Below, piece by piece: positions 1 to 64,000 of a stretch of 64,000 nt of DNA. The stretch spans positions 3,348,001-3,412,000 of the forward strand of contig NZ_CP060497.1 of the NCBI RefSeq assembly GCF_014334135.1, given 5' to 3'. Both the position numbers and the translations under genes were made by a program. Each line of letters opens with the position of its first letter. The first letter of the stretch is position 1. The notes below the pieces were generated by a model that searched no databases, was not told where the DNA came from, and was given only the letters and a program-made list of their open reading frames with translations. The DNA is from Olivibacter sp. SDN3. Its GTDB lineage: Bacteria; Bacteroidota; Bacteroidia; Sphingobacteriales; Sphingobacteriaceae.

Positions 1-387
1 GTGCTTCCCTTGGGGTATACGCAAATTGAAATCATCAGGAGGTATGTAGGCTATACAGTAATGGGCGTGGGGAATGGTCAATTCCATAGCGGAGGCGTCC
101 TCGGGTTGGTCCAAAGTCAAACTTCCGCGCAAGGCGTAGAGCCAATAAAGATCATGTCGCTGGCAATTTACCGGTAAGTCTAAAGTTATGCGGGTATTAA
201 TTTCCAATAAACAGATAAATGCATCCCGGGCATCGTACCATTGTTCAATAATGCTGAAGGCTGGATGTTTCCAATAACTGCAGTCTGCATAGGCTAAACG
301 GTGCGTTACTGTTGGCGGGCATTTTTCTTTGTATTGTGCCTCACCCTCAAAATAGAGCGGCATATCTAAAAGTACAGGTTTTTCCAT
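1..387 (-). CDS. AraC-family regulator, N-terminal part (cut by window edge)
   Basis: An open frame of 129 codons starts at the ATG at 385-387 and runs off the left edge. Its N-terminus aligns closely with the next gene (490-1527): both begin with M-x-KP, then CPP..TH+LAYA.C.YW+H, then FSIIEQ.YDA+D.FI, then YDLYWLY or HDLYWLY. It is therefore a tandem paralogue of that AraC-type regulator, showing only the N-terminal sensing or dimerisation region; the DNA-binding part would lie outside the window. No signal peptide is seen, which fits a cytoplasmic regulator. The assignment rests on paralogy to the complete neighbour. Confidence 0.75.
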   Translation of the reverse strand, partial: MEKPVLLDMPLYFEGEAQYKEKCPPTVTHRLAYADCSYWKHPAFSIIEQWYDARDAFICLLEINTRITLDLPVNCQRHDLYWLYALRGSLTLDQPEDASAMELTIPHAHYCIAYIPPDDFNLRIPQGKH

Positions 388-489
388 TGCGTTCGTGTGA
401 AGTAAAAAAATCCAATCGTCTATATGATAAATTCCAAATTTCGGGCAAAAACTACCCGTATAGGTAGTCCAAATCGCCATGGTGGGTAG

Positions 490-1527
490 TCATTTTTCGT
501 TTTTTATCGAAAAATTTTGTGTTCGTTCAAATTGACTGGATGCTTGAGAAGGAGGGAAACCAAAGTATCGCTTGAAGGCTTTTCCAAAACTTGCCTTATC
601 AGCAAAACCACACATACTGGCAATAATATTATTGGAGAGATTACTTCTGGTAACCAGATAATAGGCAAAGTCGAAACGAACTTGTTTAATAAATTGACGC
701 AGATCAATAGCGTAATAGCGCTTATGCTGCTTGCGTAAGTAAGATGTTGAGATATTGAAATGTGCCGCTATATCTTCTATAGGTGGAATCTGCCCCTCTT
801 TGAGCTGCTCACTGACATATAGACGTACCTGATCGATCAATAGTTTATGTCGGTCTTCAACAATGGTATCATCGGTAAGGTCTTGCAGGCTTTGTACAAG
901 AAGATTGATGCTCAGCTTATATAATTTGGCATCTACATGGATAGGGATGCCTTTAGAAAGAGTAAACATGGTGAATAGTTGCTTTCGAACAACAGGGCCT
1001 ATGGTCAACAGTTCCTGAGCGAATACCGAAGCGGTTATCCTTTCGCTTTGCCTTAACTGTGCTAAAAAGCTATCGATGATATCTAACCCTGCACCATCAT
1101 TGCGCAGCAGCCACTCGCTTTTGACAACAAAATAGCAAAGTAGGTGTCTCCCGGGCTTAAAATAGGCATAGTATTTTTCTTCTGGCATAGCCGTAAGAAT
1201 GTATTGCCCATTGCTTATGCGTAAGATCTTGTTTATGCCCGTACGGTCCAACAGCTCCATACGGCCTTTCAATTGGTATAGCCAATAAAGATCATAACGC
1301 TCGCAACTGAAAGGAATTGTTATCTCATCTTTATTGCGAACTTCGGTCAAACCAATAAACACATCCTTGGCATCATAGTATTGTTCAATGATAGAAAATC
1401 TAGCATGTCTCCAATAATTGCAGCTGGCGTAGGCCAACTTGTGCGTGGCAATGGGTGGGCATTGATCTAATTTTTGGGTATCGCCGCGATAGCGGCTGGG
1501 TATTTCAATATGTATAGGTTTTTTCAT
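490..1527 (-). CDS. AraC-family transcriptional regulator
   Basis: A 345-residue cytoplasmic DNA-binding protein. The last 100 residues hold two helix-turn-helix units: IEDIAAHFNISTSYLRKQHK, then NNIIASMCGFADKASFGKAFKRYFGFPPS, which matches the AraC C-terminal signature (GF.d...F.+.F++..G..P). The first 240 residues are a family-specific N-terminal domain shared with the truncated paralogue at 1-387. Both genes run the same way about 100 nt apart, so they look like a recent tandem duplication. They lie downstream of the HTTM cassette on the same strand, but the 107-nt gap does not prove a shared transcript. The ligand and targets cannot be told from sequence. Confidence 0.88.
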   Translation of the reverse strand: MKKPIHIEIPSRYRGDTQKLDQCPPIATHKLAYASCNYWRHARFSIIEQYYDAKDVFIGLTEVRNKDEITIPFSCERYDLYWLYQLKGRMELLDRTGINKILRISNGQYILTAMPEEKYYAYFKPGRHLLCYFVVKSEWLLRNDGAGLDIIDSFLAQLRQSERITASVFAQELLTIGPVVRKQLFTMFTLSKGIPIHVDAKLYKLSINLLVQSLQDLTDDTIVEDRHKLLIDQVRLYVSEQLKEGQIPPIEDIAAHFNISTSYLRKQHKRYYAIDLRQFIKQVRFDFAYYLVTRSNLSNNIIASMCGFADKASFGKAFKRYFGFPPSQASSQFERTQNFSIKNEK

Positions 1528-1634
1528 AGGCTGGCGGTTAAAGGAACATTATTGGCTTATAATGGTTTTAGTTGGTTGGTGCTTTTTGGGTCAAGTAAAT
1601 CCGGTAGGGTAGTACACAAAACCTCCTTTCTTTT

Positions 1635-2543
1635 TTAAGCCTGCTGATCTTGGACCGGGGCACCTTTGGCCCGCCACCAACGGCTCGGTTTAAAATTCAA
1701 ACTGTTTTTCTGGTAGTATTTTCGGAGAATATGATTGCCAACAACAAAGGCGGCAACATTCCATACAATCATGAAAAGTGAGAAAACCAACAGATTTAGC
1801 ACGATAGCAATTATTAGATGCATGAGAATAACTGCTCCTAACCAGGGTTTGCGTAGATAACTGTTGAACATGGCGAAGGGGTATAGTAGCTCCAATACAA
1901 TAACCGTTACTCCTCCGATAAGCAATAAGCTTGGGTAGCCAGTTAACCAGTCAAAATCCCATTGAAAGTACTGATTAAAATAGGGAAGGTTCAGTGCCTT
2001 CCAGAGTGCTTCGCCATTCCACCAATTGTTGCCAAGTGATTTAACCAAACCACCAAAAAAGTATACTATACATAAATGTATGCGCACCGTCTGGATATAA
2101 AGCCAACAGTAGAAATCTGCGCGCTTTGGAAGCAAGACAAGGTAGAATAATAACGAAGTGCTGATATGGTCTGCGCCGTAACTATAAGGCTTCATGACAA
2201 CGAAGATGCTGAGGTGTAAGGTTAATAAAGCCAAGCTGGCCAACCGCATGGCATAACCGAGCGCCAGTAGGATGCATAAGCCACAGTATACCCAAATAAG
2301 GAGCATACAGCTTGCTTGATGGCTGATGGGAAATTTGGCACTTATCCAGCCGATCAAATGATGAATGGCATAGCCCGGGAAGGATTGCTGCATGGACAGT
2401 AGCTTTACATTAACCCACCCCGCCGGGCCATATAGATTGTTGAAATCTGGTATGATGTACAAAATCGGTAAGGCCAATACGCAGGCCAAGGTTATCCTCA
2501 GCGATCGAAATAGTCTTCCGTCGTTTATAAAAAAATTGTTCAT
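1635..2543 (-). CDS. HTTM-domain (SdpB / VKGC-like) integral membrane protein
   Basis: A 302-residue protein with about six to seven hydrophobic segments. Features typical of the HTTM (horizontally transferred transmembrane) family are GP.GW near residue 40, YGADHIS around residue 123, and a stretch ending FGGLVKSLGNNWWNGEALWKA around residues 163-184. The family is distantly related to vitamin K-dependent gamma-carboxylase and includes SdpB of the Bacillus Sdp peptide-toxin system. The gene lies 12 nt after a membrane-anchored protein gene, which overlaps a small secreted-protein gene, so the three look like one operon. A role in maturing or exporting the 84-residue product is an inference. 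Family fairly sure, function unknown. Confidence 0.7.
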   Translation of the reverse strand: MNNFFINDGRLFRSLRITLACVLALPILYIIPDFNNLYGPAGWVNVKLLSMQQSFPGYAIHHLIGWISAKFPISHQASCMLLIWVYCGLCILLALGYAMRLASLALLTLHLSIFVVMKPYSYGADHISTSLLFYLVLLPKRADFYCWLYIQTVRIHLCIVYFFGGLVKSLGNNWWNGEALWKALNLPYFNQYFQWDFDWLTGYPSLLLIGGVTVIVLELLYPFAMFNSYLRKPWLGAVILMHLIIAIVLNLLVFSLFMIVWNVAAFVVGNHILRKYYQKNSLNFKPSRWWRAKGAPVQDQQA

Positions 2544-2555
2544 TTCCTGTTCTCT

Positions 2556-3128
2556 TTAGCGGCGCGCGCTGTAATCGTAGATCGGCACAAGGCCTGCATG
2601 GGAGCTCGCCATGTCTTGCAGCAAAGGTGGCCGGTGTAGGTAGATCTGGCATTTGATGCGTACTGCTGCTGGATAGTCGGCCAATAGCCTCCTGCAGAGA
2701 GAAGTTACACTGGCTTTCAGGTAACGCCTGTATAATTCAGCTCTTGGATCATCTTGCTCCTTCTCTCGTAGAAAGCGTTGAAACTGATCAAGCCATACAC
2801 TATAACGCTGCAGGCCTTCCACGGAACGGATTCCGGGGCTGCTCACCTGAGCGATGATTTTACCTTCATCATAAAAGGTGAATTGGCTAACATATTGGCT
2901 AGCTACATTCGGTGCAAAAAAACCGTAACCATGCATGGTGCCGGTGATGAACCCATAGATTTGCTGAGGTTTACCCGAAAGCATACTATTTAAATTGACC
3001 CGGTCGCTGTTGCTGCCTGCCTGGTAGTACAAGCGGTAACCGGCGCGAGCGCTGGCAATATTTACCGCGAGTACATACAGCAAATGCAAGCAGGCGGCAG
3101 CAATAAGCAGCAAGCGCTGTTTACTCAT
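2556..3128 (-). CDS. membrane-anchored partner protein of the HTTM cassette (SdpA/DUF5819-like)
   Basis: A 190-residue protein if started at the ATG at 3126-3128. That start is preferred because its ATGAGTAA overlaps the stop of the upstream gene by 8 nt, a classic translational-coupling arrangement; an in-frame start at 3194 would overlap much further. It has one N-terminal transmembrane segment (LLLIAAACLHLLYVLAV) and a soluble extracytoplasmic domain. The motif GYGFFAPNVASQY recalls the W.LFAP.P signature of SdpA/DUF5819 proteins, which accompany HTTM proteins in other phyla. The family link rests on this motif and on context only. Confidence 0.55.
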   Translation of the reverse strand: MSKQRLLLIAAACLHLLYVLAVNIASARAGYRLYYQAGSNSDRVNLNSMLSGKPQQIYGFITGTMHGYGFFAPNVASQYVSQFTFYDEGKIIAQVSSPGIRSVEGLQRYSVWLDQFQRFLREKEQDDPRAELYRRYLKASVTSLCRRLLADYPAAVRIKCQIYLHRPPLLQDMASSHAGLVPIYDYSARR

Positions 3129-3375
3129 ATTCCGCCAATAGCTGCTCGTAATCCCCCTGTAAGAATTCATCAGGATGTGGTTCCTCATTATCACGCGTGG
3201 TAATGAACGATCTGGTAAAAGCAGCGAAGCCTTGATCAGTGTTGTTCAACCCTGTTGCGGGCGCCTCAATATCGAGGTTAAACTTGATTGGCCTAGCGTT
3301 ATTCGATTGACTAAAGAGCAGGGCGGCCAACAGAAACAGTAGGGCTGCAAAGATGTGTGTAGTGAACTTGTTCAT
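3121..3375 (-). CDS. small secreted protein with acidic, Glu-rich tail
   Basis: An 84-residue protein with an N-terminal signal peptide (hydrophobic core IFAALLFLLAALLF), leaving a mature part of about 58 residues. The C-terminus is rich in Glu and Asp (from NEEPHPDEF to EQLLAEYE). It is the first gene of the three-gene cassette and overlaps the next gene by 8 nt. Its size, export signal and position make it the candidate substrate or cargo of the HTTM protein, as SdpC is for SdpB. No homologous family is recognised, so the role is inferred from context only. Confidence 0.6.
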   Translation of the reverse strand: MNKFTTHIFAALLFLLAALLFSQSNNARPIKFNLDIEAPATGLNNTDQGFAAFTRSFITTRDNEEPHPDEFLQGDYEQLLAEYE

Positions 3376-3615
3376 GTCTTCTTTTGTTTGATTTGTTAAA
3401 TAGGTCTGACGAGGGATTAACTATTGATCTCGCGACGATTTAAATATCGGCTATCGCTTAGTAAATCAGCTGATAACTTCGACGAGTTCATAAAAAAGCA
3501 GAAAAAAGACCCGTTCTGCTTCGACGAAAAGGAAAAAGGGGCGTATAATTTGTGATTTTATCGGTTTTTTAAGAAATTAGTCGGTGACATAGTTTTATAC
3601 CTAAACATTTATCAC

Positions 3616-4347
3616 ATGTTATATTCTTGTATAGTCATTGACGACGAACAGTCGGCCATTTTTCATTTGACGGAATTGGTAACACAGGTGCCTGATTTAG
3701 ATTTGCGCGGCACATTTACCAGCCTGCCGGAAGCGAAAGAATGGTTGGTAACTAATGGCGAAGTACACATTGTCTTTCTGGATATCGAAATGCCTTTGCT
3801 TGATGGTTTGGCAGGAGTGGAGATGCTGAAGGGGTGGTATAAGCGCTTAATTTACGTGACAGCACATGAACAATACGCTGTACAGGCCTTCAAACACCGG
3901 GCAATTGATTATCTGGTTAAACCTGTTAGTCTGGAAGATTTGGTGCTTAGCTTGGATAAGATGATAGATACCCTCGCCTTAAGTCAGAAAGAGCAGCTTA
4001 TACGGATGCATACCAGGTTTGTTACCAATTACCAGGGAAAATTTGAGGGCCTGCGATTGGAGGATATCCATTATATCGTTGCCGACGGCGATTACGTGCG
4101 GGTGCACACAGCAGAAAAGCGCCATATACTACATATTACGCTGAAAAAGATACATGCTGATTTATTGCCACTTATACCGCTGAGACAGATTAGTCGTTCG
4201 CACCTTGTATCTCTAACCTTTGTTAAAGATTTCTTTAAGGATGAACTTACCTTGAAAAATCAGGAAACATTAAAAGTTACCAGTACTTATAGGCAGAAGC
4301 TTCTGAACGATATGCGTTTTTTAAGTTATGGAGGGAAAAGGTCCTAA
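3616..4347 (+). CDS. LytTR-family response regulator
   Basis: A 243-residue cytoplasmic regulator. An N-terminal receiver domain (about 1-120) carries the acidic pocket (VIDDE), the phospho-acceptor Asp56 in VFLDIEMP, and the LVKPV lysine motif. A C-terminal LytTR DNA-binding domain (about 140-240) contains YIVADGDYVRVHT and the IP..QISRSHLV segment. LytTR proteins usually bind short direct repeats upstream of target promoters. The gene stops 3 nt before the ATG of a sensor-like gene that has a frameshift, so this looked like a complete LytS-LytTR two-component operon before the mutation. Targets are unknown. Confidence 0.9.
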   Translation: MLYSCIVIDDEQSAIFHLTELVTQVPDLDLRGTFTSLPEAKEWLVTNGEVHIVFLDIEMPLLDGLAGVEMLKGWYKRLIYVTAHEQYAVQAFKHRAIDYLVKPVSLEDLVLSLDKMIDTLALSQKEQLIRMHTRFVTNYQGKFEGLRLEDIHYIVADGDYVRVHTAEKRHILHITLKKIHADLLPLIPLRQISRSHLVSLTFVKDFFKDELTLKNQETLKVTSTYRQKLLNDMRFLSYGGKRS

Positions 4348-4350
4348 CGC

Positions 4351-5348
4351 ATGCATTTGATTTACGTAAATAAACGGAGATATTATGCGGCGCACGCAAG
4401 CATATGGCTTGCATGGATTATCTACAATGTCTTCCTTTTTGCGCAGTTTGATGAATCCTGCATTATTATGAAAACTACCTGGCCTTTTTCTTTGTACATA
4501 TCCTATTGTTTTATGTACATAGCCATGCAATTATACCCTGTATAAAAAGATACAAGCTGCTGAAGTACCTCTTTCCGGTAGTGGTATTATTGGAATTTGC
4601 CTTGTATTTTCTGCTCTTTGTGCTGATCAGCCTGTTTTTTGGGGATTTGCACTTTACCTGGAAAAGCACGGGGGCCTTTTTTAATGTAAAGAATACAGCG
4701 CCTTTTGTACAGCCCTTCTTGGGTTACCTGATTGTAGCTTCATTACTTTATCTGTTAGAGGCGGCATTGAGGGAAAATATCCTATGGAAAGGGAAATCGG
4801 AACGCCGCCGGATAGGTAATCATTTTTTGGTAAATTATCTCTTTAACGTATATGGGCTGCTTAAAAAAGGGATGAAGGGCGCAGTTGCCTCGATTATTTG
4901 GTTACAACAATATGCTTCTTTTCTGATGGCCGATGAAGACGAAGTGCCCCGTCCGATAACTCAGGAGTTACAAGCGCTTAGAGACCTCTCAGCTATGGAA
5001 GAATTGCGGAATCCCAGCCGCTATTCATTTTATTTGATCGTTGGTGATGGTGTAAGTTCTCTTAAGGTGATACCTATGGTGCTGCTCAGTCTTTTTGAGA
5101 ATATCCGCCAGCACGGCTTATACCTTGACCCAAATTATCCCGCTAGAATGGAACTTTCTGCTGCGAATGACTGCCTAACGATCTACACCTGGAATAAATT
5201 GTGCAGGAAAGACCGGAAGGGAGGCCACGGTATGGCCTTGGAAAATTTGCGGGCGCGGTTGGAAATGCACCACGCCGGAAAATATTGCCTACGTTATGGC
5301 GAGAAAGAAGGTTTCTTCGAACTACAGTTGGAGGTTTCGACAAAATAA
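4351..5348 (+). pseudogene. LytS-type sensor histidine kinase, frameshifted
   Basis: The ATG at 4351 opens a frame ending at 4545, while the rest of the gene is in another frame ending at 5348. That second frame is open from 4455 and reads YYENYLAFFFVHILLF straight into the following membrane region, so the break lies near 4455-4462 and fits loss of one base. The joined product has N-terminal transmembrane segments, a His-containing motif (NHFLVNYLFN, compare PHFLFN in LytS kinases), a weakened ATP-binding region (LLSLFENIRQHG) and GHGMALENLRARL. It follows the LytTR gene by 3 nt as its partner. It is either a real null mutation or an assembly error; downstream initiation at a TTG (4506) would remove the N-terminal membrane part. 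Confidence 0.72.
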
Positions 5349-5377
5349 AACCAGCCACCCTTAAAAGGGGGCTGGTT
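5349..5377. terminator. bidirectional hairpin terminator
   Basis: AACCAGCCACCCTT (5349-5362) pairs, with one irregularity, with AAGGGGGCTGGTT (5365-5377). A T-rich tract follows at 5386-5392 on the plus strand. It lies directly between the convergent sensor gene and the small 54-residue gene. Confidence 0.7.
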
Positions 5378-5382
5378 GGCTG

Positions 5383-5547
5383 CTATTTTTTTCGTATTTT
5401 TTGTAATAGCAGCGTGATGAGGAAACTCACGATGGCACCCAACGCGGCCAGCACAATTGTTCGGAAAAGTTCCGTGAGCTGGATAAAGGGCAGGGTGCTC
5501 AGCAGCGCTCCACTGGCGGTACCTATGCTAAGTTCCGTTCGTTTCAT
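5383..5547 (-). CDS. 54-residue single-span membrane protein, unknown
   Basis: A 54-codon frame starting at the ATG at 5545-5547. It has a mildly polar N-terminus, a hydrophobic stretch IVLAALGAIVSFLITLLL and a basic tail QKIRKK, so it should sit in the inner membrane with a cytoplasmic C-terminus. It overlaps the end of the upstream small gene by 20 nt (5528-5547), which supports a real coupled gene. The layout of one span plus a charged tail resembles small holin-like or assembly proteins, but no family is recognised. Confidence 0.55.
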   Translation of the reverse strand: MKRTELSIGTASGALLSTLPFIQLTELFRTIVLAALGAIVSFLITLLLQKIRKK

Positions 5548-5773
5548 CACCTTGCGGTTTTAGCGGGTCATCGATCTTCTTTTTGAATAAACCATCGAAT
5601 ATGCTGAGGCCTAATACCACATATTTCGCTCCCTGTACCAACTTTACCGGCAGCTTCAACGGCGAAGCCAGAATAAGTTGGGCCGTGAGTTGTAAGCCAT
5701 CTTTGATGTGCTCAATGGTCTGACTGCCCGTCTTGCCCTTTGTGGGGCCTGCTATAGTCTGTTCTTGTTTCAT
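5528..5773 (-). CDS. 81-residue hypothetical protein
   Basis: A small protein with a polar N-terminus (KQEQTIAGPTKGKTGSQ) and an amphipathic or weakly hydrophobic middle (LQLTAQLILASPLKLPVKLV and YVVLGLSIFDGLF). It overlaps the 54-residue membrane gene by 20 nt and follows the 273-residue gene by 45 nt on the same strand, so the three look like one transcript. No domain is recognised. The interfacial helices suggest membrane association. Confidence 0.5.
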   Translation of the reverse strand: MKQEQTIAGPTKGKTGSQTIEHIKDGLQLTAQLILASPLKLPVKLVQGAKYVVLGLSIFDGLFKKKIDDPLKPQGDETNGT

Positions 5774-5818
5774 TGTTCAATTTTTAAAGATTAATAAATG
5801 TGATGATGCCAGACGCTG

Positions 5819-6640
5819 CTAATCTTCAGCACCGTCTTCTTCGTCATCCTGTTCATCCTGCCCGTCATCATCTTCGTCAATATTCGCTGCATGAATGTTA
5901 ACGAGTGTCAAGGCATTGTAGGCCCCATTGTTCAAGCTATATGCCTTGCCGTTCACTTCCTGATAGAAGGAAATGGCAACAGCCAGAAAAAGGGGCGCTT
6001 CACCGGTGTTGCCCACAGTGGGTGCCAGTGACAGGGCTTCGGTTACGTCGTTAATCGGTGCCATGGGCGTTTCGTCCATCGCAAACAGATATCCACCCAC
6101 TTCTTCAGAAAAATCTACGGAGACGATGGCTGCGGAAAACTGGTAGTGGGTAGCGCCATCAGGCCGTGCAATGACCACCTTGGGGTCAAAAGCCGGGAAG
6201 TTGATGGTTCCGGTGCCTGTAGCCGCGTCAATACTGCCCTGTAAAGGGATGAAGAAGGTATTGCTCATCTCCGCTGCGGCGTTGAAGTTAAAGTTGCGGA
6301 GCAACTGCAGATTATCGGGCAATATGGTGCGCTCCCCGCGGTCATTGACCGTATCGGCTTTGATGATGCGGAGCAGACGGCTGCTGAGCCGGTTAGCCAT
6401 GCGCGAATCGGAAGTGAGCTGAATAAAGGGACGCAGGGCATCACGCAGCTTTTTAGCGGCGGAACCGGCCCGGCCAAATTCGGCATTGTTCTCGCGGGTG
6501 CGCTGAAACTTTGGATCACTGGCGATGCGACTGGCGCTGACGCCTGTTTTTTCACGGGCCTGATAACCGTTCTGTGTTTTGAAGAAAGTAAGATCACCTA
6601 TTTTACCTTGTAATTTGATGATACTTTTTAATTGTGCCAT
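5819..6640 (-). CDS. 273-residue hypothetical protein with acidic tail
   Basis: There is no signal peptide or membrane segment. The N-terminus (LQGKIGDLTFFKTQNGYQAR) is followed by a basic, helical region to about residue 110, then a beta-rich middle part, then an acidic C-terminal tail of Asp/Glu runs (from NIDEDDDGQ onward). I recall similar uncharacterised Bacteroidota proteins with the KIGDLTFFKT..GY.AR opening but know no function. It heads a likely three-gene operon with two tiny proteins, one of them a membrane protein. Such a set could be a structural or secreted-particle module, but that is speculation. Confidence 0.55.
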   Translation of the reverse strand: MAQLKSIIKLQGKIGDLTFFKTQNGYQAREKTGVSASRIASDPKFQRTRENNAEFGRAGSAAKKLRDALRPFIQLTSDSRMANRLSSRLLRIIKADTVNDRGERTILPDNLQLLRNFNFNAAAEMSNTFFIPLQGSIDAATGTGTINFPAFDPKVVIARPDGATHYQFSAAIVSVDFSEEVGGYLFAMDETPMAPINDVTEALSLAPTVGNTGEAPLFLAVAISFYQEVNGKAYSLNNGAYNALTLVNIHAANIDEDDDGQDEQDDEEDGAED

Positions 6641-6843
6641 AATGTTATTTTTTTAATTAATAATATGTTTATCGTTACCGGACACCTGTCTTTATCCAGC
6701 TGGTTCTGCTGTGCCAAGGGGCCCGCTTGGTGGCTTCACCTACAGGATCGCTAACAGCCTATGTACCGGCAACGGCACAAAGGTGGGGCAGGAAAAAATA
6801 GGGGCGTTCGGGCTTTTACGCTTTGTTCGTTTTTGGTAAGATT

Positions 6844-6918
6844 ATTCGCTTTTATACCTTTTATTCGGTTTTATACCTAAAAATGCCTTGAAAGGAATGG
6901 AGATCGCTGTTATATTTG
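6844..6918 (+). promoter_or_regulatory. promoter with upstream direct repeat
   Basis: TTG (6888-6890), 20 nt, then TATATTTG (6911-6918) matches the Bacteroidota sigma-A promoter (TTG, about 19 nt, TAnnTTTG). Just upstream a 16-bp sequence is repeated with a 19-nt period and one mismatch: ATTCGCTTTTATACCT (6844-6859) and ATTCGGTTTTATACCT (6863-6878). It would drive the 72-residue gene at 7165 through a leader of about 240 nt, and the repeat is placed like an activator site. The rest of the 525-nt gap (6641-7164) shows no gene. Confidence 0.5.
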
Positions 6919-7164
6919 GTGCTTTAACGTAGCGATTACGAGGTCAGGCTTAGCTTCCTTCAGGTCCTATCCGCCTCCTATCCACGGTATATTCCCCCTA
7001 TATCCGCCTTTAGGGTAGTAAAAGCGGACTAACAGTGAACTAGTAGCGGGTAAACAGTGGCTAAATAGGGGGTGAAGGACAGGTGGATGGAGGGTGAAGA
7101 GTGAAGAGGCTAAGGGGCACGCTGTACCGGTGATCGCGTAATTATAGACAACAAACCTTTTGAA

Positions 7165-7383
7165 ATGAAGCAACACAGACTCCTGATTTATCCCAAAGAC
7201 GTCTGTCTAATTACGGGGAAGGGCGAAAGACACGCCCAAAAATTGTTAAGAACGATGCATGAGGCCTTGCAGAAAGAAGAACACCAGGGCGTGACCATTA
7301 TAGAATTTGCAGATTATATGGGCCTCGACGCAGACGAGGTGAAAGCGGTCTGCCTGGCCAAGCCGAAAATATCTTCAGGATAA
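7165..7383 (+). CDS. 72-residue conserved small protein, putative DNA-binding
   Basis: A short cytoplasmic protein of two halves. RLLIYPKDVCLITGKGERHA is followed by a helix (QKLLRTMHEALQKEEHQ), then VTIIEFADYMGLDADEVKAV. The last part looks like a helix-turn-helix recognition element (eFa.ymgl..deV). I recall small Bacteroidota proteins of this pattern annotated as hypothetical. It is transcribed away from the 273-residue-gene operon and is followed by a hairpin terminator. The DNA-binding role is an inference from the helical pattern. Confidence 0.6.
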   Translation: MKQHRLLIYPKDVCLITGKGERHAQKLLRTMHEALQKEEHQGVTIIEFADYMGLDADEVKAVCLAKPKISSG

Positions 7384-7409
7384 TGATATGCCGATAAAGC
7401 AAAATAAAA

Positions 7410-7439
7410 ATCCCTTCAAGTCTTTATATTTGAAGGGAT
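7410..7439 (+). terminator. hairpin terminator
   Basis: ATCCCTTCAA (7410-7419) and TTGAAGGGAT (7430-7439) form a perfect 10-bp stem with a 10-nt loop, 27 nt after the stop of the 72-residue gene. The rest of the gap to 7776 shows no gene. Confidence 0.7.
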
Positions 7440-7776
7440 CTTTCCGCTCGTCTTTGATGTCCTCTGTTGCACCCTGACCGGCCTGCACTCCACACAGTGA
7501 TAAACTACACACCCCGAGGATGTTTTTATCGGATAGCCATAGAAAGTTTGACAGCATTACGGAACAGGGCATGAAATTATGGCAAGGGCTTGTGCCAAAA
7601 TTTCAACTTCGTCACGGCAATTTCACATATCTGTTAAATAACCGTTAAACGGGGTTATGGCAGTAACCGTTGCATAAGTTTTGACGTTATCCAGATTAGT
7701 TATATGTGCACGCTCTTTGTTGAAGCACTGCTGATAAAGAACAGGGTAAATTGTCATTTAAAAACAAGCTATTCCA

Positions 7777-8471
7777 ATGAAAAAAATATTGATGATCCTA
7801 ACTTCCCATGCCAGCCTGGCCGATAAAAAAAACGGCACCAGACTGTGGTTGAGCTCTTTTGCAGATGCGTATCAGGTGTTTGCCGATGAAGGCTTCGAAG
7901 TGACGGTGGCAAGCCCCGTGGTGGACAGCCCCCGCTGGATCCACTGAGTGAAAAAAATGAACACCTCACGGAAGGGGTGAAGGCGTACAGGGGCGACTTT
8001 ATTGCCCAAATGGAACTGGGCAACACCTGGAGCTTGGAGGAAGCTCTGTCCGGAGACTATGATGGGGTTTATATCGCGGATGGACATGGCGCTCTTTGGG
8101 ACATCAGCACCGATCCTCATATAGGCAAACTGTTATACAGGTGCCTGATTGACGAAACACCCGTAGCAATGGTAGGCCACGGTGTGGCGGCCTTGGCAAC
8201 GCTTTATAAACTTCGCCAACAGGATATGCAGGGGTTGAGGGTGACCTGCTTTACCGATACCGAAGAGGCGCTTCTGAAAAGGCACCATGAGGTACCTTTT
8301 AGTCTGAAAGAACAATTAACGGGATTTGGTGCTGACGTCAATCAGGCCATTATTCCATTCTCCCCGCATATGGAGGTAGACGGGATTTTCATCACCGGCC
8401 AGAATCCGGCATCATCTGCTATGACAGCACGGGCATTAACCGGACGTTTGGAACTGGCGCACGCTAATTAA
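7777..8471 (+). pseudogene. DJ-1/PfpI-family protein, frameshifted and lacking the nucleophile Cys
   Basis: The frame from the ATG at 7777 gives MKKILMILTSHASL...FEVTVASPV, the usual start of type-1 glutamine-amidotransferase-like DJ-1/PfpI proteins, but stops at a TGA at 7943-7945. The remainder (LSEKNEHLTEGVKAYRGDF ... to 8471) continues in another frame; the switch lies at GTGGTGGAC near 7918-7926, where one extra G would restore GGQPPLDPLSEKNE. The nucleophile elbow reads MVGHG where active members have a Cys (xCHG), so the ancestral protein may already have lacked chaperone/glyoxalase-type activity. The 3' end overlaps the convergent thioredoxin-like gene by 8 nt. Confidence 0.75.
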
Positions 8472-9702
8472 TCTTTGCCTTGATTTTTTCGACAAGTTCG
8501 GCGACTACTGCCCTTTTTGGATATAACGCTGCACTGCGCTCTGCCCAACGCAGCGCATCGTGCAGGGCATCCTGCTCGTTATCTGGTAATTGCGAAAACG
8601 CATCTGCTGCCGTATAGAGCTTATCGACAACCTCACCAGAATAGATCTTTTTAGCAAATTCCTTTCCTTCCTGAAAATCGACAATTTTTGTGCTGTCCTG
8701 CTCTCCGGTCGTAAAGGGTCGCATCTCTTCTTCGAAACGGCGCTGATCCTCTCTTTGTATGCTGTCTACCGAGATATCCATAGACGGGGTGGCAATGGAG
8801 TAGCCATATTTTTTTATTTTTTCTGCATCTCCTAGCAGTGTGCTGTGTATGAGCTGATAACGATCTAATGTGTGTTTTTGCCTGTCGTTCAGTCCGTAAA
8901 GCCTCGAACTGAATTCCATAAGTGGGGTGTAGGTTAGTAAGTTTTTCTGGTGAAGTGCCTGCCCTGCGCCACTATACACAAGAATATCAAACAAATGGCC
9001 GGTTAACTGGCTCTTGGAGCTGTCTTGCATCTTATCGTAGTGTTCCATAAACCGCAAGAGTACGGCAGAGTTGATGCCTATAATATTTTTCCCTAGATAA
9101 ATCCAGGTGCTATCTTCGTTTAATTGTGCTGGCGAAAGCGTTTTAAAATAGGCATCCAGCACTTCATTATTGTCTATCCGCGCTTTTGTCAGACGATCCA
9201 GATAGGTCTTTAGAAAGTCAACCGCTCTGTTTCCCTGCGCAAAATCTTTCTCCAGGTTCCCGAGGTTGTTCGGATCCTCTGCCGCCCCAAGGGCATCGCT
9301 GACAAGGGAAAGAAAGGGTGCTTCGTCTTTTTCGCCAACAACTTTATGGATCAGGTAACCTTCGGCATTCAAAAACAGAAAAGTGGGGTAGGCGGTTACA
9401 CCGAACCTCTTGGCAATGTCTACGCCTTCACCTTTCTCCGCATCTATACGGATATTGACAAACTGTTCGTTATAAAGATCGCCCACAGCCGGTTTGCTGA
9501 AAATTTGCTGATCCATATATTTACAGGGGCCACACCAGTCGGTATAGACGTCAACGAATATGAGTTTGTCCTGCTCATTGGCCTCTTTTAGTAGTTGCTT
9601 CCAGGTACCCTCGAAAAAGTCAATACCAGTTTGATCACTTGTTTGCGCAAATAAGGTGGAGGCATAAATAGTAAAAGCGGCTAAAATAATGAATTTTCGC
9701 AT
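8464..9702 (-). CDS. secreted thioredoxin-fold protein
   Basis: A 412-residue protein with a signal peptide (FIILAAFTIYASTLFAQ), hence periplasmic. A thioredoxin domain spans about residues 30-150, with the redox motif WCGPC at 56-60, the cis-proline region AYPTFLFLN and a VGEKD loop. The C-terminal 260 residues are helical and unassigned, as in several Bacteroidota DUF255-like or thioredoxin_7 proteins. Probable role is thiol-disulfide exchange in the periplasm; no partner is encoded beside it. It overlaps the 3' end of the DJ-1-like pseudogene by 8 nt in convergent orientation. Confidence 0.85.
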   Translation of the reverse strand: MRKFIILAAFTIYASTLFAQTSDQTGIDFFEGTWKQLLKEANEQDKLIFVDVYTDWCGPCKYMDQQIFSKPAVGDLYNEQFVNIRIDAEKGEGVDIAKRFGVTAYPTFLFLNAEGYLIHKVVGEKDEAPFLSLVSDALGAAEDPNNLGNLEKDFAQGNRAVDFLKTYLDRLTKARIDNNEVLDAYFKTLSPAQLNEDSTWIYLGKNIIGINSAVLLRFMEHYDKMQDSSKSQLTGHLFDILVYSGAGQALHQKNLLTYTPLMEFSSRLYGLNDRQKHTLDRYQLIHSTLLGDAEKIKKYGYSIATPSMDISVDSIQREDQRRFEEEMRPFTTGEQDSTKIVDFQEGKEFAKKIYSGEVVDKLYTAADAFSQLPDNEQDALHDALRWAERSAALYPKRAVVAELVEKIKAKIN

Positions 9703-9751
9703 TTTCGACCTATAATGATTAGAGTTTCCAAGTTAAGAAAAATGTTGGAAT

Positions 9752-9958
9752 TAAACGAGTTATAAAAAAAGATGGCGAGCGCACATAGTTAGAAGCAATC
9801 AAATAACAAACGTTAATATTGCAGGAGAATATGCATTGTTAAAGATGTTTGGTAATGCAGTAAACCTTTACAAAGCAAGTAGGCTGGCAACTAATCCCGA
9901 TTTTAAACCGTTAAAGGTTGAAGGGAACACGATAAAAGAAGATCCTTGTGACACTTAA
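9752..9958 (+). pseudogene. 3' remnant of an unidentified gene
   Basis: A frame with no proper start is open from about 9752 to the TAA at 9956-9958 and encodes a natural-looking C-terminus (GEYALLKMFGNAVNLYKASR ... IKEDPCDT). The composition looks coding, but there is no upstream start and the parent family is not recognised. It lies directly before the 188-residue secreted protein gene and is part of a debris patch from 9.7 to 11.0 kb. Confidence 0.4.
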
Positions 9959-9968
9959 TAATACAGAT

Positions 9969-10514
9969 ATGGGAAAAATTCAGATAATAATCATCTATTT
10001 TATTTTAGGTTGTGTATTTAGCGCTTTTGCTCAAAACAGTACCGATATTCCAGTTAACCAATTAATGAATAATGCCATCCCAGAAAATGCCGTTGCAGTT
10101 TCCAAATCGGACGGTTATAATAAGTTGATAAAATTAGATCCCGACCAGGCTTTTGATGAAGAAAGTATTGGAGGCGAATTCTATATAATCGATAGTATGA
10201 TAATCGTTTTTTATGGAGGAAAAGCAGAGGCACCTTATAAACCAAGTCAGTTGGAAGAAACGCGGGCAACGCTCTTGGAAATGGGTGGCATGGATACATC
10301 TCACATCCATACGGATAACTATAATAAGATAAGTAAGCTAAATAATTTTAAAGTACTAACTTCCTTCATCGATAATAGCACAACATCCTATTACTACCTC
10401 ATCGCAGATGACCGCGTGTCTTACCTGAATTTCAGTATAACCGCAAAGCCTGAAGATCAGGCAAAGGCTAAAGCGCTAGGGGAGTCCATGCTGAAAAACA
10501 TGCGCTTTAAGTAA
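9969..10514 (+). CDS. secreted hypothetical protein
   Basis: A 181-residue product if started at the ATG at 9969, which places a normal signal peptide at the N-terminus (IQIIIIYFILGCVFSAFAQ); an in-frame GTG at 9948 would add seven residues. The mature domain alternates beta and helical segments (FYIIDSMIIVFYGG; YYYLIADDRVSYLNFSI; a C-terminal KAKALGESML helix). No known family is recognised. It should be periplasmic. Neighbours on both sides are gene remnants, so there is no operon context. Confidence 0.6.
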   Translation: MGKIQIIIIYFILGCVFSAFAQNSTDIPVNQLMNNAIPENAVAVSKSDGYNKLIKLDPDQAFDEESIGGEFYIIDSMIIVFYGGKAEAPYKPSQLEETRATLLEMGGMDTSHIHTDNYNKISKLNNFKVLTSFIDNSTTSYYYLIADDRVSYLNFSITAKPEDQAKAKALGESMLKNMRFK

Positions 10515-10564
10515 CCGTTATCGGATAATATTTTTTTGAAAAACCAATTACAGGCAAAGCACTC

Positions 10565-10798
10565 TTGCTCATCGTCTATATCTTCATCGATTTACTTCGT
10601 TCACTTACCGGACTCAATGCACAGCAACACATTCAACTCAAATTAATAGGGAAATCTAAAGAGTTGCTCAGCACTACAGAATTAAGTGTCAGTGAAATTG
10701 CCTACCAACTGGGCTTTGAATACCCGCAATCTTTTCATAAGTTCTTCAAAAAACAGACACAGCAATCGCCATTGGAATTTCGGGCAGGATTTAACTAA
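10565..10798 (+). pseudogene. AraC-family regulator, C-terminal remnant
   Basis: Only the second half of an AraC DNA-binding domain is present: SLTGLNAQQHIQLKLI, then LSVSEIAYQLGFEYPQSFHKFFKK, then QSPLEFRAGFN. Complete regulators of this type are about 270-300 residues, so roughly 200 N-terminal residues including the first helix-turn-helix are missing. The apparent start at 10565 (MLIVYIFIDLL) is fortuitous. It is a 3' stub in the debris patch and is unlikely to bind DNA specifically. Confidence 0.75.
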
Positions 10799-10811
10799 AC
10801 CCTGCCTTAAG

Positions 10812-11030
10812 CTAATTGGATAATGGCAACTTTTCAATAACGATACCTGGATTCCGCCCTCTGAACATGTCTGAAGGACTGTGATACGTTTTACTGATGC
10901 AAATGATTTGATCATCGGTAGAGAGAAGTTTAATAGGATATCCCTTTGTTTGTCTTGTGTTCACTTTTTGGTAGCTATCGGCCGAATATACTTCGACGGT
11001 TTTGGCATTTGAGCCGGCGTAGATGAAATA
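10812..11030 (-). pseudogene. beta-propeller-like protein, C-terminal remnant
   Basis: On the minus strand a frame of about 70 codons without a start reads YFIYAGSNAKTVEVYSADSY, then IKLLSTDDQIICISK, then GRNPGIVIEKLPLSN, ending at the TAG at 10812-10814. The repeating short strands (VEVYSADS..; IICIS) resemble the last blades of a secreted beta-propeller protein. It faces the AraC stub tail to tail, 14 nt away, so two truncated genes have been joined here. Confidence 0.45.
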
Positions 11031-11041
11031 TCATTAACGAA

Positions 11042-11108
11042 TATCAACATTATTACTGCATTTTTAAACAAAAGTAGCAGCCTATTTGCACATGCTATAC
11101 TACTTTTG
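11042..11108 (+). promoter_or_regulatory. predicted HTCS operator and promoter of the GH43 cluster
   Basis: Two repeat units start at 11042 (TATCAACATTATTACT) and 11063 (TTTAAACAAAAGTAGC), 21 nt apart, resembling the TTTARACATTnTTAYT unit of the two susC promoters. A -7 box TACTTTTG follows at 11101-11108, 59 nt after the first unit, the same geometry as at the other three sites. No good -33 box is present, so activation would be needed. The GH43 start at 11237 is 129 nt downstream. Confidence 0.65.
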
Positions 11109-11236
11109 TTTATATCTTCCGGCAGATGATAACGGCCTTATCCGGCAGGGTAGTTTTAACATGTCAAAAGAGATTGGAAGATGCAGATGAGCACAGCAGG
11201 TCAGCCGTGAATACCGAGTGATTAATTATTTATAGA

Positions 11237-12982
11237 ATGAAAAACTTAAATGCTATAACCGGATTTATTTTGTCCTTTTTTTTAGCCACCTTGTGCGCAA
11301 CTGTTAGCTGCCGGTCCAATGGTTCGCGAGGGGGGGCAGACAGAACTCCATTGTTTACCAATTTCATATATGAAGGGCAGGATCCTGTCTATGAGAAAAA
11401 CCCTGTAACGGAAGGTGAGTTTTATATTCCTATTCTACAGGGCTGTTATCCCGACCCGAGCATCACGCGTAAAGGTGGAAACTATTATTTGGTCGCTTCT
11501 TCTTTTGCTTTCTTTCCTGGAGTTCCTATCTTTCAATCCAATGACCTGATCAACTGGAAATCGATTGGCCATGTGCTGGACCGAGAGTCGCAATTAAAGG
11601 TTTACGATATTCCAATGAGTGCAGGGATATATGCTCCAGATATACAATATAATCCACATAATGACATGTTTTATATGATCACCACACAGTTTGCCGGTGG
11701 TTTTGGCAACATGGTGGTGAAGGCGTCGGATCCGGCAGGTGATTGGAGTGATCCTATAAAATTGGATTTTGAAGGAATCGATCCGGCTCTATTTTTTGAT
11801 GATGACGGAAAAGCTTATGTGGTGCATAATGACGCACCGGAAAAGGGAAAAGAACTTTATGAAGGTCACCGTGTTATTAAAATTTGGGACTATGATGTCG
11901 AAAACGATCAGGTCGTTCAGGGCAGCGATCAGATAATTGTTGATGGTGGTGTTGATCTTTCGAAGAAACCGATATGGATTGAGGCTCCTCACCTCTATAA
12001 AAAAAATGGTAAATATTATTTAATGTGTGCTGAAGGAGGAACGGGGGGGAACCACAGTGAGGTCATCTTTTCAGGTACGCATCCTAAGGGGCCTTTTAAG
12101 CCTGCAAAGAAAAATCCGATTCTTTCTCAGAGACACTTAGCGAAAGACCGTTCGGACAAAGTTGATTGGGCAGGACACGCTGATTTGGTTGAAACGTCCG
12201 ATGGCGAGTACTATGGTGTCTTTTTGGCGGTGCGTCCCAATGAGAAGGAGCGCGTGAATACCGGGAGGGAGACGTTTATGCTACCGGTAGATTGGACAGG
12301 TGAATTTCCCGCATTCGTGGGGGGCATGGCCCCTTTACCTACAAAACTCAGATCTCCTAAAGGAGCTACTTATCAATTAAACCAGGAAGCCTGGTTTTTA
12401 AATGGTAATTTTACTTATCAGGATGACTTTAAAGATAGCGTACTCAACGATCGGTGGATTGGCGTTCGCGGTCCGCGCGAGACTTTTGCTAAACCCTCAC
12501 CTAAAGGGCTTGTTATTGAACCTTTCGCAACAACAATACAAGAGATGAAGCCAACATCGACGCTTTTCCATCGCCAACAGCACAATTTTTTTAAGGCCTC
12601 AACACTGATACATTATAAACCTGGAAGTGAAAAAGATCTGGCGGGATTAGTGTGCTACCAGCGGGAGGGTTTTCACTATGTGTTTGGTCTTACCAAGCAG
12701 GGCAAAGACTATTACATTGTACTCGAGAGGACAGCGGAGGGGAAGGCAGATGTGTTGGCAAGCGCTAAAGTAGATTTGGAGCAACCAATAACGTTGGAAG
12801 TTCGAGCTGAAGGGGATGCATATCAGTTTCATTATGGTAAGGACAAAGAGCAGCTTAATAGTTTAGGGGAGGTGGTTTCGGGAGACATTTTATCTACTGA
12901 TGTTGCTAAAGGTTTTACCGGGGCTTTGATAGGCCTTTATAGTACTTCGGGAAACGAAATTTTACCAGGTAAAGCGGATTGA
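11237..12982 (+). CDS. GH43 lipoprotein, beta-xylosidase / arabinofuranosidase type
   Basis: A 581-residue exo-acting glycosidase, probably removing xylose or arabinose from xylo-oligosaccharides. It is a lipoprotein (LATLCATVSC lipobox). The five-bladed GH43 domain (about 60-370) shows the catalytic base Asp73 in YPDPS, the pKa modulator Asp182 in GIDPALF and the acid Glu249 in WIEAPHL. A C-terminal beta-sandwich (about 390-580) is typical of XynB-like members. The end is abnormal: the frame stops at 12982 after LPGKAD, but the next frame continues RIDFYRDFANSWF to a TAG at 13014-13016, so one base seems lost near 12975. Only the last strand is affected and activity may survive. It is the first gene after the predicted HTCS promoter. 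Confidence 0.9.
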   Translation: MKNLNAITGFILSFFLATLCATVSCRSNGSRGGADRTPLFTNFIYEGQDPVYEKNPVTEGEFYIPILQGCYPDPSITRKGGNYYLVASSFAFFPGVPIFQSNDLINWKSIGHVLDRESQLKVYDIPMSAGIYAPDIQYNPHNDMFYMITTQFAGGFGNMVVKASDPAGDWSDPIKLDFEGIDPALFFDDDGKAYVVHNDAPEKGKELYEGHRVIKIWDYDVENDQVVQGSDQIIVDGGVDLSKKPIWIEAPHLYKKNGKYYLMCAEGGTGGNHSEVIFSGTHPKGPFKPAKKNPILSQRHLAKDRSDKVDWAGHADLVETSDGEYYGVFLAVRPNEKERVNTGRETFMLPVDWTGEFPAFVGGMAPLPTKLRSPKGATYQLNQEAWFLNGNFTYQDDFKDSVLNDRWIGVRGPRETFAKPSPKGLVIEPFATTIQEMKPTSTLFHRQQHNFFKASTLIHYKPGSEKDLAGLVCYQREGFHYVFGLTKQGKDYYIVLERTAEGKADVLASAKVDLEQPITLEVRAEGDAYQFHYGKDKEQLNSLGEVVSGDILSTDVAKGFTGALIGLYSTSGNEILPGKAD

Positions 12983-13109
12983 CTTTTACAGAGATTTCGC
13001 TAATAGTTGGTTTTAGTTATAGAACCCCGGTCCTGAGGGAGAGGGGTCTATTCGATCAATTAAACAAAAATACGGAATATACTTCAGGAATGGGGTATCG
13101 GGAAGGTGA

Positions 13110-13220
13110 ATGTTATTGGTAGAAATGGCATGGAAAAATGGCCAAGCAGAAAAAGTCGTAATTCGGTCGAATCTAGGTGGAATTTTTCGTTTACTGACAC
13201 CAAATGCTTTAGCGGGTTCG
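13110..13220 (+). pseudogene. glycosidase C-terminal fragment (GH95-like)
   Basis: A short open stretch reads VEMAWKNGQAEKVVIRSNLG and then GIFRLLTPNALAG. This resembles the closing beta-sandwich of GH95-type alpha-L-fucosidases (..W+dGk....I.S.lGG..RLR..). An in-frame TGA precedes it at 13107-13109. The family call rests on this one motif and is tentative. Together with the CBM6 stub it fills the 517-nt gap between the GH43 and esterase genes. Confidence 0.35.
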
Positions 13221-13422
13221 GGCCAAAGGGGAAACAAAAGTGAGGATCGCCAAGGCGGATCGTCCGGAAGAGATTCTTGCTGATTTGAAGATAATGGGCG
13301 CAGGAGGGGAATGGCAGGAAGTAGAGACAGGATTGAGAAACTCCTTGGTAGGAGTACATGATCTTCAAATTTCTTTGCTGGAAGGCGATCCATTGGAAAT
13401 AGACTGGCTTTCTTTTCAGTAA
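13213..13422 (+). pseudogene. CBM6-like carbohydrate-binding domain, C-terminal remnant
   Basis: A frame open from 13213 to the TAA at 13420-13422 encodes RVRAKGETKVRIAKADRPEE, then GGEWQEVETGLRNSLVGVHD, then LEIDWLSFQ. The pattern (F.vRa+...V+I, W.evet, GvhDL, l.iDWlsF) is the second half of a CBM6 module as found at the end of GH43 enzymes; compare GIHDLYF..FDFDYWYF in the intact GH43-CBM6 at 14402-15754. The catalytic part is gone. It could be the tail of a deleted xylanolytic enzyme. Confidence 0.55.
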
Positions 13423-13472
13423 TTAAGGAGAAGAATGTGGCAATTTTCTAAACCGGCCGGGAAGAAGTGTAA

Positions 13473-14336
<864 letters not shown>

Positions 14337-14401
14337 TGAGGATCGCGGATTTGTAAAGAGACTACATGTAAAATTCATGATTAAATAAGAAACAAGATTA
14401 A

Positions 14402-15754
14402 ATGATGATAAAGTTTCGTAACTATATTTTATTAAGTGGATTGCTGTCAATAGGAGTGCTAACAACTAGTCGTGCTCAGAATCCAGTTGTACAGACGATA
14501 TATACAGCGGATCCAGCGCCAATGGTTTATCAGGATACGGTTTTCCTTTATACCGGCCATGATGAAGAAGGGGCTACCTTTTTCACGATGAATGATTATA
14601 AAGTCTATTCAAGTACGGATATGGTTAACTGGACGGATAGAGGCACCCCGCTATCTTATCAAACTTTCAATTGGGCAAAGGGAGATGCCTGGGCTGCTCA
14701 TTGTATCGAGCGAGATGGGAAATTTTATTGGTACGTTACGCTGACGGATAAAAAGTTGAACCGACCAGTGATTGGCGTAGCGGTATCAGATCATGCGACC
14801 GGCCCCTTTAAGGATGCTTTGGGAAAGCCGCTTGTGGCAGCAAATCAGGGAGACATCGATCCAGCAGCATTTATTGATGACGATGGGCAGGCCTATTTGT
14901 ATTGGGGGAATCCTAAATTATGGTACGTAAAACTGAATGAGGATATGATTTCCTATGACGGAGCGGTTATGGAGGAGCCATTGACTCCTGAGTCTTTTGG
15001 TAAGCGGGAAGGCGACTCCTTACGTTCCACTTTATACGAGGAGGCTCCCTGGCTATATAAAAGGCAAAACACCTATTACCTCTTTTATGCCGCTGGCGGT
15101 ATTCCGGAGTATTTGGCTTATAGTACGAGCGATAGCCCTGTTGGACCATGGTCTTATCAGGGTGTGGTGATGCCCACAGAAGGGCAGAGTTTTACCAATC
15201 ACCCCGGTGTGATAGATTTTAAGGGTAACAGCTACTTATTTTATCATAACGGCGCTTTACCTGGTGGGGGTGGTTTTGCACGCTCCGTAGCGGTGGAGCC
15301 TTTTAGTTTTGGTGAAGATGGGACAGTGCCGGAACTTAAAATGACTTCTGGAGTGAAAAATGCGATACATCCAGTAGATGCCTTTCGACGTGTAGAGGCA
15401 GAAACCATGGCATTTTCCGAAGGTGTAAAAACGGAGGAACAGCCGAAGATTGGAGTTTTCGTTACAAGTATACAAAATGGCGACTGGCTTAAAGTTAGAG
15501 GAGTTGATTTAAAAGATGGTGCTGAACGCTTCAAAGCAGCAGTAAAAACTAAGGCGGGTGGCTCAATCGAAATAAGAATGGATGACCCCTCTGGTCCGTT
15601 GCTTACTACCTTGAAGGTTGCAGGTGATCACCATTGGCAGGAGTTGACGGCAACCGATCTACAAACAATAAAAGGAATTCATGATTTATACTTTGTGTTT
15701 AAAGGAGAAGGGGAGAATGACTTATTTGATTTCGATTACTGGTACTTTGAGTAA
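14402..15754 (+). CDS. GH43 enzyme with C-terminal CBM6
   Basis: A 450-residue secreted protein (signal peptide ending near TSRAQ). The GH43 propeller (about 28-320) has base Asp37 in YTADPAP, the modulator Asp in DIDPAAFID and the acid Glu in LYEEAPWLYK. A CBM6 domain follows (about 325-450: VEAETMAFSEG; NGDWLKVRGVD; GIHDLYFVFKG; DFDYWYF). This arrangement is common for arabinofuranosidases or xylosidases acting on arabinoxylan side chains; the exact specificity cannot be read from sequence. It ends 46 nt before a strong hairpin shared with the convergent GH43 gene. Confidence 0.9.
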   Translation: MMIKFRNYILLSGLLSIGVLTTSRAQNPVVQTIYTADPAPMVYQDTVFLYTGHDEEGATFFTMNDYKVYSSTDMVNWTDRGTPLSYQTFNWAKGDAWAAHCIERDGKFYWYVTLTDKKLNRPVIGVAVSDHATGPFKDALGKPLVAANQGDIDPAAFIDDDGQAYLYWGNPKLWYVKLNEDMISYDGAVMEEPLTPESFGKREGDSLRSTLYEEAPWLYKRQNTYYLFYAAGGIPEYLAYSTSDSPVGPWSYQGVVMPTEGQSFTNHPGVIDFKGNSYLFYHNGALPGGGGFARSVAVEPFSFGEDGTVPELKMTSGVKNAIHPVDAFRRVEAETMAFSEGVKTEEQPKIGVFVTSIQNGDWLKVRGVDLKDGAERFKAAVKTKAGGSIEIRMDDPSGPLLTTLKVAGDHHWQELTATDLQTIKGIHDLYFVFKGEGENDLFDFDYWYFE

Positions 15755-15800
15755 TCATTGATTTGTATCCAGATGACCGTGGCTTTACCCTGCATTATAC

Positions 15801-15843
15801 ATCTTGCTGTCCGATGGAAAGTAATTCCTTCGGACAGCAAGAT
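15801..15843. terminator. bidirectional hairpin terminator
   Basis: ATCTTGCTGTCCG (15801-15813) and CGGACAGCAAGAT (15831-15843) form a perfect 13-bp stem around a 17-nt loop. It lies exactly between the convergent GH43 genes ending at 15754 (+) and 15904 (-). Confidence 0.85.
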
Positions 15844-15903
15844 GATTGAGTATAGTCGTTATTGGGTCAGTTGATCGAATAGGGGATTAAACTGTTGTCA
15901 CGT

Positions 15904-17484
15904 TTACTTTATGTCTGTGGGAAGGGTTTCCAGATCGATACGGAAGAAATCAAAATCTGCGTAGCCGCCGATTTCTTTCTGTGCGTAGTTAAACAATGCG
16001 AAACGGTATCCCATAAAATGTGGAATGGTATACTTCATTTTCAGGACATCCCCAATTCGTTTCCAATTTTTACCATCCACACTATACGCGAAGACAGCCT
16101 CATCTTTTCCTACCTGGAAGTCACACCAGGCCTTGAAAAATACTTTCTTTTCGCTGAAAGATACTTTTTGTATAATTTCTTTTTCTCCTTTTTCTGGATT
16201 TTGCATCACAACGGCTGGCTCGCCATTCTTTATTTCGACACCGATTAAGCCGTATTGTTGCTGCAATAGCCCGAGACCTGCGAAATCGCCTTCTTTCATG
16301 TTTGAGAAATCAATGGATGTTTCGCCACTGGAGTATGGACCTATTGTACGTTGTGTAAGGGTATTTTTCGCCGACAGAAAGCTGGTGTCTATCCGAATGG
16401 TTTTTAACCGCAGGTAACCTTTGCGTTCATTGAGTGACCACGCTGAGTTGTCAGGGTTGTGATTCCATTGCCAAACTAAGGGGAGAGGCTCCGCTCCGCG
16501 TTTTCGATCAAATTCATCAGAGTCGACAATTCCCGGAATCAAATCTTTACTAGCAGGAAGATTCAAAACTTCGGGTACTTTACCGTCGATTCCAATTACT
16601 GGCCAGTCATTTTGCCACTTTACCGGTACAAGGTAAGGGATGCGTCCAACAGCACCTGCATCCCTGAAAAGATAGGCATACCACTCTCCACCTGGTGTGC
16701 TGATCACCCCCCCTTGAGCTACACCTTGATCTTGTAATGCAATCCGCCCTTCATAAGGCCCCGTGAGCTTGTTGGCACGGTGTACCACTACCGTCCGCAT
16801 ACCGCCTTTCGGCCAAGTGATATTAAAGATATAATATTTTCCATTGATTTTGAAGAGCTGGGAACCTTCAGCGGGCAAACCGATGTTATCTCCTGAAGGC
16901 GCACTGGCATTTTCAATGAGTACGTGCTCTTTGGTGCCGGGCTTTACTGCGGTGGCGTCCGAAGTGAGCTCGATCATTTTCAGTTTTCCACCACCGTATA
17001 CCATGTAAACGCGACCATCATCTTCAAAAAACAAGCTATGATCATGATATGCCGGACTGAAAGACGCTACTTTCCACGGACCCTTCTCAATATCCTGAGT
17101 ACTGTATATATACGTTTTATCGGTGGTCTGTGCAAATGTGCTCACATAATAGGTGCCATTGTGGTACCGGATACTGCTCGCCCACGAACCCCAGCCATAA
17201 GTGCTCTGGCCATTTTCAAGGGTCAAGGCGTCAACGCTGTCCAGTGTATCGTAAGCGTAACTGACCATCTCCCAGTTGACGAGGTCTTTAGACTTCATGA
17301 TCGGCACACCGGGATTCATATGCATAGTTGTGCTACTCATGTAGTAAGTGTCTCCCACACGGATCATGGCGATATCGGGCACATCAGCATAAATGATAGG
17401 GTTATGCGCCGATTGTGCAAACGTACAAACAGTCGATAGAAGACAAATGCAAGTAAGGAATAAAATAAAACGTATTTTTCTCAT
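15904..17484 (-). CDS. GH43 enzyme, two-domain (subfamily 12-like)
   Basis: A 526-residue protein with a signal peptide (FLTCICLLSTVCTFAQ). GH43 features are NPIIYADVPDIAMIRVGDTY at the start of blade 1 (base Asp), YHDHSLFFEDDGRVYMVYGG, and the acid Glu in GLPAEGSQLFKINGKYY. A C-terminal beta-sandwich begins around residue 310 (IVDSDEFD...PLPLVWQWNHNP). This organisation is typical of exo-acting arabinofuranosidases or xylosidases. It follows the first SusCD pair on the same strand, but a strong terminator (17653-17698) separates them. No TTTARACATT-type operator was found in its 243-nt upstream gap, so its expression may depend on readthrough or another signal. Confidence 0.88.
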   Translation of the reverse strand: MRKIRFILFLTCICLLSTVCTFAQSAHNPIIYADVPDIAMIRVGDTYYMSSTTMHMNPGVPIMKSKDLVNWEMVSYAYDTLDSVDALTLENGQSTYGWGSWASSIRYHNGTYYVSTFAQTTDKTYIYSTQDIEKGPWKVASFSPAYHDHSLFFEDDGRVYMVYGGGKLKMIELTSDATAVKPGTKEHVLIENASAPSGDNIGLPAEGSQLFKINGKYYIFNITWPKGGMRTVVVHRANKLTGPYEGRIALQDQGVAQGGVISTPGGEWYAYLFRDAGAVGRIPYLVPVKWQNDWPVIGIDGKVPEVLNLPASKDLIPGIVDSDEFDRKRGAEPLPLVWQWNHNPDNSAWSLNERKGYLRLKTIRIDTSFLSAKNTLTQRTIGPYSSGETSIDFSNMKEGDFAGLGLLQQQYGLIGVEIKNGEPAVVMQNPEKGEKEIIQKVSFSEKKVFFKAWCDFQVGKDEAVFAYSVDGKNWKRIGDVLKMKYTIPHFMGYRFALFNYAQKEIGGYADFDFFRIDLETLPTDIK

Positions 17485-17652
17485 AATAATAGCGGTACAG
17501 CAACAAGATACTGATCTTGATGTAATAAAATACGAGAATCTAAAATTATTTCATTAGTACCCTATTTTCAAGAAATCAATATCATGCGCCTGATTGTTTT
17601 TTTAAAAGTCTATTTTAAGTACTATATTTAATTCTGAAGGTGCAAATAATAT

Positions 17653-17698
17653 AGTTTGACAAAACCGCTATGCGTTTGCATAGCAGTTTTGTCAAACT
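17653..17698 (-). terminator. long hairpin terminator after susD
   Basis: A 21-nt left arm (17653-17673, AGTTTGACAAAACCGCTATG + C) and right arm (17678-17698) pair with a single mismatch around a GTTT loop. It lies 30 nt after the stop of the minus-strand susD and should end the susC-susD transcript. Confidence 0.85.
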
Positions 17699-17727
17699 GG
17701 GACTTGGGTTATTTACATATTTGTTGA

Positions 17728-19512
17728 TTACTGTCCGGCATAACCTGGATTTTGCGAGAACGGCGGCCCTTCTGTCACCAAATCTATCTGTTGTTGTGGG
17801 ATAGGTCGTAGGAGGTGGAAGTCTCTTACATTGGGTCCGCCTTCAAGATTGTATCTGGAAACCCGGTCTACAAGTGTTTGTGTTCTCGCGAGGTCCCACC
17901 AACGTGTATATTCACCATACATTTCCCGTGTACGCTCGTCAAGAATGAAATCAATATCTACATCGCCCGCTGTAATGGTTTGTGCGGTAAGCGCTGCGCT
18001 GTATTCTGCCTCAGTCTGGCCTGGCTGATAGGCAGCACGTCTGCGAAGTACGTTCAGCATATCGGCCGCTTCTTGTAGACTGGCACCACCTTTAAATGCA
18101 GCCTCAGCAGCGATAAGGTACACTTCAGCAAACCTGTATAGGATGAAAGGCCTATCCGAATAATCGTTCATGTCCACGCGTGTAGAGTCATCCCATTTCC
18201 GAAGACTGGGAAACATATTTCCAGTGAAGGGCACCGTTGCGCCCGACAAATGCTCGGGCTCCAGAATTATACCCTTGAAGTTTGCCCTTTCTTCGGCAGA
18301 TACTACCCGGTCTACACACCAGATGGCAGTATCTACCTGATTGATCAATTGTCCGCGGGGTGTTACTGCGCCTGCACTTCCTGAAGGTGCTTCCGGCATG
18401 CTGTTCGACAGCCAAATGGTTTGGAAGGTGCCGTGATAACGACTATCATGAACGCGGTCGGCAAATGCAACATCCAAGATATAGCGCATATTGGGACGAA
18501 TACGCTGCCATGGCCGTCCGTTGGGTACGTCACGCATAACAAGCGGGTCTCCACCACCTTCTGGATAGTTTGCATTAATAGTCGGATAGTTAGGCCGGAA
18601 GAAGAAGTTCGATTTATTTTCGCTAAGTTCCGTAGCACCAGCTCCCGGGGGCGAGTTTTGGCCAAACTTCAGATCGGCCGTACGATCAACGACCATTATC
18701 GTTTCCGGACCATATTCATTACCTTCTAGGAAAGCTTCCAAGAAATATGGCCAAAGGTCAAGACCATACAGGCCTTTGTTGTCTATAAGTTCTTTAGCGA
18801 GATTATAGGCATTGGTGAAATCTTCCGGTTGTGCCACGTCCGACCAGCCACGCCACAAATAGGTCTTTGCAAGCAGAAACAGGGCAGTAGCTTTATATGC
18901 AGGTTTACCCAAGCTCGCATCGGGCTGGTTAGGCAGGTCATTAATAGCAACCGTGAAATCTTCAATAATGGCATTGTAAACCTCGGCTTTGGGGCTACGT
19001 GAGTCTGCAGATGATACACTCGTATTGTACTCCAAATGTAGAGGCACATCGCCAAATGTAGTTACGAGATGATAATAGCAGAAAGCCCGGAGAAATCGAG
19101 CCTGTGCAAAAAGCCGTGTTTTTTGATCCTCCGGGATATCAGACTCCTCACCAAACTGAAATACACCGTTTAACGTGTTGATATTAATGTACATACTATT
19201 CCATAGACCTGCGTAATCATTGGCATTACTTGCCATTAGCGGAGAATAGGTGAAAAAGTGCTGCACGTCTGCGGCAGATCCACGGATCATCTCATCGCTG
19301 CCGCCATTGAATAATTGTGTGAATATTTGCGTTCCCCAGTGGCCTCTTAACGAAGAATACACGCCGGCAATACCACCTTCAATACCTTCAGGAGTACGGA
19401 AGAAAGCAGGATCGATACTGGCTCGCGGTTGCTCGTCCAGAATCTTGGTGCAACTCGCTTGAAAAATTAGTGCTGTTAAACCGATTAAGATTGCTTTATA
19501 TTGTGTTTTCAT
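17728..19512 (-). CDS. SusD/RagB-family outer-membrane glycan-binding lipoprotein
   Basis: A 594-residue lipoprotein with lipobox FQASC (Cys21), then the SusD opening TKILDEQPRASIDPAFF. Helical TPR-like segments (RFLRAFCYYHLVTTFGDVPL; ALFLLAKTYLWRG) and the C-terminal AEVYLIAAEAAF, NVLRRRAAY, DERTREMYGE and HLLRPIPQQQIDL...NPGY are all family hallmarks. SusD proteins cap the SusC porin and bind the oligosaccharide. It starts 16 nt after the susC stop. The substrate is inferred as xylan or arabinoxylan from the surrounding GH10 and GH43 genes. Confidence 0.95.
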   Translation of the reverse strand: MKTQYKAILIGLTALIFQASCTKILDEQPRASIDPAFFRTPEGIEGGIAGVYSSLRGHWGTQIFTQLFNGGSDEMIRGSAADVQHFFTYSPLMASNANDYAGLWNSMYININTLNGVFQFGEESDIPEDQKTRLFAQARFLRAFCYYHLVTTFGDVPLHLEYNTSVSSADSRSPKAEVYNAIIEDFTVAINDLPNQPDASLGKPAYKATALFLLAKTYLWRGWSDVAQPEDFTNAYNLAKELIDNKGLYGLDLWPYFLEAFLEGNEYGPETIMVVDRTADLKFGQNSPPGAGATELSENKSNFFFRPNYPTINANYPEGGGDPLVMRDVPNGRPWQRIRPNMRYILDVAFADRVHDSRYHGTFQTIWLSNSMPEAPSGSAGAVTPRGQLINQVDTAIWCVDRVVSAEERANFKGIILEPEHLSGATVPFTGNMFPSLRKWDDSTRVDMNDYSDRPFILYRFAEVYLIAAEAAFKGGASLQEAADMLNVLRRRAAYQPGQTEAEYSAALTAQTITAGDVDIDFILDERTREMYGEYTRWWDLARTQTLVDRVSRYNLEGGPNVRDFHLLRPIPQQQIDLVTEGPPFSQNPGYAGQ

Positions 19513-19528
19513 AATTTTTCGTATTGAT

Positions 19529-22500
19529 TTAAAAGTTAAGGTTTACACCAAATATAAACTGCCGGGTAGGAGGAACGCCCATACCAACGGTGATGGCACG
19601 TTCAACAACCGGTGTACCGCCAACTGGTGTTCCTACAGCGTTACCATAACCATTTCCTTCAGGATCTATACCTAAGCCGTCGCGTATCAGCGGTGCCCAA
19701 AGGATAAATGGATTTTGCGCTGATGCGTAGAGGCGAAGGGAGCCAATGCCGAGATTGGAAAGGTAGCGCTCCGGAATGTTGTAACCAAGGGTAATTGTTC
19801 TGAGTTTAATAAACGAGCCATCGCGATAGGATAAGGTACTGGTATATTCCAATGCATCTCTGCTTGCGTCCGGTTGAGGAAAAGCATTTGTTGGATTATC
19901 GGGTGTCCAATAGTCGACCTTATACTGGTTAACCCTACTGTTTCCGAAGAAAGGGTAACCCGCCGCACCTCCATCTGCGGTTAGGTAATTGGCAACTACC
20001 GTTTGACCAAATCGACCGAAAGCGACGATGTTCAGATCGAAGTTTTTGTAGGAAAAACGATTACTAAGACCTGCAACAAAATCCGGCTGGAAATTACCAA
20101 TTACCTGACGATCTTCTGCATCGATTATACCATTCTGATCGACGTCTTCGATTTTGATATCTCCAGGAAAAGCACCATATACCGCTGCCTGTTCCGCCTC
20201 ATGACTTTGCCATATACCAATTTTTTTTACGTCAAAAATTACAGTCATCGGTTGCCCCACGTACCAACCATTACCGATATCTTCAGTAAGGCCGGGTTGT
20301 AGCTCCACTATCTTTTCGCGGTTTAAAGAAAAGTTTGCATCGCTCTCCCAACGGAACCCTCCATCGGTATTGACATTAATGCTGGTTAACGTAGCTTCAA
20401 AGCCATTTCCAGCTGTTTTTCCTTGGTTGATCAACACAGAATTGGCTCCGTTACTTCTGGGAAGCTCCTTACTTAACAAAATGTCACGGGTGGTGATATT
20501 ATAATATTCTAGAGCGCCAGAAAGTCGACCGCCAAAGAGACTGAAGTCGAGTCCGATATTATAGCCCTTCGTAGATTCCCATGTTAGGTCAGGATTGGGT
20601 AAGGTGTTGAAAACATATCCCCCAACGAGGTTATGATTGGCAAGGGTACCCCGGCCATAATTATAAAAGTTTGACGTTAAGCTACCTATGGTGGTATATG
20701 GGCTGATCGTTTGGTTGGAGGATACTCCCCAACCCGCACGGAGCTTCAAATCATTAATAAAACCAACCTGTTGCATGAAGCTTTCCTCACTGACGTTCCA
20801 TCCAGCGGAAATAGCTGGGTAGGTAAACCATTGGTTTCCGGGTGCAAGTACGGAAGATCCGTCACTTCTTACCGTTGCCGTAATCATGTATTTATTGTCA
20901 TAAGAATAGAATGCCCGTCCCATGTAGGCCATTAGTCCTCGTTCATTAAATATGCCGGCCTCTGGATTTACGGCGTTAATTAACTGGAAGTTGTAGTCTT
21001 GTATGTAGTCTGCCGGTACGCCTTGCCCTTGAAAGCCCTGCTCTTGAAAATGGTTTTTAACTATTTCGAACATCGCAGTACCTTGGATACGATGCTTTTC
21101 GGCAAATGTTTTTTCATAGGTCAGCCGGTGATCAATTGTGTATTGCCATTGCTCCGTATTGCGCTGCATGACATTGGATCCAGCGGTTGAGGTGTTTAAG
21201 TTGAAGACAGTCCCTGGACCAAAGTAGTCGCTGTTACGTGTCTGGATCCAGTCTAAGGTAAGTGTACTCCTGAATTTTAATTCGTCTAGTATAGACACTT
21301 CACCATAAAGATTACTCAATGTTCTAAACCGTCTGGTATGTGCTTTGATTTTATCATTATTTCCGATAGATGTCAAAGGACTCATTTGATTGGCATCGTT
21401 TGACTGCTGAAAAGCAGGCATCATGTTGATACTTCCATCTTCGTTATAGGGAAGGTAAAGCGGACTGAGTCTTAGGCCAGCACTATACGCATTGACGCCA
21501 ACACGATTGGCGTAACTCATGGTATTATTGGTCGTGATACCAATGCGCAGTCGCTTGCTCAATTGATGATCAATGGCTATGCGGAATGATCCGCGGTCAA
21601 ATCGCTGATCATGGACAATACCCGTCTCCCGGAAGAAACCACCACCGAAACTATACTGCGTGGCTTCATTTCCACCGACCACACTGAGGTTGTGATCCGT
21701 TCTTATACCTGTCGTAAGTAGGAGGTTTTGCCAGTCTGTACTGACTCCATTAGCGAGGTTTTGCTGCTCTATGGGCGTTAGCGGGTTGGGGTGGGGGCCA
21801 TCCGGGTTGGGCTGGCCGCGTCTAGCCGCTTCCTTAAATGCAGCGTATTCTTCTCCGTTAAATACATCATAGGTGTCCAGAGCAGAAGAAATTCCGAAGA
21901 AACCATTATATGAAGCTCTCGCTTTGCCTGCCTGTCCGCGTTTTGTCGTGATGATGATAACACCACCAGAGCCTCTTGATCCATAAATAGCAGTCGCTGA
22001 CGCGTCCTTGAGAATATCCATGGATTCAATATCGTTCGGATTGATATCGTTAATACTGCCCCCTGAAATGGCTATTCCGTCGACTACTAATAGCGGACCG
22101 TTCTGTGCATTATTTGCGCCTGACGATGTTGCTAGAGATCGGTTCCCGCGAATCCTAATCTCACCGCCTGTACCGATTTGGTTGCTATTGTTGACAATGT
22201 CTACGCCCGCTGCGCGACCCTGGAGCTGATTATAGATGTTTGGTGCACCAACCTCCCGCAAAGTTTCTCCTTTAACGGAAACCGTAGAGCCGGTCAGGTC
22301 TTTTTTTCGCTGCGTTCCATAACCGATGACAACAACCTCGTCCATATCTAAAGCCTGCGAGCCAAGTTCAATATTAAAGTTAGCACCGCTGCTGATCACA
22401 ATTTCACGAGCACGGTAACCCACGCTGGTTACAACTAGAATTTCACCATTATCTGCATCAATAGCAAAATTTCCCTGCTCATTGGAACTTGTGCCGCGGG

Positions 22501-22699
22501 TAGTCCCCTTGATCTGTATTGTTGCGCCGACAATTGCTTGGCCATCTTCCGTCATTATCCTCCCTTGAATTGCGCTTTGTTGGGCAAAGGTCGGACTGAT
22601 ACCCATTAATAAGAGTATGGGAAGTAGGTAACCGAAACATATCCGGTAGACGCCGGGGGTATTTGTTAGTTTTTTTTCTACATGGTTCATTTTTTTCAT
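19529..22699 (-). CDS. SusC/RagA-family TonB-dependent transporter
   Basis: A 1056-residue outer-membrane importer. After the signal sequence (ending GISPTFAQQ) comes a carboxypeptidase-regulatory-like domain (IQGRIMTEDGQAIVGATIQI), the SusC linker MDEVVVIGYGTQRKKDLTGS, a plug domain (RGRAAGVDI-type segment; MDILKDASATAIYGSRGSGG) and a 22-strand barrel ending in the aromatic F (FIFGVNLNF). It imports oligosaccharides bound by the adjacent SusD. It is read divergently from the HTCS gene, and the predicted HTCS operator lies in the intergenic region, so induction by xylo-oligosaccharides is likely. Confidence 0.95.
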   Translation of the reverse strand: MKKMNHVEKKLTNTPGVYRICFGYLLPILLLMGISPTFAQQSAIQGRIMTEDGQAIVGATIQIKGTTRGTSSNEQGNFAIDADNGEILVVTSVGYRAREIVISSGANFNIELGSQALDMDEVVVIGYGTQRKKDLTGSTVSVKGETLREVGAPNIYNQLQGRAAGVDIVNNSNQIGTGGEIRIRGNRSLATSSGANNAQNGPLLVVDGIAISGGSINDINPNDIESMDILKDASATAIYGSRGSGGVIIITTKRGQAGKARASYNGFFGISSALDTYDVFNGEEYAAFKEAARRGQPNPDGPHPNPLTPIEQQNLANGVSTDWQNLLLTTGIRTDHNLSVVGGNEATQYSFGGGFFRETGIVHDQRFDRGSFRIAIDHQLSKRLRIGITTNNTMSYANRVGVNAYSAGLRLSPLYLPYNEDGSINMMPAFQQSNDANQMSPLTSIGNNDKIKAHTRRFRTLSNLYGEVSILDELKFRSTLTLDWIQTRNSDYFGPGTVFNLNTSTAGSNVMQRNTEQWQYTIDHRLTYEKTFAEKHRIQGTAMFEIVKNHFQEQGFQGQGVPADYIQDYNFQLINAVNPEAGIFNERGLMAYMGRAFYSYDNKYMITATVRSDGSSVLAPGNQWFTYPAISAGWNVSEESFMQQVGFINDLKLRAGWGVSSNQTISPYTTIGSLTSNFYNYGRGTLANHNLVGGYVFNTLPNPDLTWESTKGYNIGLDFSLFGGRLSGALEYYNITTRDILLSKELPRSNGANSVLINQGKTAGNGFEATLTSINVNTDGGFRWESDANFSLNREKIVELQPGLTEDIGNGWYVGQPMTVIFDVKKIGIWQSHEAEQAAVYGAFPGDIKIEDVDQNGIIDAEDRQVIGNFQPDFVAGLSNRFSYKNFDLNIVAFGRFGQTVVANYLTADGGAAGYPFFGNSRVNQYKVDYWTPDNPTNAFPQPDASRDALEYTSTLSYRDGSFIKLRTITLGYNIPERYLSNLGIGSLRLYASAQNPFILWAPLIRDGLGIDPEGNGYGNAVGTPVGGTPVVERAITVGMGVPPTRQFIFGVNLNF

Positions 22700-22884
22700 T
22701 TTAAAAGGTCATCCGGGAAAATTGGTTAATAAAATTTGGTTCTTTTTTGGTATTGTCGATACATTCGCAGTTCCAATACGCAGTATATGTTGATGACACT
22801 AATTTTGTTATTGGTCAGCCCCGCCATAAAAGCATAATCCTGCGTAGGTTTAAATCATATTGGTTACACGATTTGGATCTTATT

Positions 22885-22952
22885 CAAAGCTACAAGAGTA
22901 TTATGGAGCACTGTTAGTAAGAATGTCTAAATTACCAGTAAAAATGTCTAAA
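22885..22952 (-). promoter_or_regulatory. predicted HTCS operator and promoter of susCD pair 1
   Basis: Read on the minus strand, TTTAGACATTTTTACT (from 22952) and TTTAGACATTCTTACT (from 22931) are direct repeats 21 nt apart, identical at 15 of 16 positions. TAGCTTTG (22892-22885), a -7 box of TAnnTTTG type, starts 60 nt after the first unit. No TTG-type -33 box sits 19-21 nt upstream of it. The susC start is 185 nt further on. The site lies in the gap facing the HTCS gene, and the same layout recurs at 11042, 27294 and 37717. Confidence 0.72.
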
Positions 22953-23092
22953 TATATGCGTGAGTAGTCTTTTTAGGTAGCTGAGATATTTAATTTTATT
23001 TTTAATGCAAACGTTGGAATAATTTTTTAACTTAGCATTTAACTAACGATTATTCGACACTGGTGGGGTTAGCCTCCCAAGAAACCTATTTT

Positions 23093-26000
23093 ATGCGTGC
23101 ACGGATACTTATTATACCTGAAATAATTATCAAGATGTTATTTGGTGTACTGATTTGTACGCCGATATCTATTCTTAGCCAAGAATTACCACGGAGTTTT
23201 AAAACATATTCAGCCGAAGATGGCCTGTCTTCAAGCACAATTTATGATATTTTGAAAGATGAGTTTGGTTTCCTATGGCTTGCTACTGAAGACGGATTAA
23301 ACCGTTTTGATGGCACGACGTTTAAGAGCTACCGGTATGACCCGCAACAGGCCGGTGGTCTCAGAACTAACCATGTCACGGCATTGCATGAAGGTGGCGA
23401 TGGTTCGTTGTGGATTGGCACAAATGGTGGAGCACTTAGTTTTTATGATAGAAGTAGAGATTCCATTATCAGCTATGAGGTCGAGATTGACCACCGCGAC
23501 TTTAGCACTGCAATTACGGCTATTGCATCCGATAACAACGGGTTTGTCTGGGTTGCTTCATATGGTGGGCTATATATTATTGATGCCAAGACCAAACATG
23601 TTGTGGATCGTCCGGCATATAATGCGGTAATGAATCAATTGAACGGAATGAACTCCCTAACGCTATTTTACGATAGTCAGGAACGAATGTGGATTGGCAC
23701 AGATGAGGGGCTATTTCTCTATACAAAAGATTTGACGCTAAACAAGCACTACAGATCTTCAAACGGAATTGAAGGATTAGCCGATAACGAGGTAATGGCT
23801 ATTGCTGAAGATAGCAAAAAGCGGATGTGGATAGGTACCATGAACGGTATCAGCCTGTTCAACCCAAATGGTAGCCATAATCGAAATTTCAACACAAGCA
23901 CCACGAATGGGCGGATAAGTAGCAACACGATATATGCTTTGGCTACCGACGGAGATAGCGGTGTCTGGGTGGGTACGGATGAAGGGCTGGATATATTGGA
24001 TATTTCATCCTTTACCTCTACGCATATTCGACCAAATAGCCGAGAGGTTCACAGTTTAAGCAGTCGGTCTATCCGTTCCATTCTCATTGATCATGCTGGG
24101 ATTTATTGGATAGGAACATTTCAGGGTGGATTGAATAAATATGACAAGAACTTGAGCCATTTCGTACTGAAGGAGTCTAACCCCTTCGACCCATCTGGCT
24201 TACGAGCTCCCGTCGTAACCTCATTTGCCGAACATGAGGGTAATGCTTTTGTTGGAACAGACGGTGGTGGACTCCATTTTTATAATCGCAATTTAGATTT
24301 ATTTGAACATATAGAACTGGAAAGTTCGACGAACGATCGTCCGCATGATCTTAATATTCTGGCCATGACGATGACCCGTAACGGTAAATTATGGATAGGG
24401 ACATATCACGATGGACTGTTTGGTTATGATCCGCTCAAGAAAGTAACAAAGCGTTATCACAAAGGGAACAATGCGAAAGACTTAAATCACAATGATGTTT
24501 TTTGCGTAAAAGAAGATCGCCAGCAAAGGCTCTGGATTGGTACGAATGGAGGAGGGATAAACATATTGAGCAAATCGGGAGATCAAATAGAAAAATATGT
24601 CCATCAATCCTCGAATGAAGGCGATCCCAGACAGCCGTCAAGCAATTACATCCGTGCTCTGGAGGAGGACAGCAAAGGGCAGATGTGGGTAGGGACCTAT
24701 GGTTCAGGAATCTCTGTTTTTAATCCCGAGACTGGGCGTTTCGTCTTTTATACAAAACAAAACAGCGCTTTACCCAGCAATTATATTCTGGCAATCAAAG
24801 AAGATCAAGCGGGGAATATCTGGGTAGGGACAGAGGGAAATGGGGTTGGGCTTTTGAAAAGAGGCGATACTTCTTTTCAGACATTTTCAGAAACTGATGG
24901 ATTGATCAACAGTGTCGTTGTAAATATCGTCGAAGATCAATCCGGTAAGTTATGGTTCAGTACCAATAGGGGGTTGACTTGTTATGAAGCTTCGCAAGAG
25001 AAGTTTAAAAGTTATTCCAGGCAGGTAGGTCTGCAGTCCGGAGCCTTCATGCGGGGGGCAGGCATCTGTCTTGCTGATGGGGCACTTTTTTTCGGTGGGC
25101 AGAAAGGCATGAATTATTTTCATCCCGAAAATCTGAAGACAAATTATAACGTTCCACCAGTGGTATTGACCGATCTCATGGTTAATAACAAGTTGGTTGA
25201 ACCAACTACCGATGGCCCCATTAAGGTTCCGCTTATGCTTTCCAGTGAAGTTAGACTCAAATATAGGCAGAACTTCGCTATCGCTTTTGAAGCACTGAAC
25301 TTTACAGCACCGGAACAGAATAATTATATGTATCGACTGGAGGGCTTTGATAAGACCTGGATGCCTGTTGGTAAGGAGCATAGTGCATATTATACGAACT
25401 TGGATCCGGGCACATACACGTTCCATGTAAAAGCAAGTAACAATGATGGTATCTGGAATGAAGATGGTACGTCGATTACTGTTTTTGTTGCACCTCCCTT
25501 TTGGCGAACCAATTTCGCCTATGCGATGTATATATTGTGTTTCCTCGGAGGGGGCTGGTACATGCGTCATCGCGGGATTAAAAAATTAAGGGCCAATTTT
25601 GCGGTGGAGCAGGAAAGATTGCGTTCCAAACAGCTGATTGAACAAGAACGGCAGGAAGCCGAGCATTTACATCGCTTAGATCGTATGAAAATCAAGTTTC
25701 TGACCAACTTAAGCCACGAGTTTCGTACACCAATTTCCCTGATCATGGGACCTGTAGATCAACTTTTAACTACGATAAAAGACGATGGTACCTCCAGTCA
25801 GCTAACATTAATAAAACGAAATGCAAGAAGGTTGTTGAATTTGGTAAACCAGCTTTTGGACTTTCGAAAAATGGAAGAGCAGGAGGTCAAACTCCATTGC
25901 AGTAGAGGTAATATTGTAGCATTTCTAGAGGAGGTTAGCGATGTCTTTAATGATATGGCCTTAAGGAAAAAGCTGGATTACGCATTTTACAGTGAATTGG

Positions 26001-27268
26001 AAACCTTGGATGTCGTTTTTGATCACGATAAGATTGAGCGTATACTTTTTAATCTCTTGTCAAACGCGTTTAAGTTTACACCCGAAGGCGGAACTATCAC
26101 AATAGGTCTTGATGAAAAGGCTGAGCTGTCTGATGATAACTATGTGAGTCTCTTCATAACGGTTAAGGATACCGGTATTGGAATTCCAAAGCAAGATCAG
26201 GAGCGTATTTTCGACAGTTTTTTTCAGCATGATGTTGGGGAAGTAGTGCTCAATCAGGGAACGGGCATTGGCTTGGCTATAGCGCGGACTTTCGCACAAA
26301 TGCACGGGGGAAGACTCGATGTAAGCAGTGAATTGGGCAAAGGAAGCTGCTTTTCGTTGCACCTCCGTCTTAAGCGGGCCTTTGGCTTACCGGTATTCGA
26401 AGCATCGCGCCTACTAGGTGAGATGGATACTATTGATGAATCTGCAAGCGATCTGCCAGCAACAACCAATACGTCTGATCTTCCATCTTTGCTGATTATA
26501 GAAGACGATGATGATTTTCGCTTTTATATTAAAGACAATCTGAAATCATCCTGTCAAGTGTTTGAAGCGTCAAATGGAAAAGAGGGATGGCAGCGAGCAC
26601 TCTTTCATCATCCTGACATTATTGTTTGCGATGTACATATGCCGATCATGAATGGATTGGAATTGGTACAAAAGCTTAAAGCTGACCGTCGGACGAAGCA
26701 TATTCCCGTTATTTTATTAACGGCTGCCGAAGCCAAAAATGGTCTTCTGTGTAGCTTGGAGTGCGGTGCGAGTGATTACATCACCAAGCCTTTTGACTTT
26801 GCAGTATTACAGGCCAAGGTCAATAGTTTATTAACGTTAAATCAAGCATTAAAAGATACTTATTCAAAACAGCTGTCCATCGAAGCTCCGAAAGCAGTGA
26901 TTGTTTGTGAGAAGGAACGGTTTTTAAAGAAAGTGGCCGCCTTTATTTATGAGAATATGGGGAACACGCAGCTGTCGGTAGAAACTTTAAGCGCTTACCT
27001 TGCCATTAGCCGCGCGTCGCTCTATAACCGACTTCTGGCCTATACAGGAATGACTCCTGTGGATTTTATACGTTCTGCAAAATTAGAACGCGCAGCTTTG
27101 CTTTTAGAGAAAAGTGATATGACCGTAGCAGAAGTAGCCTATGAAACAGGTTTTGCAAATCCAAATTATTTCACTAAAGTGTTTAAAGGGAAGTATCAAC
27201 AAACACCTTCGGAATTTATCTTATCCGTTAGGAAAGGCAATCGGAATGTTTTGATAACAGAGAATTAA
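23093..27268 (+). CDS. hybrid two-component system regulator (HTCS)
   Basis: About 1391 residues from the ATG at 23093; an in-frame GTG at 23063 would put ten residues before the signal sequence. Order: signal/anchor (IIIKMLFGVLICTPISILSQ); a periplasmic sensor of 14 or so Reg_prop beta-propeller repeats (LWIGT.GGGL type); a Y_Y_Y domain (YRLEGFDKTWMPVG ... PGTYTFHVKASN); one transmembrane helix; HisKA with His in NLSHEFRTPISLI; HATPase (NLLSNAFKFTP, DTGIGIP); a receiver with Asp in IIVCDVHMPIMNG; and an AraC helix-turn-helix (ETGFANPNYFTKVFKGKYQQ). Such proteins sense oligosaccharides in the periplasm and activate the local PUL. It sits between the first SusCD and the GH10 gene, and is the obvious candidate to bind the 21-nt-period repeats. 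Confidence 0.95.
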   Translation: MRARILIIPEIIIKMLFGVLICTPISILSQELPRSFKTYSAEDGLSSSTIYDILKDEFGFLWLATEDGLNRFDGTTFKSYRYDPQQAGGLRTNHVTALHEGGDGSLWIGTNGGALSFYDRSRDSIISYEVEIDHRDFSTAITAIASDNNGFVWVASYGGLYIIDAKTKHVVDRPAYNAVMNQLNGMNSLTLFYDSQERMWIGTDEGLFLYTKDLTLNKHYRSSNGIEGLADNEVMAIAEDSKKRMWIGTMNGISLFNPNGSHNRNFNTSTTNGRISSNTIYALATDGDSGVWVGTDEGLDILDISSFTSTHIRPNSREVHSLSSRSIRSILIDHAGIYWIGTFQGGLNKYDKNLSHFVLKESNPFDPSGLRAPVVTSFAEHEGNAFVGTDGGGLHFYNRNLDLFEHIELESSTNDRPHDLNILAMTMTRNGKLWIGTYHDGLFGYDPLKKVTKRYHKGNNAKDLNHNDVFCVKEDRQQRLWIGTNGGGINILSKSGDQIEKYVHQSSNEGDPRQPSSNYIRALEEDSKGQMWVGTYGSGISVFNPETGRFVFYTKQNSALPSNYILAIKEDQAGNIWVGTEGNGVGLLKRGDTSFQTFSETDGLINSVVVNIVEDQSGKLWFSTNRGLTCYEASQEKFKSYSRQVGLQSGAFMRGAGICLADGALFFGGQKGMNYFHPENLKTNYNVPPVVLTDLMVNNKLVEPTTDGPIKVPLMLSSEVRLKYRQNFAIAFEALNFTAPEQNNYMYRLEGFDKTWMPVGKEHSAYYTNLDPGTYTFHVKASNNDGIWNEDGTSITVFVAPPFWRTNFAYAMYILCFLGGGWYMRHRGIKKLRANFAVEQERLRSKQLIEQERQEAEHLHRLDRMKIKFLTNLSHEFRTPISLIMGPVDQLLTTIKDDGTSSQLTLIKRNARRLLNLVNQLLDFRKMEEQEVKLHCSRGNIVAFLEEVSDVFNDMALRKKLDYAFYSELETLDVVFDHDKIERILFNLLSNAFKFTPEGGTITIGLDEKAELSDDNYVSLFITVKDTGIGIPKQDQERIFDSFFQHDVGEVVLNQGTGIGLAIARTFAQMHGGRLDVSSELGKGSCFSLHLRLKRAFGLPVFEASRLLGEMDTIDESASDLPATTNTSDLPSLLIIEDDDDFRFYIKDNLKSSCQVFEASNGKEGWQRALFHHPDIIVCDVHMPIMNGLELVQKLKADRRTKHIPVILLTAAEAKNGLLCSLECGASDYITKPFDFAVLQAKVNSLLTLNQALKDTYSKQLSIEAPKAVIVCEKERFLKKVAAFIYENMGNTQLSVETLSAYLAISRASLYNRLLAYTGMTPVDFIRSAKLERAALLLEKSDMTVAEVAYETGFANPNYFTKVFKGKYQQTPSEFILSVRKGNRNVLITEN

Positions 27269-27293
27269 TGTCTGTATCAAATAGAAGGATTGT

Positions 27294-27360
27294 TTTTGAC
27301 ATTTTTATCTCTTTTTTATTCATAAGGAGCGATTCAATTTGCTGGCCTTACCTAGTTTTG
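27294..27360 (+). promoter_or_regulatory. predicted HTCS operator and promoter of GH10-GH3
   Basis: TTTTGACATTTTTATC starts at 27294 and a weaker unit TTTATTCATA at 27315, 21 nt later. The -7 box TAGTTTTG lies at 27353-27360, exactly 59 nt after the first unit. The GH10 ATG is 127 nt downstream. The first unit differs from the susC-1 unit at few positions; the second is degenerate. Confidence 0.65.
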
Positions 27361-27486
27361 TTGCATATTCCCGATAATACAGGAAGATTTTCGGGCAATA
27401 CCTTACAAATCAATTGCGGTACACGCTTTATACACTTTTGTAAGGCTACTTACAAGTTATAAATTACCTTTAAAATATCGATACCG

Positions 27487-28575
27487 ATGAAATCACTTCC
27501 GTATTTTCTTCTGAGCCTATGCTGCATTATTGTTGCAGAGCCAAGTCTCGCACAGCAACAGCAGGAGCTGGGACTAAAAGACTATTATCACAATTTGTTT
27601 CCTATAGGGGTGGCGGTCAATGGTCGGGCAATAAAAGGCGATGAAGCGGCATTGATAAAACAGGAGTTTAATAGTATTACAGCAGAAAATGCGATGAAAA
27701 TGGGACCGATACATCCTGAAGAAAATCGTTACAATTGGGGATTGGCCGATAGCATAGTGCATTTTGCTTCTGCCAACAATTTGCGTGTGCGTGGACACAC
27801 CTTACTATGGCATCAGCAAACACCTAAGTGGATTTTTGTAGACGAGAACGGGGATCAGGTAAGTAAGGAATTGTTGTTAAAACGTCTCCGCGAACATATA
27901 TTGGCAGTAGTGGGAAGGTACAAAGGAAAGATATATGCCTGGGATGTCGTGAATGAAGCGATAGATGATAACCCAGAGAAATTTTTGCGTGAGTCTAAAT
28001 GGATGGAAATTATTGGCGAAGAAGTTTTTGCAAGAGCTTTTGAATACGCGCACGAAGCTGACCCAGACGCGCTCTTATTTTACAATGATTATAACAGCGA
28101 ACGCCCGGAGAAGCGTGAACGCATCCTGCGCTTGTTGAAAAATTTGACGGAAGCAGGAGTGCCGATCCATGGTGTGGGATTACAAGGGCATTGGTCGATA
28201 TTTGAACCGTCGGAGACCGATTTGGAAGAGGCTATTGAACGCTACGCATCACTGGGGCTGCAATTGCATATTACAGAGTTGGATATGTCGGTCTATCCTT
28301 GGGAGAAGGAAAGACGACAGAAGCGGGCGGATGAGTCGGATGCTTATACACCGGAGCTCGAGCAAAAGCAAATCGATCAATTCGAGAAAGTTTTTGGTAT
28401 ATTCAGGAAGTATGCTGAACACATCACCAATGTTACATTTTGGAATGTTTCAGATCGTTATTCTTGGTTAGACCACTATCCGGTACATGGGCGTAAAAAT
28501 TACCCGCTACTTTTTGACCAAAATTTACAGCGAAAGAAAGCCTATTGGAAGGTAGTGGATTTTAAGAAGGATTAA
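27487..28575 (+). CDS. GH10 endo-1,4-beta-xylanase
   Basis: A 362-residue secreted enzyme (signal peptide ending VAEPSLAQ) that cleaves internal beta-1,4 bonds in xylan. The GH10 barrel covers nearly all of the protein: FNSITAENAMKMGPIHPEEN, then RGHTLLWHQQTPKW, the acid/base Glu157 in WDVVNEAI, VGLQGHW, and the nucleophile Glu264 in HITELDMS. Length is that of a single-domain GH10 without CBM. It lies 218 nt after the HTCS gene with its own predicted operator/promoter in the gap, and is followed by the GH3 gene, giving an endo/exo pair for xylan breakdown. Confidence 0.97.
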   Translation: MKSLPYFLLSLCCIIVAEPSLAQQQQELGLKDYYHNLFPIGVAVNGRAIKGDEAALIKQEFNSITAENAMKMGPIHPEENRYNWGLADSIVHFASANNLRVRGHTLLWHQQTPKWIFVDENGDQVSKELLLKRLREHILAVVGRYKGKIYAWDVVNEAIDDNPEKFLRESKWMEIIGEEVFARAFEYAHEADPDALLFYNDYNSERPEKRERILRLLKNLTEAGVPIHGVGLQGHWSIFEPSETDLEEAIERYASLGLQLHITELDMSVYPWEKERRQKRADESDAYTPELEQKQIDQFEKVFGIFRKYAEHITNVTFWNVSDRYSWLDHYPVHGRKNYPLLFDQNLQRKKAYWKVVDFKKD

Positions 28576-28701
28576 AATGAATACACAATAATGAAGTTGA
28601 AAAAGGCCAAATTCTAATACAGGACCATGGTGACATCGTGTATTTTAAAAATATCAAGATAAAAAAGCTTCCTTAAACTCGAATTATAAAATAGCGCGAA
28701 T

Positions 28702-31324
28702 ATGAAAAATATAAATGGCCTAGTGACTGCATTTCTTATTTTTTTTATCGCGATGCAGCTTCCGTTATACGGACAAAACCATGAATTTCCATTTGAAAAT
28801 CCACAGCTGTCCTTTGAAGAAAGAGTGACAGATTTGGTTCAGCGGATGACCTTGGAAGAAAAGGTCTCGCAAATGTTGAATGCTGCGCCGGCTATACCGC
28901 GGTTAAACATTCCTTCCTATGACTGGTGGAATGAAACTTTACACGGAGTTGCGCGTACACCGTTCCCGGTAACCGTTTATCCGCAAGCTATAGCGATGGC
29001 GGCTACTTTTGACACGACGGCACTATTTAAAATGGCCGACTATTCTGCTCTTGAGGGACGGGTCGTTTACAATAAGGCAGTGGCTATGGGGAGAACGAAT
29101 GAACGCTACTTAGGCTTGACTTATTGGACGCCCAATATCAATATTTTTCGTGACCCCAGATGGGGAAGGGGACAGGAAACATATGGCGAGGATCCATATT
29201 TGACTGCTGCATTGGGCAAAGCATTTGTAAGGGGTTTACAGGGCGACGATGAAAAATATTTAAAAGCTGCAGCATGTGCTAAACATTATGCTGTGCATAG
29301 CGGGCCCGAACCTGAACGTCATATTTTTAATGTGGATGTAAATGCCTATGACTTATGGGATACCTATTTGCCAGCATTTGAGGAGTTAGTGGTCGACGCA
29401 AAGGTTGCCGGTGTGATGTGTGCTTACAATGCCTTTCGCACACAACCCTGCTGTGGCAGTGATCTGTTGATGACCGATATAATGGGATTTCAAGGGTTAT
29501 GTAACTTCTGACTGCTGGGCGATAGATGACTTTTTTAAAAATCATAAAACACATGCGTCTGCAGCGGATGCGGCCGCAGATGCCGTATACCACGGCACGG
29601 ATTTGGATTGTGGTACCGACGCTTACAAAGCGTTGGTACAAGCTGTTAAGGAAGGTAAGATTACCGAAGAGAGTATTGATACATCTGTAAAACGCTTATT
29701 CATGATACGTTTTCGCCTGGGTATGTTCGATCCAGTATCTATGGTGAAATATGCGCAAACACCCGATTCTATCCTAGAATCCAGTATACATGGGAAGCAT
29801 GCGTTAGAAATGGCGCGAAGTTCAGCAGTATTATTAAAAAATGAGCAGCACACGCTACCGCTTCGTAAAAACCTAAAGAAAGTAGTTGTACTCGGTCCGA
29901 ATGCCGATAATGCAATTGCTATTTTAGGCAATTATAATGGTATTCCCTCAAAGTTATCTACGGTTCTAGACGGAATCCGGCAAAAGGTTGGAGCAGCGAC
30001 TGAAATTATATATGAGCAGGCAATAAATTTCACCAATGATACGCTCCTTACTTATGCCGAAATGGAGGGCAAATATACTTTTAATGGCAGGCCGGGTGTT
30101 CACGCCCGCTATTTTTCCAATACTGCGATGAAAGGAGATCCTATTTTCGAAAGATATGAAAATACTATTGATCACTTCTGGCAGGAAGGGGAAACTATTG
30201 CAGATGGATTACGTGCCAATGATTTCTCCGTTCACTTTCAGACCGATTTCCACGCAGATCATGATAGCCCCTTGGTGTTTGAAGTGGAAGCAGATGATGG
30301 ATATCGTCTTATTGTAAATGACGATACCGTTCTGAATGCGTGGGAGCGAAACCGTTGGGGAGCGAAAACGTATACACTTAACACTAAAAGAGATAGCGTT
30401 TATCATCTGGAATTGGAATACTGGCAAGGTGGGGGGAAAGGTAATATCCGTTTAAGTGCAGGAAATTTCCAAAGAACAGATTTTAAGCAGTTAGCCGAAC
30501 AGCATAAGGATACAGACGCATTTATATTTGTGGGAGGAATTTCTCCACAACTTGAAGGTGAAGAAATGCAGGTAGATTACCCGGGCTTCAATGGGGGAGA
30601 TCGCACCTCTATTTTACTACCGACGGTACAGACAGCATTGATGAAGGAACTCCAGGCAACAGGAAAGCCGGTTGTGTTTGTCATGATGACGGGCAGTGCG
30701 ATTGCCATTCCTTGGGAGGCAGATCATTTACCGGCGATTTTAAACGCATGGTATGGTGGGCAGGCAGCAGGTACTGCAGTAGCTGATATTCTGTTTGGTG
30801 ACTATAATCCATCCGGTCGTCTGCCAGTTACATTCTATCGTGGAGACGAGGATCTTGTGGCCTTCAACGACTACAATATGGATAATCGTACTTATCGCTA
30901 CTTTAAAGGTAAACCACTTTATGGGTTTGGATACGGTCTGAGTTACACATCGTTTAAGTACGAAGATGTTCAGCTTCCCAAAAAGTTAAAAAAGGGAGAG
31001 TCAGTTCAAGTTAAAACACGCGTCCGTAATGTCGGAGATAGGGATGGCGACGAAGTGGTACAGCTTTATATTGTAAACAGTAAGGGAAGGGATAAGATGC
31101 CACTAAAGTCGTTAAAGGGATTCCGACGCATTCACCTAAAAGCCGGAGAGGCGAAAGAGCTTACTTTTGAGCTATCCCCAAAAGCCTTATCATACGTCCA
31201 AGACGATGGTAGCAGCGCTTTGCTTGAAGGAGAAGTAGAAATTGCGATAGGAGGCGTTCAGCCCGGGGAACAGAATGATGTCAAGAATACGGACTTACAG
31301 AGAAGGACTGTGTATATCAATTGA
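28702..31324 (+). pseudogene. GH3 beta-xylosidase-type enzyme with PA14 insert, frameshifted
   Basis: Two frames make up one GH3 protein. The first (28702-29511) gives the signal peptide and most of the first domain (YDWWNETLHGVARTPFPVTV; NIFRDPRWGRGQETYGEDPY; AKHYAVHSGPE) and stops just before the nucleophile loop. The second continues in another frame from about 29494 with TSDCWAIDDFF, carrying the catalytic Asp, then a second domain with a PA14 insertion (ARYFSN...FSVHFQTDF) and a C-terminal fibronectin-like domain to 31324. One extra T in GGGTTATGTAACT near 29491 explains the break. A few residues before it also look deleted (TDIMGFQG). The enzyme would release xylose from xylo-oligosaccharides but cannot be made intact as read. 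Confidence 0.85.
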
Positions 31325-31365
31325 TCACTCATCTTTCCATCAAATACCGGGAACTGCATAAAATT

Positions 31366-31596
31366 TCAATTCCTCGTAATAGAAGTCCTGTAGGCTCTTA
31401 GTTTGTCGTGGATCCAAAGGCCAGGCCCGTAATGATGATCCCAACCCATGATATCACGCAGTCCAAGTGGAGTCATATAGTCGACTACAGCTCCCCCTGA
31501 AGCTATCATTGGGTTTTGCACATCCGCTACCATAGCCTGGTCGCAGCCGAAAGTAAGTTTGACCCATTCCGCGGCAACATCTGTGGCTTTTTTCGC
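31366..31596 (-). pseudogene. GH67 alpha-glucuronidase, C-terminal remnant
   Basis: A minus-strand frame open from 31596 to the TGA at 31366-31368 encodes KKATDVAAEWVKLTFGCDQA, then VVDYMTPLGLRDIMGWDHHY, then GPGLW. The YMTPLGL..IM...HHYGPGPW motif is diagnostic for the end of GH67 alpha-glucuronidases, which remove methylglucuronic acid from xylan ends. Only about 75 of some 700 residues remain. It lies just after the minus-strand susC-susD-GH43 operon, where a GH67 would be expected in a complete glucuronoxylan locus. It fills the 313-nt gap between GH3 and GH43. Confidence 0.8.
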
Positions 31597-31637
31597 TCAT
31601 CTCAGTCAAGGTCCATTAAATGTTATATCTGTATGTG

Positions 31638-32729
31638 TTACTCAGTAAAGGGATCAATCATTGCAATTGTGCCATCTTCATGATGTGTTAGCTCAGTTAC
31701 TTTTACGTTACGTAAATGTGTTTTCCCCGAACGTTCAGTATCGTGATAGAAAAGATACCATTTACCATCAAACTCAACAATGGAATGGTGGGTAGTCCAG
31801 CCTTGCACGGGTTTCATGAAGTGTCCGGCGAAAGTAAAAGGCCCTGTTGGAGAATCACCTATGGCATATGCCAGAAAGTGTGTGTCGCCGGTAGAATAAC
31901 TAAAGTAATAGCGATCCTGGTATTTATGCATCCATGCACCTTCAAAAAATCGCCTATCATGGTCCCCTCCGAGGATTTCGTTCCCGGCACTATCGATTAG
32001 CTTTGCGTTTTGTACCTGACCATCAAATTCCACCATATTATCTTTTAGCTTAACTACCCTACAGCTAATCGCTGGCTGATTATCTTGCTCCAGATCAGTT
32101 AGAGACCCCGCTGCGTCATATTCATTGTTTTCCCATTGTTGCAACTGACCGCCCCAAATACCACCAAAATACATGTACGTACTGCCGTCAGTATCCGTAA
32201 ATACTGCTGGGTCAATACTGAAACTGCCTGCAATTGGTTCAGGAAGTGCTTTGAAAGGCCCTTCGGGAGAATGCGATGTAGCAACACCGATCCGAAAAAC
32301 ATCGTCCTTGTCTTTTGCAGGAAAATAGAGGTAATAGGTGCCGTCTTTGTAGGCTGCATCCGGAGCCCATAATTGTCTTGACGCCCAGGGAATGTCTTCG
32401 ACGGCTAATGCAACCCCGTGATCAGTTACATCGCCATCAATTTTGTCCATGGAAAACACATGATAATCCCGCATTGCAAAATGGTCTCCGTTATCGTTTT
32501 CACTCGTTCCAGCATCGATGTCGTGTGAAGGATAAATATAAATTTTGCCATTGAACACGTGAGCTGATGGGTCTGCTGTATAAATTGAATCAATCAGTGG
32601 AGAAGAGCGAAATTGTAGGGTGTCGTTGGCGGCTACCTCATCAGACTCTTTTTTCTGTTCTTGATTACAACTAGCAAACGCTAGCAGTATACATGTTGAT
32701 AATGTACTAAGATTTGCGAAATTTCTCAT
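31638..32729 (-). CDS. GH43 lipoprotein (subfamily 1-like), xylosidase / arabinofuranosidase
   Basis: A 363-residue single-domain GH43 with a lipobox (LLAFASC). Base Asp in IYTADPSAHVFNGKIYIYPS, modulator in SIDPAVFTDTDG, acid Glu in RFFEGAWMHKYQ, and TTHHSIVEFDGKWYLFYHD at the last blade. The pattern YTADPSAHVF..KIYIYPSHD is typical of GH43 subfamily 1 exo-enzymes acting on xylo- and arabino-oligosaccharides. It follows susD by 49 nt on the same strand and is probably the third gene of the susC-susD operon under the predicted HTCS promoter at 37.7 kb. Confidence 0.9.
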   Translation of the reverse strand: MRNFANLSTLSTCILLAFASCNQEQKKESDEVAANDTLQFRSSPLIDSIYTADPSAHVFNGKIYIYPSHDIDAGTSENDNGDHFAMRDYHVFSMDKIDGDVTDHGVALAVEDIPWASRQLWAPDAAYKDGTYYLYFPAKDKDDVFRIGVATSHSPEGPFKALPEPIAGSFSIDPAVFTDTDGSTYMYFGGIWGGQLQQWENNEYDAAGSLTDLEQDNQPAISCRVVKLKDNMVEFDGQVQNAKLIDSAGNEILGGDHDRRFFEGAWMHKYQDRYYFSYSTGDTHFLAYAIGDSPTGPFTFAGHFMKPVQGWTTHHSIVEFDGKWYLFYHDTERSGKTHLRNVKVTELTHHEDGTIAMIDPFTE

Positions 32730-32778
32730 TTGTTTTTTCTATATACGTATTAAAAATAAAGTTTTCTCGATTTACAAT

Positions 32779-34338
32779 TTAATAACCTGGGTTCTGCTGC
32801 CCGCTCAGTTCAGGATTATTATCCATTTCTGCAGTCGGAATAGGCAATAACTCATCTCGTCCTGGCCGAAAGTAAGCGATTGGCTCACTTGTGAAATAGT
32901 TGAGTGGCCGCCACCGGAGGATATCCAGGTTGCGGATAGATTCGTTAGATAACTCAACCATTTTTTCGTGCATAATCGCTCGTATAACATCCGTTTTACT
33001 GGCCATCGGATATTGTGCTGTAGGGTATGGGGGCATGGCGACAGAAGCCCGCGCGCGAACCTGGTTCAGATATCCTACTGACGCAGATAAGTTGCCGAGT
33101 TCGGCTTCGCATTCAGCCAAATTAATCAAAACTTCTGCAAAACGTATGATTCGCTGGTTATTACCGCCAGGATGATAGCTCGCACGACTTTTATCTTCCT
33201 TATACAGAATCATGAATTTTCTGAAACTAACTTTTATACGTACACCATTAACTAAAGAGGCATTGCCATTCTGATCAGCATCGGTCAACACATCTGCTCC
33301 ATTATTATAGCGATCGCCAGTCTGGTAGAAGCTGAAGGAGAATCGAGGATCTGTTTTCGCTGCACCAGTTTCAGTATTTTCGAACTCATTTAACAGCTTA
33401 TTCGAAGGGATAAGATTTCTCCAGGCTACGGGGTTATATTCTTGGTTACGGATAGTGGATTGTGCGGCATTCGGGGAGTCGTCGGTACCCCAGTTGAAGT
33501 CATTATCCCCCTTGTCGACATATACTATTTCAAAAATAGATTCGCTGTTAAATTCAGTTTCCTCTTCAAAATTGTCAAGATAGCGATCGGTCAACTGGTA
33601 GCCGTCTGCGCCTGCTGTTGGAATTTTAAGTAGTTCGTCTCGGGCACCGGAATAATCTCCACGCTGCATTAACACCCTTCCTAATAGCGCGTTCGCAGCA
33701 GAGCGGGTAGCACGGCCATTATCAGTGGCCGATTTACCGGGAAGAATTTCAGCTGCTTCGCTAAGGTCTTGGATAATTACGCCGTAAATTTCATCAACAT
33801 CTGCCCTGTCCTGATAGTCGGACGGTGTTTTTACGGTCTCCACATAAAGCGGAACCGCTCCCCATTTCGAAACCAGTTCAAAGTATGCCCACGCGCGTAA
33901 GAACTTTGCTTCCGCCAGAACACGATCGCGCAAGCCCGGGTTGTCCGTCACGTTTGGCCCATTTTCAATAACCGTATTTGCACGATGAACTACCGTGTAT
34001 AAACCATTCCACACGGCATTCATAACGCTATTGGTAGGGTCAACGTTTCCGTTTAAAATCTGTCCTCGAGGAACCTCTAATTGACTTCCCCCGGCAGCAA
34101 CTTCATCACTGCGTAAGTCGTGTAAAAAAAACCATTCACGTGCCACAAGGTTGATTCCTCTTACAGTTGCGTATATCGCATTCGCCCCGGCGAGTAATTC
34201 GTCGCCTGTTTGAAAGTATTGGTCGGTAGAGACTACGTTTTCGTTACTGGTATCCAGCGCATCTTTTTTGCAGGAATAGATGCTTAAAAAACTGAGTATG
34301 ATGACCAATAGTAGTCGGTATTTGATTAATGTTTTCAT
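32779..34338 (-). CDS. SusD/RagB-family outer-membrane glycan-binding lipoprotein
   Basis: A 519-residue lipoprotein with lipobox (FLSIYSC, Cys23). The SusD helical segments are AEAKFLRAWAYFELVSKWGA, ALLGRVLMQRGDYSGA, FAEVLINLAECEAELGN and VRARASV, with the C-terminal ELLPIPTAEMDNNPELSGQQ ending in NPGY. It starts 12 nt after the susC stop. It serves as the lid and binding protein of the second SusCD pair. Sequence and size differ clearly from the first SusD, so the two pairs probably prefer different xylan or arabinoxylan fragments (inference). Confidence 0.95.
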   Translation of the reverse strand: MKTLIKYRLLLVIILSFLSIYSCKKDALDTSNENVVSTDQYFQTGDELLAGANAIYATVRGINLVAREWFFLHDLRSDEVAAGGSQLEVPRGQILNGNVDPTNSVMNAVWNGLYTVVHRANTVIENGPNVTDNPGLRDRVLAEAKFLRAWAYFELVSKWGAVPLYVETVKTPSDYQDRADVDEIYGVIIQDLSEAAEILPGKSATDNGRATRSAANALLGRVLMQRGDYSGARDELLKIPTAGADGYQLTDRYLDNFEEETEFNSESIFEIVYVDKGDNDFNWGTDDSPNAAQSTIRNQEYNPVAWRNLIPSNKLLNEFENTETGAAKTDPRFSFSFYQTGDRYNNGADVLTDADQNGNASLVNGVRIKVSFRKFMILYKEDKSRASYHPGGNNQRIIRFAEVLINLAECEAELGNLSASVGYLNQVRARASVAMPPYPTAQYPMASKTDVIRAIMHEKMVELSNESIRNLDILRWRPLNYFTSEPIAYFRPGRDELLPIPTAEMDNNPELSGQQNPGY

Positions 34339-34349
34339 CCGATTTGCGT

Positions 34350-37300
34350 TTAAAATGTTGCTTGTAAACCTAATTGAAATGAGCGTGGACTAGGATATTG
34401 ACCGTAGTCTACACCATTTGTAAGTGTGCCGTTTTTGGAGCCAATTTCTGGGTCTAAACCGCTATAGTTTGTCGCCGTAAAGAGATTTTGTGCAGATATA
34501 TATACCCTAAATTGACTGATCACGTTTCCACTGATACTTTTAATCCAATTTTCCGAAGGACGATAACCGATCATGAAATTTTTCATGCGCAGAAAAGAAC
34601 CGTCCTCAATCCACCGGTTTGATGGGCGAACATTCTGGTTGGGATCGCCATTTACCGCTCTCGGCATATTAGTGTTCGTATTCGAGGGTGTCCAGGCATT
34701 CAGCACTGCGACATCTGCATTGAACAGTCTCGGCATGCCTTCTCTGATGATCCGGGCAGCATTAAAAATGTCATTCCCCTGAACGCCCTGCAAAAACAAC
34801 ACAAGATCGAAGTTTTTATAATTGGCCGAAAAATTTAATGAGTAACTGAACTTTGGCATAAAACTCCCGATGAACGTGCGGTCTCCATCATTGATAATTC
34901 CATTCCCATCAAGATCCCTAAAACGTAAGTCGCCCGGAGCAGCGCCGTTTTGTGTAGCATGCGCAGCAATTTCTTCTTCGTTATGGAAAATACCATCTAC
35001 AAGGAAACCAAAGAATGATTGTACCGGCTGCCCAATTACGGTATTTGTGATCGGACCTCCACCGCCAAAATCGGCATCACCACCAGCTGTGATGGAAGCG
35101 TTTTCGTTATTGAGGCCAAGGACTTCATTGCGTATGATACTCATCAAACCCATCACATTCCATGTAAAATCACCATTGGTTTTATTGTATCCAAGTTGAA
35201 ATTCGAATCCATTGTTGCGCATCGCTGCAACATTGGCTAATGTACCCGACCCGTTAAATCCGTAGCTCGTAGGTGTAGGGACAGTCAGGATAAGATTGTC
35301 TGTTTGGCGACGGAAATATTCAGCGACCAAGGTGATTCGATTGTCGAAGATCCCGAAATCCAAGCCAATATTGGTTTGCTTGGTTTTTTCCCAAGCAAGA
35401 TCAGGGTTGCTAAGGCCGTTATAAAACGAGCCATTCCCGTTGATAATCGTTCCATTGAAGGGATAGGTTGATTGATTTCTTTGAATTGGCTGTAGATACG
35501 GATAATTACCAAGTAGAACACCATTAATACCGGTTATACCGTAACCCCCTCTAAGCTTGAACTCGGAAAGCCACGCTGCATCCTTCATGAAATTCTCCTG
35601 ATTAACTTTCCAGCCCGCAGAGAATGCTGGAAAATTTTCATTTTTATTTCCAGGGGCAAATACAGACAGACCATCGCGTCTGATAGAAGCGGTTAACAGA
35701 TATTTTCCGGCGTAGTCATAGGTTACCCGTGCCAGCATAGATCGGATGAGATTGGTTTCATACAGGGTGTTGGCAGCAACATTAGTTGCTCCATTTAGGG
35801 TTTTAACCAAATTGGTGCTCTGATTACCGCTTGCCGTTTCGTTACGGTAGCGCTGGCCCTGACTTTCATAAACCAAAGTCGCTCCTAGATTGTGGTCCTC
35901 GAACGACTTATCAAAACTTAACTGCTGGGTAAAGAGATGCGTTGTAAACAGTTGCCTGTCATTATTAATGGTGGCAATGTTAACAATCGATGTTCCACCG
36001 TCATTATGAATAGGTGTATAGTTTTGTATGGCGATGTTAGAATGATCAATTCCGTATGTTGAAGTGAACCTTAGCCATGGTGTAAAATTTATGCGCACAT
36101 AAGCGGTACCCAAAAGTCTTGTTGTATTATTGTAGTTTTCAATCAGGTTTGCAGTCTCTACCGGGTTGACAGGATCTGATGCATCAAAGCTGTTCTGAGG
36201 ACCCATATATCCTCCTAGATTATTTGGATTAAAGACCGGCAGGTAAGGCAGCATGCGAATCATGTTTACGATTGGCGTCCGATTGCCGGGAGGTTCATCG
36301 AAACGTTGCTTTGATTGGCCCACATAAAAACTCTGGCCAAAGTCGAAATACTTACTGATACGGTGCTCCGAGTTAATCCTATAATTTATACGTCTAAAAT
36401 TCAATCCCTGTGCTATTCCTTCTTGTTGAAACACTCCAACACCGGTATAAAAACGGGAAATATCGTTTCCACCACTCAAAGAGATGTTGTGTTGTTGTAA
36501 GGGTTGATTGGTGCGGAAATAAGCATCCTGCCAATCTGTATTGGTTTGTGCAAATGTTTGGCCAGCACCTTCATAAATAGGTTGGTTGAAATTTCCTGCC
36601 TCTAGGCGCGGGGGGAGCGGCGTCTCCGCACCATTTAAAGCCCGCTCATATTGGAGATATTGCTCGGTATTCAGCAGATCGAAACGCTTCGCCGGGCTCT
36701 GGATTCCATAATAGGAATCGAAACTGATTTTAGGTCGATCCTGAAAATACCCTTTTCTGGTCGTAATGATAATTACTCCATTGGTTGCCCGAGATCCATA
36801 AATAGCAGCGGAACTAGCATCCTTTAACACGTCTACTGACTCAATATCCCGTTGGTCGATGTTCGAAATGTCAGTTGGGAAGCCATCCACTACATAAAGC
36901 GGGTCCGAAGCAAAGCTTATGGAGCTGATACCACGTATGGCAACAATCGGACTCGTCCCGGGAGAACCATTGTTCGTAACTGTTAGTCCGGCTACACGCC
37001 CTTGCAAGGCCTGATCAGCACTGGAAACGGGTAGCTCCGTTAAGGTTTTGGCACTGACAGATGATACGGCACCTGTAATGTTCGAACGACGTTGTGTGCC
37101 ATAACCGACTACTACAACTTCATCCAAAGCCTGAGCATCGCTTCGGAGGACTACGGAGAGGGAAGTATTGTCGTTAACCGGTATTTCCTGACTTAGAAAA
37201 CCAACATAACTGAAAATCAGGGTGGCTCCTTCATCTGGAATGTTGATCTCAAATGCACCATTTTGGTCGGTAGACGTACTGCCTATTGCGCCCTTGATGG

Positions 37301-37502
37301 TAACACTTACTCCGGAAAGTGCTTGCCCAGTTTCATCCGAAACGGCGCCTCTAATGGGCCAATCGGTTTTTTCACCAAGCGTGGCGGTTTCAGATGATGC
37401 TTTTCTGATGACTCCTTCCGGCACGAGAGGGGTCGCGTGGACCACTGTGGTCAGCTGCAATGCTGCGATGTAAAGTGCAGCCCTTAGAAACTGTGTTCTC
37501 AT
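34350..37502 (-). CDS. SusC/RagA-family TonB-dependent transporter
   Basis: A 1050-residue outer-membrane transporter. It has a signal peptide (YIAALQLTTVVHATP), an unusually long linker of about 20 residues before the carboxypeptidase-regulatory domain (WPIRGAVSDETGQALSGVSV), the SusC motif LDEVVVVGYGTQRRSNITGA, a plug (SVDVLKDASSAAIYGSRATN) and a barrel ending in F (GLQATF). It is co-transcribed with susD and probably the GH43 gene. It is the second importer of the xylan locus and carries the same operator layout upstream as the first. Confidence 0.95.
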   Translation of the reverse strand: MRTQFLRAALYIAALQLTTVVHATPLVPEGVIRKASSETATLGEKTDWPIRGAVSDETGQALSGVSVTIKGAIGSTSTDQNGAFEINIPDEGATLIFSYVGFLSQEIPVNDNTSLSVVLRSDAQALDEVVVVGYGTQRRSNITGAVSSVSAKTLTELPVSSADQALQGRVAGLTVTNNGSPGTSPIVAIRGISSISFASDPLYVVDGFPTDISNIDQRDIESVDVLKDASSAAIYGSRATNGVIIITTRKGYFQDRPKISFDSYYGIQSPAKRFDLLNTEQYLQYERALNGAETPLPPRLEAGNFNQPIYEGAGQTFAQTNTDWQDAYFRTNQPLQQHNISLSGGNDISRFYTGVGVFQQEGIAQGLNFRRINYRINSEHRISKYFDFGQSFYVGQSKQRFDEPPGNRTPIVNMIRMLPYLPVFNPNNLGGYMGPQNSFDASDPVNPVETANLIENYNNTTRLLGTAYVRINFTPWLRFTSTYGIDHSNIAIQNYTPIHNDGGTSIVNIATINNDRQLFTTHLFTQQLSFDKSFEDHNLGATLVYESQGQRYRNETASGNQSTNLVKTLNGATNVAANTLYETNLIRSMLARVTYDYAGKYLLTASIRRDGLSVFAPGNKNENFPAFSAGWKVNQENFMKDAAWLSEFKLRGGYGITGINGVLLGNYPYLQPIQRNQSTYPFNGTIINGNGSFYNGLSNPDLAWEKTKQTNIGLDFGIFDNRITLVAEYFRRQTDNLILTVPTPTSYGFNGSGTLANVAAMRNNGFEFQLGYNKTNGDFTWNVMGLMSIIRNEVLGLNNENASITAGGDADFGGGGPITNTVIGQPVQSFFGFLVDGIFHNEEEIAAHATQNGAAPGDLRFRDLDGNGIINDGDRTFIGSFMPKFSYSLNFSANYKNFDLVLFLQGVQGNDIFNAARIIREGMPRLFNADVAVLNAWTPSNTNTNMPRAVNGDPNQNVRPSNRWIEDGSFLRMKNFMIGYRPSENWIKSISGNVISQFRVYISAQNLFTATNYSGLDPEIGSKNGTLTNGVDYGQYPSPRSFQLGLQATF

Positions 37503-37650
37503 GAGATTAATTAATTTTAATTTTCCGTAATGGCGTGCAGTTTAAAAATCAGGTCGGTTCAGTTCAATCTGTTTGTCCAATAGCAAATTATGGTTGGCAA
37601 CGTAAAATCTGGTGTCTAAAACTGGCTCGCTGTTTAATAATTGATTACAT

Positions 37651-37717
37651 CAAAGCTAGTTTGTTTGCGGATAGGAGGTCAGTAAAAATGTTTAAAAGGA
37701 GGATAATAATGTTTAAA
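37651..37717 (-). promoter_or_regulatory. predicted HTCS operator and promoter of susCD pair 2
   Basis: On the minus strand, TTTAAACATTATTATC (from 37717) and TTTAAACATTTTTACT (from 37696) are direct repeats 21 nt apart. TAGCTTTG (37658-37651) starts 59 nt after the first unit and is identical to the -7 box of susCD pair 1. The susC start lies 148 nt further. The rest of the 561-nt gap up to 38063 shows only the metal operon promoter. Confidence 0.72.
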
Positions 37718-38047
37718 ACAAAGACATATTGAATTTTTTTTGGTTTTTAGTTATATACTCTGGCGTTGTTGTGCCACCCTGAAATGCATTGCTTATCCCG
37801 AAACATAGAGTGATGGCATTCTTCGTTAACACTTAGGTACAAGTGTTCGGCGAAACAATCCGATCAAGTATAAGTAACATATGTTCATTTGATGGGTAAA
37901 ATCGCTTCTAAAATCAAAGAATCCTAAATGAGTGTCGTATCGAAAACCAATTATATATGGTCAATAAAGACGATTGTTATAAAGGGATTCAGTATAAAGC
38001 ATGGAGGCAGTTTGGAATGTAAAGTTTTTTTTATTAATTGCATTAAC

Positions 38048-38055
38048 TACCTTTG
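38048..38055 (+). promoter_or_regulatory. -7 box of the metal-efflux operon
   Basis: TACCTTTG at 38048-38055 matches the Bacteroidota TAnnTTTG -7 box and lies only 8 nt before the ATG at 38064, implying an almost leaderless transcript. No clear TTG box is found at the usual distance; a T-run lies there instead. Confidence 0.4.
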
Positions 38056-38063
38056 CATAGGAA

Positions 38064-38471
38064 ATGAAGCGTTTAGGAAAGCTTTTGATCATGTATATGC
38101 TTCTTTGGGTATTCGTACCGAAGGATGCTTTTCTATTTGCCGCTTCATTTGGCCTTCATTATGCCCATCATTTGGAAAGCCATGGTGATATTTCTGCGCT
38201 GGATTTTTTTGCAGAACACTTGGCCGGCGGGGAGGAGCATGATGCATCGCATGAAGATGGTCACCATGAGTTTCCTTGCGACCATTCCCACTCTTCGCAC
38301 TGCTCTACCGTTAGCCATGTGAAAATATTAAGCCATCGCTTACAGCTACCGGTATACACAGGCGATGCCGAGACTTTGGCCTTTCTGGTTCATGCCGGTG
38401 AACCGCAATCCGCTGCATCCGGTATATGGCAACCCCCTCAGTCACTACACAACCTTCAACTAAAAGGATAG
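38064..38471 (+). CDS. His-rich small protein of the metal-efflux operon
   Basis: A 135-residue protein with an N-terminal hydrophobic signal/anchor (LLIMYMLLWVFVP) and a central stretch rich in His, Asp and Glu (GEEHDASHEDGHHEFPCDHS then HSSHCS) suited to binding divalent metal ions. It lies 65 nt upstream of the CzcA-type pump on the same strand. A periplasmic metal-binding or sensing role for Zn, Co, Cd or Cu is inferred from composition and context; no named family is recognised. A hairpin lies between it and the pump gene. Confidence 0.65.
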   Translation: MKRLGKLLIMYMLLWVFVPKDAFLFAASFGLHYAHHLESHGDISALDFFAEHLAGGEEHDASHEDGHHEFPCDHSHSSHCSTVSHVKILSHRLQLPVYTGDAETLAFLVHAGEPQSAASGIWQPPQSLHNLQLKG

Positions 38472-38504
38472 TGTAGGTTCTACTTTTTCATAGCTACACT
38501 ATCC
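38466..38504 (+). terminator. intra-operon hairpin (attenuator or processing site)
   Basis: GGATAGTGTAG (38466-38476) and CTACACTATCC (38494-38504) form a perfect 11-bp stem around a 17-nt loop. The left arm overlaps the stop codon of the His-rich protein gene, and a short T-rich stretch (ATATTTTTC) follows. It may partly stop transcription or stabilise the first cistron. Confidence 0.6.
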
Positions 38505-38535
38505 ATATTTTTCTTGGACTTAAGTGTAGTTTTTT

Positions 38536-41500
38536 ATGTTAAATCGTATTATATTTTTCAGTATAAAAAATAAGTTGGTAATTGGTGTGTTTACCCTTGC
38601 CCTTATGATATGGGGCCTCTGGTCGGCAACTAAGCTGCCCATTGATGCCCTGCCTGATATTACCAATAATCAGGTACAGATTATTACCACCTCGCCAAGT
38701 TTGGCCGCACAGGAGGTGGAGCGTTTAGTTACTTTTCCTATTGAGCTTGCGGTAGCAACGGTACCTGAGCTTGTCGAAATTCGAAGTATCAGCAGATTCG
38801 GTCTTTCGGTCATCACCGTGGTCTTTGAAGAAGGTGCCGATATTTATTGGGCACGGCAGCAGGTTTCCGAGCGACTACAAGAGGCTGAACGTCAGATCCC
38901 GCCGGACATAGGCGAGCCGTCGCTGGGGCCCATCAGTACCGGGCTCGGTGAAATCTATCAGTATATTATTCATCCAAAACCCGGAGCTGAAAACAAATAT
39001 TCCTCTGCCGATCTGCGCACCATGCAGGACTGGATCGTTGCACGCCAGCTCTATGGTACACCCGGTGTGGCGGAGATCAATGGTTTTGGCGGGATACTAA
39101 AGCAATATGAGGTTGCCGTACGGCCCGATCGCCTGCAGTCGTACAATATCACCATTAGCGATATCATGAATGCGCTGCAGAATAATAATGAAAATACCGG
39201 TGGCGCGTATATCGATAAGAAGCCCAGCGCCTTCTATATCCGTTCTTTGGGGCTGGCAACGAGCCTGGAAGATGTGGGCAATATTGTCGTCCGGAAAGAT
39301 AGTCAGGGTACGCCGATCCTGATCAAAGATGTGGCGACTCCACGATTTGGAGGTGCTGTACGTTACGGAGCCCTTACGTACAATGGGGAGCGCGAAGCTG
39401 TTGGTGGAGTGGTAATGATGCTCAAAGGCTCCAACAGTTCTGAAGTAGTTCGTGCAGTCAAGCAAAAGATGGAGACGATTCAGCAGTCGCTTCCAGAGGA
39501 TGTTGTCATGGAGGCTTACCTAGATCGCACGGATCTCATTGGACGGGCGATCAATACCGTAAAAAGCAATTTGATTGAAGGTGCCCTGATAGTGATTTTC
39601 GTGCTCGTCTTGTTTTTAGGTAATCTGAGAGCAGGGTTGATTGTTGCTTCGGCCATTCCGCTCTCTATGCTTTTTGCCCTGTCGATGATGCGGCTTTTCG
39701 GCGTGAGCGCCAACCTGATGAGTTTGGGTGCCATAGATTTTGGTCTGATCGTAGATGGAGCGGTCATTGTAGTGGAAGCGACGATGCACCACCTCGGGCT
39801 TCGGCGCTCAGTGCTGCGCTTAAGCCAGGAGGAAATGGATCGAGAGGTTTACGAATCTGCTGCTAAGATCCGCACCAGCGCAGCCTTTGGGGAAATCATC
39901 ATCCTGATGGTTTATATTCCGATCTTGACGCTCAGCGGAATTGAAGGGAAAATGTTCCGCCCGATGGCACAAACGGTGAGCTTCGCCATTCTTGGCGCAT
40001 TAATTCTTTCCATGACCTATATCCCGATGATGTGCGTCTTGTTTTTGTCCAAAAAGCCAAGCTTGAAAAAGACTTTCTCGGATCACATGATGGAGAAGAT
40101 TCAGCAGGTCTATATGCCCTTGCTCAAGCGTGCCCTTCGCGTGCGCTATTGGGTGCTGGGCGCAATACTGGTAATCTTTCTGTCCAGCGCTTATGTTTTC
40201 TCCAAAATGGGTGCTGAATTTATTCCGCAACTTAAAGAAGGTGATTTTGCCTTCCAGTGCGTTCTTCCGCAAGGGGCTTCGCTTTCACAGAGCATTGAAA
40301 CTTCGATGAAAGCGGCCCAGATGATCAGGGGTTTTGACGAAGTCAAAATGGTTGTTGGCAAAACAGGTTCAGCAGAGGTGCCAACCGATCCGATGCCGCC
40401 GGAAGCTTCCGACATGATGGTCATCCTGAAAGATCAGGACGAATGGACCAGTGGAAGAAGTTATGAGCAATTGGCAGCGGATATGGAGGAAGCGTTGGAA
40501 GCATTAGCGGGAGTCTACATCGAAGTCAATCAACCCATACAGATGCGTTTCAATGAGCTGATGACCGGAATACGCCAGGATGTTGCGGTAAAGATTTTTG
40601 GCGAGGACCTGGATCTCTTAGAGACTTACGCGAAGCAGGTGGCCAAAATCGTGGGCGGAGTTGACGGCGCGTCGGGTGTTCTTGCTGAGCCTACTTCGGG
40701 ATTGCCGCAGATTACGGTTACCTATGACTATGATCGGATTGCACAGTATGGTGTAACCATCAAGGATTTAAATGCAGCGTTAAGCACGGCCTTCGCCGGT
40801 GCCTCCGCCGGGTTGATCTATGAAAATGAACGACGCTTTGACCTCGTCGTGCGACTCGACAGTGTGGCCAAGCAGAACATAAACGATGTTCGGAATCTAT
40901 ATGTTCCCATAACTGGTGGAGGTCAGGTAGCACTTTCACAAGTGGCGGCGATCGAGTTTAAAGAGGGGCCGGCACAGATCAGTCGGGACGACGCCAAAAG
41001 GCGTATCGTGGTTGGGTTTAATGTAGTTGGTCGGGATGTACAGAGCGTGGTGGATGATATCACCAGTCGCTTGGAAAGTGAGTTGGAATTGCCCGATGGC
41101 TATTTTTATACCTTCGGCGGTCAGTTCGAAAATCTGCAGGAAGCCCGGTCAAGACTCTTGGTAGCCGTGCCGGTTGCGCTGGCATCCATCTTTGCGCTGC
41201 TATTCTTTACGTTCGGCTCCGTGAAAGACGCGCTGCTCATATTTACGGCGATTCCAATGTCGGCAATAGGCGGGGTGCTGGCCCTAGAACTCAGAGGCAT
41301 GCCTTTTAGCATATCGGCCGGTGTTGGTTTCATAGCGCTTTTCGGTGTGGCTGTTCTGAATGGGATTGTACTGATCAGTACGTTCAATCAGTTAAAGAAA
41401 TCCGGCCATGAAAGTCTGCTCCGACGCATTTTGGAAGGTGCACAGACGCGTTTGCGCCCTGTACTGATGACCGCGACGGTGGCCTCCCTCGGGTTTCTTC

Positions 41501-42912
41501 CCATGGCCATTTCTACAGGGGCAGGAGCTGAGGTGCAGAAACCATTGGCCACCGTGGTAATTGGTGGTTTGATATCGGCTACCTTTCTAACTTTATTTGT
41601 TTTACCTATTCTTTACCTGATATTTAACCGTTTCAAGGCGCTTGGCACTTCGTATGCCATGAAGAAGGCTACAGTGCTGCTGTTTATGGTGCTTGCTGGT
41701 GCAGGTACTTCTCAGGTCTTTGGTCAGACTACAGGCGATACCCTGGGCAATCTAGATGCGGCAATTGCAATCGCGTTGAAAAATAATCCAGGCCTGAAAG
41801 AGGCTGATGCGAATATCCTCAGCCAGAAGGTATTGGAGCGCACGGCATTTGATCCGGTCAACCTGAACCTTTCGGCGGATCAGTCGCCGCTTGAGGGAGC
41901 AAGTCCGGATAATAATATAGGTATTGCACAGATCTTTAATTTACCTGGTGTTTACCGAGCAAACAAGCGTTTGTTGAAAACACAGACCGGGTTGGCCAGC
42001 CGTCAGCTCGATTTGACCAAAAACGAACTGATACGTGATGTGAGGGTGGCCTATGCAAATCTGCAGTATGCCATGGCGGTGCTGAGGCATTGGGAGAGAC
42101 GGGATAGCCTGTTAAATGAGTTTTTAAAAATTGCTGATCTGCGGTACAAAACCGGAGAGACGGCAAAAACCGAATTATTGGCGGCTTCTAACCGCTACCG
42201 GCAGCTGCAGCTGATGAAACAGCAGGCAAAAGCAACAGCGGAAGCGGCTGACCAGGAGTTAAGAAGGTTACTGAATACACAGGAACCTCCGAAAGTTGCA
42301 CCACGGCCCCGTTTCAAACTTCCACTGCTTCAAGTTCCCGATTCATCGGATCTTCAGGGAAATCCGCTCCTGGCATTTGCCCGCCAGCAGATAACGGTTG
42401 CTGAAGCTTCCGTGAAGAAGGAAAGAACGGGTTTTTTGCCCGATGTGACCTTGGGTTATCAGCATCAACTGATCCTTCAAAACTGGAACCCGGAAAGTAT
42501 TAACAAAGCATATGGGCAGCATACCCGGATGGCAGGTGTTTCTCTTGGGTTCGCTTTTCCGATTTTCAACTTATCCGCACAAAAAGCGAGGGTGAAAGCC
42601 GCGGTTTTACAGCGTACCGCCGCCGACTATTCCTATGAGAAAATTTCTAATGACCTAAAGGCGGCACTCAGTCAGCAGTTCAGCTATTATCGGCAACTTT
42701 CTGAAGCCGTTGGTTTTTACGAATCTGAAGGAATTTCTGAGGCGGATGAACTTATTGCGTCTACGCAGTTAGGTTATAGAAAGGGCGAAATGGATTATGT
42801 GGCCTACACGCAAAATGTTGAACAGGGATTCGATACACGCTTGCAATATTTGGAAACACTTAAACGCCTCAATCAGGCGATAGCAGAAATCAACTACTAT
42901 ATTGGAAATTAA
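38536..42912 (+). CDS. czcA: CzcA-type heavy-metal RND pump fused to an outer-membrane factor (CzcC-like)
   Basis: 1458 residues, about 400 longer than a normal CzcA (about 1040). Residues 1 to about 1035 are the RND proton/metal antiporter; DFGLIVDGAVIVVEA in the fourth transmembrane helix is the pattern of CzcA-type (Co/Zn/Cd) rather than CusA-type (Cu/Ag) pumps. Around residue 1050 an internal signal-like sequence (MKKATVLLFMVLAGAG) begins a TolC/CzcC-like domain with typical coiled-coil repeats (LKNNPGLKEADANILSQKV; LRYKTGETAKTELLAASNRY). The natural fusion is known in Bacteroidota; how the outer-membrane part is released is not evident. The adaptor follows directly. Confidence 0.92.
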   Translation: MLNRIIFFSIKNKLVIGVFTLALMIWGLWSATKLPIDALPDITNNQVQIITTSPSLAAQEVERLVTFPIELAVATVPELVEIRSISRFGLSVITVVFEEGADIYWARQQVSERLQEAERQIPPDIGEPSLGPISTGLGEIYQYIIHPKPGAENKYSSADLRTMQDWIVARQLYGTPGVAEINGFGGILKQYEVAVRPDRLQSYNITISDIMNALQNNNENTGGAYIDKKPSAFYIRSLGLATSLEDVGNIVVRKDSQGTPILIKDVATPRFGGAVRYGALTYNGEREAVGGVVMMLKGSNSSEVVRAVKQKMETIQQSLPEDVVMEAYLDRTDLIGRAINTVKSNLIEGALIVIFVLVLFLGNLRAGLIVASAIPLSMLFALSMMRLFGVSANLMSLGAIDFGLIVDGAVIVVEATMHHLGLRRSVLRLSQEEMDREVYESAAKIRTSAAFGEIIILMVYIPILTLSGIEGKMFRPMAQTVSFAILGALILSMTYIPMMCVLFLSKKPSLKKTFSDHMMEKIQQVYMPLLKRALRVRYWVLGAILVIFLSSAYVFSKMGAEFIPQLKEGDFAFQCVLPQGASLSQSIETSMKAAQMIRGFDEVKMVVGKTGSAEVPTDPMPPEASDMMVILKDQDEWTSGRSYEQLAADMEEALEALAGVYIEVNQPIQMRFNELMTGIRQDVAVKIFGEDLDLLETYAKQVAKIVGGVDGASGVLAEPTSGLPQITVTYDYDRIAQYGVTIKDLNAALSTAFAGASAGLIYENERRFDLVVRLDSVAKQNINDVRNLYVPITGGGQVALSQVAAIEFKEGPAQISRDDAKRRIVVGFNVVGRDVQSVVDDITSRLESELELPDGYFYTFGGQFENLQEARSRLLVAVPVALASIFALLFFTFGSVKDALLIFTAIPMSAIGGVLALELRGMPFSISAGVGFIALFGVAVLNGIVLISTFNQLKKSGHESLLRRILEGAQTRLRPVLMTATVASLGFLPMAISTGAGAEVQKPLATVVIGGLISATFLTLFVLPILYLIFNRFKALGTSYAMKKATVLLFMVLAGAGTSQVFGQTTGDTLGNLDAAIAIALKNNPGLKEADANILSQKVLERTAFDPVNLNLSADQSPLEGASPDNNIGIAQIFNLPGVYRANKRLLKTQTGLASRQLDLTKNELIRDVRVAYANLQYAMAVLRHWERRDSLLNEFLKIADLRYKTGETAKTELLAASNRYRQLQLMKQQAKATAEAADQELRRLLNTQEPPKVAPRPRFKLPLLQVPDSSDLQGNPLLAFARQQITVAEASVKKERTGFLPDVTLGYQHQLILQNWNPESINKAYGQHTRMAGVSLGFAFPIFNLSAQKARVKAAVLQRTAADYSYEKISNDLKAALSQQFSYYRQLSEAVGFYESEGISEADELIASTQLGYRKGEMDYVAYTQNVEQGFDTRLQYLETLKRLNQAIAEINYYIGN

Positions 42913-42928
42913 ATTGAAAGAAATAAAT

Positions 42929-44134
42929 ATGAAAACCTATAGCACTATGATATACAGCCTGTTTTTTCTTTTGGCTGTAGCTTGTCAAACCAAACCATCC
43001 ACCAAAGGTGGGGCTGAGGCCACAGAAAGACGTGCAGAAGAAAAGGAGGAGGGAGGAGCATTGGAGATATTTCAGAGCCAATTGGAGGCCTTGGGAGCTG
43101 AACTCGGTACTGTCGAGCTTAAGCATTTATCGGAAGGCATCCAAGCTGTTGGATTTATCCGTGTTCATAATCAGCATAAGGCGGCGGTGACTTCCCTGTT
43201 CGGTGGGAGGATACAGCATATTTTAGTTGCGCCGGGAGATATCGTGAAGAAAGGTCAGGTTTTGGCCAGCGTGGTGAATCCGCAGCTCATTGTTATGCAA
43301 GAAGAGTACCTAACGCTTGTGAATGCGCTGGCTCTGACAAAGCTGGAACGCAGCCGTCAGGAAGAACTGGTGGAGGGAAATGCAGGCGCTTTGAAAAATT
43401 TTCAGCAAGTGGAGACGCAGCTGAAGCAGCAGCAAGTTAGGATTGCCTCGTTGGAGCGGCAACTGGCGCTGGCAGGTATAAACGTAGACCAGTTGACACC
43501 CGAGAAAATAAAGGACAGGATTTCCATTACCGCACCTGCCTCCGGAACGGTATCCCAGCTCCAAACGGAACTCGGAGCGAATGCAGATGCTGGAGCGGTT
43601 CTCGCTAATATTGTGGATAATGATCAGGTAGACCTGGATCTCTATATATATGAAAAGGATCTCAGCAGGGTAAAAGTTGGCCAGGAAGTTGAGTTTTCCC
43701 TTTCCAATGATGCGGACCGCAAGGGAAAAGCAGTTGTAGACCGGGTGGGAAGCTCCTTTGAGGGCGAAAACAAAGCGGTTGCCGTACATGCCCGCATCAC
43801 GGGTGACCGTAAAGGATATATTGATGGGATGGGGGTTACCGCACTGCTCGGGACTGAGACTAGCCTGGTCGCCGCCGTACCGAATGCCGCAATCGTAGAT
43901 AAGGATGGTAACAGCTACGTTTTTGCGCTGCTGGATACGGCTACGCTCGAGCAGGGGGGGAAGCGGGAGGTGCGGTATCTTTTAGAACGGAAACAAGTTA
44001 AAAAAGGGACTAGTGCAATGGGGTTTACGCAGGTTACGTCCATCGATCCGTTGCAGGAAAAAAGCCGGGTGGTTATTTCAGGGGCAATCTTTTTGCAAGG
44101 GAAGTTGGACGGCGGAAATGCGCATGGCCATTAA
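42929..44134 (+). CDS. czcB: RND efflux periplasmic adaptor (CzcB-like)
   Basis: About 401 residues from the ATG at 42929, which places the lipobox (FFLLAVAC) correctly; an in-frame non-ATG start at 42902 would overlap the pump gene by 11 nt. A lipoyl/barrel-sandwich hybrid (FGGRIQHILVAPGDIVKKGQ; ITAPASGTVSQLQTELG) brackets an alpha-helical hairpin (residues about 130-190), followed by beta-barrel and membrane-proximal domains. It links the RND pump to the outer-membrane channel. Together with the fused pump and the His-rich protein it completes a tripartite metal efflux system. Confidence 0.9.
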   Translation: MKTYSTMIYSLFFLLAVACQTKPSTKGGAEATERRAEEKEEGGALEIFQSQLEALGAELGTVELKHLSEGIQAVGFIRVHNQHKAAVTSLFGGRIQHILVAPGDIVKKGQVLASVVNPQLIVMQEEYLTLVNALALTKLERSRQEELVEGNAGALKNFQQVETQLKQQQVRIASLERQLALAGINVDQLTPEKIKDRISITAPASGTVSQLQTELGANADAGAVLANIVDNDQVDLDLYIYEKDLSRVKVGQEVEFSLSNDADRKGKAVVDRVGSSFEGENKAVAVHARITGDRKGYIDGMGVTALLGTETSLVAAVPNAAIVDKDGNSYVFALLDTATLEQGGKREVRYLLERKQVKKGTSAMGFTQVTSIDPLQEKSRVVISGAIFLQGKLDGGNAHGH

Positions 44135-44236
44135 CCCAAAATAAATGAAACATCTGGTAGACTAGCGCGAGTTAAAAATAAAGTTAATCAACAAAACAAT
44201 GTTATCTGCATCCTGTTCATCTCTTAGTAATTCATA

Positions 44237-44268
44237 TTGCTTATTAAGAAAATCTACAGGTAATTTTG
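44237..44268 (+). promoter_or_regulatory. sigma-A-type promoter of the AI-2E-family gene
   Basis: TTG (44237-44239), 21 nt, TAATTTTG (44261-44268) fits the Bacteroidota promoter consensus. It is 13 nt upstream of the start at 44282, so the leader is very short. Confidence 0.5.
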
Positions 44269-44281
44269 TCGTATATATGTT

Positions 44282-45343
44282 ATGTTAAACATCCAACGCG
44301 CTAGCTATCAGTTATTATTTATCATACTGGGTTTCCTGATACTGTATTTTGGAAAGCCTTTTCTCTTCCCCGTGGCCTTCGCTGGGGTATTGGCAACGTT
44401 AATGATCGGGTTGACCAATAAAATGGAAGGGAGGGGAATAAAGCGGTCTTTATCATCCCTTATCGCTGTGCTGATCATTGTCGTTGCAATTGCTGCAATT
44501 CTAGCGCTGTTGGCCTGGCGCCTTCGCGATTTTTCAGAAGGTATTACGGGTATGAAAGATAGCTTGCTAAATGTATTTGAAAATCTGAAAAAATGGATCG
44601 ATAATACCTTGGGCATATCTGCCGATCAGCAAGAGGATTTAGTTAAACAGACGGAAAAATCTACAGGCGACACGGCCGATATGCTGATGGCCTTCGTGAG
44701 TGGTACAACGGATGTATTGGTAAAAACACTGTTGGTGTTGGTGTATACCTTTCTCTTCCTATTGTACCGTTCACGCATCAAAAATTTCATACTCAAGCTG
44801 GTAGCAGATAGCGATAAGCTGAAAACAGAGAAAATCATCACGAGATCTGTTCATGTGTCTAAACATTACCTGAGCGGATTGGCTGTTATGATTGCTATAC
44901 TTTGGGTATTGTATGGCATAGGTTTTAGTATCGTTGGCATTCAGAATGCCTTGTTTTTTGCCATTTTATGCGGCCTACTGGAGATCGTTCCGTTTATAGG
45001 GAACTTAACAGGTACTTCGGTTACCGTACTGGCGGTTGTGACGCAGGGCGGAGGAACCGAAATGATCATTGGGGTAATATTGGTTTATGGCCTTGTGCAA
45101 TTTATACAGACCTACATTTTGGAACCCTTGGTAGTGGGCGACCAAGTGAATATTAACCCCTTGTTCACGATCTTGGCGCTGGTATTGGGGGAATTGATTT
45201 GGGGAATTGGAGGAATGGTTTTAGCACTGCCCTTATTGGGTATGGTAAAGATCATATGTGACCATATTCCCACCTTAAAACCTTTTGGCTATTTGATAGG
45301 CACCGACCGGAAAAAGAGGAAGAATATATTCAAATCAAACTAA
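44282..45343 (+). CDS. AI-2E/PerM-family membrane transporter
   Basis: A 353-residue inner-membrane protein with seven or eight hydrophobic segments in the PerM/TqsA layout: an N-terminal pair (LLFIILGFLILYFGKPF), a central extracytoplasmic region (about 90-140), and a C-terminal block with PFIGNLTGTSVTVLA, FIQTYILEPLVVGDQVNINP and WGIGGMVLALPLLGMVKIIC. Family members export quorum signals or exchange ions; the substrate here is unknown. It is a single gene behind its own promoter and before a bidirectional terminator. Confidence 0.9.
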   Translation: MLNIQRASYQLLFIILGFLILYFGKPFLFPVAFAGVLATLMIGLTNKMEGRGIKRSLSSLIAVLIIVVAIAAILALLAWRLRDFSEGITGMKDSLLNVFENLKKWIDNTLGISADQQEDLVKQTEKSTGDTADMLMAFVSGTTDVLVKTLLVLVYTFLFLLYRSRIKNFILKLVADSDKLKTEKIITRSVHVSKHYLSGLAVMIAILWVLYGIGFSIVGIQNALFFAILCGLLEIVPFIGNLTGTSVTVLAVVTQGGGTEMIIGVILVYGLVQFIQTYILEPLVVGDQVNINPLFTILALVLGELIWGIGGMVLALPLLGMVKIICDHIPTLKPFGYLIGTDRKKRKNIFKSN

Positions 45344-45389
45344 AATAGTACATCGTCAGATAAACGCTGCAAACTCAGTTATTATTGAT

Positions 45390-45422
45390 TGATCTTTCGT
45401 ATATCGAAAAAACGAAAGATCA
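45390..45422. terminator. bidirectional hairpin terminator
   Basis: TGATCTTTCGT (45390-45400) and ACGAAAGATCA (45412-45422) form a perfect 11-bp stem, loop 11 nt, between the convergent genes ending at 45343 (+) and 45465 (-). Confidence 0.8.
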
Positions 45423-45464
45423 TTGACAACGATCGATAGCGTATTAAATACCGTCCTTTAACAT

Positions 45465-45839
45465 TTACATCGCGTGCGCTTGTACGCCATTTTGACTACG
45501 CATCATTAACATATTATTGTATTCTTCTAATAATTGGATGTATTTATCCTTCCAGAAAGAGGTTTTCTCTGTTTCATCCCTGATAGCTGATTGCTTAGTT
45601 TTGCTTGCACTGAATGCCCGTTGAAAATCCTCACTCGAAAAGAGCTCTGGAAACTCAACAGAGAAATCGTACTTGAGCGCACAACCAATCTTAAAAATGA
45701 TCTGATCTTTAAGCTTTGGTTGATCAAACCAGTTATAAATAGACCTTCTATTTACGTTCATTATTCTCGCGGCTTCGCTGATGCTGTAGCCATTTCTTCT
45801 CATTACTTTCTCAATAATTTCACCGTAGTGCTTTTCCAT
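45465..45839 (-). CDS. small helix-turn-helix protein
   Basis: A 124-residue cytoplasmic protein with an N-terminal helix-turn-helix (EIIEKVMRRNGYSISEAARI, then MNVNRRSIYNWFDQPKLKDQ), a linker, and a C-terminal helical, coiled-coil-prone segment (KDKYIQLLEEYNNMLM) likely used for dimerisation. The fold resembles short Xre/MerR-like regulators that are numerous in Sphingobacteriaceae. Targets are unknown, and no linked operon is present. Confidence 0.72.
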   Translation of the reverse strand: MEKHYGEIIEKVMRRNGYSISEAARIMNVNRRSIYNWFDQPKLKDQIIFKIGCALKYDFSVEFPELFSSEDFQRAFSASKTKQSAIRDETEKTSFWKDKYIQLLEEYNNMLMMRSQNGVQAHAM

Positions 45840-46059
45840 GTTTCTTATACTATTTGGTAGACTAGATTATTAACTTGTGTAAAGAGACAACATTTTCGCA
45901 CGGATTACTAGAGGAGAAAACATGTAAATGATACAGGATTTATCCTGTTTTTTACTCAGTGTTACCTAGTTGTACCCGTGATAGGTTTGTAATCGGAAAG
46001 TTTTGCTCATCTATCATATGTGCATTGAGGCTAATTGTGAAATAACCTAATGGTTGCTG

Positions 46060-46296
46060 CTATTCGATTCTTATCAGCACCTGCTTCAGTTTGCGGTCAA
46101 CATCCAGTTGTTCAAAGAGTTTTTCCGATAGTTTTAAAGCTTTTTTAAAGGCTGTTTTTATGTTTTCTGCGTTAAGGTTCGAGGTGGTCTGTTGAAACTG
46201 ATCATACCGATCTTTATCAATATCTTTTTCCAGACTTTTCGCTGGGCTTTCCCAATGTTTGGTTTGATTGGTTGCTATCTGGATTTCATACCTCTG
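46060..46296 (-). pseudogene. 3' remnant of an unidentified gene
   Basis: A minus-strand frame without ATG, open from about 46296 to the TAG at 46060-46062, reads RYEIQIATNQTKHWESPAKS, then DKDRYDQFQQTTSNLNAENI, then KALKLSEKLFEQLDVDRKLK. The composition is clearly coding-like, with a closing amphipathic helix. The family is not recognised. It explains most of the 620-nt gap between the helix-turn-helix gene and the YtxH gene. Confidence 0.45.
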
Positions 46297-46459
46297 TTAG
46301 CGATGCGCTGTTGCCTGTTCGTCAGTTTCTTCGTTGTTCAAAACAGATAAAACATCTGCAGGTTCTACGCTTTATTTTTAGTTCTGTTCAATAATAGCAA
46401 ACAGTATGCGTCAAAATATTGTTCTAGAATCAACGTTTTATTATTTAAAGAGGAAATAA

Positions 46460-46717
46460 ATGGGAAAACTGATTACATTTTTGGGGGGTGTAGCTACGGG
46501 GTTGGCCATTGGCATGTTGTTCGCACCATTACGGGGAAGAGAAACGAGAGAACAGGTGGATCATTCGGTGCGGGAATTGGCTCAGGGACTTAAGGAAGCT
46601 ACTGGAGAACAGCTGGAGCGGTTTAGAAATTTGAAGGACCGCTTGGCATATGCTATTTCGAGAGTGAAAGATCGGGAAGAGATCGAGAAAATGGTGGACG
46701 AGCATGCCTGGATCTAA
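46460..46717 (+). CDS. YtxH-domain protein
   Basis: An 85-residue protein with a glycine-rich N-terminal hydrophobic segment ending in the YtxH motif (FLGGVATGLAIGMLFAPLRG), followed by R.TREQ and a charged helical tail (VRELAQGLKEATGEQLERFR). YtxH proteins are membrane-anchored, often stress-induced, and of unclear function. It sits alone, convergent with the topoisomerase gene 15 nt away. Confidence 0.8.
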   Translation: MGKLITFLGGVATGLAIGMLFAPLRGRETREQVDHSVRELAQGLKEATGEQLERFRNLKDRLAYAISRVKDREEIEKMVDEHAWI

Positions 46718-46732
46718 ATAAAGCTGTTAAGC

Positions 46733-47803
46733 TTATTTTTCATCAGACAATAGCTCCAGTAAGGCTTTTTCGGCCAAATTGAGCTCAGCAGGGCTCGCTT
46801 GGTCATTTTCGTCTAGATTACGTATATACTTATATATGGTGCCTTCTTCGTAACTTTTGATGATAGACGGATGCACGTAGTATTTCTTGCATACGGTGCG
46901 TGTGTTGCCCAGATTAATGGCTACCTCATCTATTACATTTACTATTTTCTTTTTACATTCTGAAACGGTTTCGTATTCACCAGCTTCTTTAAAAGCATAC
47001 AGGGCACTTACACTGCCCGCCCAGGTGCGGAAATCTTTTGCCGTAAAATCTTCGCCGGTGATTTTCTTCAGGTACTCGTTAACATCGCCCGAATCCACAC
47101 ATTGCCTTTGTTGATCTTGATCATAATATTGGAAAAGTTCTTTTCCGGGTATATCCCTGCATTGTTTAACTAAACTTGCCAATTTTTTGCTTTGCAACCC
47201 AATTTTCTGAAGGATACCTTTTTTACCCTTAAATTCGAACTTCATCTCAGAACCGTCGATCTTTACGTGGCGGTCCTGCATGGTGGTTAGTCCGTACGAT
47301 CCGTACAGTTTTTTGTAGCTTTTGTTCCCTATCCGGATACTGGTAAGCTCCATGAGCCGTACCACTAGAGCGACTACTTTCTGATGATCCAGTTTCTGCC
47401 TACGGAGGTCTTTGTCTACCTGAGCCCGTATATCGCTTAGAAATGAAGCAAACAGCTGCATCCGGTGGTATTTGGTCTGATTCCTTAATTTGTTCCAGGC
47501 CGAATGGTATCGGTACTGCTTACGCCCGGCAGCATCAATTCCGGTAAATAGCAGATGGCCATTTTCAATGGGCGAAATCCATACGTCTTGATAGGCCGGT
47601 GGTATGACGAGCTTAGTGAAACGCTCAATCAGTGATTTGGAACGAACAAGCTTGCCCTCGGGATCACGATAACGGATTCCCTTGGCTGTTTGCTCCCTGG
47701 TATAGCCGGGAGAACTGTCTGATACATAACGCAGCCCTGCAGCTCTGGCCGTTACTTTAACATCCCGGCCTATTTTCTCCAGCTTTTTTGTTGATCTGTT
47801 CAT
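46733..47803 (-). CDS. DNA topoisomerase IB
   Basis: A 356-residue type IB topoisomerase of the bacterial/poxvirus class, relaxing supercoils through a 3'-phosphotyrosyl intermediate. The N-terminal domain (about 20-100) has RYRDPEGKLVRSKSLIERFT and VIPPAYQDVWISP. The catalytic core contains LTSIRIGNKSYKKLYGSYGL (active-site Arg), FRTWAGSVSALYAF (Arg) and the nucleophile Tyr in RTVCKKYYVHPSII near residue 308. Length is typical. It is an accessory gene in many soil Bacteroidota and has no operon partners here. Confidence 0.95.
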   Translation of the reverse strand: MNRSTKKLEKIGRDVKVTARAAGLRYVSDSSPGYTREQTAKGIRYRDPEGKLVRSKSLIERFTKLVIPPAYQDVWISPIENGHLLFTGIDAAGRKQYRYHSAWNKLRNQTKYHRMQLFASFLSDIRAQVDKDLRRQKLDHQKVVALVVRLMELTSIRIGNKSYKKLYGSYGLTTMQDRHVKIDGSEMKFEFKGKKGILQKIGLQSKKLASLVKQCRDIPGKELFQYYDQDQQRQCVDSGDVNEYLKKITGEDFTAKDFRTWAGSVSALYAFKEAGEYETVSECKKKIVNVIDEVAINLGNTRTVCKKYYVHPSIIKSYEEGTIYKYIRNLDENDQASPAELNLAEKALLELLSDEK

Positions 47804-47912
47804 ATATGGAAACCCCAGTTAGCTTTCTCGCACTGTTCTTAAACCTAAATTGATCTTAAATGTTTGCGGCCTCTTCAATTTAAGTTTCAGGCGATTTACA
47901 GCAAGCTTGGGG

Positions 47913-50132
47913 TTAAGCCATTTTAGGAACATGGGGGAACCTGAGCATGAATGTGGTGCCAACTCCTTCCTCGCTGTTTACAGCTATTTCAGCACCATGT
48001 CGGGTCATGATCTTTTTCACAATAGAAAGGCCTACGCCACTTCCCTTGAACATAGATGGATCTCCCGCTCTGCTAAAAAGATCAAATATACTATGCTGCT
48101 CTCGTGCTTTAATTCCTATGCCGTTATCGGTTATTTTATAGGTTGTTGTTGTTTCGTCCGAGACGCCGTCGATAACTATCTTCGGAAAAGCCACTTTATG
48201 GGAATACTTTACAGCGTTCTCAATAACGTTGAGGAAAACCTGAAAGATCATAATCGGGTCTCCCTTGATATCGGGTGTTTCGAGCACTTCGAGGGTGAGA
48301 TGCTCATTCGGTTTCCCGATCATAACCTGCCCGCAAATATCATGGATCAGGTTATGCATATTAATGGTTTCTTGCTGTATACGCTTTTGGCCTATTCTCG
48401 AATAATCGAGTACGGTTTCTATCATGCTGTGCATCTTTTCCGAGCTGGACTTGATCCGATCAGCCATCATCTGGGCCTGTTGTGGTACCTGAGCATTGCG
48501 CGATATGATGTCTGCAAAACCTTTGATGGCCGTTAAAGGTGTTTTGAGGTCATGTGATATGGTATGGGCGAAAGAATCAAGTTCGGCATAGGCCTTCCGG
48601 AGCTTTTCATTCATTAACCGAAGTTCATTAGCTCTTCTGGATATTGCCAGATTGATTTCATGCCGCAATTGCAATAGTGCGTCCTTCTCGGCTACCGACC
48701 ATTCTTCTGAGGTGTACCTGACCTGTTCAGTCCACAATGCAAAAGAATTCCGTGGCGAAATAAAGGGGAGTCCATTGGCATCGCGCCTGACGATTTTTTC
48801 TGGGTTTCCTGCCCACCTGATATGGAAAAGTTTCTCTTGCCGGAACAGCAGTAGGCAGTCTTTCAGGCTTTCATTCAGGCAGTTAGCCAACAGACCTGCA
48901 TGCTTGCCATGAGCTAGAGGAATGTCTTGAAAGTCACTGGATATTTTGGTGCTTGCGATAATATTTGTGCTTGGTGTAGCGGCGACCATCTGGCAAAAAC
49001 GATTCAAAATTTGTGTATCCGGTGTATCTCCGAAGGTATGGAGTTCGCCTTCGTATTTGAAAGCTAGTCCGGATGCAGAAAAAGTTTCCATTAACTCCTG
49101 TGCGTTCGCTTTGATGGCACAAGGGATCGGTTTGCTTTCAAATAGTTCACGGGTAATTTTACCAACCACCTGCTGTAGCCTTTGTCGGTCTGTATTATAC
49201 AGTTCTTGTCTACGGAGCGTTATACAAGAGCTCAGCACTTGTCCAATAAGTTTGGCTGCTTCCCTTTGCCTGAAGTTGATGAAGCGCTGGGTATAGTTGT
49301 GACAGGCTATTAGGCCCCATAATTCACCATCAACGAGGATGGAAATACTGAAGCTTGACGCAACACCCATGTTCTTCAAGTATTGGATATGTACGGAAGA
49401 GACCGCGCGCAGCGTGCTATAGGTTAGATCGATCAACTCATCCCGAAGTCCTATGATGGGGATGTCTTCTTCATGAACATCTGCTATCAACCTTGTCCAA
49501 TTCTGCTTATAAAGCGCTCTTGCCTGCTGGGGGATATCTGAAGCTGGATAATGTAAACCGAGCCAGCTCTCCATGTCTGTATTTTTTTCTTCGGCAACAA
49601 CTTCACCATGTCCGTCTGTATGGAACTTGTAGATCATGACCCGGTCGTAACCGATGATGTTCTTGATCTGCGTAGCGGAGTTTTCAAGCACTTTCTGAAG
49701 CGCCTTATCGGCAAGCATTTCAGAAAGACCGCTACCAACATGGCTTTCCATATCGAAAGACAGGTCAGAATATTGTGGTTCGAAGTCCAATAGGTAATAG
49801 CTAGACGACTTTGAAAGAATCATATTCCAGGAGTTACCGCTAATTTTTACGATATAAGGGTTAAGGGGCTGAAACTGCTCTTCCTGATGTGCAAGCTCAA
49901 TTAAATGCTGCAGAAAGGCACTATCATCTTTTTTGCCCAATACCCTATTCAATATCGTAAATGGCTTTCCTACAAGCTCCCGAGCTGGAATGCCGAAGAG
50001 TGTATCGGTATTTTCACTGCAAAAACATACCGTGCCGTCAAGATCAATGACGACCAACACGCCATGCCCCTGAATTCTTCCGGGGACGTGAATGGGTTCT
50101 AAACTACAAAGGTTAAATGCTTCAGGTTCCAT
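47913..50132 (-). CDS. bphP: bacteriophytochrome histidine kinase
   Basis: A 739-residue cytoplasmic red/far-red photoreceptor kinase. The N-terminal PAS domain begins NLCSLEPIHVPGRIQGHG, where Cys9 is the expected biliverdin-linking residue. The GAF domain has the chromophore-pocket motif HYPASDIPQQARALY, followed by a PHY domain (about 330-500). HisKA carries the phospho-acceptor in AHTISHDLKTPLTAIKGF near residue 526, and the HATPase shows NVIENAVKYS, DNGIGI and GSGVGLSI. No heme oxygenase (biliverdin source) and no response regulator lie beside it, so both partners must be elsewhere. The upstream gap holds a possible minus-strand -7 box (CAAATATA, 50166-50173) without a clear -33. Confidence 0.94.
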   Translation of the reverse strand: MEPEAFNLCSLEPIHVPGRIQGHGVLVVIDLDGTVCFCSENTDTLFGIPARELVGKPFTILNRVLGKKDDSAFLQHLIELAHQEEQFQPLNPYIVKISGNSWNMILSKSSSYYLLDFEPQYSDLSFDMESHVGSGLSEMLADKALQKVLENSATQIKNIIGYDRVMIYKFHTDGHGEVVAEEKNTDMESWLGLHYPASDIPQQARALYKQNWTRLIADVHEEDIPIIGLRDELIDLTYSTLRAVSSVHIQYLKNMGVASSFSISILVDGELWGLIACHNYTQRFINFRQREAAKLIGQVLSSCITLRRQELYNTDRQRLQQVVGKITRELFESKPIPCAIKANAQELMETFSASGLAFKYEGELHTFGDTPDTQILNRFCQMVAATPSTNIIASTKISSDFQDIPLAHGKHAGLLANCLNESLKDCLLLFRQEKLFHIRWAGNPEKIVRRDANGLPFISPRNSFALWTEQVRYTSEEWSVAEKDALLQLRHEINLAISRRANELRLMNEKLRKAYAELDSFAHTISHDLKTPLTAIKGFADIISRNAQVPQQAQMMADRIKSSSEKMHSMIETVLDYSRIGQKRIQQETINMHNLIHDICGQVMIGKPNEHLTLEVLETPDIKGDPIMIFQVFLNVIENAVKYSHKVAFPKIVIDGVSDETTTTYKITDNGIGIKAREQHSIFDLFSRAGDPSMFKGSGVGLSIVKKIMTRHGAEIAVNSEEGVGTTFMLRFPHVPKMA

Positions 50133-50289
50133 GGTATCTGATCTTCACAAGATGCTATTCGTGAGCAAATATAAACATCATACCATATAATATTCAGTGC
50201 TTATTAGATTTCTGAAAAATTTTGTGCTTGATTAACAAAGTTTAGCTTGGCCGGCATTTTATATCATGCACTGCTGATATGAGCTTTGA

Positions 50290-50499
50290 TTAATGTTCTT
50301 TCTGATACTTTGGTTTTGTTTTTTCTCGGATGCTTTTCCATATCCGTGCTTCTATAGGCTCAATCAGTATTTTCAGGGTTGGGTCCAGCTTATATATTGC
50401 AAGAGACTCGTACCATGCTGTAATGATCGTTTCCTCTTCTTGTGTACAATGACCATTGACAAACTTTTCTAACAGAACCAACAGCTGACCTTTTTCCAT
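50290..50499 (-). CDS. short FecR N-terminal-like protein
   Basis: A 69-residue product from the ATG at 50499. The opening LLVLLEKFVNGHCTQEEETI then ITAWYESL resembles the N-terminal helical, sigma-binding part of Bacteroidota FecR-like anti-sigma factors, but there is no transmembrane helix or periplasmic domain and no sigma gene nearby. It may be a free sigma-binding peptide or a truncated FecR. An in-frame start at 50652 is less likely because it would add 51 poorly conserved-looking residues and overlap the neighbouring gene. Confidence 0.45.
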   Translation of the reverse strand: MEKGQLLVLLEKFVNGHCTQEEETIITAWYESLAIYKLDPTLKILIEPIEARIWKSIREKTKPKYQKEH

Positions 50500-50632
50500 A
50501 ACACTACAAATTTCCCAACAAATCGACAGACTGGTGTTATATGAATTACGGATTTTCTTACCAATATTACTGAATAAACCAGCCACCCTGTATTCAAATC
50601 CCCAAACAAAGGTGATGTGCAAATGCGAATAG

Positions 50633-51874
50633 TTAATGACTATCATTAACAATCCATCGGTTAACGGTGTTTTTTTCGGTTTCCAGAACCACTTTGTAAA
50701 AATCTGAAGGGTAGTCTTTCACCGGGATCACGGCATGCTTATCCCGTAATGGGAAGGCGCCTATGTGTTGGTAGTGGTCTGAACCGCCCGTTTTCTTGTT
50801 GTTCGTTGTGCTTATCCAAATATTTACTTCTCCGTTATCATCCAGTGCCGTCCAGCTGATGTCTAACTGCTCTTGGAAATAATATGCCTGGGGATGAGCT
50901 ATGGCTATGTCATCCATCAAAGTAACACCATCAAGTTCCCATAAGCTCTCTTTTGGGATCTCGATGTTTAGAAAGTTGGCGATGGTGGGGTAGAGGTCCA
51001 CTACCGATGGCTTACCATAGCGGCTATATGGATTTTCCAATACTTTGTTGCAGACCAGCCAGGCAGATCGCTGCCGAAAAGTTTGTCCGCCATGACCTTT
51101 GCCGGTCTTTTCGTCCCGGCCATGGTCTGTAGTGATCATAATCATCCAGTCCTCCCCGGTATCCGCCGCCCGTTTTTTGATGGCTTGCCAGATTAAGCCG
51201 ACCTGTGCATCCATTTTTTCCACAGCGGCGCTATAAGCAGGGCTATCACCATGCATATGGCCCATATCATCGGTAAATTCTAAGTATACCCAAGAAAGGT
51301 CAGGCCCTTCTTCCTGAATGGTTTTTGCCGCATTTTCGCTAACAGCTTGGTCGATAACCGACATAAATTGGCGTTCTTTGTCGTGCGGATAACGCAGCGT
51401 ATCCAACTCTAGTCCGTCAAAAGCATAGTCCATCTGAATATTACCGGTCGCTGGAAGCCCTTCGCCGATAAGTTTTGTTCGATTATCCTGCCAGCTCGAG
51501 AAGATACCAATGGTTTTCTCGGGATAGGCATCTTTCAGCACACGGAAGATAGAGGGATAATGATAATTCGGAGCCTCAATGTTATTGTCCGGAACATTGT
51601 GTTTGTTGTACCAAACACCGGTTAATATGTTATTGTAACCAACGGCCGATATGGTAGGCGATTCGTTATAAGCACCTGCCTCTCCACCTTGATAGACGCG
51701 GAGATAACTGCCCTGAGTACTGATTTCCCTGAGGTTGGGCGTTTGCGCCTGTTCAATAACGTCGGCTGAAATGCCATCGGCAATGATATAAACTACTTTA
51801 CGCTGCTCTTGTGCATATAATATCGCTGTACTGAACAGCATTAAAGGCAATAATAAACTTTTCTTAATGTGCAT
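50633..51874 (-). CDS. alkaline phosphatase-superfamily phosphodiesterase / nucleotide pyrophosphatase
   Basis: A 413-residue secreted enzyme (signal peptide ending AILYAQ). Metal ligands are visible in KVVYIIADGISADVIEQAQT (first Asp), FTDDMGHMHG (Asp and His) and TTDHGRDEKTGKGHGG (Asp-His and final His), with a nucleophile Ser/Thr in the ESPTISAVGYNNILTG loop. These match type I phosphodiesterase/nucleotide pyrophosphatases. It probably cleaves phosphodiesters or pyrophosphates in the periplasm; the natural substrate is unknown. It is a single gene, divergent from the AraC regulator at 51979. Confidence 0.88.
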   Translation of the reverse strand: MHIKKSLLLPLMLFSTAILYAQEQRKVVYIIADGISADVIEQAQTPNLREISTQGSYLRVYQGGEAGAYNESPTISAVGYNNILTGVWYNKHNVPDNNIEAPNYHYPSIFRVLKDAYPEKTIGIFSSWQDNRTKLIGEGLPATGNIQMDYAFDGLELDTLRYPHDKERQFMSVIDQAVSENAAKTIQEEGPDLSWVYLEFTDDMGHMHGDSPAYSAAVEKMDAQVGLIWQAIKKRAADTGEDWMIMITTDHGRDEKTGKGHGGQTFRQRSAWLVCNKVLENPYSRYGKPSVVDLYPTIANFLNIEIPKESLWELDGVTLMDDIAIAHPQAYYFQEQLDISWTALDDNGEVNIWISTTNNKKTGGSDHYQHIGAFPLRDKHAVIPVKDYPSDFYKVVLETEKNTVNRWIVNDSH

Positions 51875-51978
51875 TTGATTGTCAATTGATTTTTTAAATG
51901 GGTGGAGTAAAGTGCCATGAATCTAAAATAAGGTAAATTGTTATCTTTAACGAGACATAATAATGAAGAATTGAAGAA

Positions 51979-52845
51979 ATGAGTAATTTGCTTCCGGTTT
52001 ATGATATCAAAAACCTACATCTCTCAAAAGAAGGTTTTTTGGTAAGTGAATTTGAACCTTATCTTAAAAGGCACCAGAAGTTGCTTCAACCCCATGGCCA
52101 TTCATTTTATCATATAGGTTTCTTTACACAGGCATCGGGCGGTCATGTTATAGATTTTAAGAAATTTGACGTGTTGCCCAACCAGATTTATTTTTTAACA
52201 CCCGGCCAATTTCATCAATGGGATTTCAAAGGGAAGGTTGAAGGCTATGTCCTTAATTTTAATCAGGATTTTTTCCAATCCTTTTTGCATCAAGCGGATT
52301 ATCTGGAATCTTTCCCGTTTTTTGAAGGCGATGCCAAAAACTCCGTAATCAATCTACCTGTTGCTGTTAGCAATAGTTTAGCAGCATTATTCCTCGAAAT
52401 GCTTGATCTGAATGATCATTTAGAGCGAAAAGATACGGATCATTTTAGAGTGGTTGCCCTCAAGCTGTTCTTTACCGTTGGCAGATTTGTTGCAAAGAAA
52501 TCAGGAGTTAAATCTGCCACTGTACATAACAGCCTTATAAGAGACTTTAAACGTTTAATAGAAAAGGATTTCAAGTCTACACGCCTTCCAAAAGATTATG
52601 CGTCAGCCCTTAATATCACTTCAAATTACCTAAACGCCGTATGCAACAAGGTGCTCGGGCAATCTGCAGGAGAGCTTATCCGTAACCGCGTGATATTGGA
52701 GAGCAAGCGGCTATTAGTGAATAATACGCTTACAATAAGTCAGATCGCCTATGAATTAAACTTCACAGACAACGCTTACTTTTCTAAATTTTTCAGGAAG
52801 TATGCAGGTATAAATCCTGAAGATTTTAGAAAATCGTATTACTAA
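51979..52845 (+). CDS. AraC-family transcriptional regulator
   Basis: A 288-residue regulator. The N-terminal cupin-like domain (about 25-150) has HGHSFYHIGFFTQASGGHVI and IYFLTPGQFHQW, typical of ligand-sensing AraC proteins. The C-terminal domain carries two helix-turn-helix units (LPKDYASALNITSNYLNAVC; ISQIAYELNFTDNAYFSKFF) and ends G..PEDFRKSYY. It is divergent from the phosphodiesterase gene, a common layout for a local regulator, though that link is only positional. Confidence 0.9.
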   Translation: MSNLLPVYDIKNLHLSKEGFLVSEFEPYLKRHQKLLQPHGHSFYHIGFFTQASGGHVIDFKKFDVLPNQIYFLTPGQFHQWDFKGKVEGYVLNFNQDFFQSFLHQADYLESFPFFEGDAKNSVINLPVAVSNSLAALFLEMLDLNDHLERKDTDHFRVVALKLFFTVGRFVAKKSGVKSATVHNSLIRDFKRLIEKDFKSTRLPKDYASALNITSNYLNAVCNKVLGQSAGELIRNRVILESKRLLVNNTLTISQIAYELNFTDNAYFSKFFRKYAGINPEDFRKSYY

Positions 52846-52900
52846 ATTGCTGGTCTCCCAATCGTTTCAATAAACGTTATTCTATGTAGTGTAACGGATT

Positions 52901-53446
52901 TCATTTGGTGTATGTTAAAACAACACCACCCGTCGAAAGCTGTTGTGTAGAAACAAGAGATAAGTTTTTAGGCGATGCTCTCTGTCCGAACAGCGGTCGC
53001 CCACTTCCCAAAATAACCGGAGCTACCCCAATGCGGTATTCGTCAAATAGATCGTCGTTGATAAATGTCCCGGAAAGGTCGGCACTGCCAAACACATAAA
53101 TATCTCCACCAACTTGGGCTTTTAGTTTGGAAATTTTAGCGGAAGCATTTTCCGTAATTAACGTTGAATTCTTCCAATCTATCGATTTCAATGTTTTCGA
53201 GAAAACAAGCTTGGGAATATTATTCATCAACTCGGCTATTTCTCCCTCTGCTTTTGTCCAGTAAGCGGCCATCCCTTCATAAGTTATTCGTCCAAAAACA
53301 AGATAGTCTGCCGAATTTAATTGGTCAATGCTAAGTTTCTCGAGTTCTTTCCCCCAAACAGTATTGTGAAAAGATAAGTCCCAGTTTTTTGTTCCTTCAA
53401 AATAACCATCAAGCGTAATGATGTTCCACATTATTAGTTTTCTCAT
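52901..53446 (-). CDS. dihydrofolate reductase-family protein (RibD C-terminal-like)
   Basis: A 181-residue cytoplasmic protein of the DHFR/RibD fold: MRKLIMWNIITLDGYFEGTK at strand 1, DYLVFGRITYEGMAAYW, KLVFSKTL, the nucleotide-binding GGDIYVFGSADLSGTF, and VILGSGRPLF. Members reduce unknown NADPH-dependent substrates, and this YyaP/YwjB-like group is widespread and poorly characterised. It is a single gene, convergent with the AraC gene. Confidence 0.85.
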   Translation of the reverse strand: MRKLIMWNIITLDGYFEGTKNWDLSFHNTVWGKELEKLSIDQLNSADYLVFGRITYEGMAAYWTKAEGEIAELMNNIPKLVFSKTLKSIDWKNSTLITENASAKISKLKAQVGGDIYVFGSADLSGTFINDDLFDEYRIGVAPVILGSGRPLFGQRASPKNLSLVSTQQLSTGGVVLTYTK

Positions 53447-53652
53447 GTTCTATTTTATATTTGGTCAGTCATTTCTAAGATTACTATTTGTTGTTTAACA
53501 GGGCTGCCAGCGCTCAAATATGCAAAATAATATCCGTATATAAATGGGTATAATTGCTTCCATCGTTGCTTTTTCTAAATATTATGGAATAGACCAAAAA
53601 CCACCCACCGAAGTTATGTATATTTACAGGTAACTTTAATTGGCACAGGCAT

Positions 53653-54117
53653 ATGAACACGCTATTCAAAAAGCTTAACTTTAAAGGGCAAAAGTCCATT
53701 TTATCCATCAACTACCCTGCGGGCTTCCAGGCACAGCTGAATGATATGGCTTCGGAGACAACCATCCTTACCGATCCAGATTCGGCAGAAAGTATCTCTT
53801 TTGTGATTGCATACGTCACCCGACAATCGGAAATCGACAGTATCATTAGCCAGATTGCTCCGAAACTGGAAGCGGATGCGGTACTGTGGTTCTGTTACCC
53901 GAAGGGCTCGTCTAAAAGGTACAAATGTGATTTCAATAGGGACACGGGATGGGCAAGCCTCGGACAGCACGACCTCGAACCGGTTCGCCAGGTGGCGATA
54001 GACGAGGACTGGAGTGCTCTGCGCTTCAGGAATGTGGACAATATAAAGCGGATCACCCGGCGGGCAAGTATGGCCCTGACAGACAAAGCGAAGCAACGGA
54101 TAATAAATAGAAAGTAA
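53653..54117 (+). CDS. conserved hypothetical cytoplasmic protein (DUF3052-like)
   Basis: A 154-residue protein starting NTLFKKLNFKGQKSILSINY. It has a Rossmann-like alternation (ISFVIAYVTRQSEIDSIISQ; ADAVLWFCYPKGSSKRYK) and a conserved end (DWSALRFRNVDNIKRITRRA). The pattern of small Bacteroidota proteins with WFCYPKGSSK+Y and DWSA+RFR matches the DUF3052 group. Function is unknown. It is convergent with the cold-shock-domain gene. Confidence 0.7.
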   Translation: MNTLFKKLNFKGQKSILSINYPAGFQAQLNDMASETTILTDPDSAESISFVIAYVTRQSEIDSIISQIAPKLEADAVLWFCYPKGSSKRYKCDFNRDTGWASLGQHDLEPVRQVAIDEDWSALRFRNVDNIKRITRRASMALTDKAKQRIINRK

Positions 54118-54147
54118 GTGATAAAGGCAAAAGGTCCGCCGGTCGGA

Positions 54148-54990
54148 TCAATTGTTGACAATATTTTTCCAATACTCTCTGTCCTCATTTTCCAAAAAAT
54201 CAAGATAGGGTATCAGGGTATCTATTTCATCCCTATGCATGGTGTCAGCACCATCAAGTAGCGCATTTACAAATTCGGAACAGAAAACCCGTCCGAAACC
54301 ATATCCACTGATCCTCAACAATTCTTCGTAGCCGATTTCCGTTGCGTTTAAATTGAGCACTTCTTCTGGTATCTCATAGTCGCCCGGACTATCGTAACCG
54401 ATATAACTGAATTTACCGGCTTTCCATACCTTGAAAAGTATATCAGACGTAATGCTGGTCCCGAAATATGCGAAGATTCTGGAAAGCAGGGCAGAGGCCG
54501 GTTCTTTATCCAGATGGTGGTGAATGGTTTTTTCAAGGAAGGCTGCATAGGGGATAAACAGGGAAGGGTTAAAGTCGCCGTTGAAGGAGGCTGTCACCAT
54601 GCTGAAGATGCCGTCGGCATCCTTTCCGCGGAAGAGCTGTGCGGCAGCCAGCTCCATCAGGCTACGGGCGTGGTCCCTCTTTTGTCTATCCTGAAGTTTA
54701 ACCGTATCCGTTGTGCCCAATAGCTGGATGATAAGCATCCAATCCTCCGGACGCTCCAGAACATGGCAGTTGTGTGCCACATGACCGTCCCGTTTTGGAT
54801 CCGGACGTTTATCTCCGGTGATCACGTCACCTGGATTGATATCTTTCTGCGGTCGGTCCCGGAATCCGCGGATATGCAGGAACAGTTCTTCCGCAAACGG
54901 TAATGCGAGGATACCGAATCCTTTTTTGTTATCGAACCATTTCAAAGCGCCGATGAACATGGTTGGGTTTGGGTGTTGTTTCAATGGCAT
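54148..54990 (-). CDS. cold-shock-domain protein with long C-terminal extension
   Basis: Up to 280 residues; an internal ATG at 54960 (MFIGALKWFDNKKGFGIL) is the more usual cold-shock-domain start. The domain (about residues 11-80) keeps the RNA-binding motifs GALKWFDNKKGFGIL and ELFLHIRGFRDR. The following 200 residues are helical and unassigned (e.g. LMELAAAQLFRGKDADGIFS), whereas typical Csp proteins are about 70 residues. It could be an RNA-binding adaptor in stress response; the extension gives no clue. Confidence 0.75.
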   Translation of the reverse strand: MPLKQHPNPTMFIGALKWFDNKKGFGILALPFAEELFLHIRGFRDRPQKDINPGDVITGDKRPDPKRDGHVAHNCHVLERPEDWMLIIQLLGTTDTVKLQDRQKRDHARSLMELAAAQLFRGKDADGIFSMVTASFNGDFNPSLFIPYAAFLEKTIHHHLDKEPASALLSRIFAYFGTSITSDILFKVWKAGKFSYIGYDSPGDYEIPEEVLNLNATEIGYEELLRISGYGFGRVFCSEFVNALLDGADTMHRDEIDTLIPYLDFLENEDREYWKNIVNN

Positions 54991-55185
54991 AAAGATAGTG
55001 AATATTGTAATCTGTTAGTGCCTGTTATTGAATTATTTGTGAAAAATAACAATTTGTTAATTTCTGTGAAGGAAACCACAGGCCTTCCCCTTGTAGGCCT
55101 TTATAAATTTTAAACAGTTTTTCTCATGGAATAGGCTTTAAAGTTATGCCTAATAGTTCGCAGCTGCGAACCATTTTTGCAACAG

Positions 55186-55848
55186 CTACTTCTTAGAAAG
55201 CAAAGCGATATCTTTTACTTCGAGAACATGTTTCGGATAGCCACCAATAGTTACATTGATCATTGCTTTTCCCACTTCTTCCAATGTGAGAAAATAAGTT
55301 TTACTGAATATTCTGAATAAAGGAAAAAGTAAATTAATGATTTTGTAGAACCCTTTTATATTTTTAGCACCTTTCGATGGTTTCATAAAAGCCGGACGGA
55401 AATTGTAAACAGCTTTGAATGGAAGCTTCGTCAGGTCGTTTTCTGTTCTGCCTTTTACCCTTGCCCACATTTGTTTTCCTTTTTCGGTACTGTCGGTGCC
55501 GCTTCCGGAGACATAACAGAAAGTCATCTGCGGATTGACCGCCGATAAGGTTTTTGCAAAATCTAAGGTAAGGTTATAGGTTACCTTGGTGTAGGCTGCC
55601 TCACTCATCCCTATGACAGAAACACCAAGGCAAAAATAGCAGGCATCGTAATCCTTTGTTCGCGCAGCAATTGCTGAAATATCATTGAAATCACTATGTA
55701 GTATTTCTTCGATTTTAGGATGTGAATATCTACTTGGTTTGCGGTTGATCAGCAATATTTTTTCTACTTCGGGGTTGACAATACATTGCTGTAGTACACC
55801 TTCGCCCACCATCCCGGTTGCTCCTGTTATAATGACCTTTAATTTCAT
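55186..55848 (-). CDS. NAD(P)-binding Rossmann protein (NmrA/TIP30-like)
   Basis: 220 residues from the ATG at 55848, which directly precedes the dinucleotide-binding motif KVIITGATGMVGEGVLQ; an in-frame start at 55878 would add ten residues. Further features are ILLINRKPS, CYFCLGVS (substrate-binding loop), FCYVSGSGTDSTEKGKQMWA with the SxK-type segment, and YNFRPAFMKP. It belongs to the short-chain/extended reductase group of NAD(P)H-binding proteins; the substrate is unknown. It is a single gene. Confidence 0.85.
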   Translation of the reverse strand: MKLKVIITGATGMVGEGVLQQCIVNPEVEKILLINRKPSRYSHPKIEEILHSDFNDISAIAARTKDYDACYFCLGVSVIGMSEAAYTKVTYNLTLDFAKTLSAVNPQMTFCYVSGSGTDSTEKGKQMWARVKGRTENDLTKLPFKAVYNFRPAFMKPSKGAKNIKGFYKIINLLFPLFRIFSKTYFLTLEEVGKAMINVTIGGYPKHVLEVKDIALLSKK

Positions 55849-56038
55849 TGAGTTGATTTTTTTGAATAAACAAACCAAAGTTTTATAAAGGTACGGTAAA
55901 AATGAAGAATCTTACATCACTGGCTTCCATCGATGTGACGATCTCTTTGGCCTTGATAGCGCCATTCAGGTCATCTTTATCCAAAAAATCATCTTACAAT
56001 TTTTGCGAAAGACTTGTAGTCAACCGAAAAAGAACAAC

Positions 56039-56485
56039 CTATTTTGTTAGTTTGATTGGCTTGGGTATTTCCCGCACTTCCACTTTTCCACCGTATATAA
56101 GAATGGGACAGGATTTCGCAAGCTCTAACGCCTGTTCTATTGTTTTCGCTCGAAGAACGATATTACTCACGACTTTTAGGTTATCTGAAAGAACTGTTTC
56201 TTTTTTTACTGATTTCTCGCTTCCAGACACGGTGTAACTTTCGCCCGGGAAAGCGAAGCTCAAAACATAAAAGCCTTTTTCTTTCCACTGTTCAAGCAAT
56301 TTATCCCACTGCGGATTTACCAATTTTGCCTGTTCTCCACCATAGGTTTCGGGTACCCTTACCAATACGCTAAACTGTTTCATCTCATTTTTTTTTGACT
56401 GTGATGCACTGCTGTTTGTCTGTGCAGAAGTTTTACAACTGATGAATGCCAAACAAATAATAATTGCGAATAGACCTGATTTCAT
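56039..56485 (-). CDS. YCII-related lipoprotein
   Basis: 148 residues from the ATG at 56485, which gives a proper lipobox (IICLAFISC). The mature part (QFSVLVRVPETYGGEQAKLV; KEKGFYVLSFAFPGESYTVS; ILRAKTIEQALELAKSCPIL) has the ferredoxin-like alternation and closing G...+E.R of YCII-related domains, usually cytoplasmic, here exported. Catalytic activity is unproven. It lies 67 nt after an AraC gene on the same strand and could be its target. Confidence 0.75.
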   Translation of the reverse strand: MKSGLFAIIICLAFISCKTSAQTNSSASQSKKNEMKQFSVLVRVPETYGGEQAKLVNPQWDKLLEQWKEKGFYVLSFAFPGESYTVSGSEKSVKKETVLSDNLKVVSNIVLRAKTIEQALELAKSCPILIYGGKVEVREIPKPIKLTK

Positions 56486-56551
56486 TTGTTTTATTTTTTT
56501 GTTACAAAGGTCTGTCTGTAGGCAATCCAATCATTGTAAAAAATCATTGAT

Positions 56552-57325
56552 TTACCAATACGATGTGGATTTGAAAAAGTCGGTTGGCGTTTGTCCCGTA
56601 AAAAGTTTAAAGTTTTTGTTGAAATGCGGTTGGTCGTAGTAGCCGTTTTCAAGTGCTATATCAAGAAAAGAAGAAGGTGCCGGATATTGGCGGATGATAG
56701 CTTTCATTTTGACAATGGAAGAAAACTGTTTGGGTGTAGTTCCTGTCACTTTTCTAAACCTCTTCTCAAAAGCATCCTGACTGATATATAAACCATCGGC
56801 TAACTGACGTATTCTAATTATGCCATTTTTTGAATAGATTTTAGTGATAGCTTCTGACACAAGAGGGTCGGGCTTATGGTAAGCGAGTTTTGAGTATAGA
56901 AATTGTTCGATAATAGCAATTCTTGTCTGGTTGTTTTCGGTTTCGGCCAAGCATTCTTCTACAATTGAAATTTCTGACTGTGGAAAAAAATTATCTAATG
57001 AAACGCTTGCTTCAAACATTTCGTGGAGTGGTTGTTTGAAAAATGCGGAGACACCTGTTTCTTTAAGCAGTACAATTAAGGCGCCTGTTTTAGGTGCGTA
57101 GTTAATGAGTCGAACAGATTTTCGTAAACCCGAAAATGTTGCGATGGGTAAAGCAGTCTTGTCTGTGTCGTTAACATATGAAATTTGGCCCCGAAAGCGA
57201 AACGCCATAGCAAATGAAGTACTTGGCACAACTCTATTAACCAGTTCTTCCCGGCTTTCGATAATTTTGTAAGTCTTGATGAAAGGCCTTAATAATTCAG
57301 TCGGTGTGTATATTGCAATTTCCAT
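56552..57325 (-). CDS. AraC-family regulator
   Basis: A 257-residue protein. The N-terminal domain (about 1-130) begins YTPTELLRPFIKTYKIIESR and contains PSTSFAMAFRFRGQISY, as in the DUF6597-containing AraC group. The C-terminal DNA-binding domain shows IRQLADGLYISQDAFEKRFR and DIALENGYYDQPHFNKNFK, ending FTGQTPTDFFKS. It is upstream of, and co-directional with, the YCII-like lipoprotein. Confidence 0.88.
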   Translation of the reverse strand: MEIAIYTPTELLRPFIKTYKIIESREELVNRVVPSTSFAMAFRFRGQISYVNDTDKTALPIATFSGLRKSVRLINYAPKTGALIVLLKETGVSAFFKQPLHEMFEASVSLDNFFPQSEISIVEECLAETENNQTRIAIIEQFLYSKLAYHKPDPLVSEAITKIYSKNGIIRIRQLADGLYISQDAFEKRFRKVTGTTPKQFSSIVKMKAIIRQYPAPSSFLDIALENGYYDQPHFNKNFKLFTGQTPTDFFKSTSYW

Positions 57326-57601
57326 TATTTGTCATCTATCTGAATGTATCTGTTTACAGTTGCCGCTAATGCCAAATATCCAAAGCTTTCGCAAAATACA
57401 GAAATTATTTCAGTGGCTGTTAAATAGGTTACTGGCTTGCCGCTGAATAAGTAAAAACTACCATGATAACCATAAATTACACTACAAAGGTATTAGGAGC
57501 TCGCAGTACCTTTATCACCAATTAAAGGGGGCAACAGGGCGTACCTTTCCGTGTGAAATGACCCCAGTAAATGATGCATTTTTTTGAAAAAAACTAAAGA
57601 G

Positions 57602-58006
57602 ATGAAAGATAACACAGTACCCAGGGAGTTTCAAAGCGCATTGATGGCCAAATGTCCGAGATGCAGAGCAGGTTCTATCTTTGAAGGGAAGGTTTATGGT
57701 CTTAAAGTTCAGAAAATGAATGAAACATGCCCTTGCTGTAATCTTCGGTTTGAACGTGAACCTGGCTATTTTTATGTATCCATGTTTGTGAGTTATGCCA
57801 TGATTGTTGCCGAATTGGTTACGGTTTGTATTGCGGTTTACTTTCTCGCCGGAGAAATTGAATCGCCATGGTTCTACACGGGAATAGCCTTTGCAACAGT
57901 TGTTATTCTGGCTCCATTTAACTATAGGTATTCCCGGATAATATTGTTATACTGGCTAACGCCAGGCTTAAAGTTCCAGCCTGATGTGAAGAAAAATATG
58001 GGTTAA
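57602..58006 (+). CDS. DUF983-family membrane protein
   Basis: 134 residues from the ATG at 57602 (an in-frame TTG lies at 57584). It has an N-terminal zinc-ribbon-like segment with paired CxxC motifs (MAKCPRCRAGSIFEG; ETCPCCNLRFEREPGYFY) and two transmembrane helices (VSYAMIVAELVTVCIAVYFL; GIAFATVVILAPFNY), exactly the DUF983 plan. Function is unknown. It is convergent with, and 1 nt from, the next gene. Confidence 0.85.
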   Translation: MKDNTVPREFQSALMAKCPRCRAGSIFEGKVYGLKVQKMNETCPCCNLRFEREPGYFYVSMFVSYAMIVAELVTVCIAVYFLAGEIESPWFYTGIAFATVVILAPFNYRYSRIILLYWLTPGLKFQPDVKKNMG

Positions 58007-58007
58007 A

Positions 58008-58331
58008 TCAATCCGCCGGTTCGAGGATTTCTTTCAAAGCCTGTACGATCTCATCTTCCAGTTTTATCATCTTTTCTTTTTTTAAGAATAGATAAAAACC
58101 TACTGGGAGAGAAAAGAACAGGTAGAAGAAAGCCATATCGAAATTAGTGCTGGTCTTAACTTTTCCGGCTCCCGGTTTGGTTTTTATATGGACATTTCCG
58201 GTGACGGTAAAGCCGCTTGTGCGCACTCGTAATGAACCCATGCTGGTTACTATTTTGTAGTGGGGAAGTTTCTCCCGCAATCTTTCGATAAGTGTTGCCT
58301 TTAAAAAGGGTTTAAATGTTAGTTTTTTCAC
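58008..58331 (-). CDS. hypothetical protein with one membrane segment
   Basis: 107 residues: a basic N-terminal part with beta character (YKIVTSMGSLRVRTSGFTVT; GNVHIKTKPGAGKVKTSTNF), one transmembrane helix (MAFFYLFFSLPVGFYLFL) and an acidic helical tail (LEDEIVQALKEILEPAD). No family is recognised. The product probably sits in the inner membrane. It ends 1 nt from the DUF983 gene in convergent orientation. Confidence 0.5.
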   Translation of the reverse strand: MKKLTFKPFLKATLIERLREKLPHYKIVTSMGSLRVRTSGFTVTGNVHIKTKPGAGKVKTSTNFDMAFFYLFFSLPVGFYLFLKKEKMIKLEDEIVQALKEILEPAD

Positions 58332-58465
58332 GATAATATTTATTGGTTAAGCACCTAGTTAAATTAATAAGTAGAACACAAAAAGGTTCCTACGGGCCCT
58401 CAAGTTCTTGATGAGCGCTAGCCGGTAAGAAAACCTTTCTTGTTGATCTGTGTATTTTCAAATGC

Positions 58466-58792
58466 TTATTGATCGATAAATGGAAATTTATCTTCAAACA
58501 TTTTACCGAATATCGGCAAAGGCTTTTTTACTTCATTTACAGCGTGGATAATACCGATTACCATCAGGATGAGGAAAAGAATACCGGCATAACTGATCAT
58601 CAACGCTACAGATGGGGCGGCCATGGCGATGAGACGTACGGCAACGTTAAAGATAATGGCTAGCACTAAAAGCCCCAATCCCTGTTTTAAATGGTAAATG
58701 CTGAAATGATCCCTTTCTTTCTTGCCACAGAAATAAGCAATAAGCCATAAAATCCCTAAATAGCTTAAAATAGCTTGCGCTTTTGAGTTCAT
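58466..58792 (-). CDS. DUF4870/Tic20-like small membrane protein
   Basis: 108 residues from the ATG at 58792. Three hydrophobic segments (ILSYLGILWLIAYF; LGLLVLAIIFNVAVRLIAM; SYAGILFLILMVIGIIHAVN) with the family motif HFSIYHLKQGLGLL between them, and a C-terminal PLPIFGKMFEDKF. These proteins of unknown function occur singly in many bacteria. It is preceded by the 361-nt gap that contains the promoter of the next SusCD operon. Confidence 0.75.
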   Translation of the reverse strand: MNSKAQAILSYLGILWLIAYFCGKKERDHFSIYHLKQGLGLLVLAIIFNVAVRLIAMAAPSVALMISYAGILFLILMVIGIIHAVNEVKKPLPIFGKMFEDKFPFIDQ

Positions 58793-59064
58793 ATTTTTTT
58801 CTATTTGATTTATGCCGTAAAGTTGAGTCAAAAAAAAGAACTTAAGGTAAGTGAAAAGGGAACAAAGTATCTACTTCTTCAATTATGCCATATACAAAAT
58901 GTCTACAAAAGGGAAACACACTATCGTAAATTCGATAGGTGGCGGTGAAGGCCTCTGAAATTGCTTCGTTATTATCGAAGCTGTTTTTTCCGTTACAGAA
59001 TTTATGCGTACAGACGGTCTTAAGGCGCTTACTTTTTGCTCAGCGAAGAAAAAGTATTTTTTTC

Positions 59065-59094
59065 TTGCAAATTATTTTTCATTACTTATATTTG
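59065..59094 (+). promoter_or_regulatory. consensus sigma-A promoter of susCD pair 3
   Basis: TTG (59065-59067), exactly 19 nt, TATATTTG (59087-59094): a near-perfect Bacteroidota promoter, 60 nt before the ATG at 59154. None of the TTTARACATT repeats of the xylan-locus promoters is present. The rest of the gap from 58793 holds nothing else that I can identify. Confidence 0.75.
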
Positions 59095-59153
59095 TATAAT
59101 ATAAAATACTATTTTATAATAGTAAATTAACCGTTAACCAATTGAACCATATT

Positions 59154-62150
59154 ATGAGTAATGTCAAAATTCTTTTCGCGTGTGGCATATGTGCCTGGCT
59201 GGCACTCGTGCATTTTCCGCTGTTTGGGCAGGACAGGAACATTCGAGGAACCGTGCGCGATCAATCACAGGAGCCTTTACCTAGCGTGAGCGTGAAAGTA
59301 AAGGGAACGCAACGGGGAACATCAACCAATGAAAAAGGTGAATTTACACTGGAAACGCGTGTAGGGGAGACACTCGTTTTTTCATCTGTTGGTTATAAAA
59401 CACAGGAAGTGACGGTAGCGAACACGGAGGTAGTTAATATGCAGCTTGAAACAGATGCCCATGCATTGGATGAGCTCGTGATCATCGGCTACGGGCAGGT
59501 GCGTAAGTCTGATCTTACCGGTTCGCTTGCCCAGGTAAAAAGCACGGAAATTAATGCTTTTCCAACAACCAATATTATTCAAGCACTCAATGGCCGGGCT
59601 TCAGGGGTACAGGTTTCACAGAATACCGGCGCGCCTGGCGCAAGTGCCAGTGTACGTATCAGGGGTACAAACTCGATACAGGGAAACAACGAGCCGCTTT
59701 ATGTGGTAGACGGTTTCCCAATGTCGGGAACCAATCCTACCGTGTTGAACAACTCGGATATCGAGTCCGTAGAAATCCTGAAGGACGCTTCTGCTACCGC
59801 GATCTATGGTTCCAGAGGAGCTAATGGGGTGATCCTGATCACCACAAGGAGAGGAAAGGCCGGGGTGACCAATGTTGATCTGGAAGCGAGTTATGGCGTG
59901 CAAACGCTTCGGAAGAAGCTTGACCTGATGAATGCCCGTGAGTTTGCCTCATTTTATAATATGCAAGCGGCTAACGATGGTTTGGATCCACGCTTTAGTC
60001 AGGAAGAGATCAATAACATGGGTGAGGGCTTTGATTGGCAGGATTTGGTCTTTCAATCTGCACCGATGCAAAACTATAATTTAACTATTGGTGGTGGTAA
60101 TGATAACACACAGTTTTCGCTTGGAGGTAGTGTTTTTTTGCAAGATGGTGTCATTAAAGGGAGTACCTACGATCGCTATTCTTTCCGTTCCAATATCCAG
60201 CATAAGATCAGCGAAAAGTTCAGTGTTGACGGGGGCGCAACACTCACGCGTATTGAAACAGACCGGCGGAATTCGGGCGGAGGCAATCGGGGTGGTTCGA
60301 TGATCTCGGCAGCAATATCTGCCTATCCAACCATCACCCCTTACCATGAGGATGGTTCTTTACGGGATCTGTCGATTGTATACCCATGGGGCTCGAACGT
60401 ACTGATCAACCCGCTCAATCATATTAATGAAACCTTTGATCGGGTAAATTCAAATCGTATACTGGCCAATGTGGCCCTGACGTATCGGCCTATACCCGAA
60501 CTGGCCATCCGCATTGCAGGAGGGATAGAGAACAATGACGATAGAGCCGATAATTATACGAGTATCAATTTCCAGAATTCCAGGGGAAGTGCCAACGTCA
60601 CAGCTACGCAGAATATGAGTAAATTGAGTGAAAATACCATCACCTATACCAAAACTTTTGCCGATAAACATAATCTTTCGGCAGTAGCGGGCTTCACTTA
60701 TCAGGATTTTTATACCACTGATCTCACGGGTTCGGGTATGGGCTTTCTGAGCAATATTACCGAAACAGCTGATCTGGGGTCAGCGGAAATTCCGGGAATA
60801 CCCGGATCCAGTTATGTGTATAGCAACTTGTTATCCTTTCTGGGGCGCGTAAATTACAGCTTTAACAGTAAATATCTGGCCACTATTAGTTTTCGTTCGG
60901 ATGGGTCGTCGCGCTATAGTGAAGGCAATAAATGGGGTTATTTCCCTTCCGGAGCACTTTCCTGGCGTCTGTCAGAAGAGAACTTTATGAAGGACATAAC
61001 TTTTATCTCGGATCTTAAGCTCCGTGTGGGTTATGGTACTACGGGTAGCCAGGCCATCAGCCCCTATGCTACGCTCAATCAGCTTATTGGTGGCAAGACC
61101 ATATTTGATGATGCCTTGTTCAATCAGTTTGCTCCCGGCACACGTTTACCGGGAAATTTAAAATGGGAGACCACCGCCCAGACTGATATTGGTATCGATG
61201 CGGGTTTGTGGGATGATCGCATCAGAATAGTGGCCGACTATTATATCAAAAATACAAGAGACCTCTTGAATACGGTTGCCTTACCCGCTTCGCTGGGTTT
61301 TACCAATACCATTCAAAATGTTGGCTCCGTACAGAACCGTGGTTTTGAGTTTTCAATCGACGCCAATATCTTCCGAGGAGGAGCCTTCGAGTGGGATCTC
61401 AGCGGCAACTTTTCCATTAACCGCAACAAGGTACTCCGTTTACATGGTGGAAGGGATATTCTGGGTGGAGATTTTAGTGTCTCCTTTATCAGCGATTATG
61501 CCAATATCTTACGGGAAGGGCAGCCCATCGGAAGGTTTTGGGGTTATCTGGAAGACGGTTATACGGAGGCAGGGCAGATCCGCTTTGCTGATCTGGATGG
61601 AGACGGACAGATTACGCAGCTCGACAAAACCTATATCGGCGATCCGAATCCGGATTTTATCTACGGGCTCAATTCGGTCATGCGTTTTAAGGGCTTAGAA
61701 CTTACCATATTTTTGCAGGGCACACAGGGCAATGATATATTCAATATCAGCAAGATCAACAACACACTGGATTATAATTTTGGGTTGAATATGCCCCGGG
61801 AGGTATACAATGATCACTGGACGCCCGAAAACCCCAATGCGAAATACCCGGTAATCAGCAGGGTATCAAACGCCCGCGTTTCCGATAGGATGGTGGAAGA
61901 TGGGTCCTACCTTCGTTTACGGAACATTCAATTGGCCTACAGCTTGCCCGTCGATAAATGGAATGTGGCCTGGGTAAAGGGCTTCCAGCTCTATGCCAGT
62001 GGCCAGAACCTGCTAACTTTTACGAAGTATTCCTGGTGGGATCCAGAGGTGAATACCCGCGGTGGTGGTAATTCTACCGCGCAGGGCTTTGATTATTATA
62101 GCTATCCAACAGCAAAAACGGTTACGTTCGGCATGAGGGCTAATTTCTAA
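59154..62150 (+). CDS. SusC/RagA-family TonB-dependent transporter
   Basis: About 998 residues from the ATG at 59154 (an in-frame TTG lies at 59142). Signal peptide (CAWLALVHFPLFGQ), carboxypeptidase-regulatory domain (IRGTVRDQSQEPLPSVSVKV), SusC motif LDELVIIGYGQVRKSDLTGS, plug (SVEILKDASATAIYGSRGAN), barrel ending FGMRANF. It imports oligosaccharides with its SusD. It begins a separate utilisation locus whose enzymes continue past the window edge (a GH2-like gene follows SusD). No sigma/anti-sigma or HTCS regulator lies upstream. Confidence 0.95.
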   Translation: MSNVKILFACGICAWLALVHFPLFGQDRNIRGTVRDQSQEPLPSVSVKVKGTQRGTSTNEKGEFTLETRVGETLVFSSVGYKTQEVTVANTEVVNMQLETDAHALDELVIIGYGQVRKSDLTGSLAQVKSTEINAFPTTNIIQALNGRASGVQVSQNTGAPGASASVRIRGTNSIQGNNEPLYVVDGFPMSGTNPTVLNNSDIESVEILKDASATAIYGSRGANGVILITTRRGKAGVTNVDLEASYGVQTLRKKLDLMNAREFASFYNMQAANDGLDPRFSQEEINNMGEGFDWQDLVFQSAPMQNYNLTIGGGNDNTQFSLGGSVFLQDGVIKGSTYDRYSFRSNIQHKISEKFSVDGGATLTRIETDRRNSGGGNRGGSMISAAISAYPTITPYHEDGSLRDLSIVYPWGSNVLINPLNHINETFDRVNSNRILANVALTYRPIPELAIRIAGGIENNDDRADNYTSINFQNSRGSANVTATQNMSKLSENTITYTKTFADKHNLSAVAGFTYQDFYTTDLTGSGMGFLSNITETADLGSAEIPGIPGSSYVYSNLLSFLGRVNYSFNSKYLATISFRSDGSSRYSEGNKWGYFPSGALSWRLSEENFMKDITFISDLKLRVGYGTTGSQAISPYATLNQLIGGKTIFDDALFNQFAPGTRLPGNLKWETTAQTDIGIDAGLWDDRIRIVADYYIKNTRDLLNTVALPASLGFTNTIQNVGSVQNRGFEFSIDANIFRGGAFEWDLSGNFSINRNKVLRLHGGRDILGGDFSVSFISDYANILREGQPIGRFWGYLEDGYTEAGQIRFADLDGDGQITQLDKTYIGDPNPDFIYGLNSVMRFKGLELTIFLQGTQGNDIFNISKINNTLDYNFGLNMPREVYNDHWTPENPNAKYPVISRVSNARVSDRMVEDGSYLRLRNIQLAYSLPVDKWNVAWVKGFQLYASGQNLLTFTKYSWWDPEVNTRGGGNSTAQGFDYYSYPTAKTVTFGMRANF

Positions 62151-62166
62151 CAAAAAATTATTTACA

Positions 62167-63609
62167 ATGAAAACGATATCCTATATCGCCATACTTATGC
62201 TGCTCACAGCTTGTCAGAAGACACTGACAGAGCAGCCCAAATCGCTTTCCGTAGAAAACTTCTATAATTCACCTGCCGAAGTGGAAGCAGCGGTAAATGC
62301 GGCCTATGCACCACTTCGGAATGTCGATGGTTTAGGCGGAACCTATCTGCCGCAGGTAGAATCTTATGTGGATTATGCTTATGGGCGTGGCAGTTACGGC
62401 CCTTTGAGTGAGTTTCAAGGGCTGGACCCCACGAACATTACCCGTACGCAGACCATGTGGAACTTATTTTACCTGTCTATCAGAAATGCCAATCTAGTGA
62501 TCGCAAACGCGCCCAATGGCGAGAACCTATCTGCCGAAGATATCGCCAGTTATGTGGCTGAAGCACGATTCATCCGGGCGCTGGACTATTTTTTTCTGGT
62601 GCGGCATTGGGGAGCGGTGATTCTGCGTACAGAAGCAAATGCAGAGGAGGAAGCTGCACCTAAAAGCAGCCCTGAGGCCGTATATGCCCTAATTGAAGAA
62701 GATCTCCTATTTGCAGAACAAAATCTGCCAACCAATGCGGCATATGCGGGTAAACCATCTTTGTGGGCGGCAAAAACCTTGCTGGCAGATGTTTATTTTT
62801 ACCAGCATAAATATGCGGAGGCCGCCGCCAAGGCAGAGGAAGTGATCACCAATGGGCCTTACAGTCTGGTTCCGGTGAGCACTGCAGACGATTTTATCGA
62901 TATTTACGGTCCGGATGTGATCAATACGCCGGAAGAAATATTTTATCTGAAGTTTTCCAAACTGGGAAATAACCAAGGTTGGTTTACCGTCATGTTTTTT
63001 CACATCCCGGGTAGCGATATGCATGGGAATGGTGGCTATTATGCCTTGTACACCAGTACGGATAATCCGGTGTACCAGTCTTGGGATGATCGCGATCTCC
63101 GCAAGGCCTATAACTGGTATTCATGGGATATCGGCTTGGGAAATACGAGCCTGCTATCAAAAAAATTTATCGATCCCACTGCGGTGGGCAATAACGGGGC
63201 TTCTAATGACTATCCTTTGTACCGTTACGCCGATCTGTTGCTTATTCATGCCGAGGCGGCCGCACACGCAAATGGTGCGCCCAACGCACAGGCTATCGAA
63301 AGCTTGAATAGCGTACATAGAAGAGCGTATGGTTATAATCCTGCACAGGCAAGTGAAGTCGATTTCCAATTAGGTGATTATGATCTCGCATCTTTTCTGG
63401 ATCTGGTACTTCAGGAAAGGGGTTATGAAACGCAAATGGAGGGAAAGCGTTGGTTGGATCTGAATCGTACGGGAAAGGTTCGGGAAATTATTCGTGAAGC
63501 TACCGGTAAAGATATTGCTGAAAGACATTTTCTGTGGCCCATACCGGTATCTGAGATGAATTTTAATGAAGCGTTGAATCCGGCAACTGATCAAAATCCT
63601 GGTTATTAA
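62167..63609 (+). CDS. SusD/RagB-family outer-membrane glycan-binding lipoprotein
   Basis: A 480-residue lipoprotein with lipobox (LMLLTAC, Cys16) and the opening KTLTEQPKSLSVENFYNSPA. SusD helices include VAEARFIRALDYFFLVRHWG, LWAAKTLLADVYFYQHKYAE and YADLLLIHAEAAAHANG, with the ending RHFLWPIPVSEMNFN...NPGY. It starts 16 nt after susC, and its stop overlaps the next start (TAATG), so the three genes are translationally linked. Confidence 0.95.
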   Translation: MKTISYIAILMLLTACQKTLTEQPKSLSVENFYNSPAEVEAAVNAAYAPLRNVDGLGGTYLPQVESYVDYAYGRGSYGPLSEFQGLDPTNITRTQTMWNLFYLSIRNANLVIANAPNGENLSAEDIASYVAEARFIRALDYFFLVRHWGAVILRTEANAEEEAAPKSSPEAVYALIEEDLLFAEQNLPTNAAYAGKPSLWAAKTLLADVYFYQHKYAEAAAKAEEVITNGPYSLVPVSTADDFIDIYGPDVINTPEEIFYLKFSKLGNNQGWFTVMFFHIPGSDMHGNGGYYALYTSTDNPVYQSWDDRDLRKAYNWYSWDIGLGNTSLLSKKFIDPTAVGNNGASNDYPLYRYADLLLIHAEAAAHANGAPNAQAIESLNSVHRRAYGYNPAQASEVDFQLGDYDLASFLDLVLQERGYETQMEGKRWLDLNRTGKVREIIREATGKDIAERHFLWPIPVSEMNFNEALNPATDQNPGY

Positions 63610-64000
63610 TGGCGTTTAAAATGAAAGATATACTGCTTAACCTACTGTGGATATATTGCTGTGCTATAGTTTGTGCACAGCCGGATAAGGAGACACATGA
63701 ACTTTGGCAACCCTATCGCATTAGCCCGAGAGCTGCCGCGCAACAGGTGGATATCAGCGGAACCTGGGAGCTGGCTTATACCGACCGGCCTATTGAGGCT
63801 TTCGATGATTTGAAAGATAAACAGGAGGCCTTTGCTACGGAAGTGCCCAATTCGGTACATTGGTCGCTTTATAAAGCGGGCAAACTGCCGCATCCTTATG
63901 CACATCTGAATGCACAACAATATCGCTGGGTAGAGGCAAAGGTTTGGTATTACAGCAAAAAGGTGGAGATGCCAAAAAGAGAACAGCAGATGCGCGCTTT
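63609..64000 (+). CDS. GH2-like glycoside hydrolase, N-terminal part (cut by window edge)
   Basis: The frame opens at the ATG at 63609, overlapping the susD stop, or at a second ATG at 63621 that puts a clean signal peptide first (ILLNLLWIYCCAIVCAQ). It runs off the right edge. The visible 130 residues (VDISGTWELAYTDRP; EVPNSVHWSLYKAGKLPHPY; YRWVEAKVWYYSKKVEMPKR) match the sugar-binding jelly-roll domain of GH2 enzymes (W..a.vP..vh..L...g.i..py...n...++W....WyY...). Beta-mannosidase, glucuronidase or galactosidase activities are all possible; no catalytic residue is in view. Confidence 0.75.
   Translation, partial: MAFKMKDILLNLLWIYCCAIVCAQPDKETHELWQPYRISPRAAAQQVDISGTWELAYTDRPIEAFDDLKDKQEAFATEVPNSVHWSLYKAGKLPHPYAHLNAQQYRWVEAKVWYYSKKVEMPKREQQMRA

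Follow-up and report, generated by a model that had tools for sequence, protein, structure and literature searches.

Paired 21-nt-period sites at a fixed promoter distance, probable operators of the HTCS in a xylan cluster

Four paired sites in the xylan cluster

Four gene runs of a xylan cluster are each preceded by a paired repeat, and the question is which protein binds it and how it acts on the promoters. The window is the whole 64,000-nt stretch of DNA that was analyzed, positions 3348001–3412000 of a 6.12-Mb single-contig genome, and the cluster occupies 11–38 kb of it. The cluster contains two susC/susD pairs, GH43 enzymes, GH10, GH3, an esterase, and one HTCS. Judged from the DNA and protein sequences, the paired site in the four promoters is very probably the binding place of the cluster's sugar-sensing regulator. 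The features are listed in order of position.

11042..11078, + strand: operator A, upstream of GH43; distal unit 11042–11057, proximal unit 11063–11078 (weak)
11101..11108, + strand: box TACTTTTG (−7 box) of promoter A; offset 59
11237..15754, + strand: gene run after A; GH43 (11237–12982), esterase, GH43-CBM6
15904..22699, − strand: gene run after B; susC1, susD1, GH43
22885..22892, − strand: box TAGCTTTG (−7 box) of promoter B; offset 60
22916..22952, − strand: operator B, upstream of susC1; distal unit 22952–22937, proximal unit 22931–22916; matches the consensus perfectly
23063..27268, + strand: HTCS (Reg_prop, Y_Y_Y, HisKA, HATPase_c, receiver, HTH_18), the proposed binder
27294..27330, + strand: operator C, upstream of GH10; distal unit 27294–27309 (good), proximal unit 27315–27330 (degenerate)
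27353..27360, + strand: box TAGTTTTG (−7 box) of promoter C; offset 59
27487..31324, + strand: gene run after C; GH10, GH3 (two open frames)
31638..37502, − strand: gene run after D; susC2, susD2, GH43
37651..37658, − strand: box TAGCTTTG (−7 box) of promoter D; offset 59
37681..37717, − strand: operator D, upstream of susC2; distal unit 37717–37702, proximal unit 37696–37681

The coordinates and strands that the initial annotation gave for the four paired sites are exact. Each site consists of two 16-nt units with a period of 21 nt. The distances from the start of the distal unit to the start of TAnnTTTG (59, 60, 59, and 59 nt for A, B, C, and D) are also as claimed. The start proposed for the HTCS, 23093, was not; the open frame runs 23063–27268 from a GTG. 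TAnnTTTG is found at the −7 position of all four window promoters, a placement made by the box motif. The distal/proximal letter scores, at 15 letters per unit and against a unit consensus derived from the window's own sites, are 15/15 for B, 14/15 for D, 13/10 for A, and 13/8 for C. The susC sites B and D are therefore the strongest, as had been noted; they have near-perfect unit pairs and share the box TAGCTTTG. Every site is a direct repeat of two conserved units; in A and C the proximal unit is weak, scoring only 10 and 8 of 15.

By gene order, the four operators head four gene runs whose extents as operons are putative. The susC genes were named by plug and CarbopepD_reg domains adjoining susD. 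A 517-nt gap separates GH43 from the esterase in run A, and the esterase and GH43-CBM6 may have their own promoter. In run C, GH3 is split over two frames, the N-terminal domain at 28702–29511 and the C-terminal, PA14, and Fn3 domains at 29603–31324, and is a broken gene or a sequence error. Elsewhere in the window, a single 1458-aa frame (38536–42912) fuses an RND pump (ACR_tran) with an outer-membrane efflux protein domain, and a topoisomerase IB gene (46733–47803) adjoins a phytochrome-type histidine kinase (47913–50132).

Conservation of the sites and the proposed mode of action

The gapped pattern ACATT-N-TTAY-N(44–45)-TAnnTTTG, which joins the distal core to the box, has four matches in the 6.12-Mb genome, and these are exactly sites A–D. 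The reversed control has none. The pattern was written from the four sites, so only its absence elsewhere is informative. Searching the genome for the pair pattern with up to three mismatches returned B and D only, with one control match. Allowing one mismatch across the whole genome gave nine extra matches compared to 12 control matches, which is background, and further genomic targets were rejected because the extra matches were no more numerous than those of the control.

Four congeners were searched, and two of them have an HTCS orthologue with 63% identity; the loci of these two and their flanks were compared. In a held-out test, the window-derived pair score was applied to 80 kb covering the orthologous loci of these two congeners. 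At a pair score of 21, eight places carried an exact TAnnTTTG, always at 59 or 60 within the tested offsets of 40–89. A score of 20 added one place at offset 81, and 30 dinucleotide shuffles at this score gave no match at offsets 59/60. With looser scores and offsets of 58–61 permitted, all 14 matches in the window and seven congener stretches lay at 59 or 60. The earlier judgment that chance is unlikely for the group agrees with both the genome-wide uniqueness and the held-out test.

The two congeners have 10 sites at 59 or 60, located in each at susC1, susC2, GH10, a divergent site, and a second HTCS gene. Sites upstream of operons in the HTCS's own susC/D locus are thus kept in other genomes, and conservation at orthologous promoters was seen for the B, C, and D types. 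Operator A was not recovered at the GH43a genes of the two congeners, and the case for it therefore comes from the window.

The same operator precedes, at offset 59, a second HTCS gene (28% identical) in both congeners (L117:4422, +; L118:13663, −), which suggests that one HTCS may control another. A further site stands back to back with the susC2 operator of the congeners (L040:10028, +; L041:4575, −) and has an exact box at 60 and 59, respectively. No frame of at least 100 aa starts within 700 nt of this divergent site, and it could possibly serve a small RNA or a short gene.

It is unlikely that the HTCS binds the two susC promoters only and that the matches at A and C are chance or relics. 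The low proximal scores of A and C and the missing A site at the congeners' GH43a genes are what such a history would leave, but the GH10 promoters of both congeners retain the site, with a good distal unit, a degenerate proximal unit, and an offset of 60. In five genomes from another genus, the promoters that directly follow the HTCS show the same asymmetry. The proximal unit scores at least 11 of 15 in 14 of the 15 susC rows; rows just downstream of the HTCS score 7–8 in the proximal and 13–14 in the distal unit in eight of eight cases. Because the unit asymmetry is conserved, the enzyme promoter may need more active HTCS.

The reading we favor, with a probability of about 0.84, is that the four elements are operators of the HTCS at 23063–27268 and that it activates the four gene runs through an AraC-like class II contact. 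The HTCS would sense xylan oligosaccharides and phosphorylate its own receiver. Paired AraC-type DNA-binding domains would then bind the two 16-nt units, which would face the same side of the helix at a distance of two turns. Since the end of the proximal unit is 22–23 nt upstream of TAnnTTTG, just above the −33 position, bound HTCS could touch the primary sigma factor and bring about transcription start, like AraC at araI1–I2. The four gene runs would be switched on together, presumably by activation rather than repression, from predicted start points and over the predicted operons. By analogy with AraC, class II activation is likely, and the regulator may stand in for a weak or absent −33 element.

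An HTCS that binds these sites but partly represses, or that activates from upstream without sigma contact, is also unlikely. A precedent is given in the accessible text on BT0366 of B. thetaiotaomicron, which acts in trans to repress several loci and co-precipitates with regions close to several of these (PMC3404733). A register that varies by no more than 1 nt and places the proximal unit immediately above −33 suits direct activation instead, and the targets are the HTCS's own xylan genes.

The HTCS DNA-binding domain and the promoter register of related HTCSs

A DNA scan and a protein search were compared across the family. The 201 family genomes were scanned with the DNA pattern alone, and the HTCS DNA-binding domain was used in a separate search. 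A pattern match was present in 12 of the 13 genomes whose HTCS domain reaches 63% identity or more compared to 36 of the 188 others (p = 1.1e-7), and in 11 of 12 when the window's genome was excluded (p = 4.4e-7); the 63% cut was picked after viewing the list, in which the next value is 60%, and the counts were tallied by hand. These Fisher values overstate independence because the 13 genomes fall in two genera, three in the window's genus and ten in one other. Matches and controls numbered 32 and 8 in the 13 genomes and 47 and 48 in the other 188. Within the other genus alone, 9 of 10 genomes had a match compared to 4 of 24 (p = 1e-4). Motif similarity thus tracks the similarity of the DNA-binding domain, except in one genome (G178) that has a 63% identical domain yet no pattern match. 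A named genome collection yielded 13 loci, from distant relatives only.

Eight genomes of the other genus were examined. In five of them, the matches adjoin an HTCS that is 52–54% identical overall and 67–75% identical in the domain, and the sites precede a divergent susC and the gene that directly follows the HTCS. Most other-genus rows were found by a pattern that fixes ACATT-N-TTAY and the 44–45 gap, so their invariance is partly by construction. The nearest match in G174, G209, and G215 is ~40–45 kb from the HTCS, and the stretch around the G215 match has no HTCS. G112 and G194 (L111:10341, −; L120:10278, +) have a related repeat of 21-nt period, its box at 60, which diverges from an HTCS with just 34–35% identity in the DNA-binding domain; no site was found in a second G112 stretch.

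The nine aligned motif-bearing rows, which include one gene twice, have in common the recognition-helix stretches SRASLYN[RK]LL and ANPNYFTKVFK. This pair is not shared by any of the seven HTCSs compared from the loci designated 48% orthologue. Three HTCSs with a receiver-domain identity of 58–60% (L167, L169, and L170) also have SRASLYNK, and their genomes have no exact pattern match; the first helix alone is therefore not diagnostic.

The HTCS receiver has KHIP at residues 1212–1215, and matching by eye places a T at residue 1308 of the DNA-binding domain, where D is usual. KHIP without the D occurs in all nine motif-bearing rows, and KHIP is also present in 11 of 92 other HTCS rows. According to the accessible text of Gao et al., most Bacteroides HTCSs have S/CHIP in the receiver, and deviations in S/CHIP and the D are linked to different control of binding (PMC11253607).

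The repeats could instead be bound by another DNA-binding protein, for example another AraC-type regulator, with the HTCS merely nearby. At least three other HTH_18/AraC-type genes are present in the window (490–1527, 51979–52845, and 56552–57325), and AraC-type proteins generally favor repeats of this kind. These genes lie outside the 11–38 kb cluster, however, and the motif follows the HTCS DNA-binding domain and recognition helices across the family, which makes such a binder improbable. On balance, this evidence favors the HTCS over the other AraC-type genes in the window. The initial annotation proposed the HTCS as binder, and by motif/domain association it is the best candidate for a binding that is predicted. 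That the sites are operators of the HTCS at 23063–27268 is well supported by these sequence comparisons.

The distance to the promoter was analyzed in a motif-free test that scored the DNA upstream of TAnnTTTG for self-identity in 16-nt words at periods of 14–30. In xylan-type loci, represented by 15 susC boxes of which some had been selected by motif, the peak lay at period 21 from −60, with 11.1 of 16 positions identical compared to an average of 4.75. The ~21 bp between sites thus appears in the units and in the motif-free self-similarity. The register test was set beforehand and then run on 40 new loci chosen by HTCS protein only, with a domain identity of 44–60%. Self-similarity at these related loci peaked at period 21 with a start range of −59 to −62. 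In the 75 boxes from 37 of the 40 loci, each of the ten best cells had period 21, with the top one at −61 to −59 (z 5.6); none of 1000 random-anchor permutations reached the observed value. The peak persisted when related promoters (68 distinct boxes, z 5.4) or xylan-type units (63 boxes, z 4.9) were removed, and the signal was also present in the 13 stretches designated 48% orthologue (14 boxes, z 4.4).

The 148 distinct boxes without a xylan-type unit, taken from all 96 non-xylan stretches, have ACAT at −54 in 14 cases and at −33 in nine, with a background of 0.79 per position; boxes in coding sequence of the same loci have it in five and two of 1355. Positions −54 and −33 are 21 nt apart and identical to the ACAT positions of the xylan operator. 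In the 75 boxes of the 40 loci, the predicted TTT at −38/−39 held partly (14 and 9 compared to a mean of 4.7), and −51 was higher (15). ACAT at −54 or −33 was found in 13 of 55 boxes before susC, HTCS, GH10, and GH43 homologues compared to 5 of 93 others (p = 0.0016).

The register was not seen in more distant HTCSs. At 43 other HTCS loci (full-length identity 31–40%), the best cell was period 22 for 71 boxes (z 3.0) and period 20 for the 70 boxes left after related promoters were removed (z 3.0). ACAT occurred at −54 in one and at −33 in none of these 70 boxes, and only 1 of the 18 promoters with ACAT at either position (L133) came from the 43 loci. The susC promoters, analyzed separately (12 exact boxes), gave no clear period peak. 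A register extending beyond the related HTCSs was rejected because period 21 does not stand out at the 43 loci, and the promoter register was therefore seen in one subfamily only.

The claim of a common operator with fixed promoter spacing was borne out by the genome-wide, congener, and family scans. The fixed placement looks like a rule common to related regulators. We consider it somewhat more probable than not that the subfamily follows a grammar in which half-sites with a RACAT core have a spacing of exactly 21 nt, occupy −54 and −33 counted from the start of TAnnTTTG, replace the −33 element, and carry flanking letters that follow the recognition helices. If this grammar is true, the targets of uncharacterized regulators could be read from sequence. 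A general promoter or sigma-factor element would be A/T-rich and at a fixed distance from the −7 box, as this element is, but the exact pattern occurs at only four places in 6.1 Mb and ACAT at −54/−33 is concentrated before the susC, HTCS, GH10, and GH43 homologues of the same loci, which leaves this explanation very improbable.

The −33 element and comparison with known systems

The initial annotation proposed that the regulator replaces a −33 box. None of the 29 aligned sites has TTTG 22–27 nt upstream of the box start, but most other promoters in these loci also lack it. The 29-row alignment left out L111:10341, L120:10278, and four low-scoring matches (17–18) without a downstream gene. The 116 non-site boxes show no TTTG peak near −23, and the missing TTTG was accordingly rejected as proof of replacement. 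In the 75 boxes of the later 40 loci, TTTG was commonest at −23 (six boxes). With an operator-sign split and TTTG/TTG patterns that were chosen after the data had been seen, TTTG at −22 to −27 was present in 0 of 32 operator-like boxes compared to 14 of 116 others (p = 0.04), TTG at −22/−23 in 0 of 32 compared to 19 of 116 (p = 0.014), and TTG at −22 to −26 in 3 of 32 compared to 31 of 116 (p = 0.056). These data hint weakly that the operator might replace a −33 box.

HTCSs are a major class of regulators for polysaccharide utilization in Bacteroides, according to the accessible text of Gao et al. (PMC11253607), and HTCS sites in the accessible HTCS literature are mostly predictions. The statement that no site was described for this regulator does not hold for its kind: direct repeats were already predicted for 16 B. 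thetaiotaomicron HTCSs (PMC3878776), and susC/D promoter binding was seen by EMSA (PMC11253607). In the accessible text of Ravcheev et al. (2013), the motifs for the 16 HTCSs are direct repeats with an average of 21 bp between sites, and the HTCS_Man motif consists of two 16-bp sites with a 5-bp spacer, which is the layout of the xylan units (PMC3878776). These operators share with ours the two-site direct repeat upstream of the regulator's own susC/D operons. They differ in belonging to another group of Bacteroidota and, as far as can be discerned, in their letters, and the accessible text gives no distance to the promoter (PMC3878776).

Gao et al. (2024) report by EMSA that BT4124 and BT4663 bind the bt4114 and bt4662 promoters. 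As in our proposal, the response-regulator part of an HTCS binds susC/D promoters, and binding there depends on phosphorylation; the glycans are different, and half-site mapping and promoter distance are not given in the accessible text (PMC11253607). In vivo HTCS binding was described by ChIP-seq in the accessible text of the 2012 study of BT0366/BT1754 (PMC3404733). A fixed distance between an HTCS operator and the −7 box was not found in the accessible text of these three papers (PMC3878776, PMC11253607, and PMC3404733) or of PMC4666351, PMC6874557, PMC10766802, PMC10994844, PMC11501099, and PMC12125979, a scope that excludes supplements and most subscription papers.

The direct-repeat HTCS operator as a kind is thus already known, and the fixed promoter register across an HTCS subfamily looks like the new, testable part. 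Regulator, operator, fixed promoter register, and target genes form one testable set. The register supplies a positional filter for target prediction that appears valid for related HTCSs, and it gives a concrete model by which fused sensors could switch on promoters with a weak or absent −33 element.

The closest parallel for the promoter arrangement is AraC at araI1–I2 of E. coli araBAD. The half-sites there are direct and 21 bp apart, and the promoter-proximal one is weaker and adjoins the −35 region. The xylan operators share the 21-bp distance; their proximal unit is the weaker one in A and C and, by its distance to TAnnTTTG, would lie next to the −33/−35 region. They differ in having a membrane-bound hybrid sensor as the proposed regulator, the Bacteroidota −7 box TAnnTTTG, and other letters in the half-sites.
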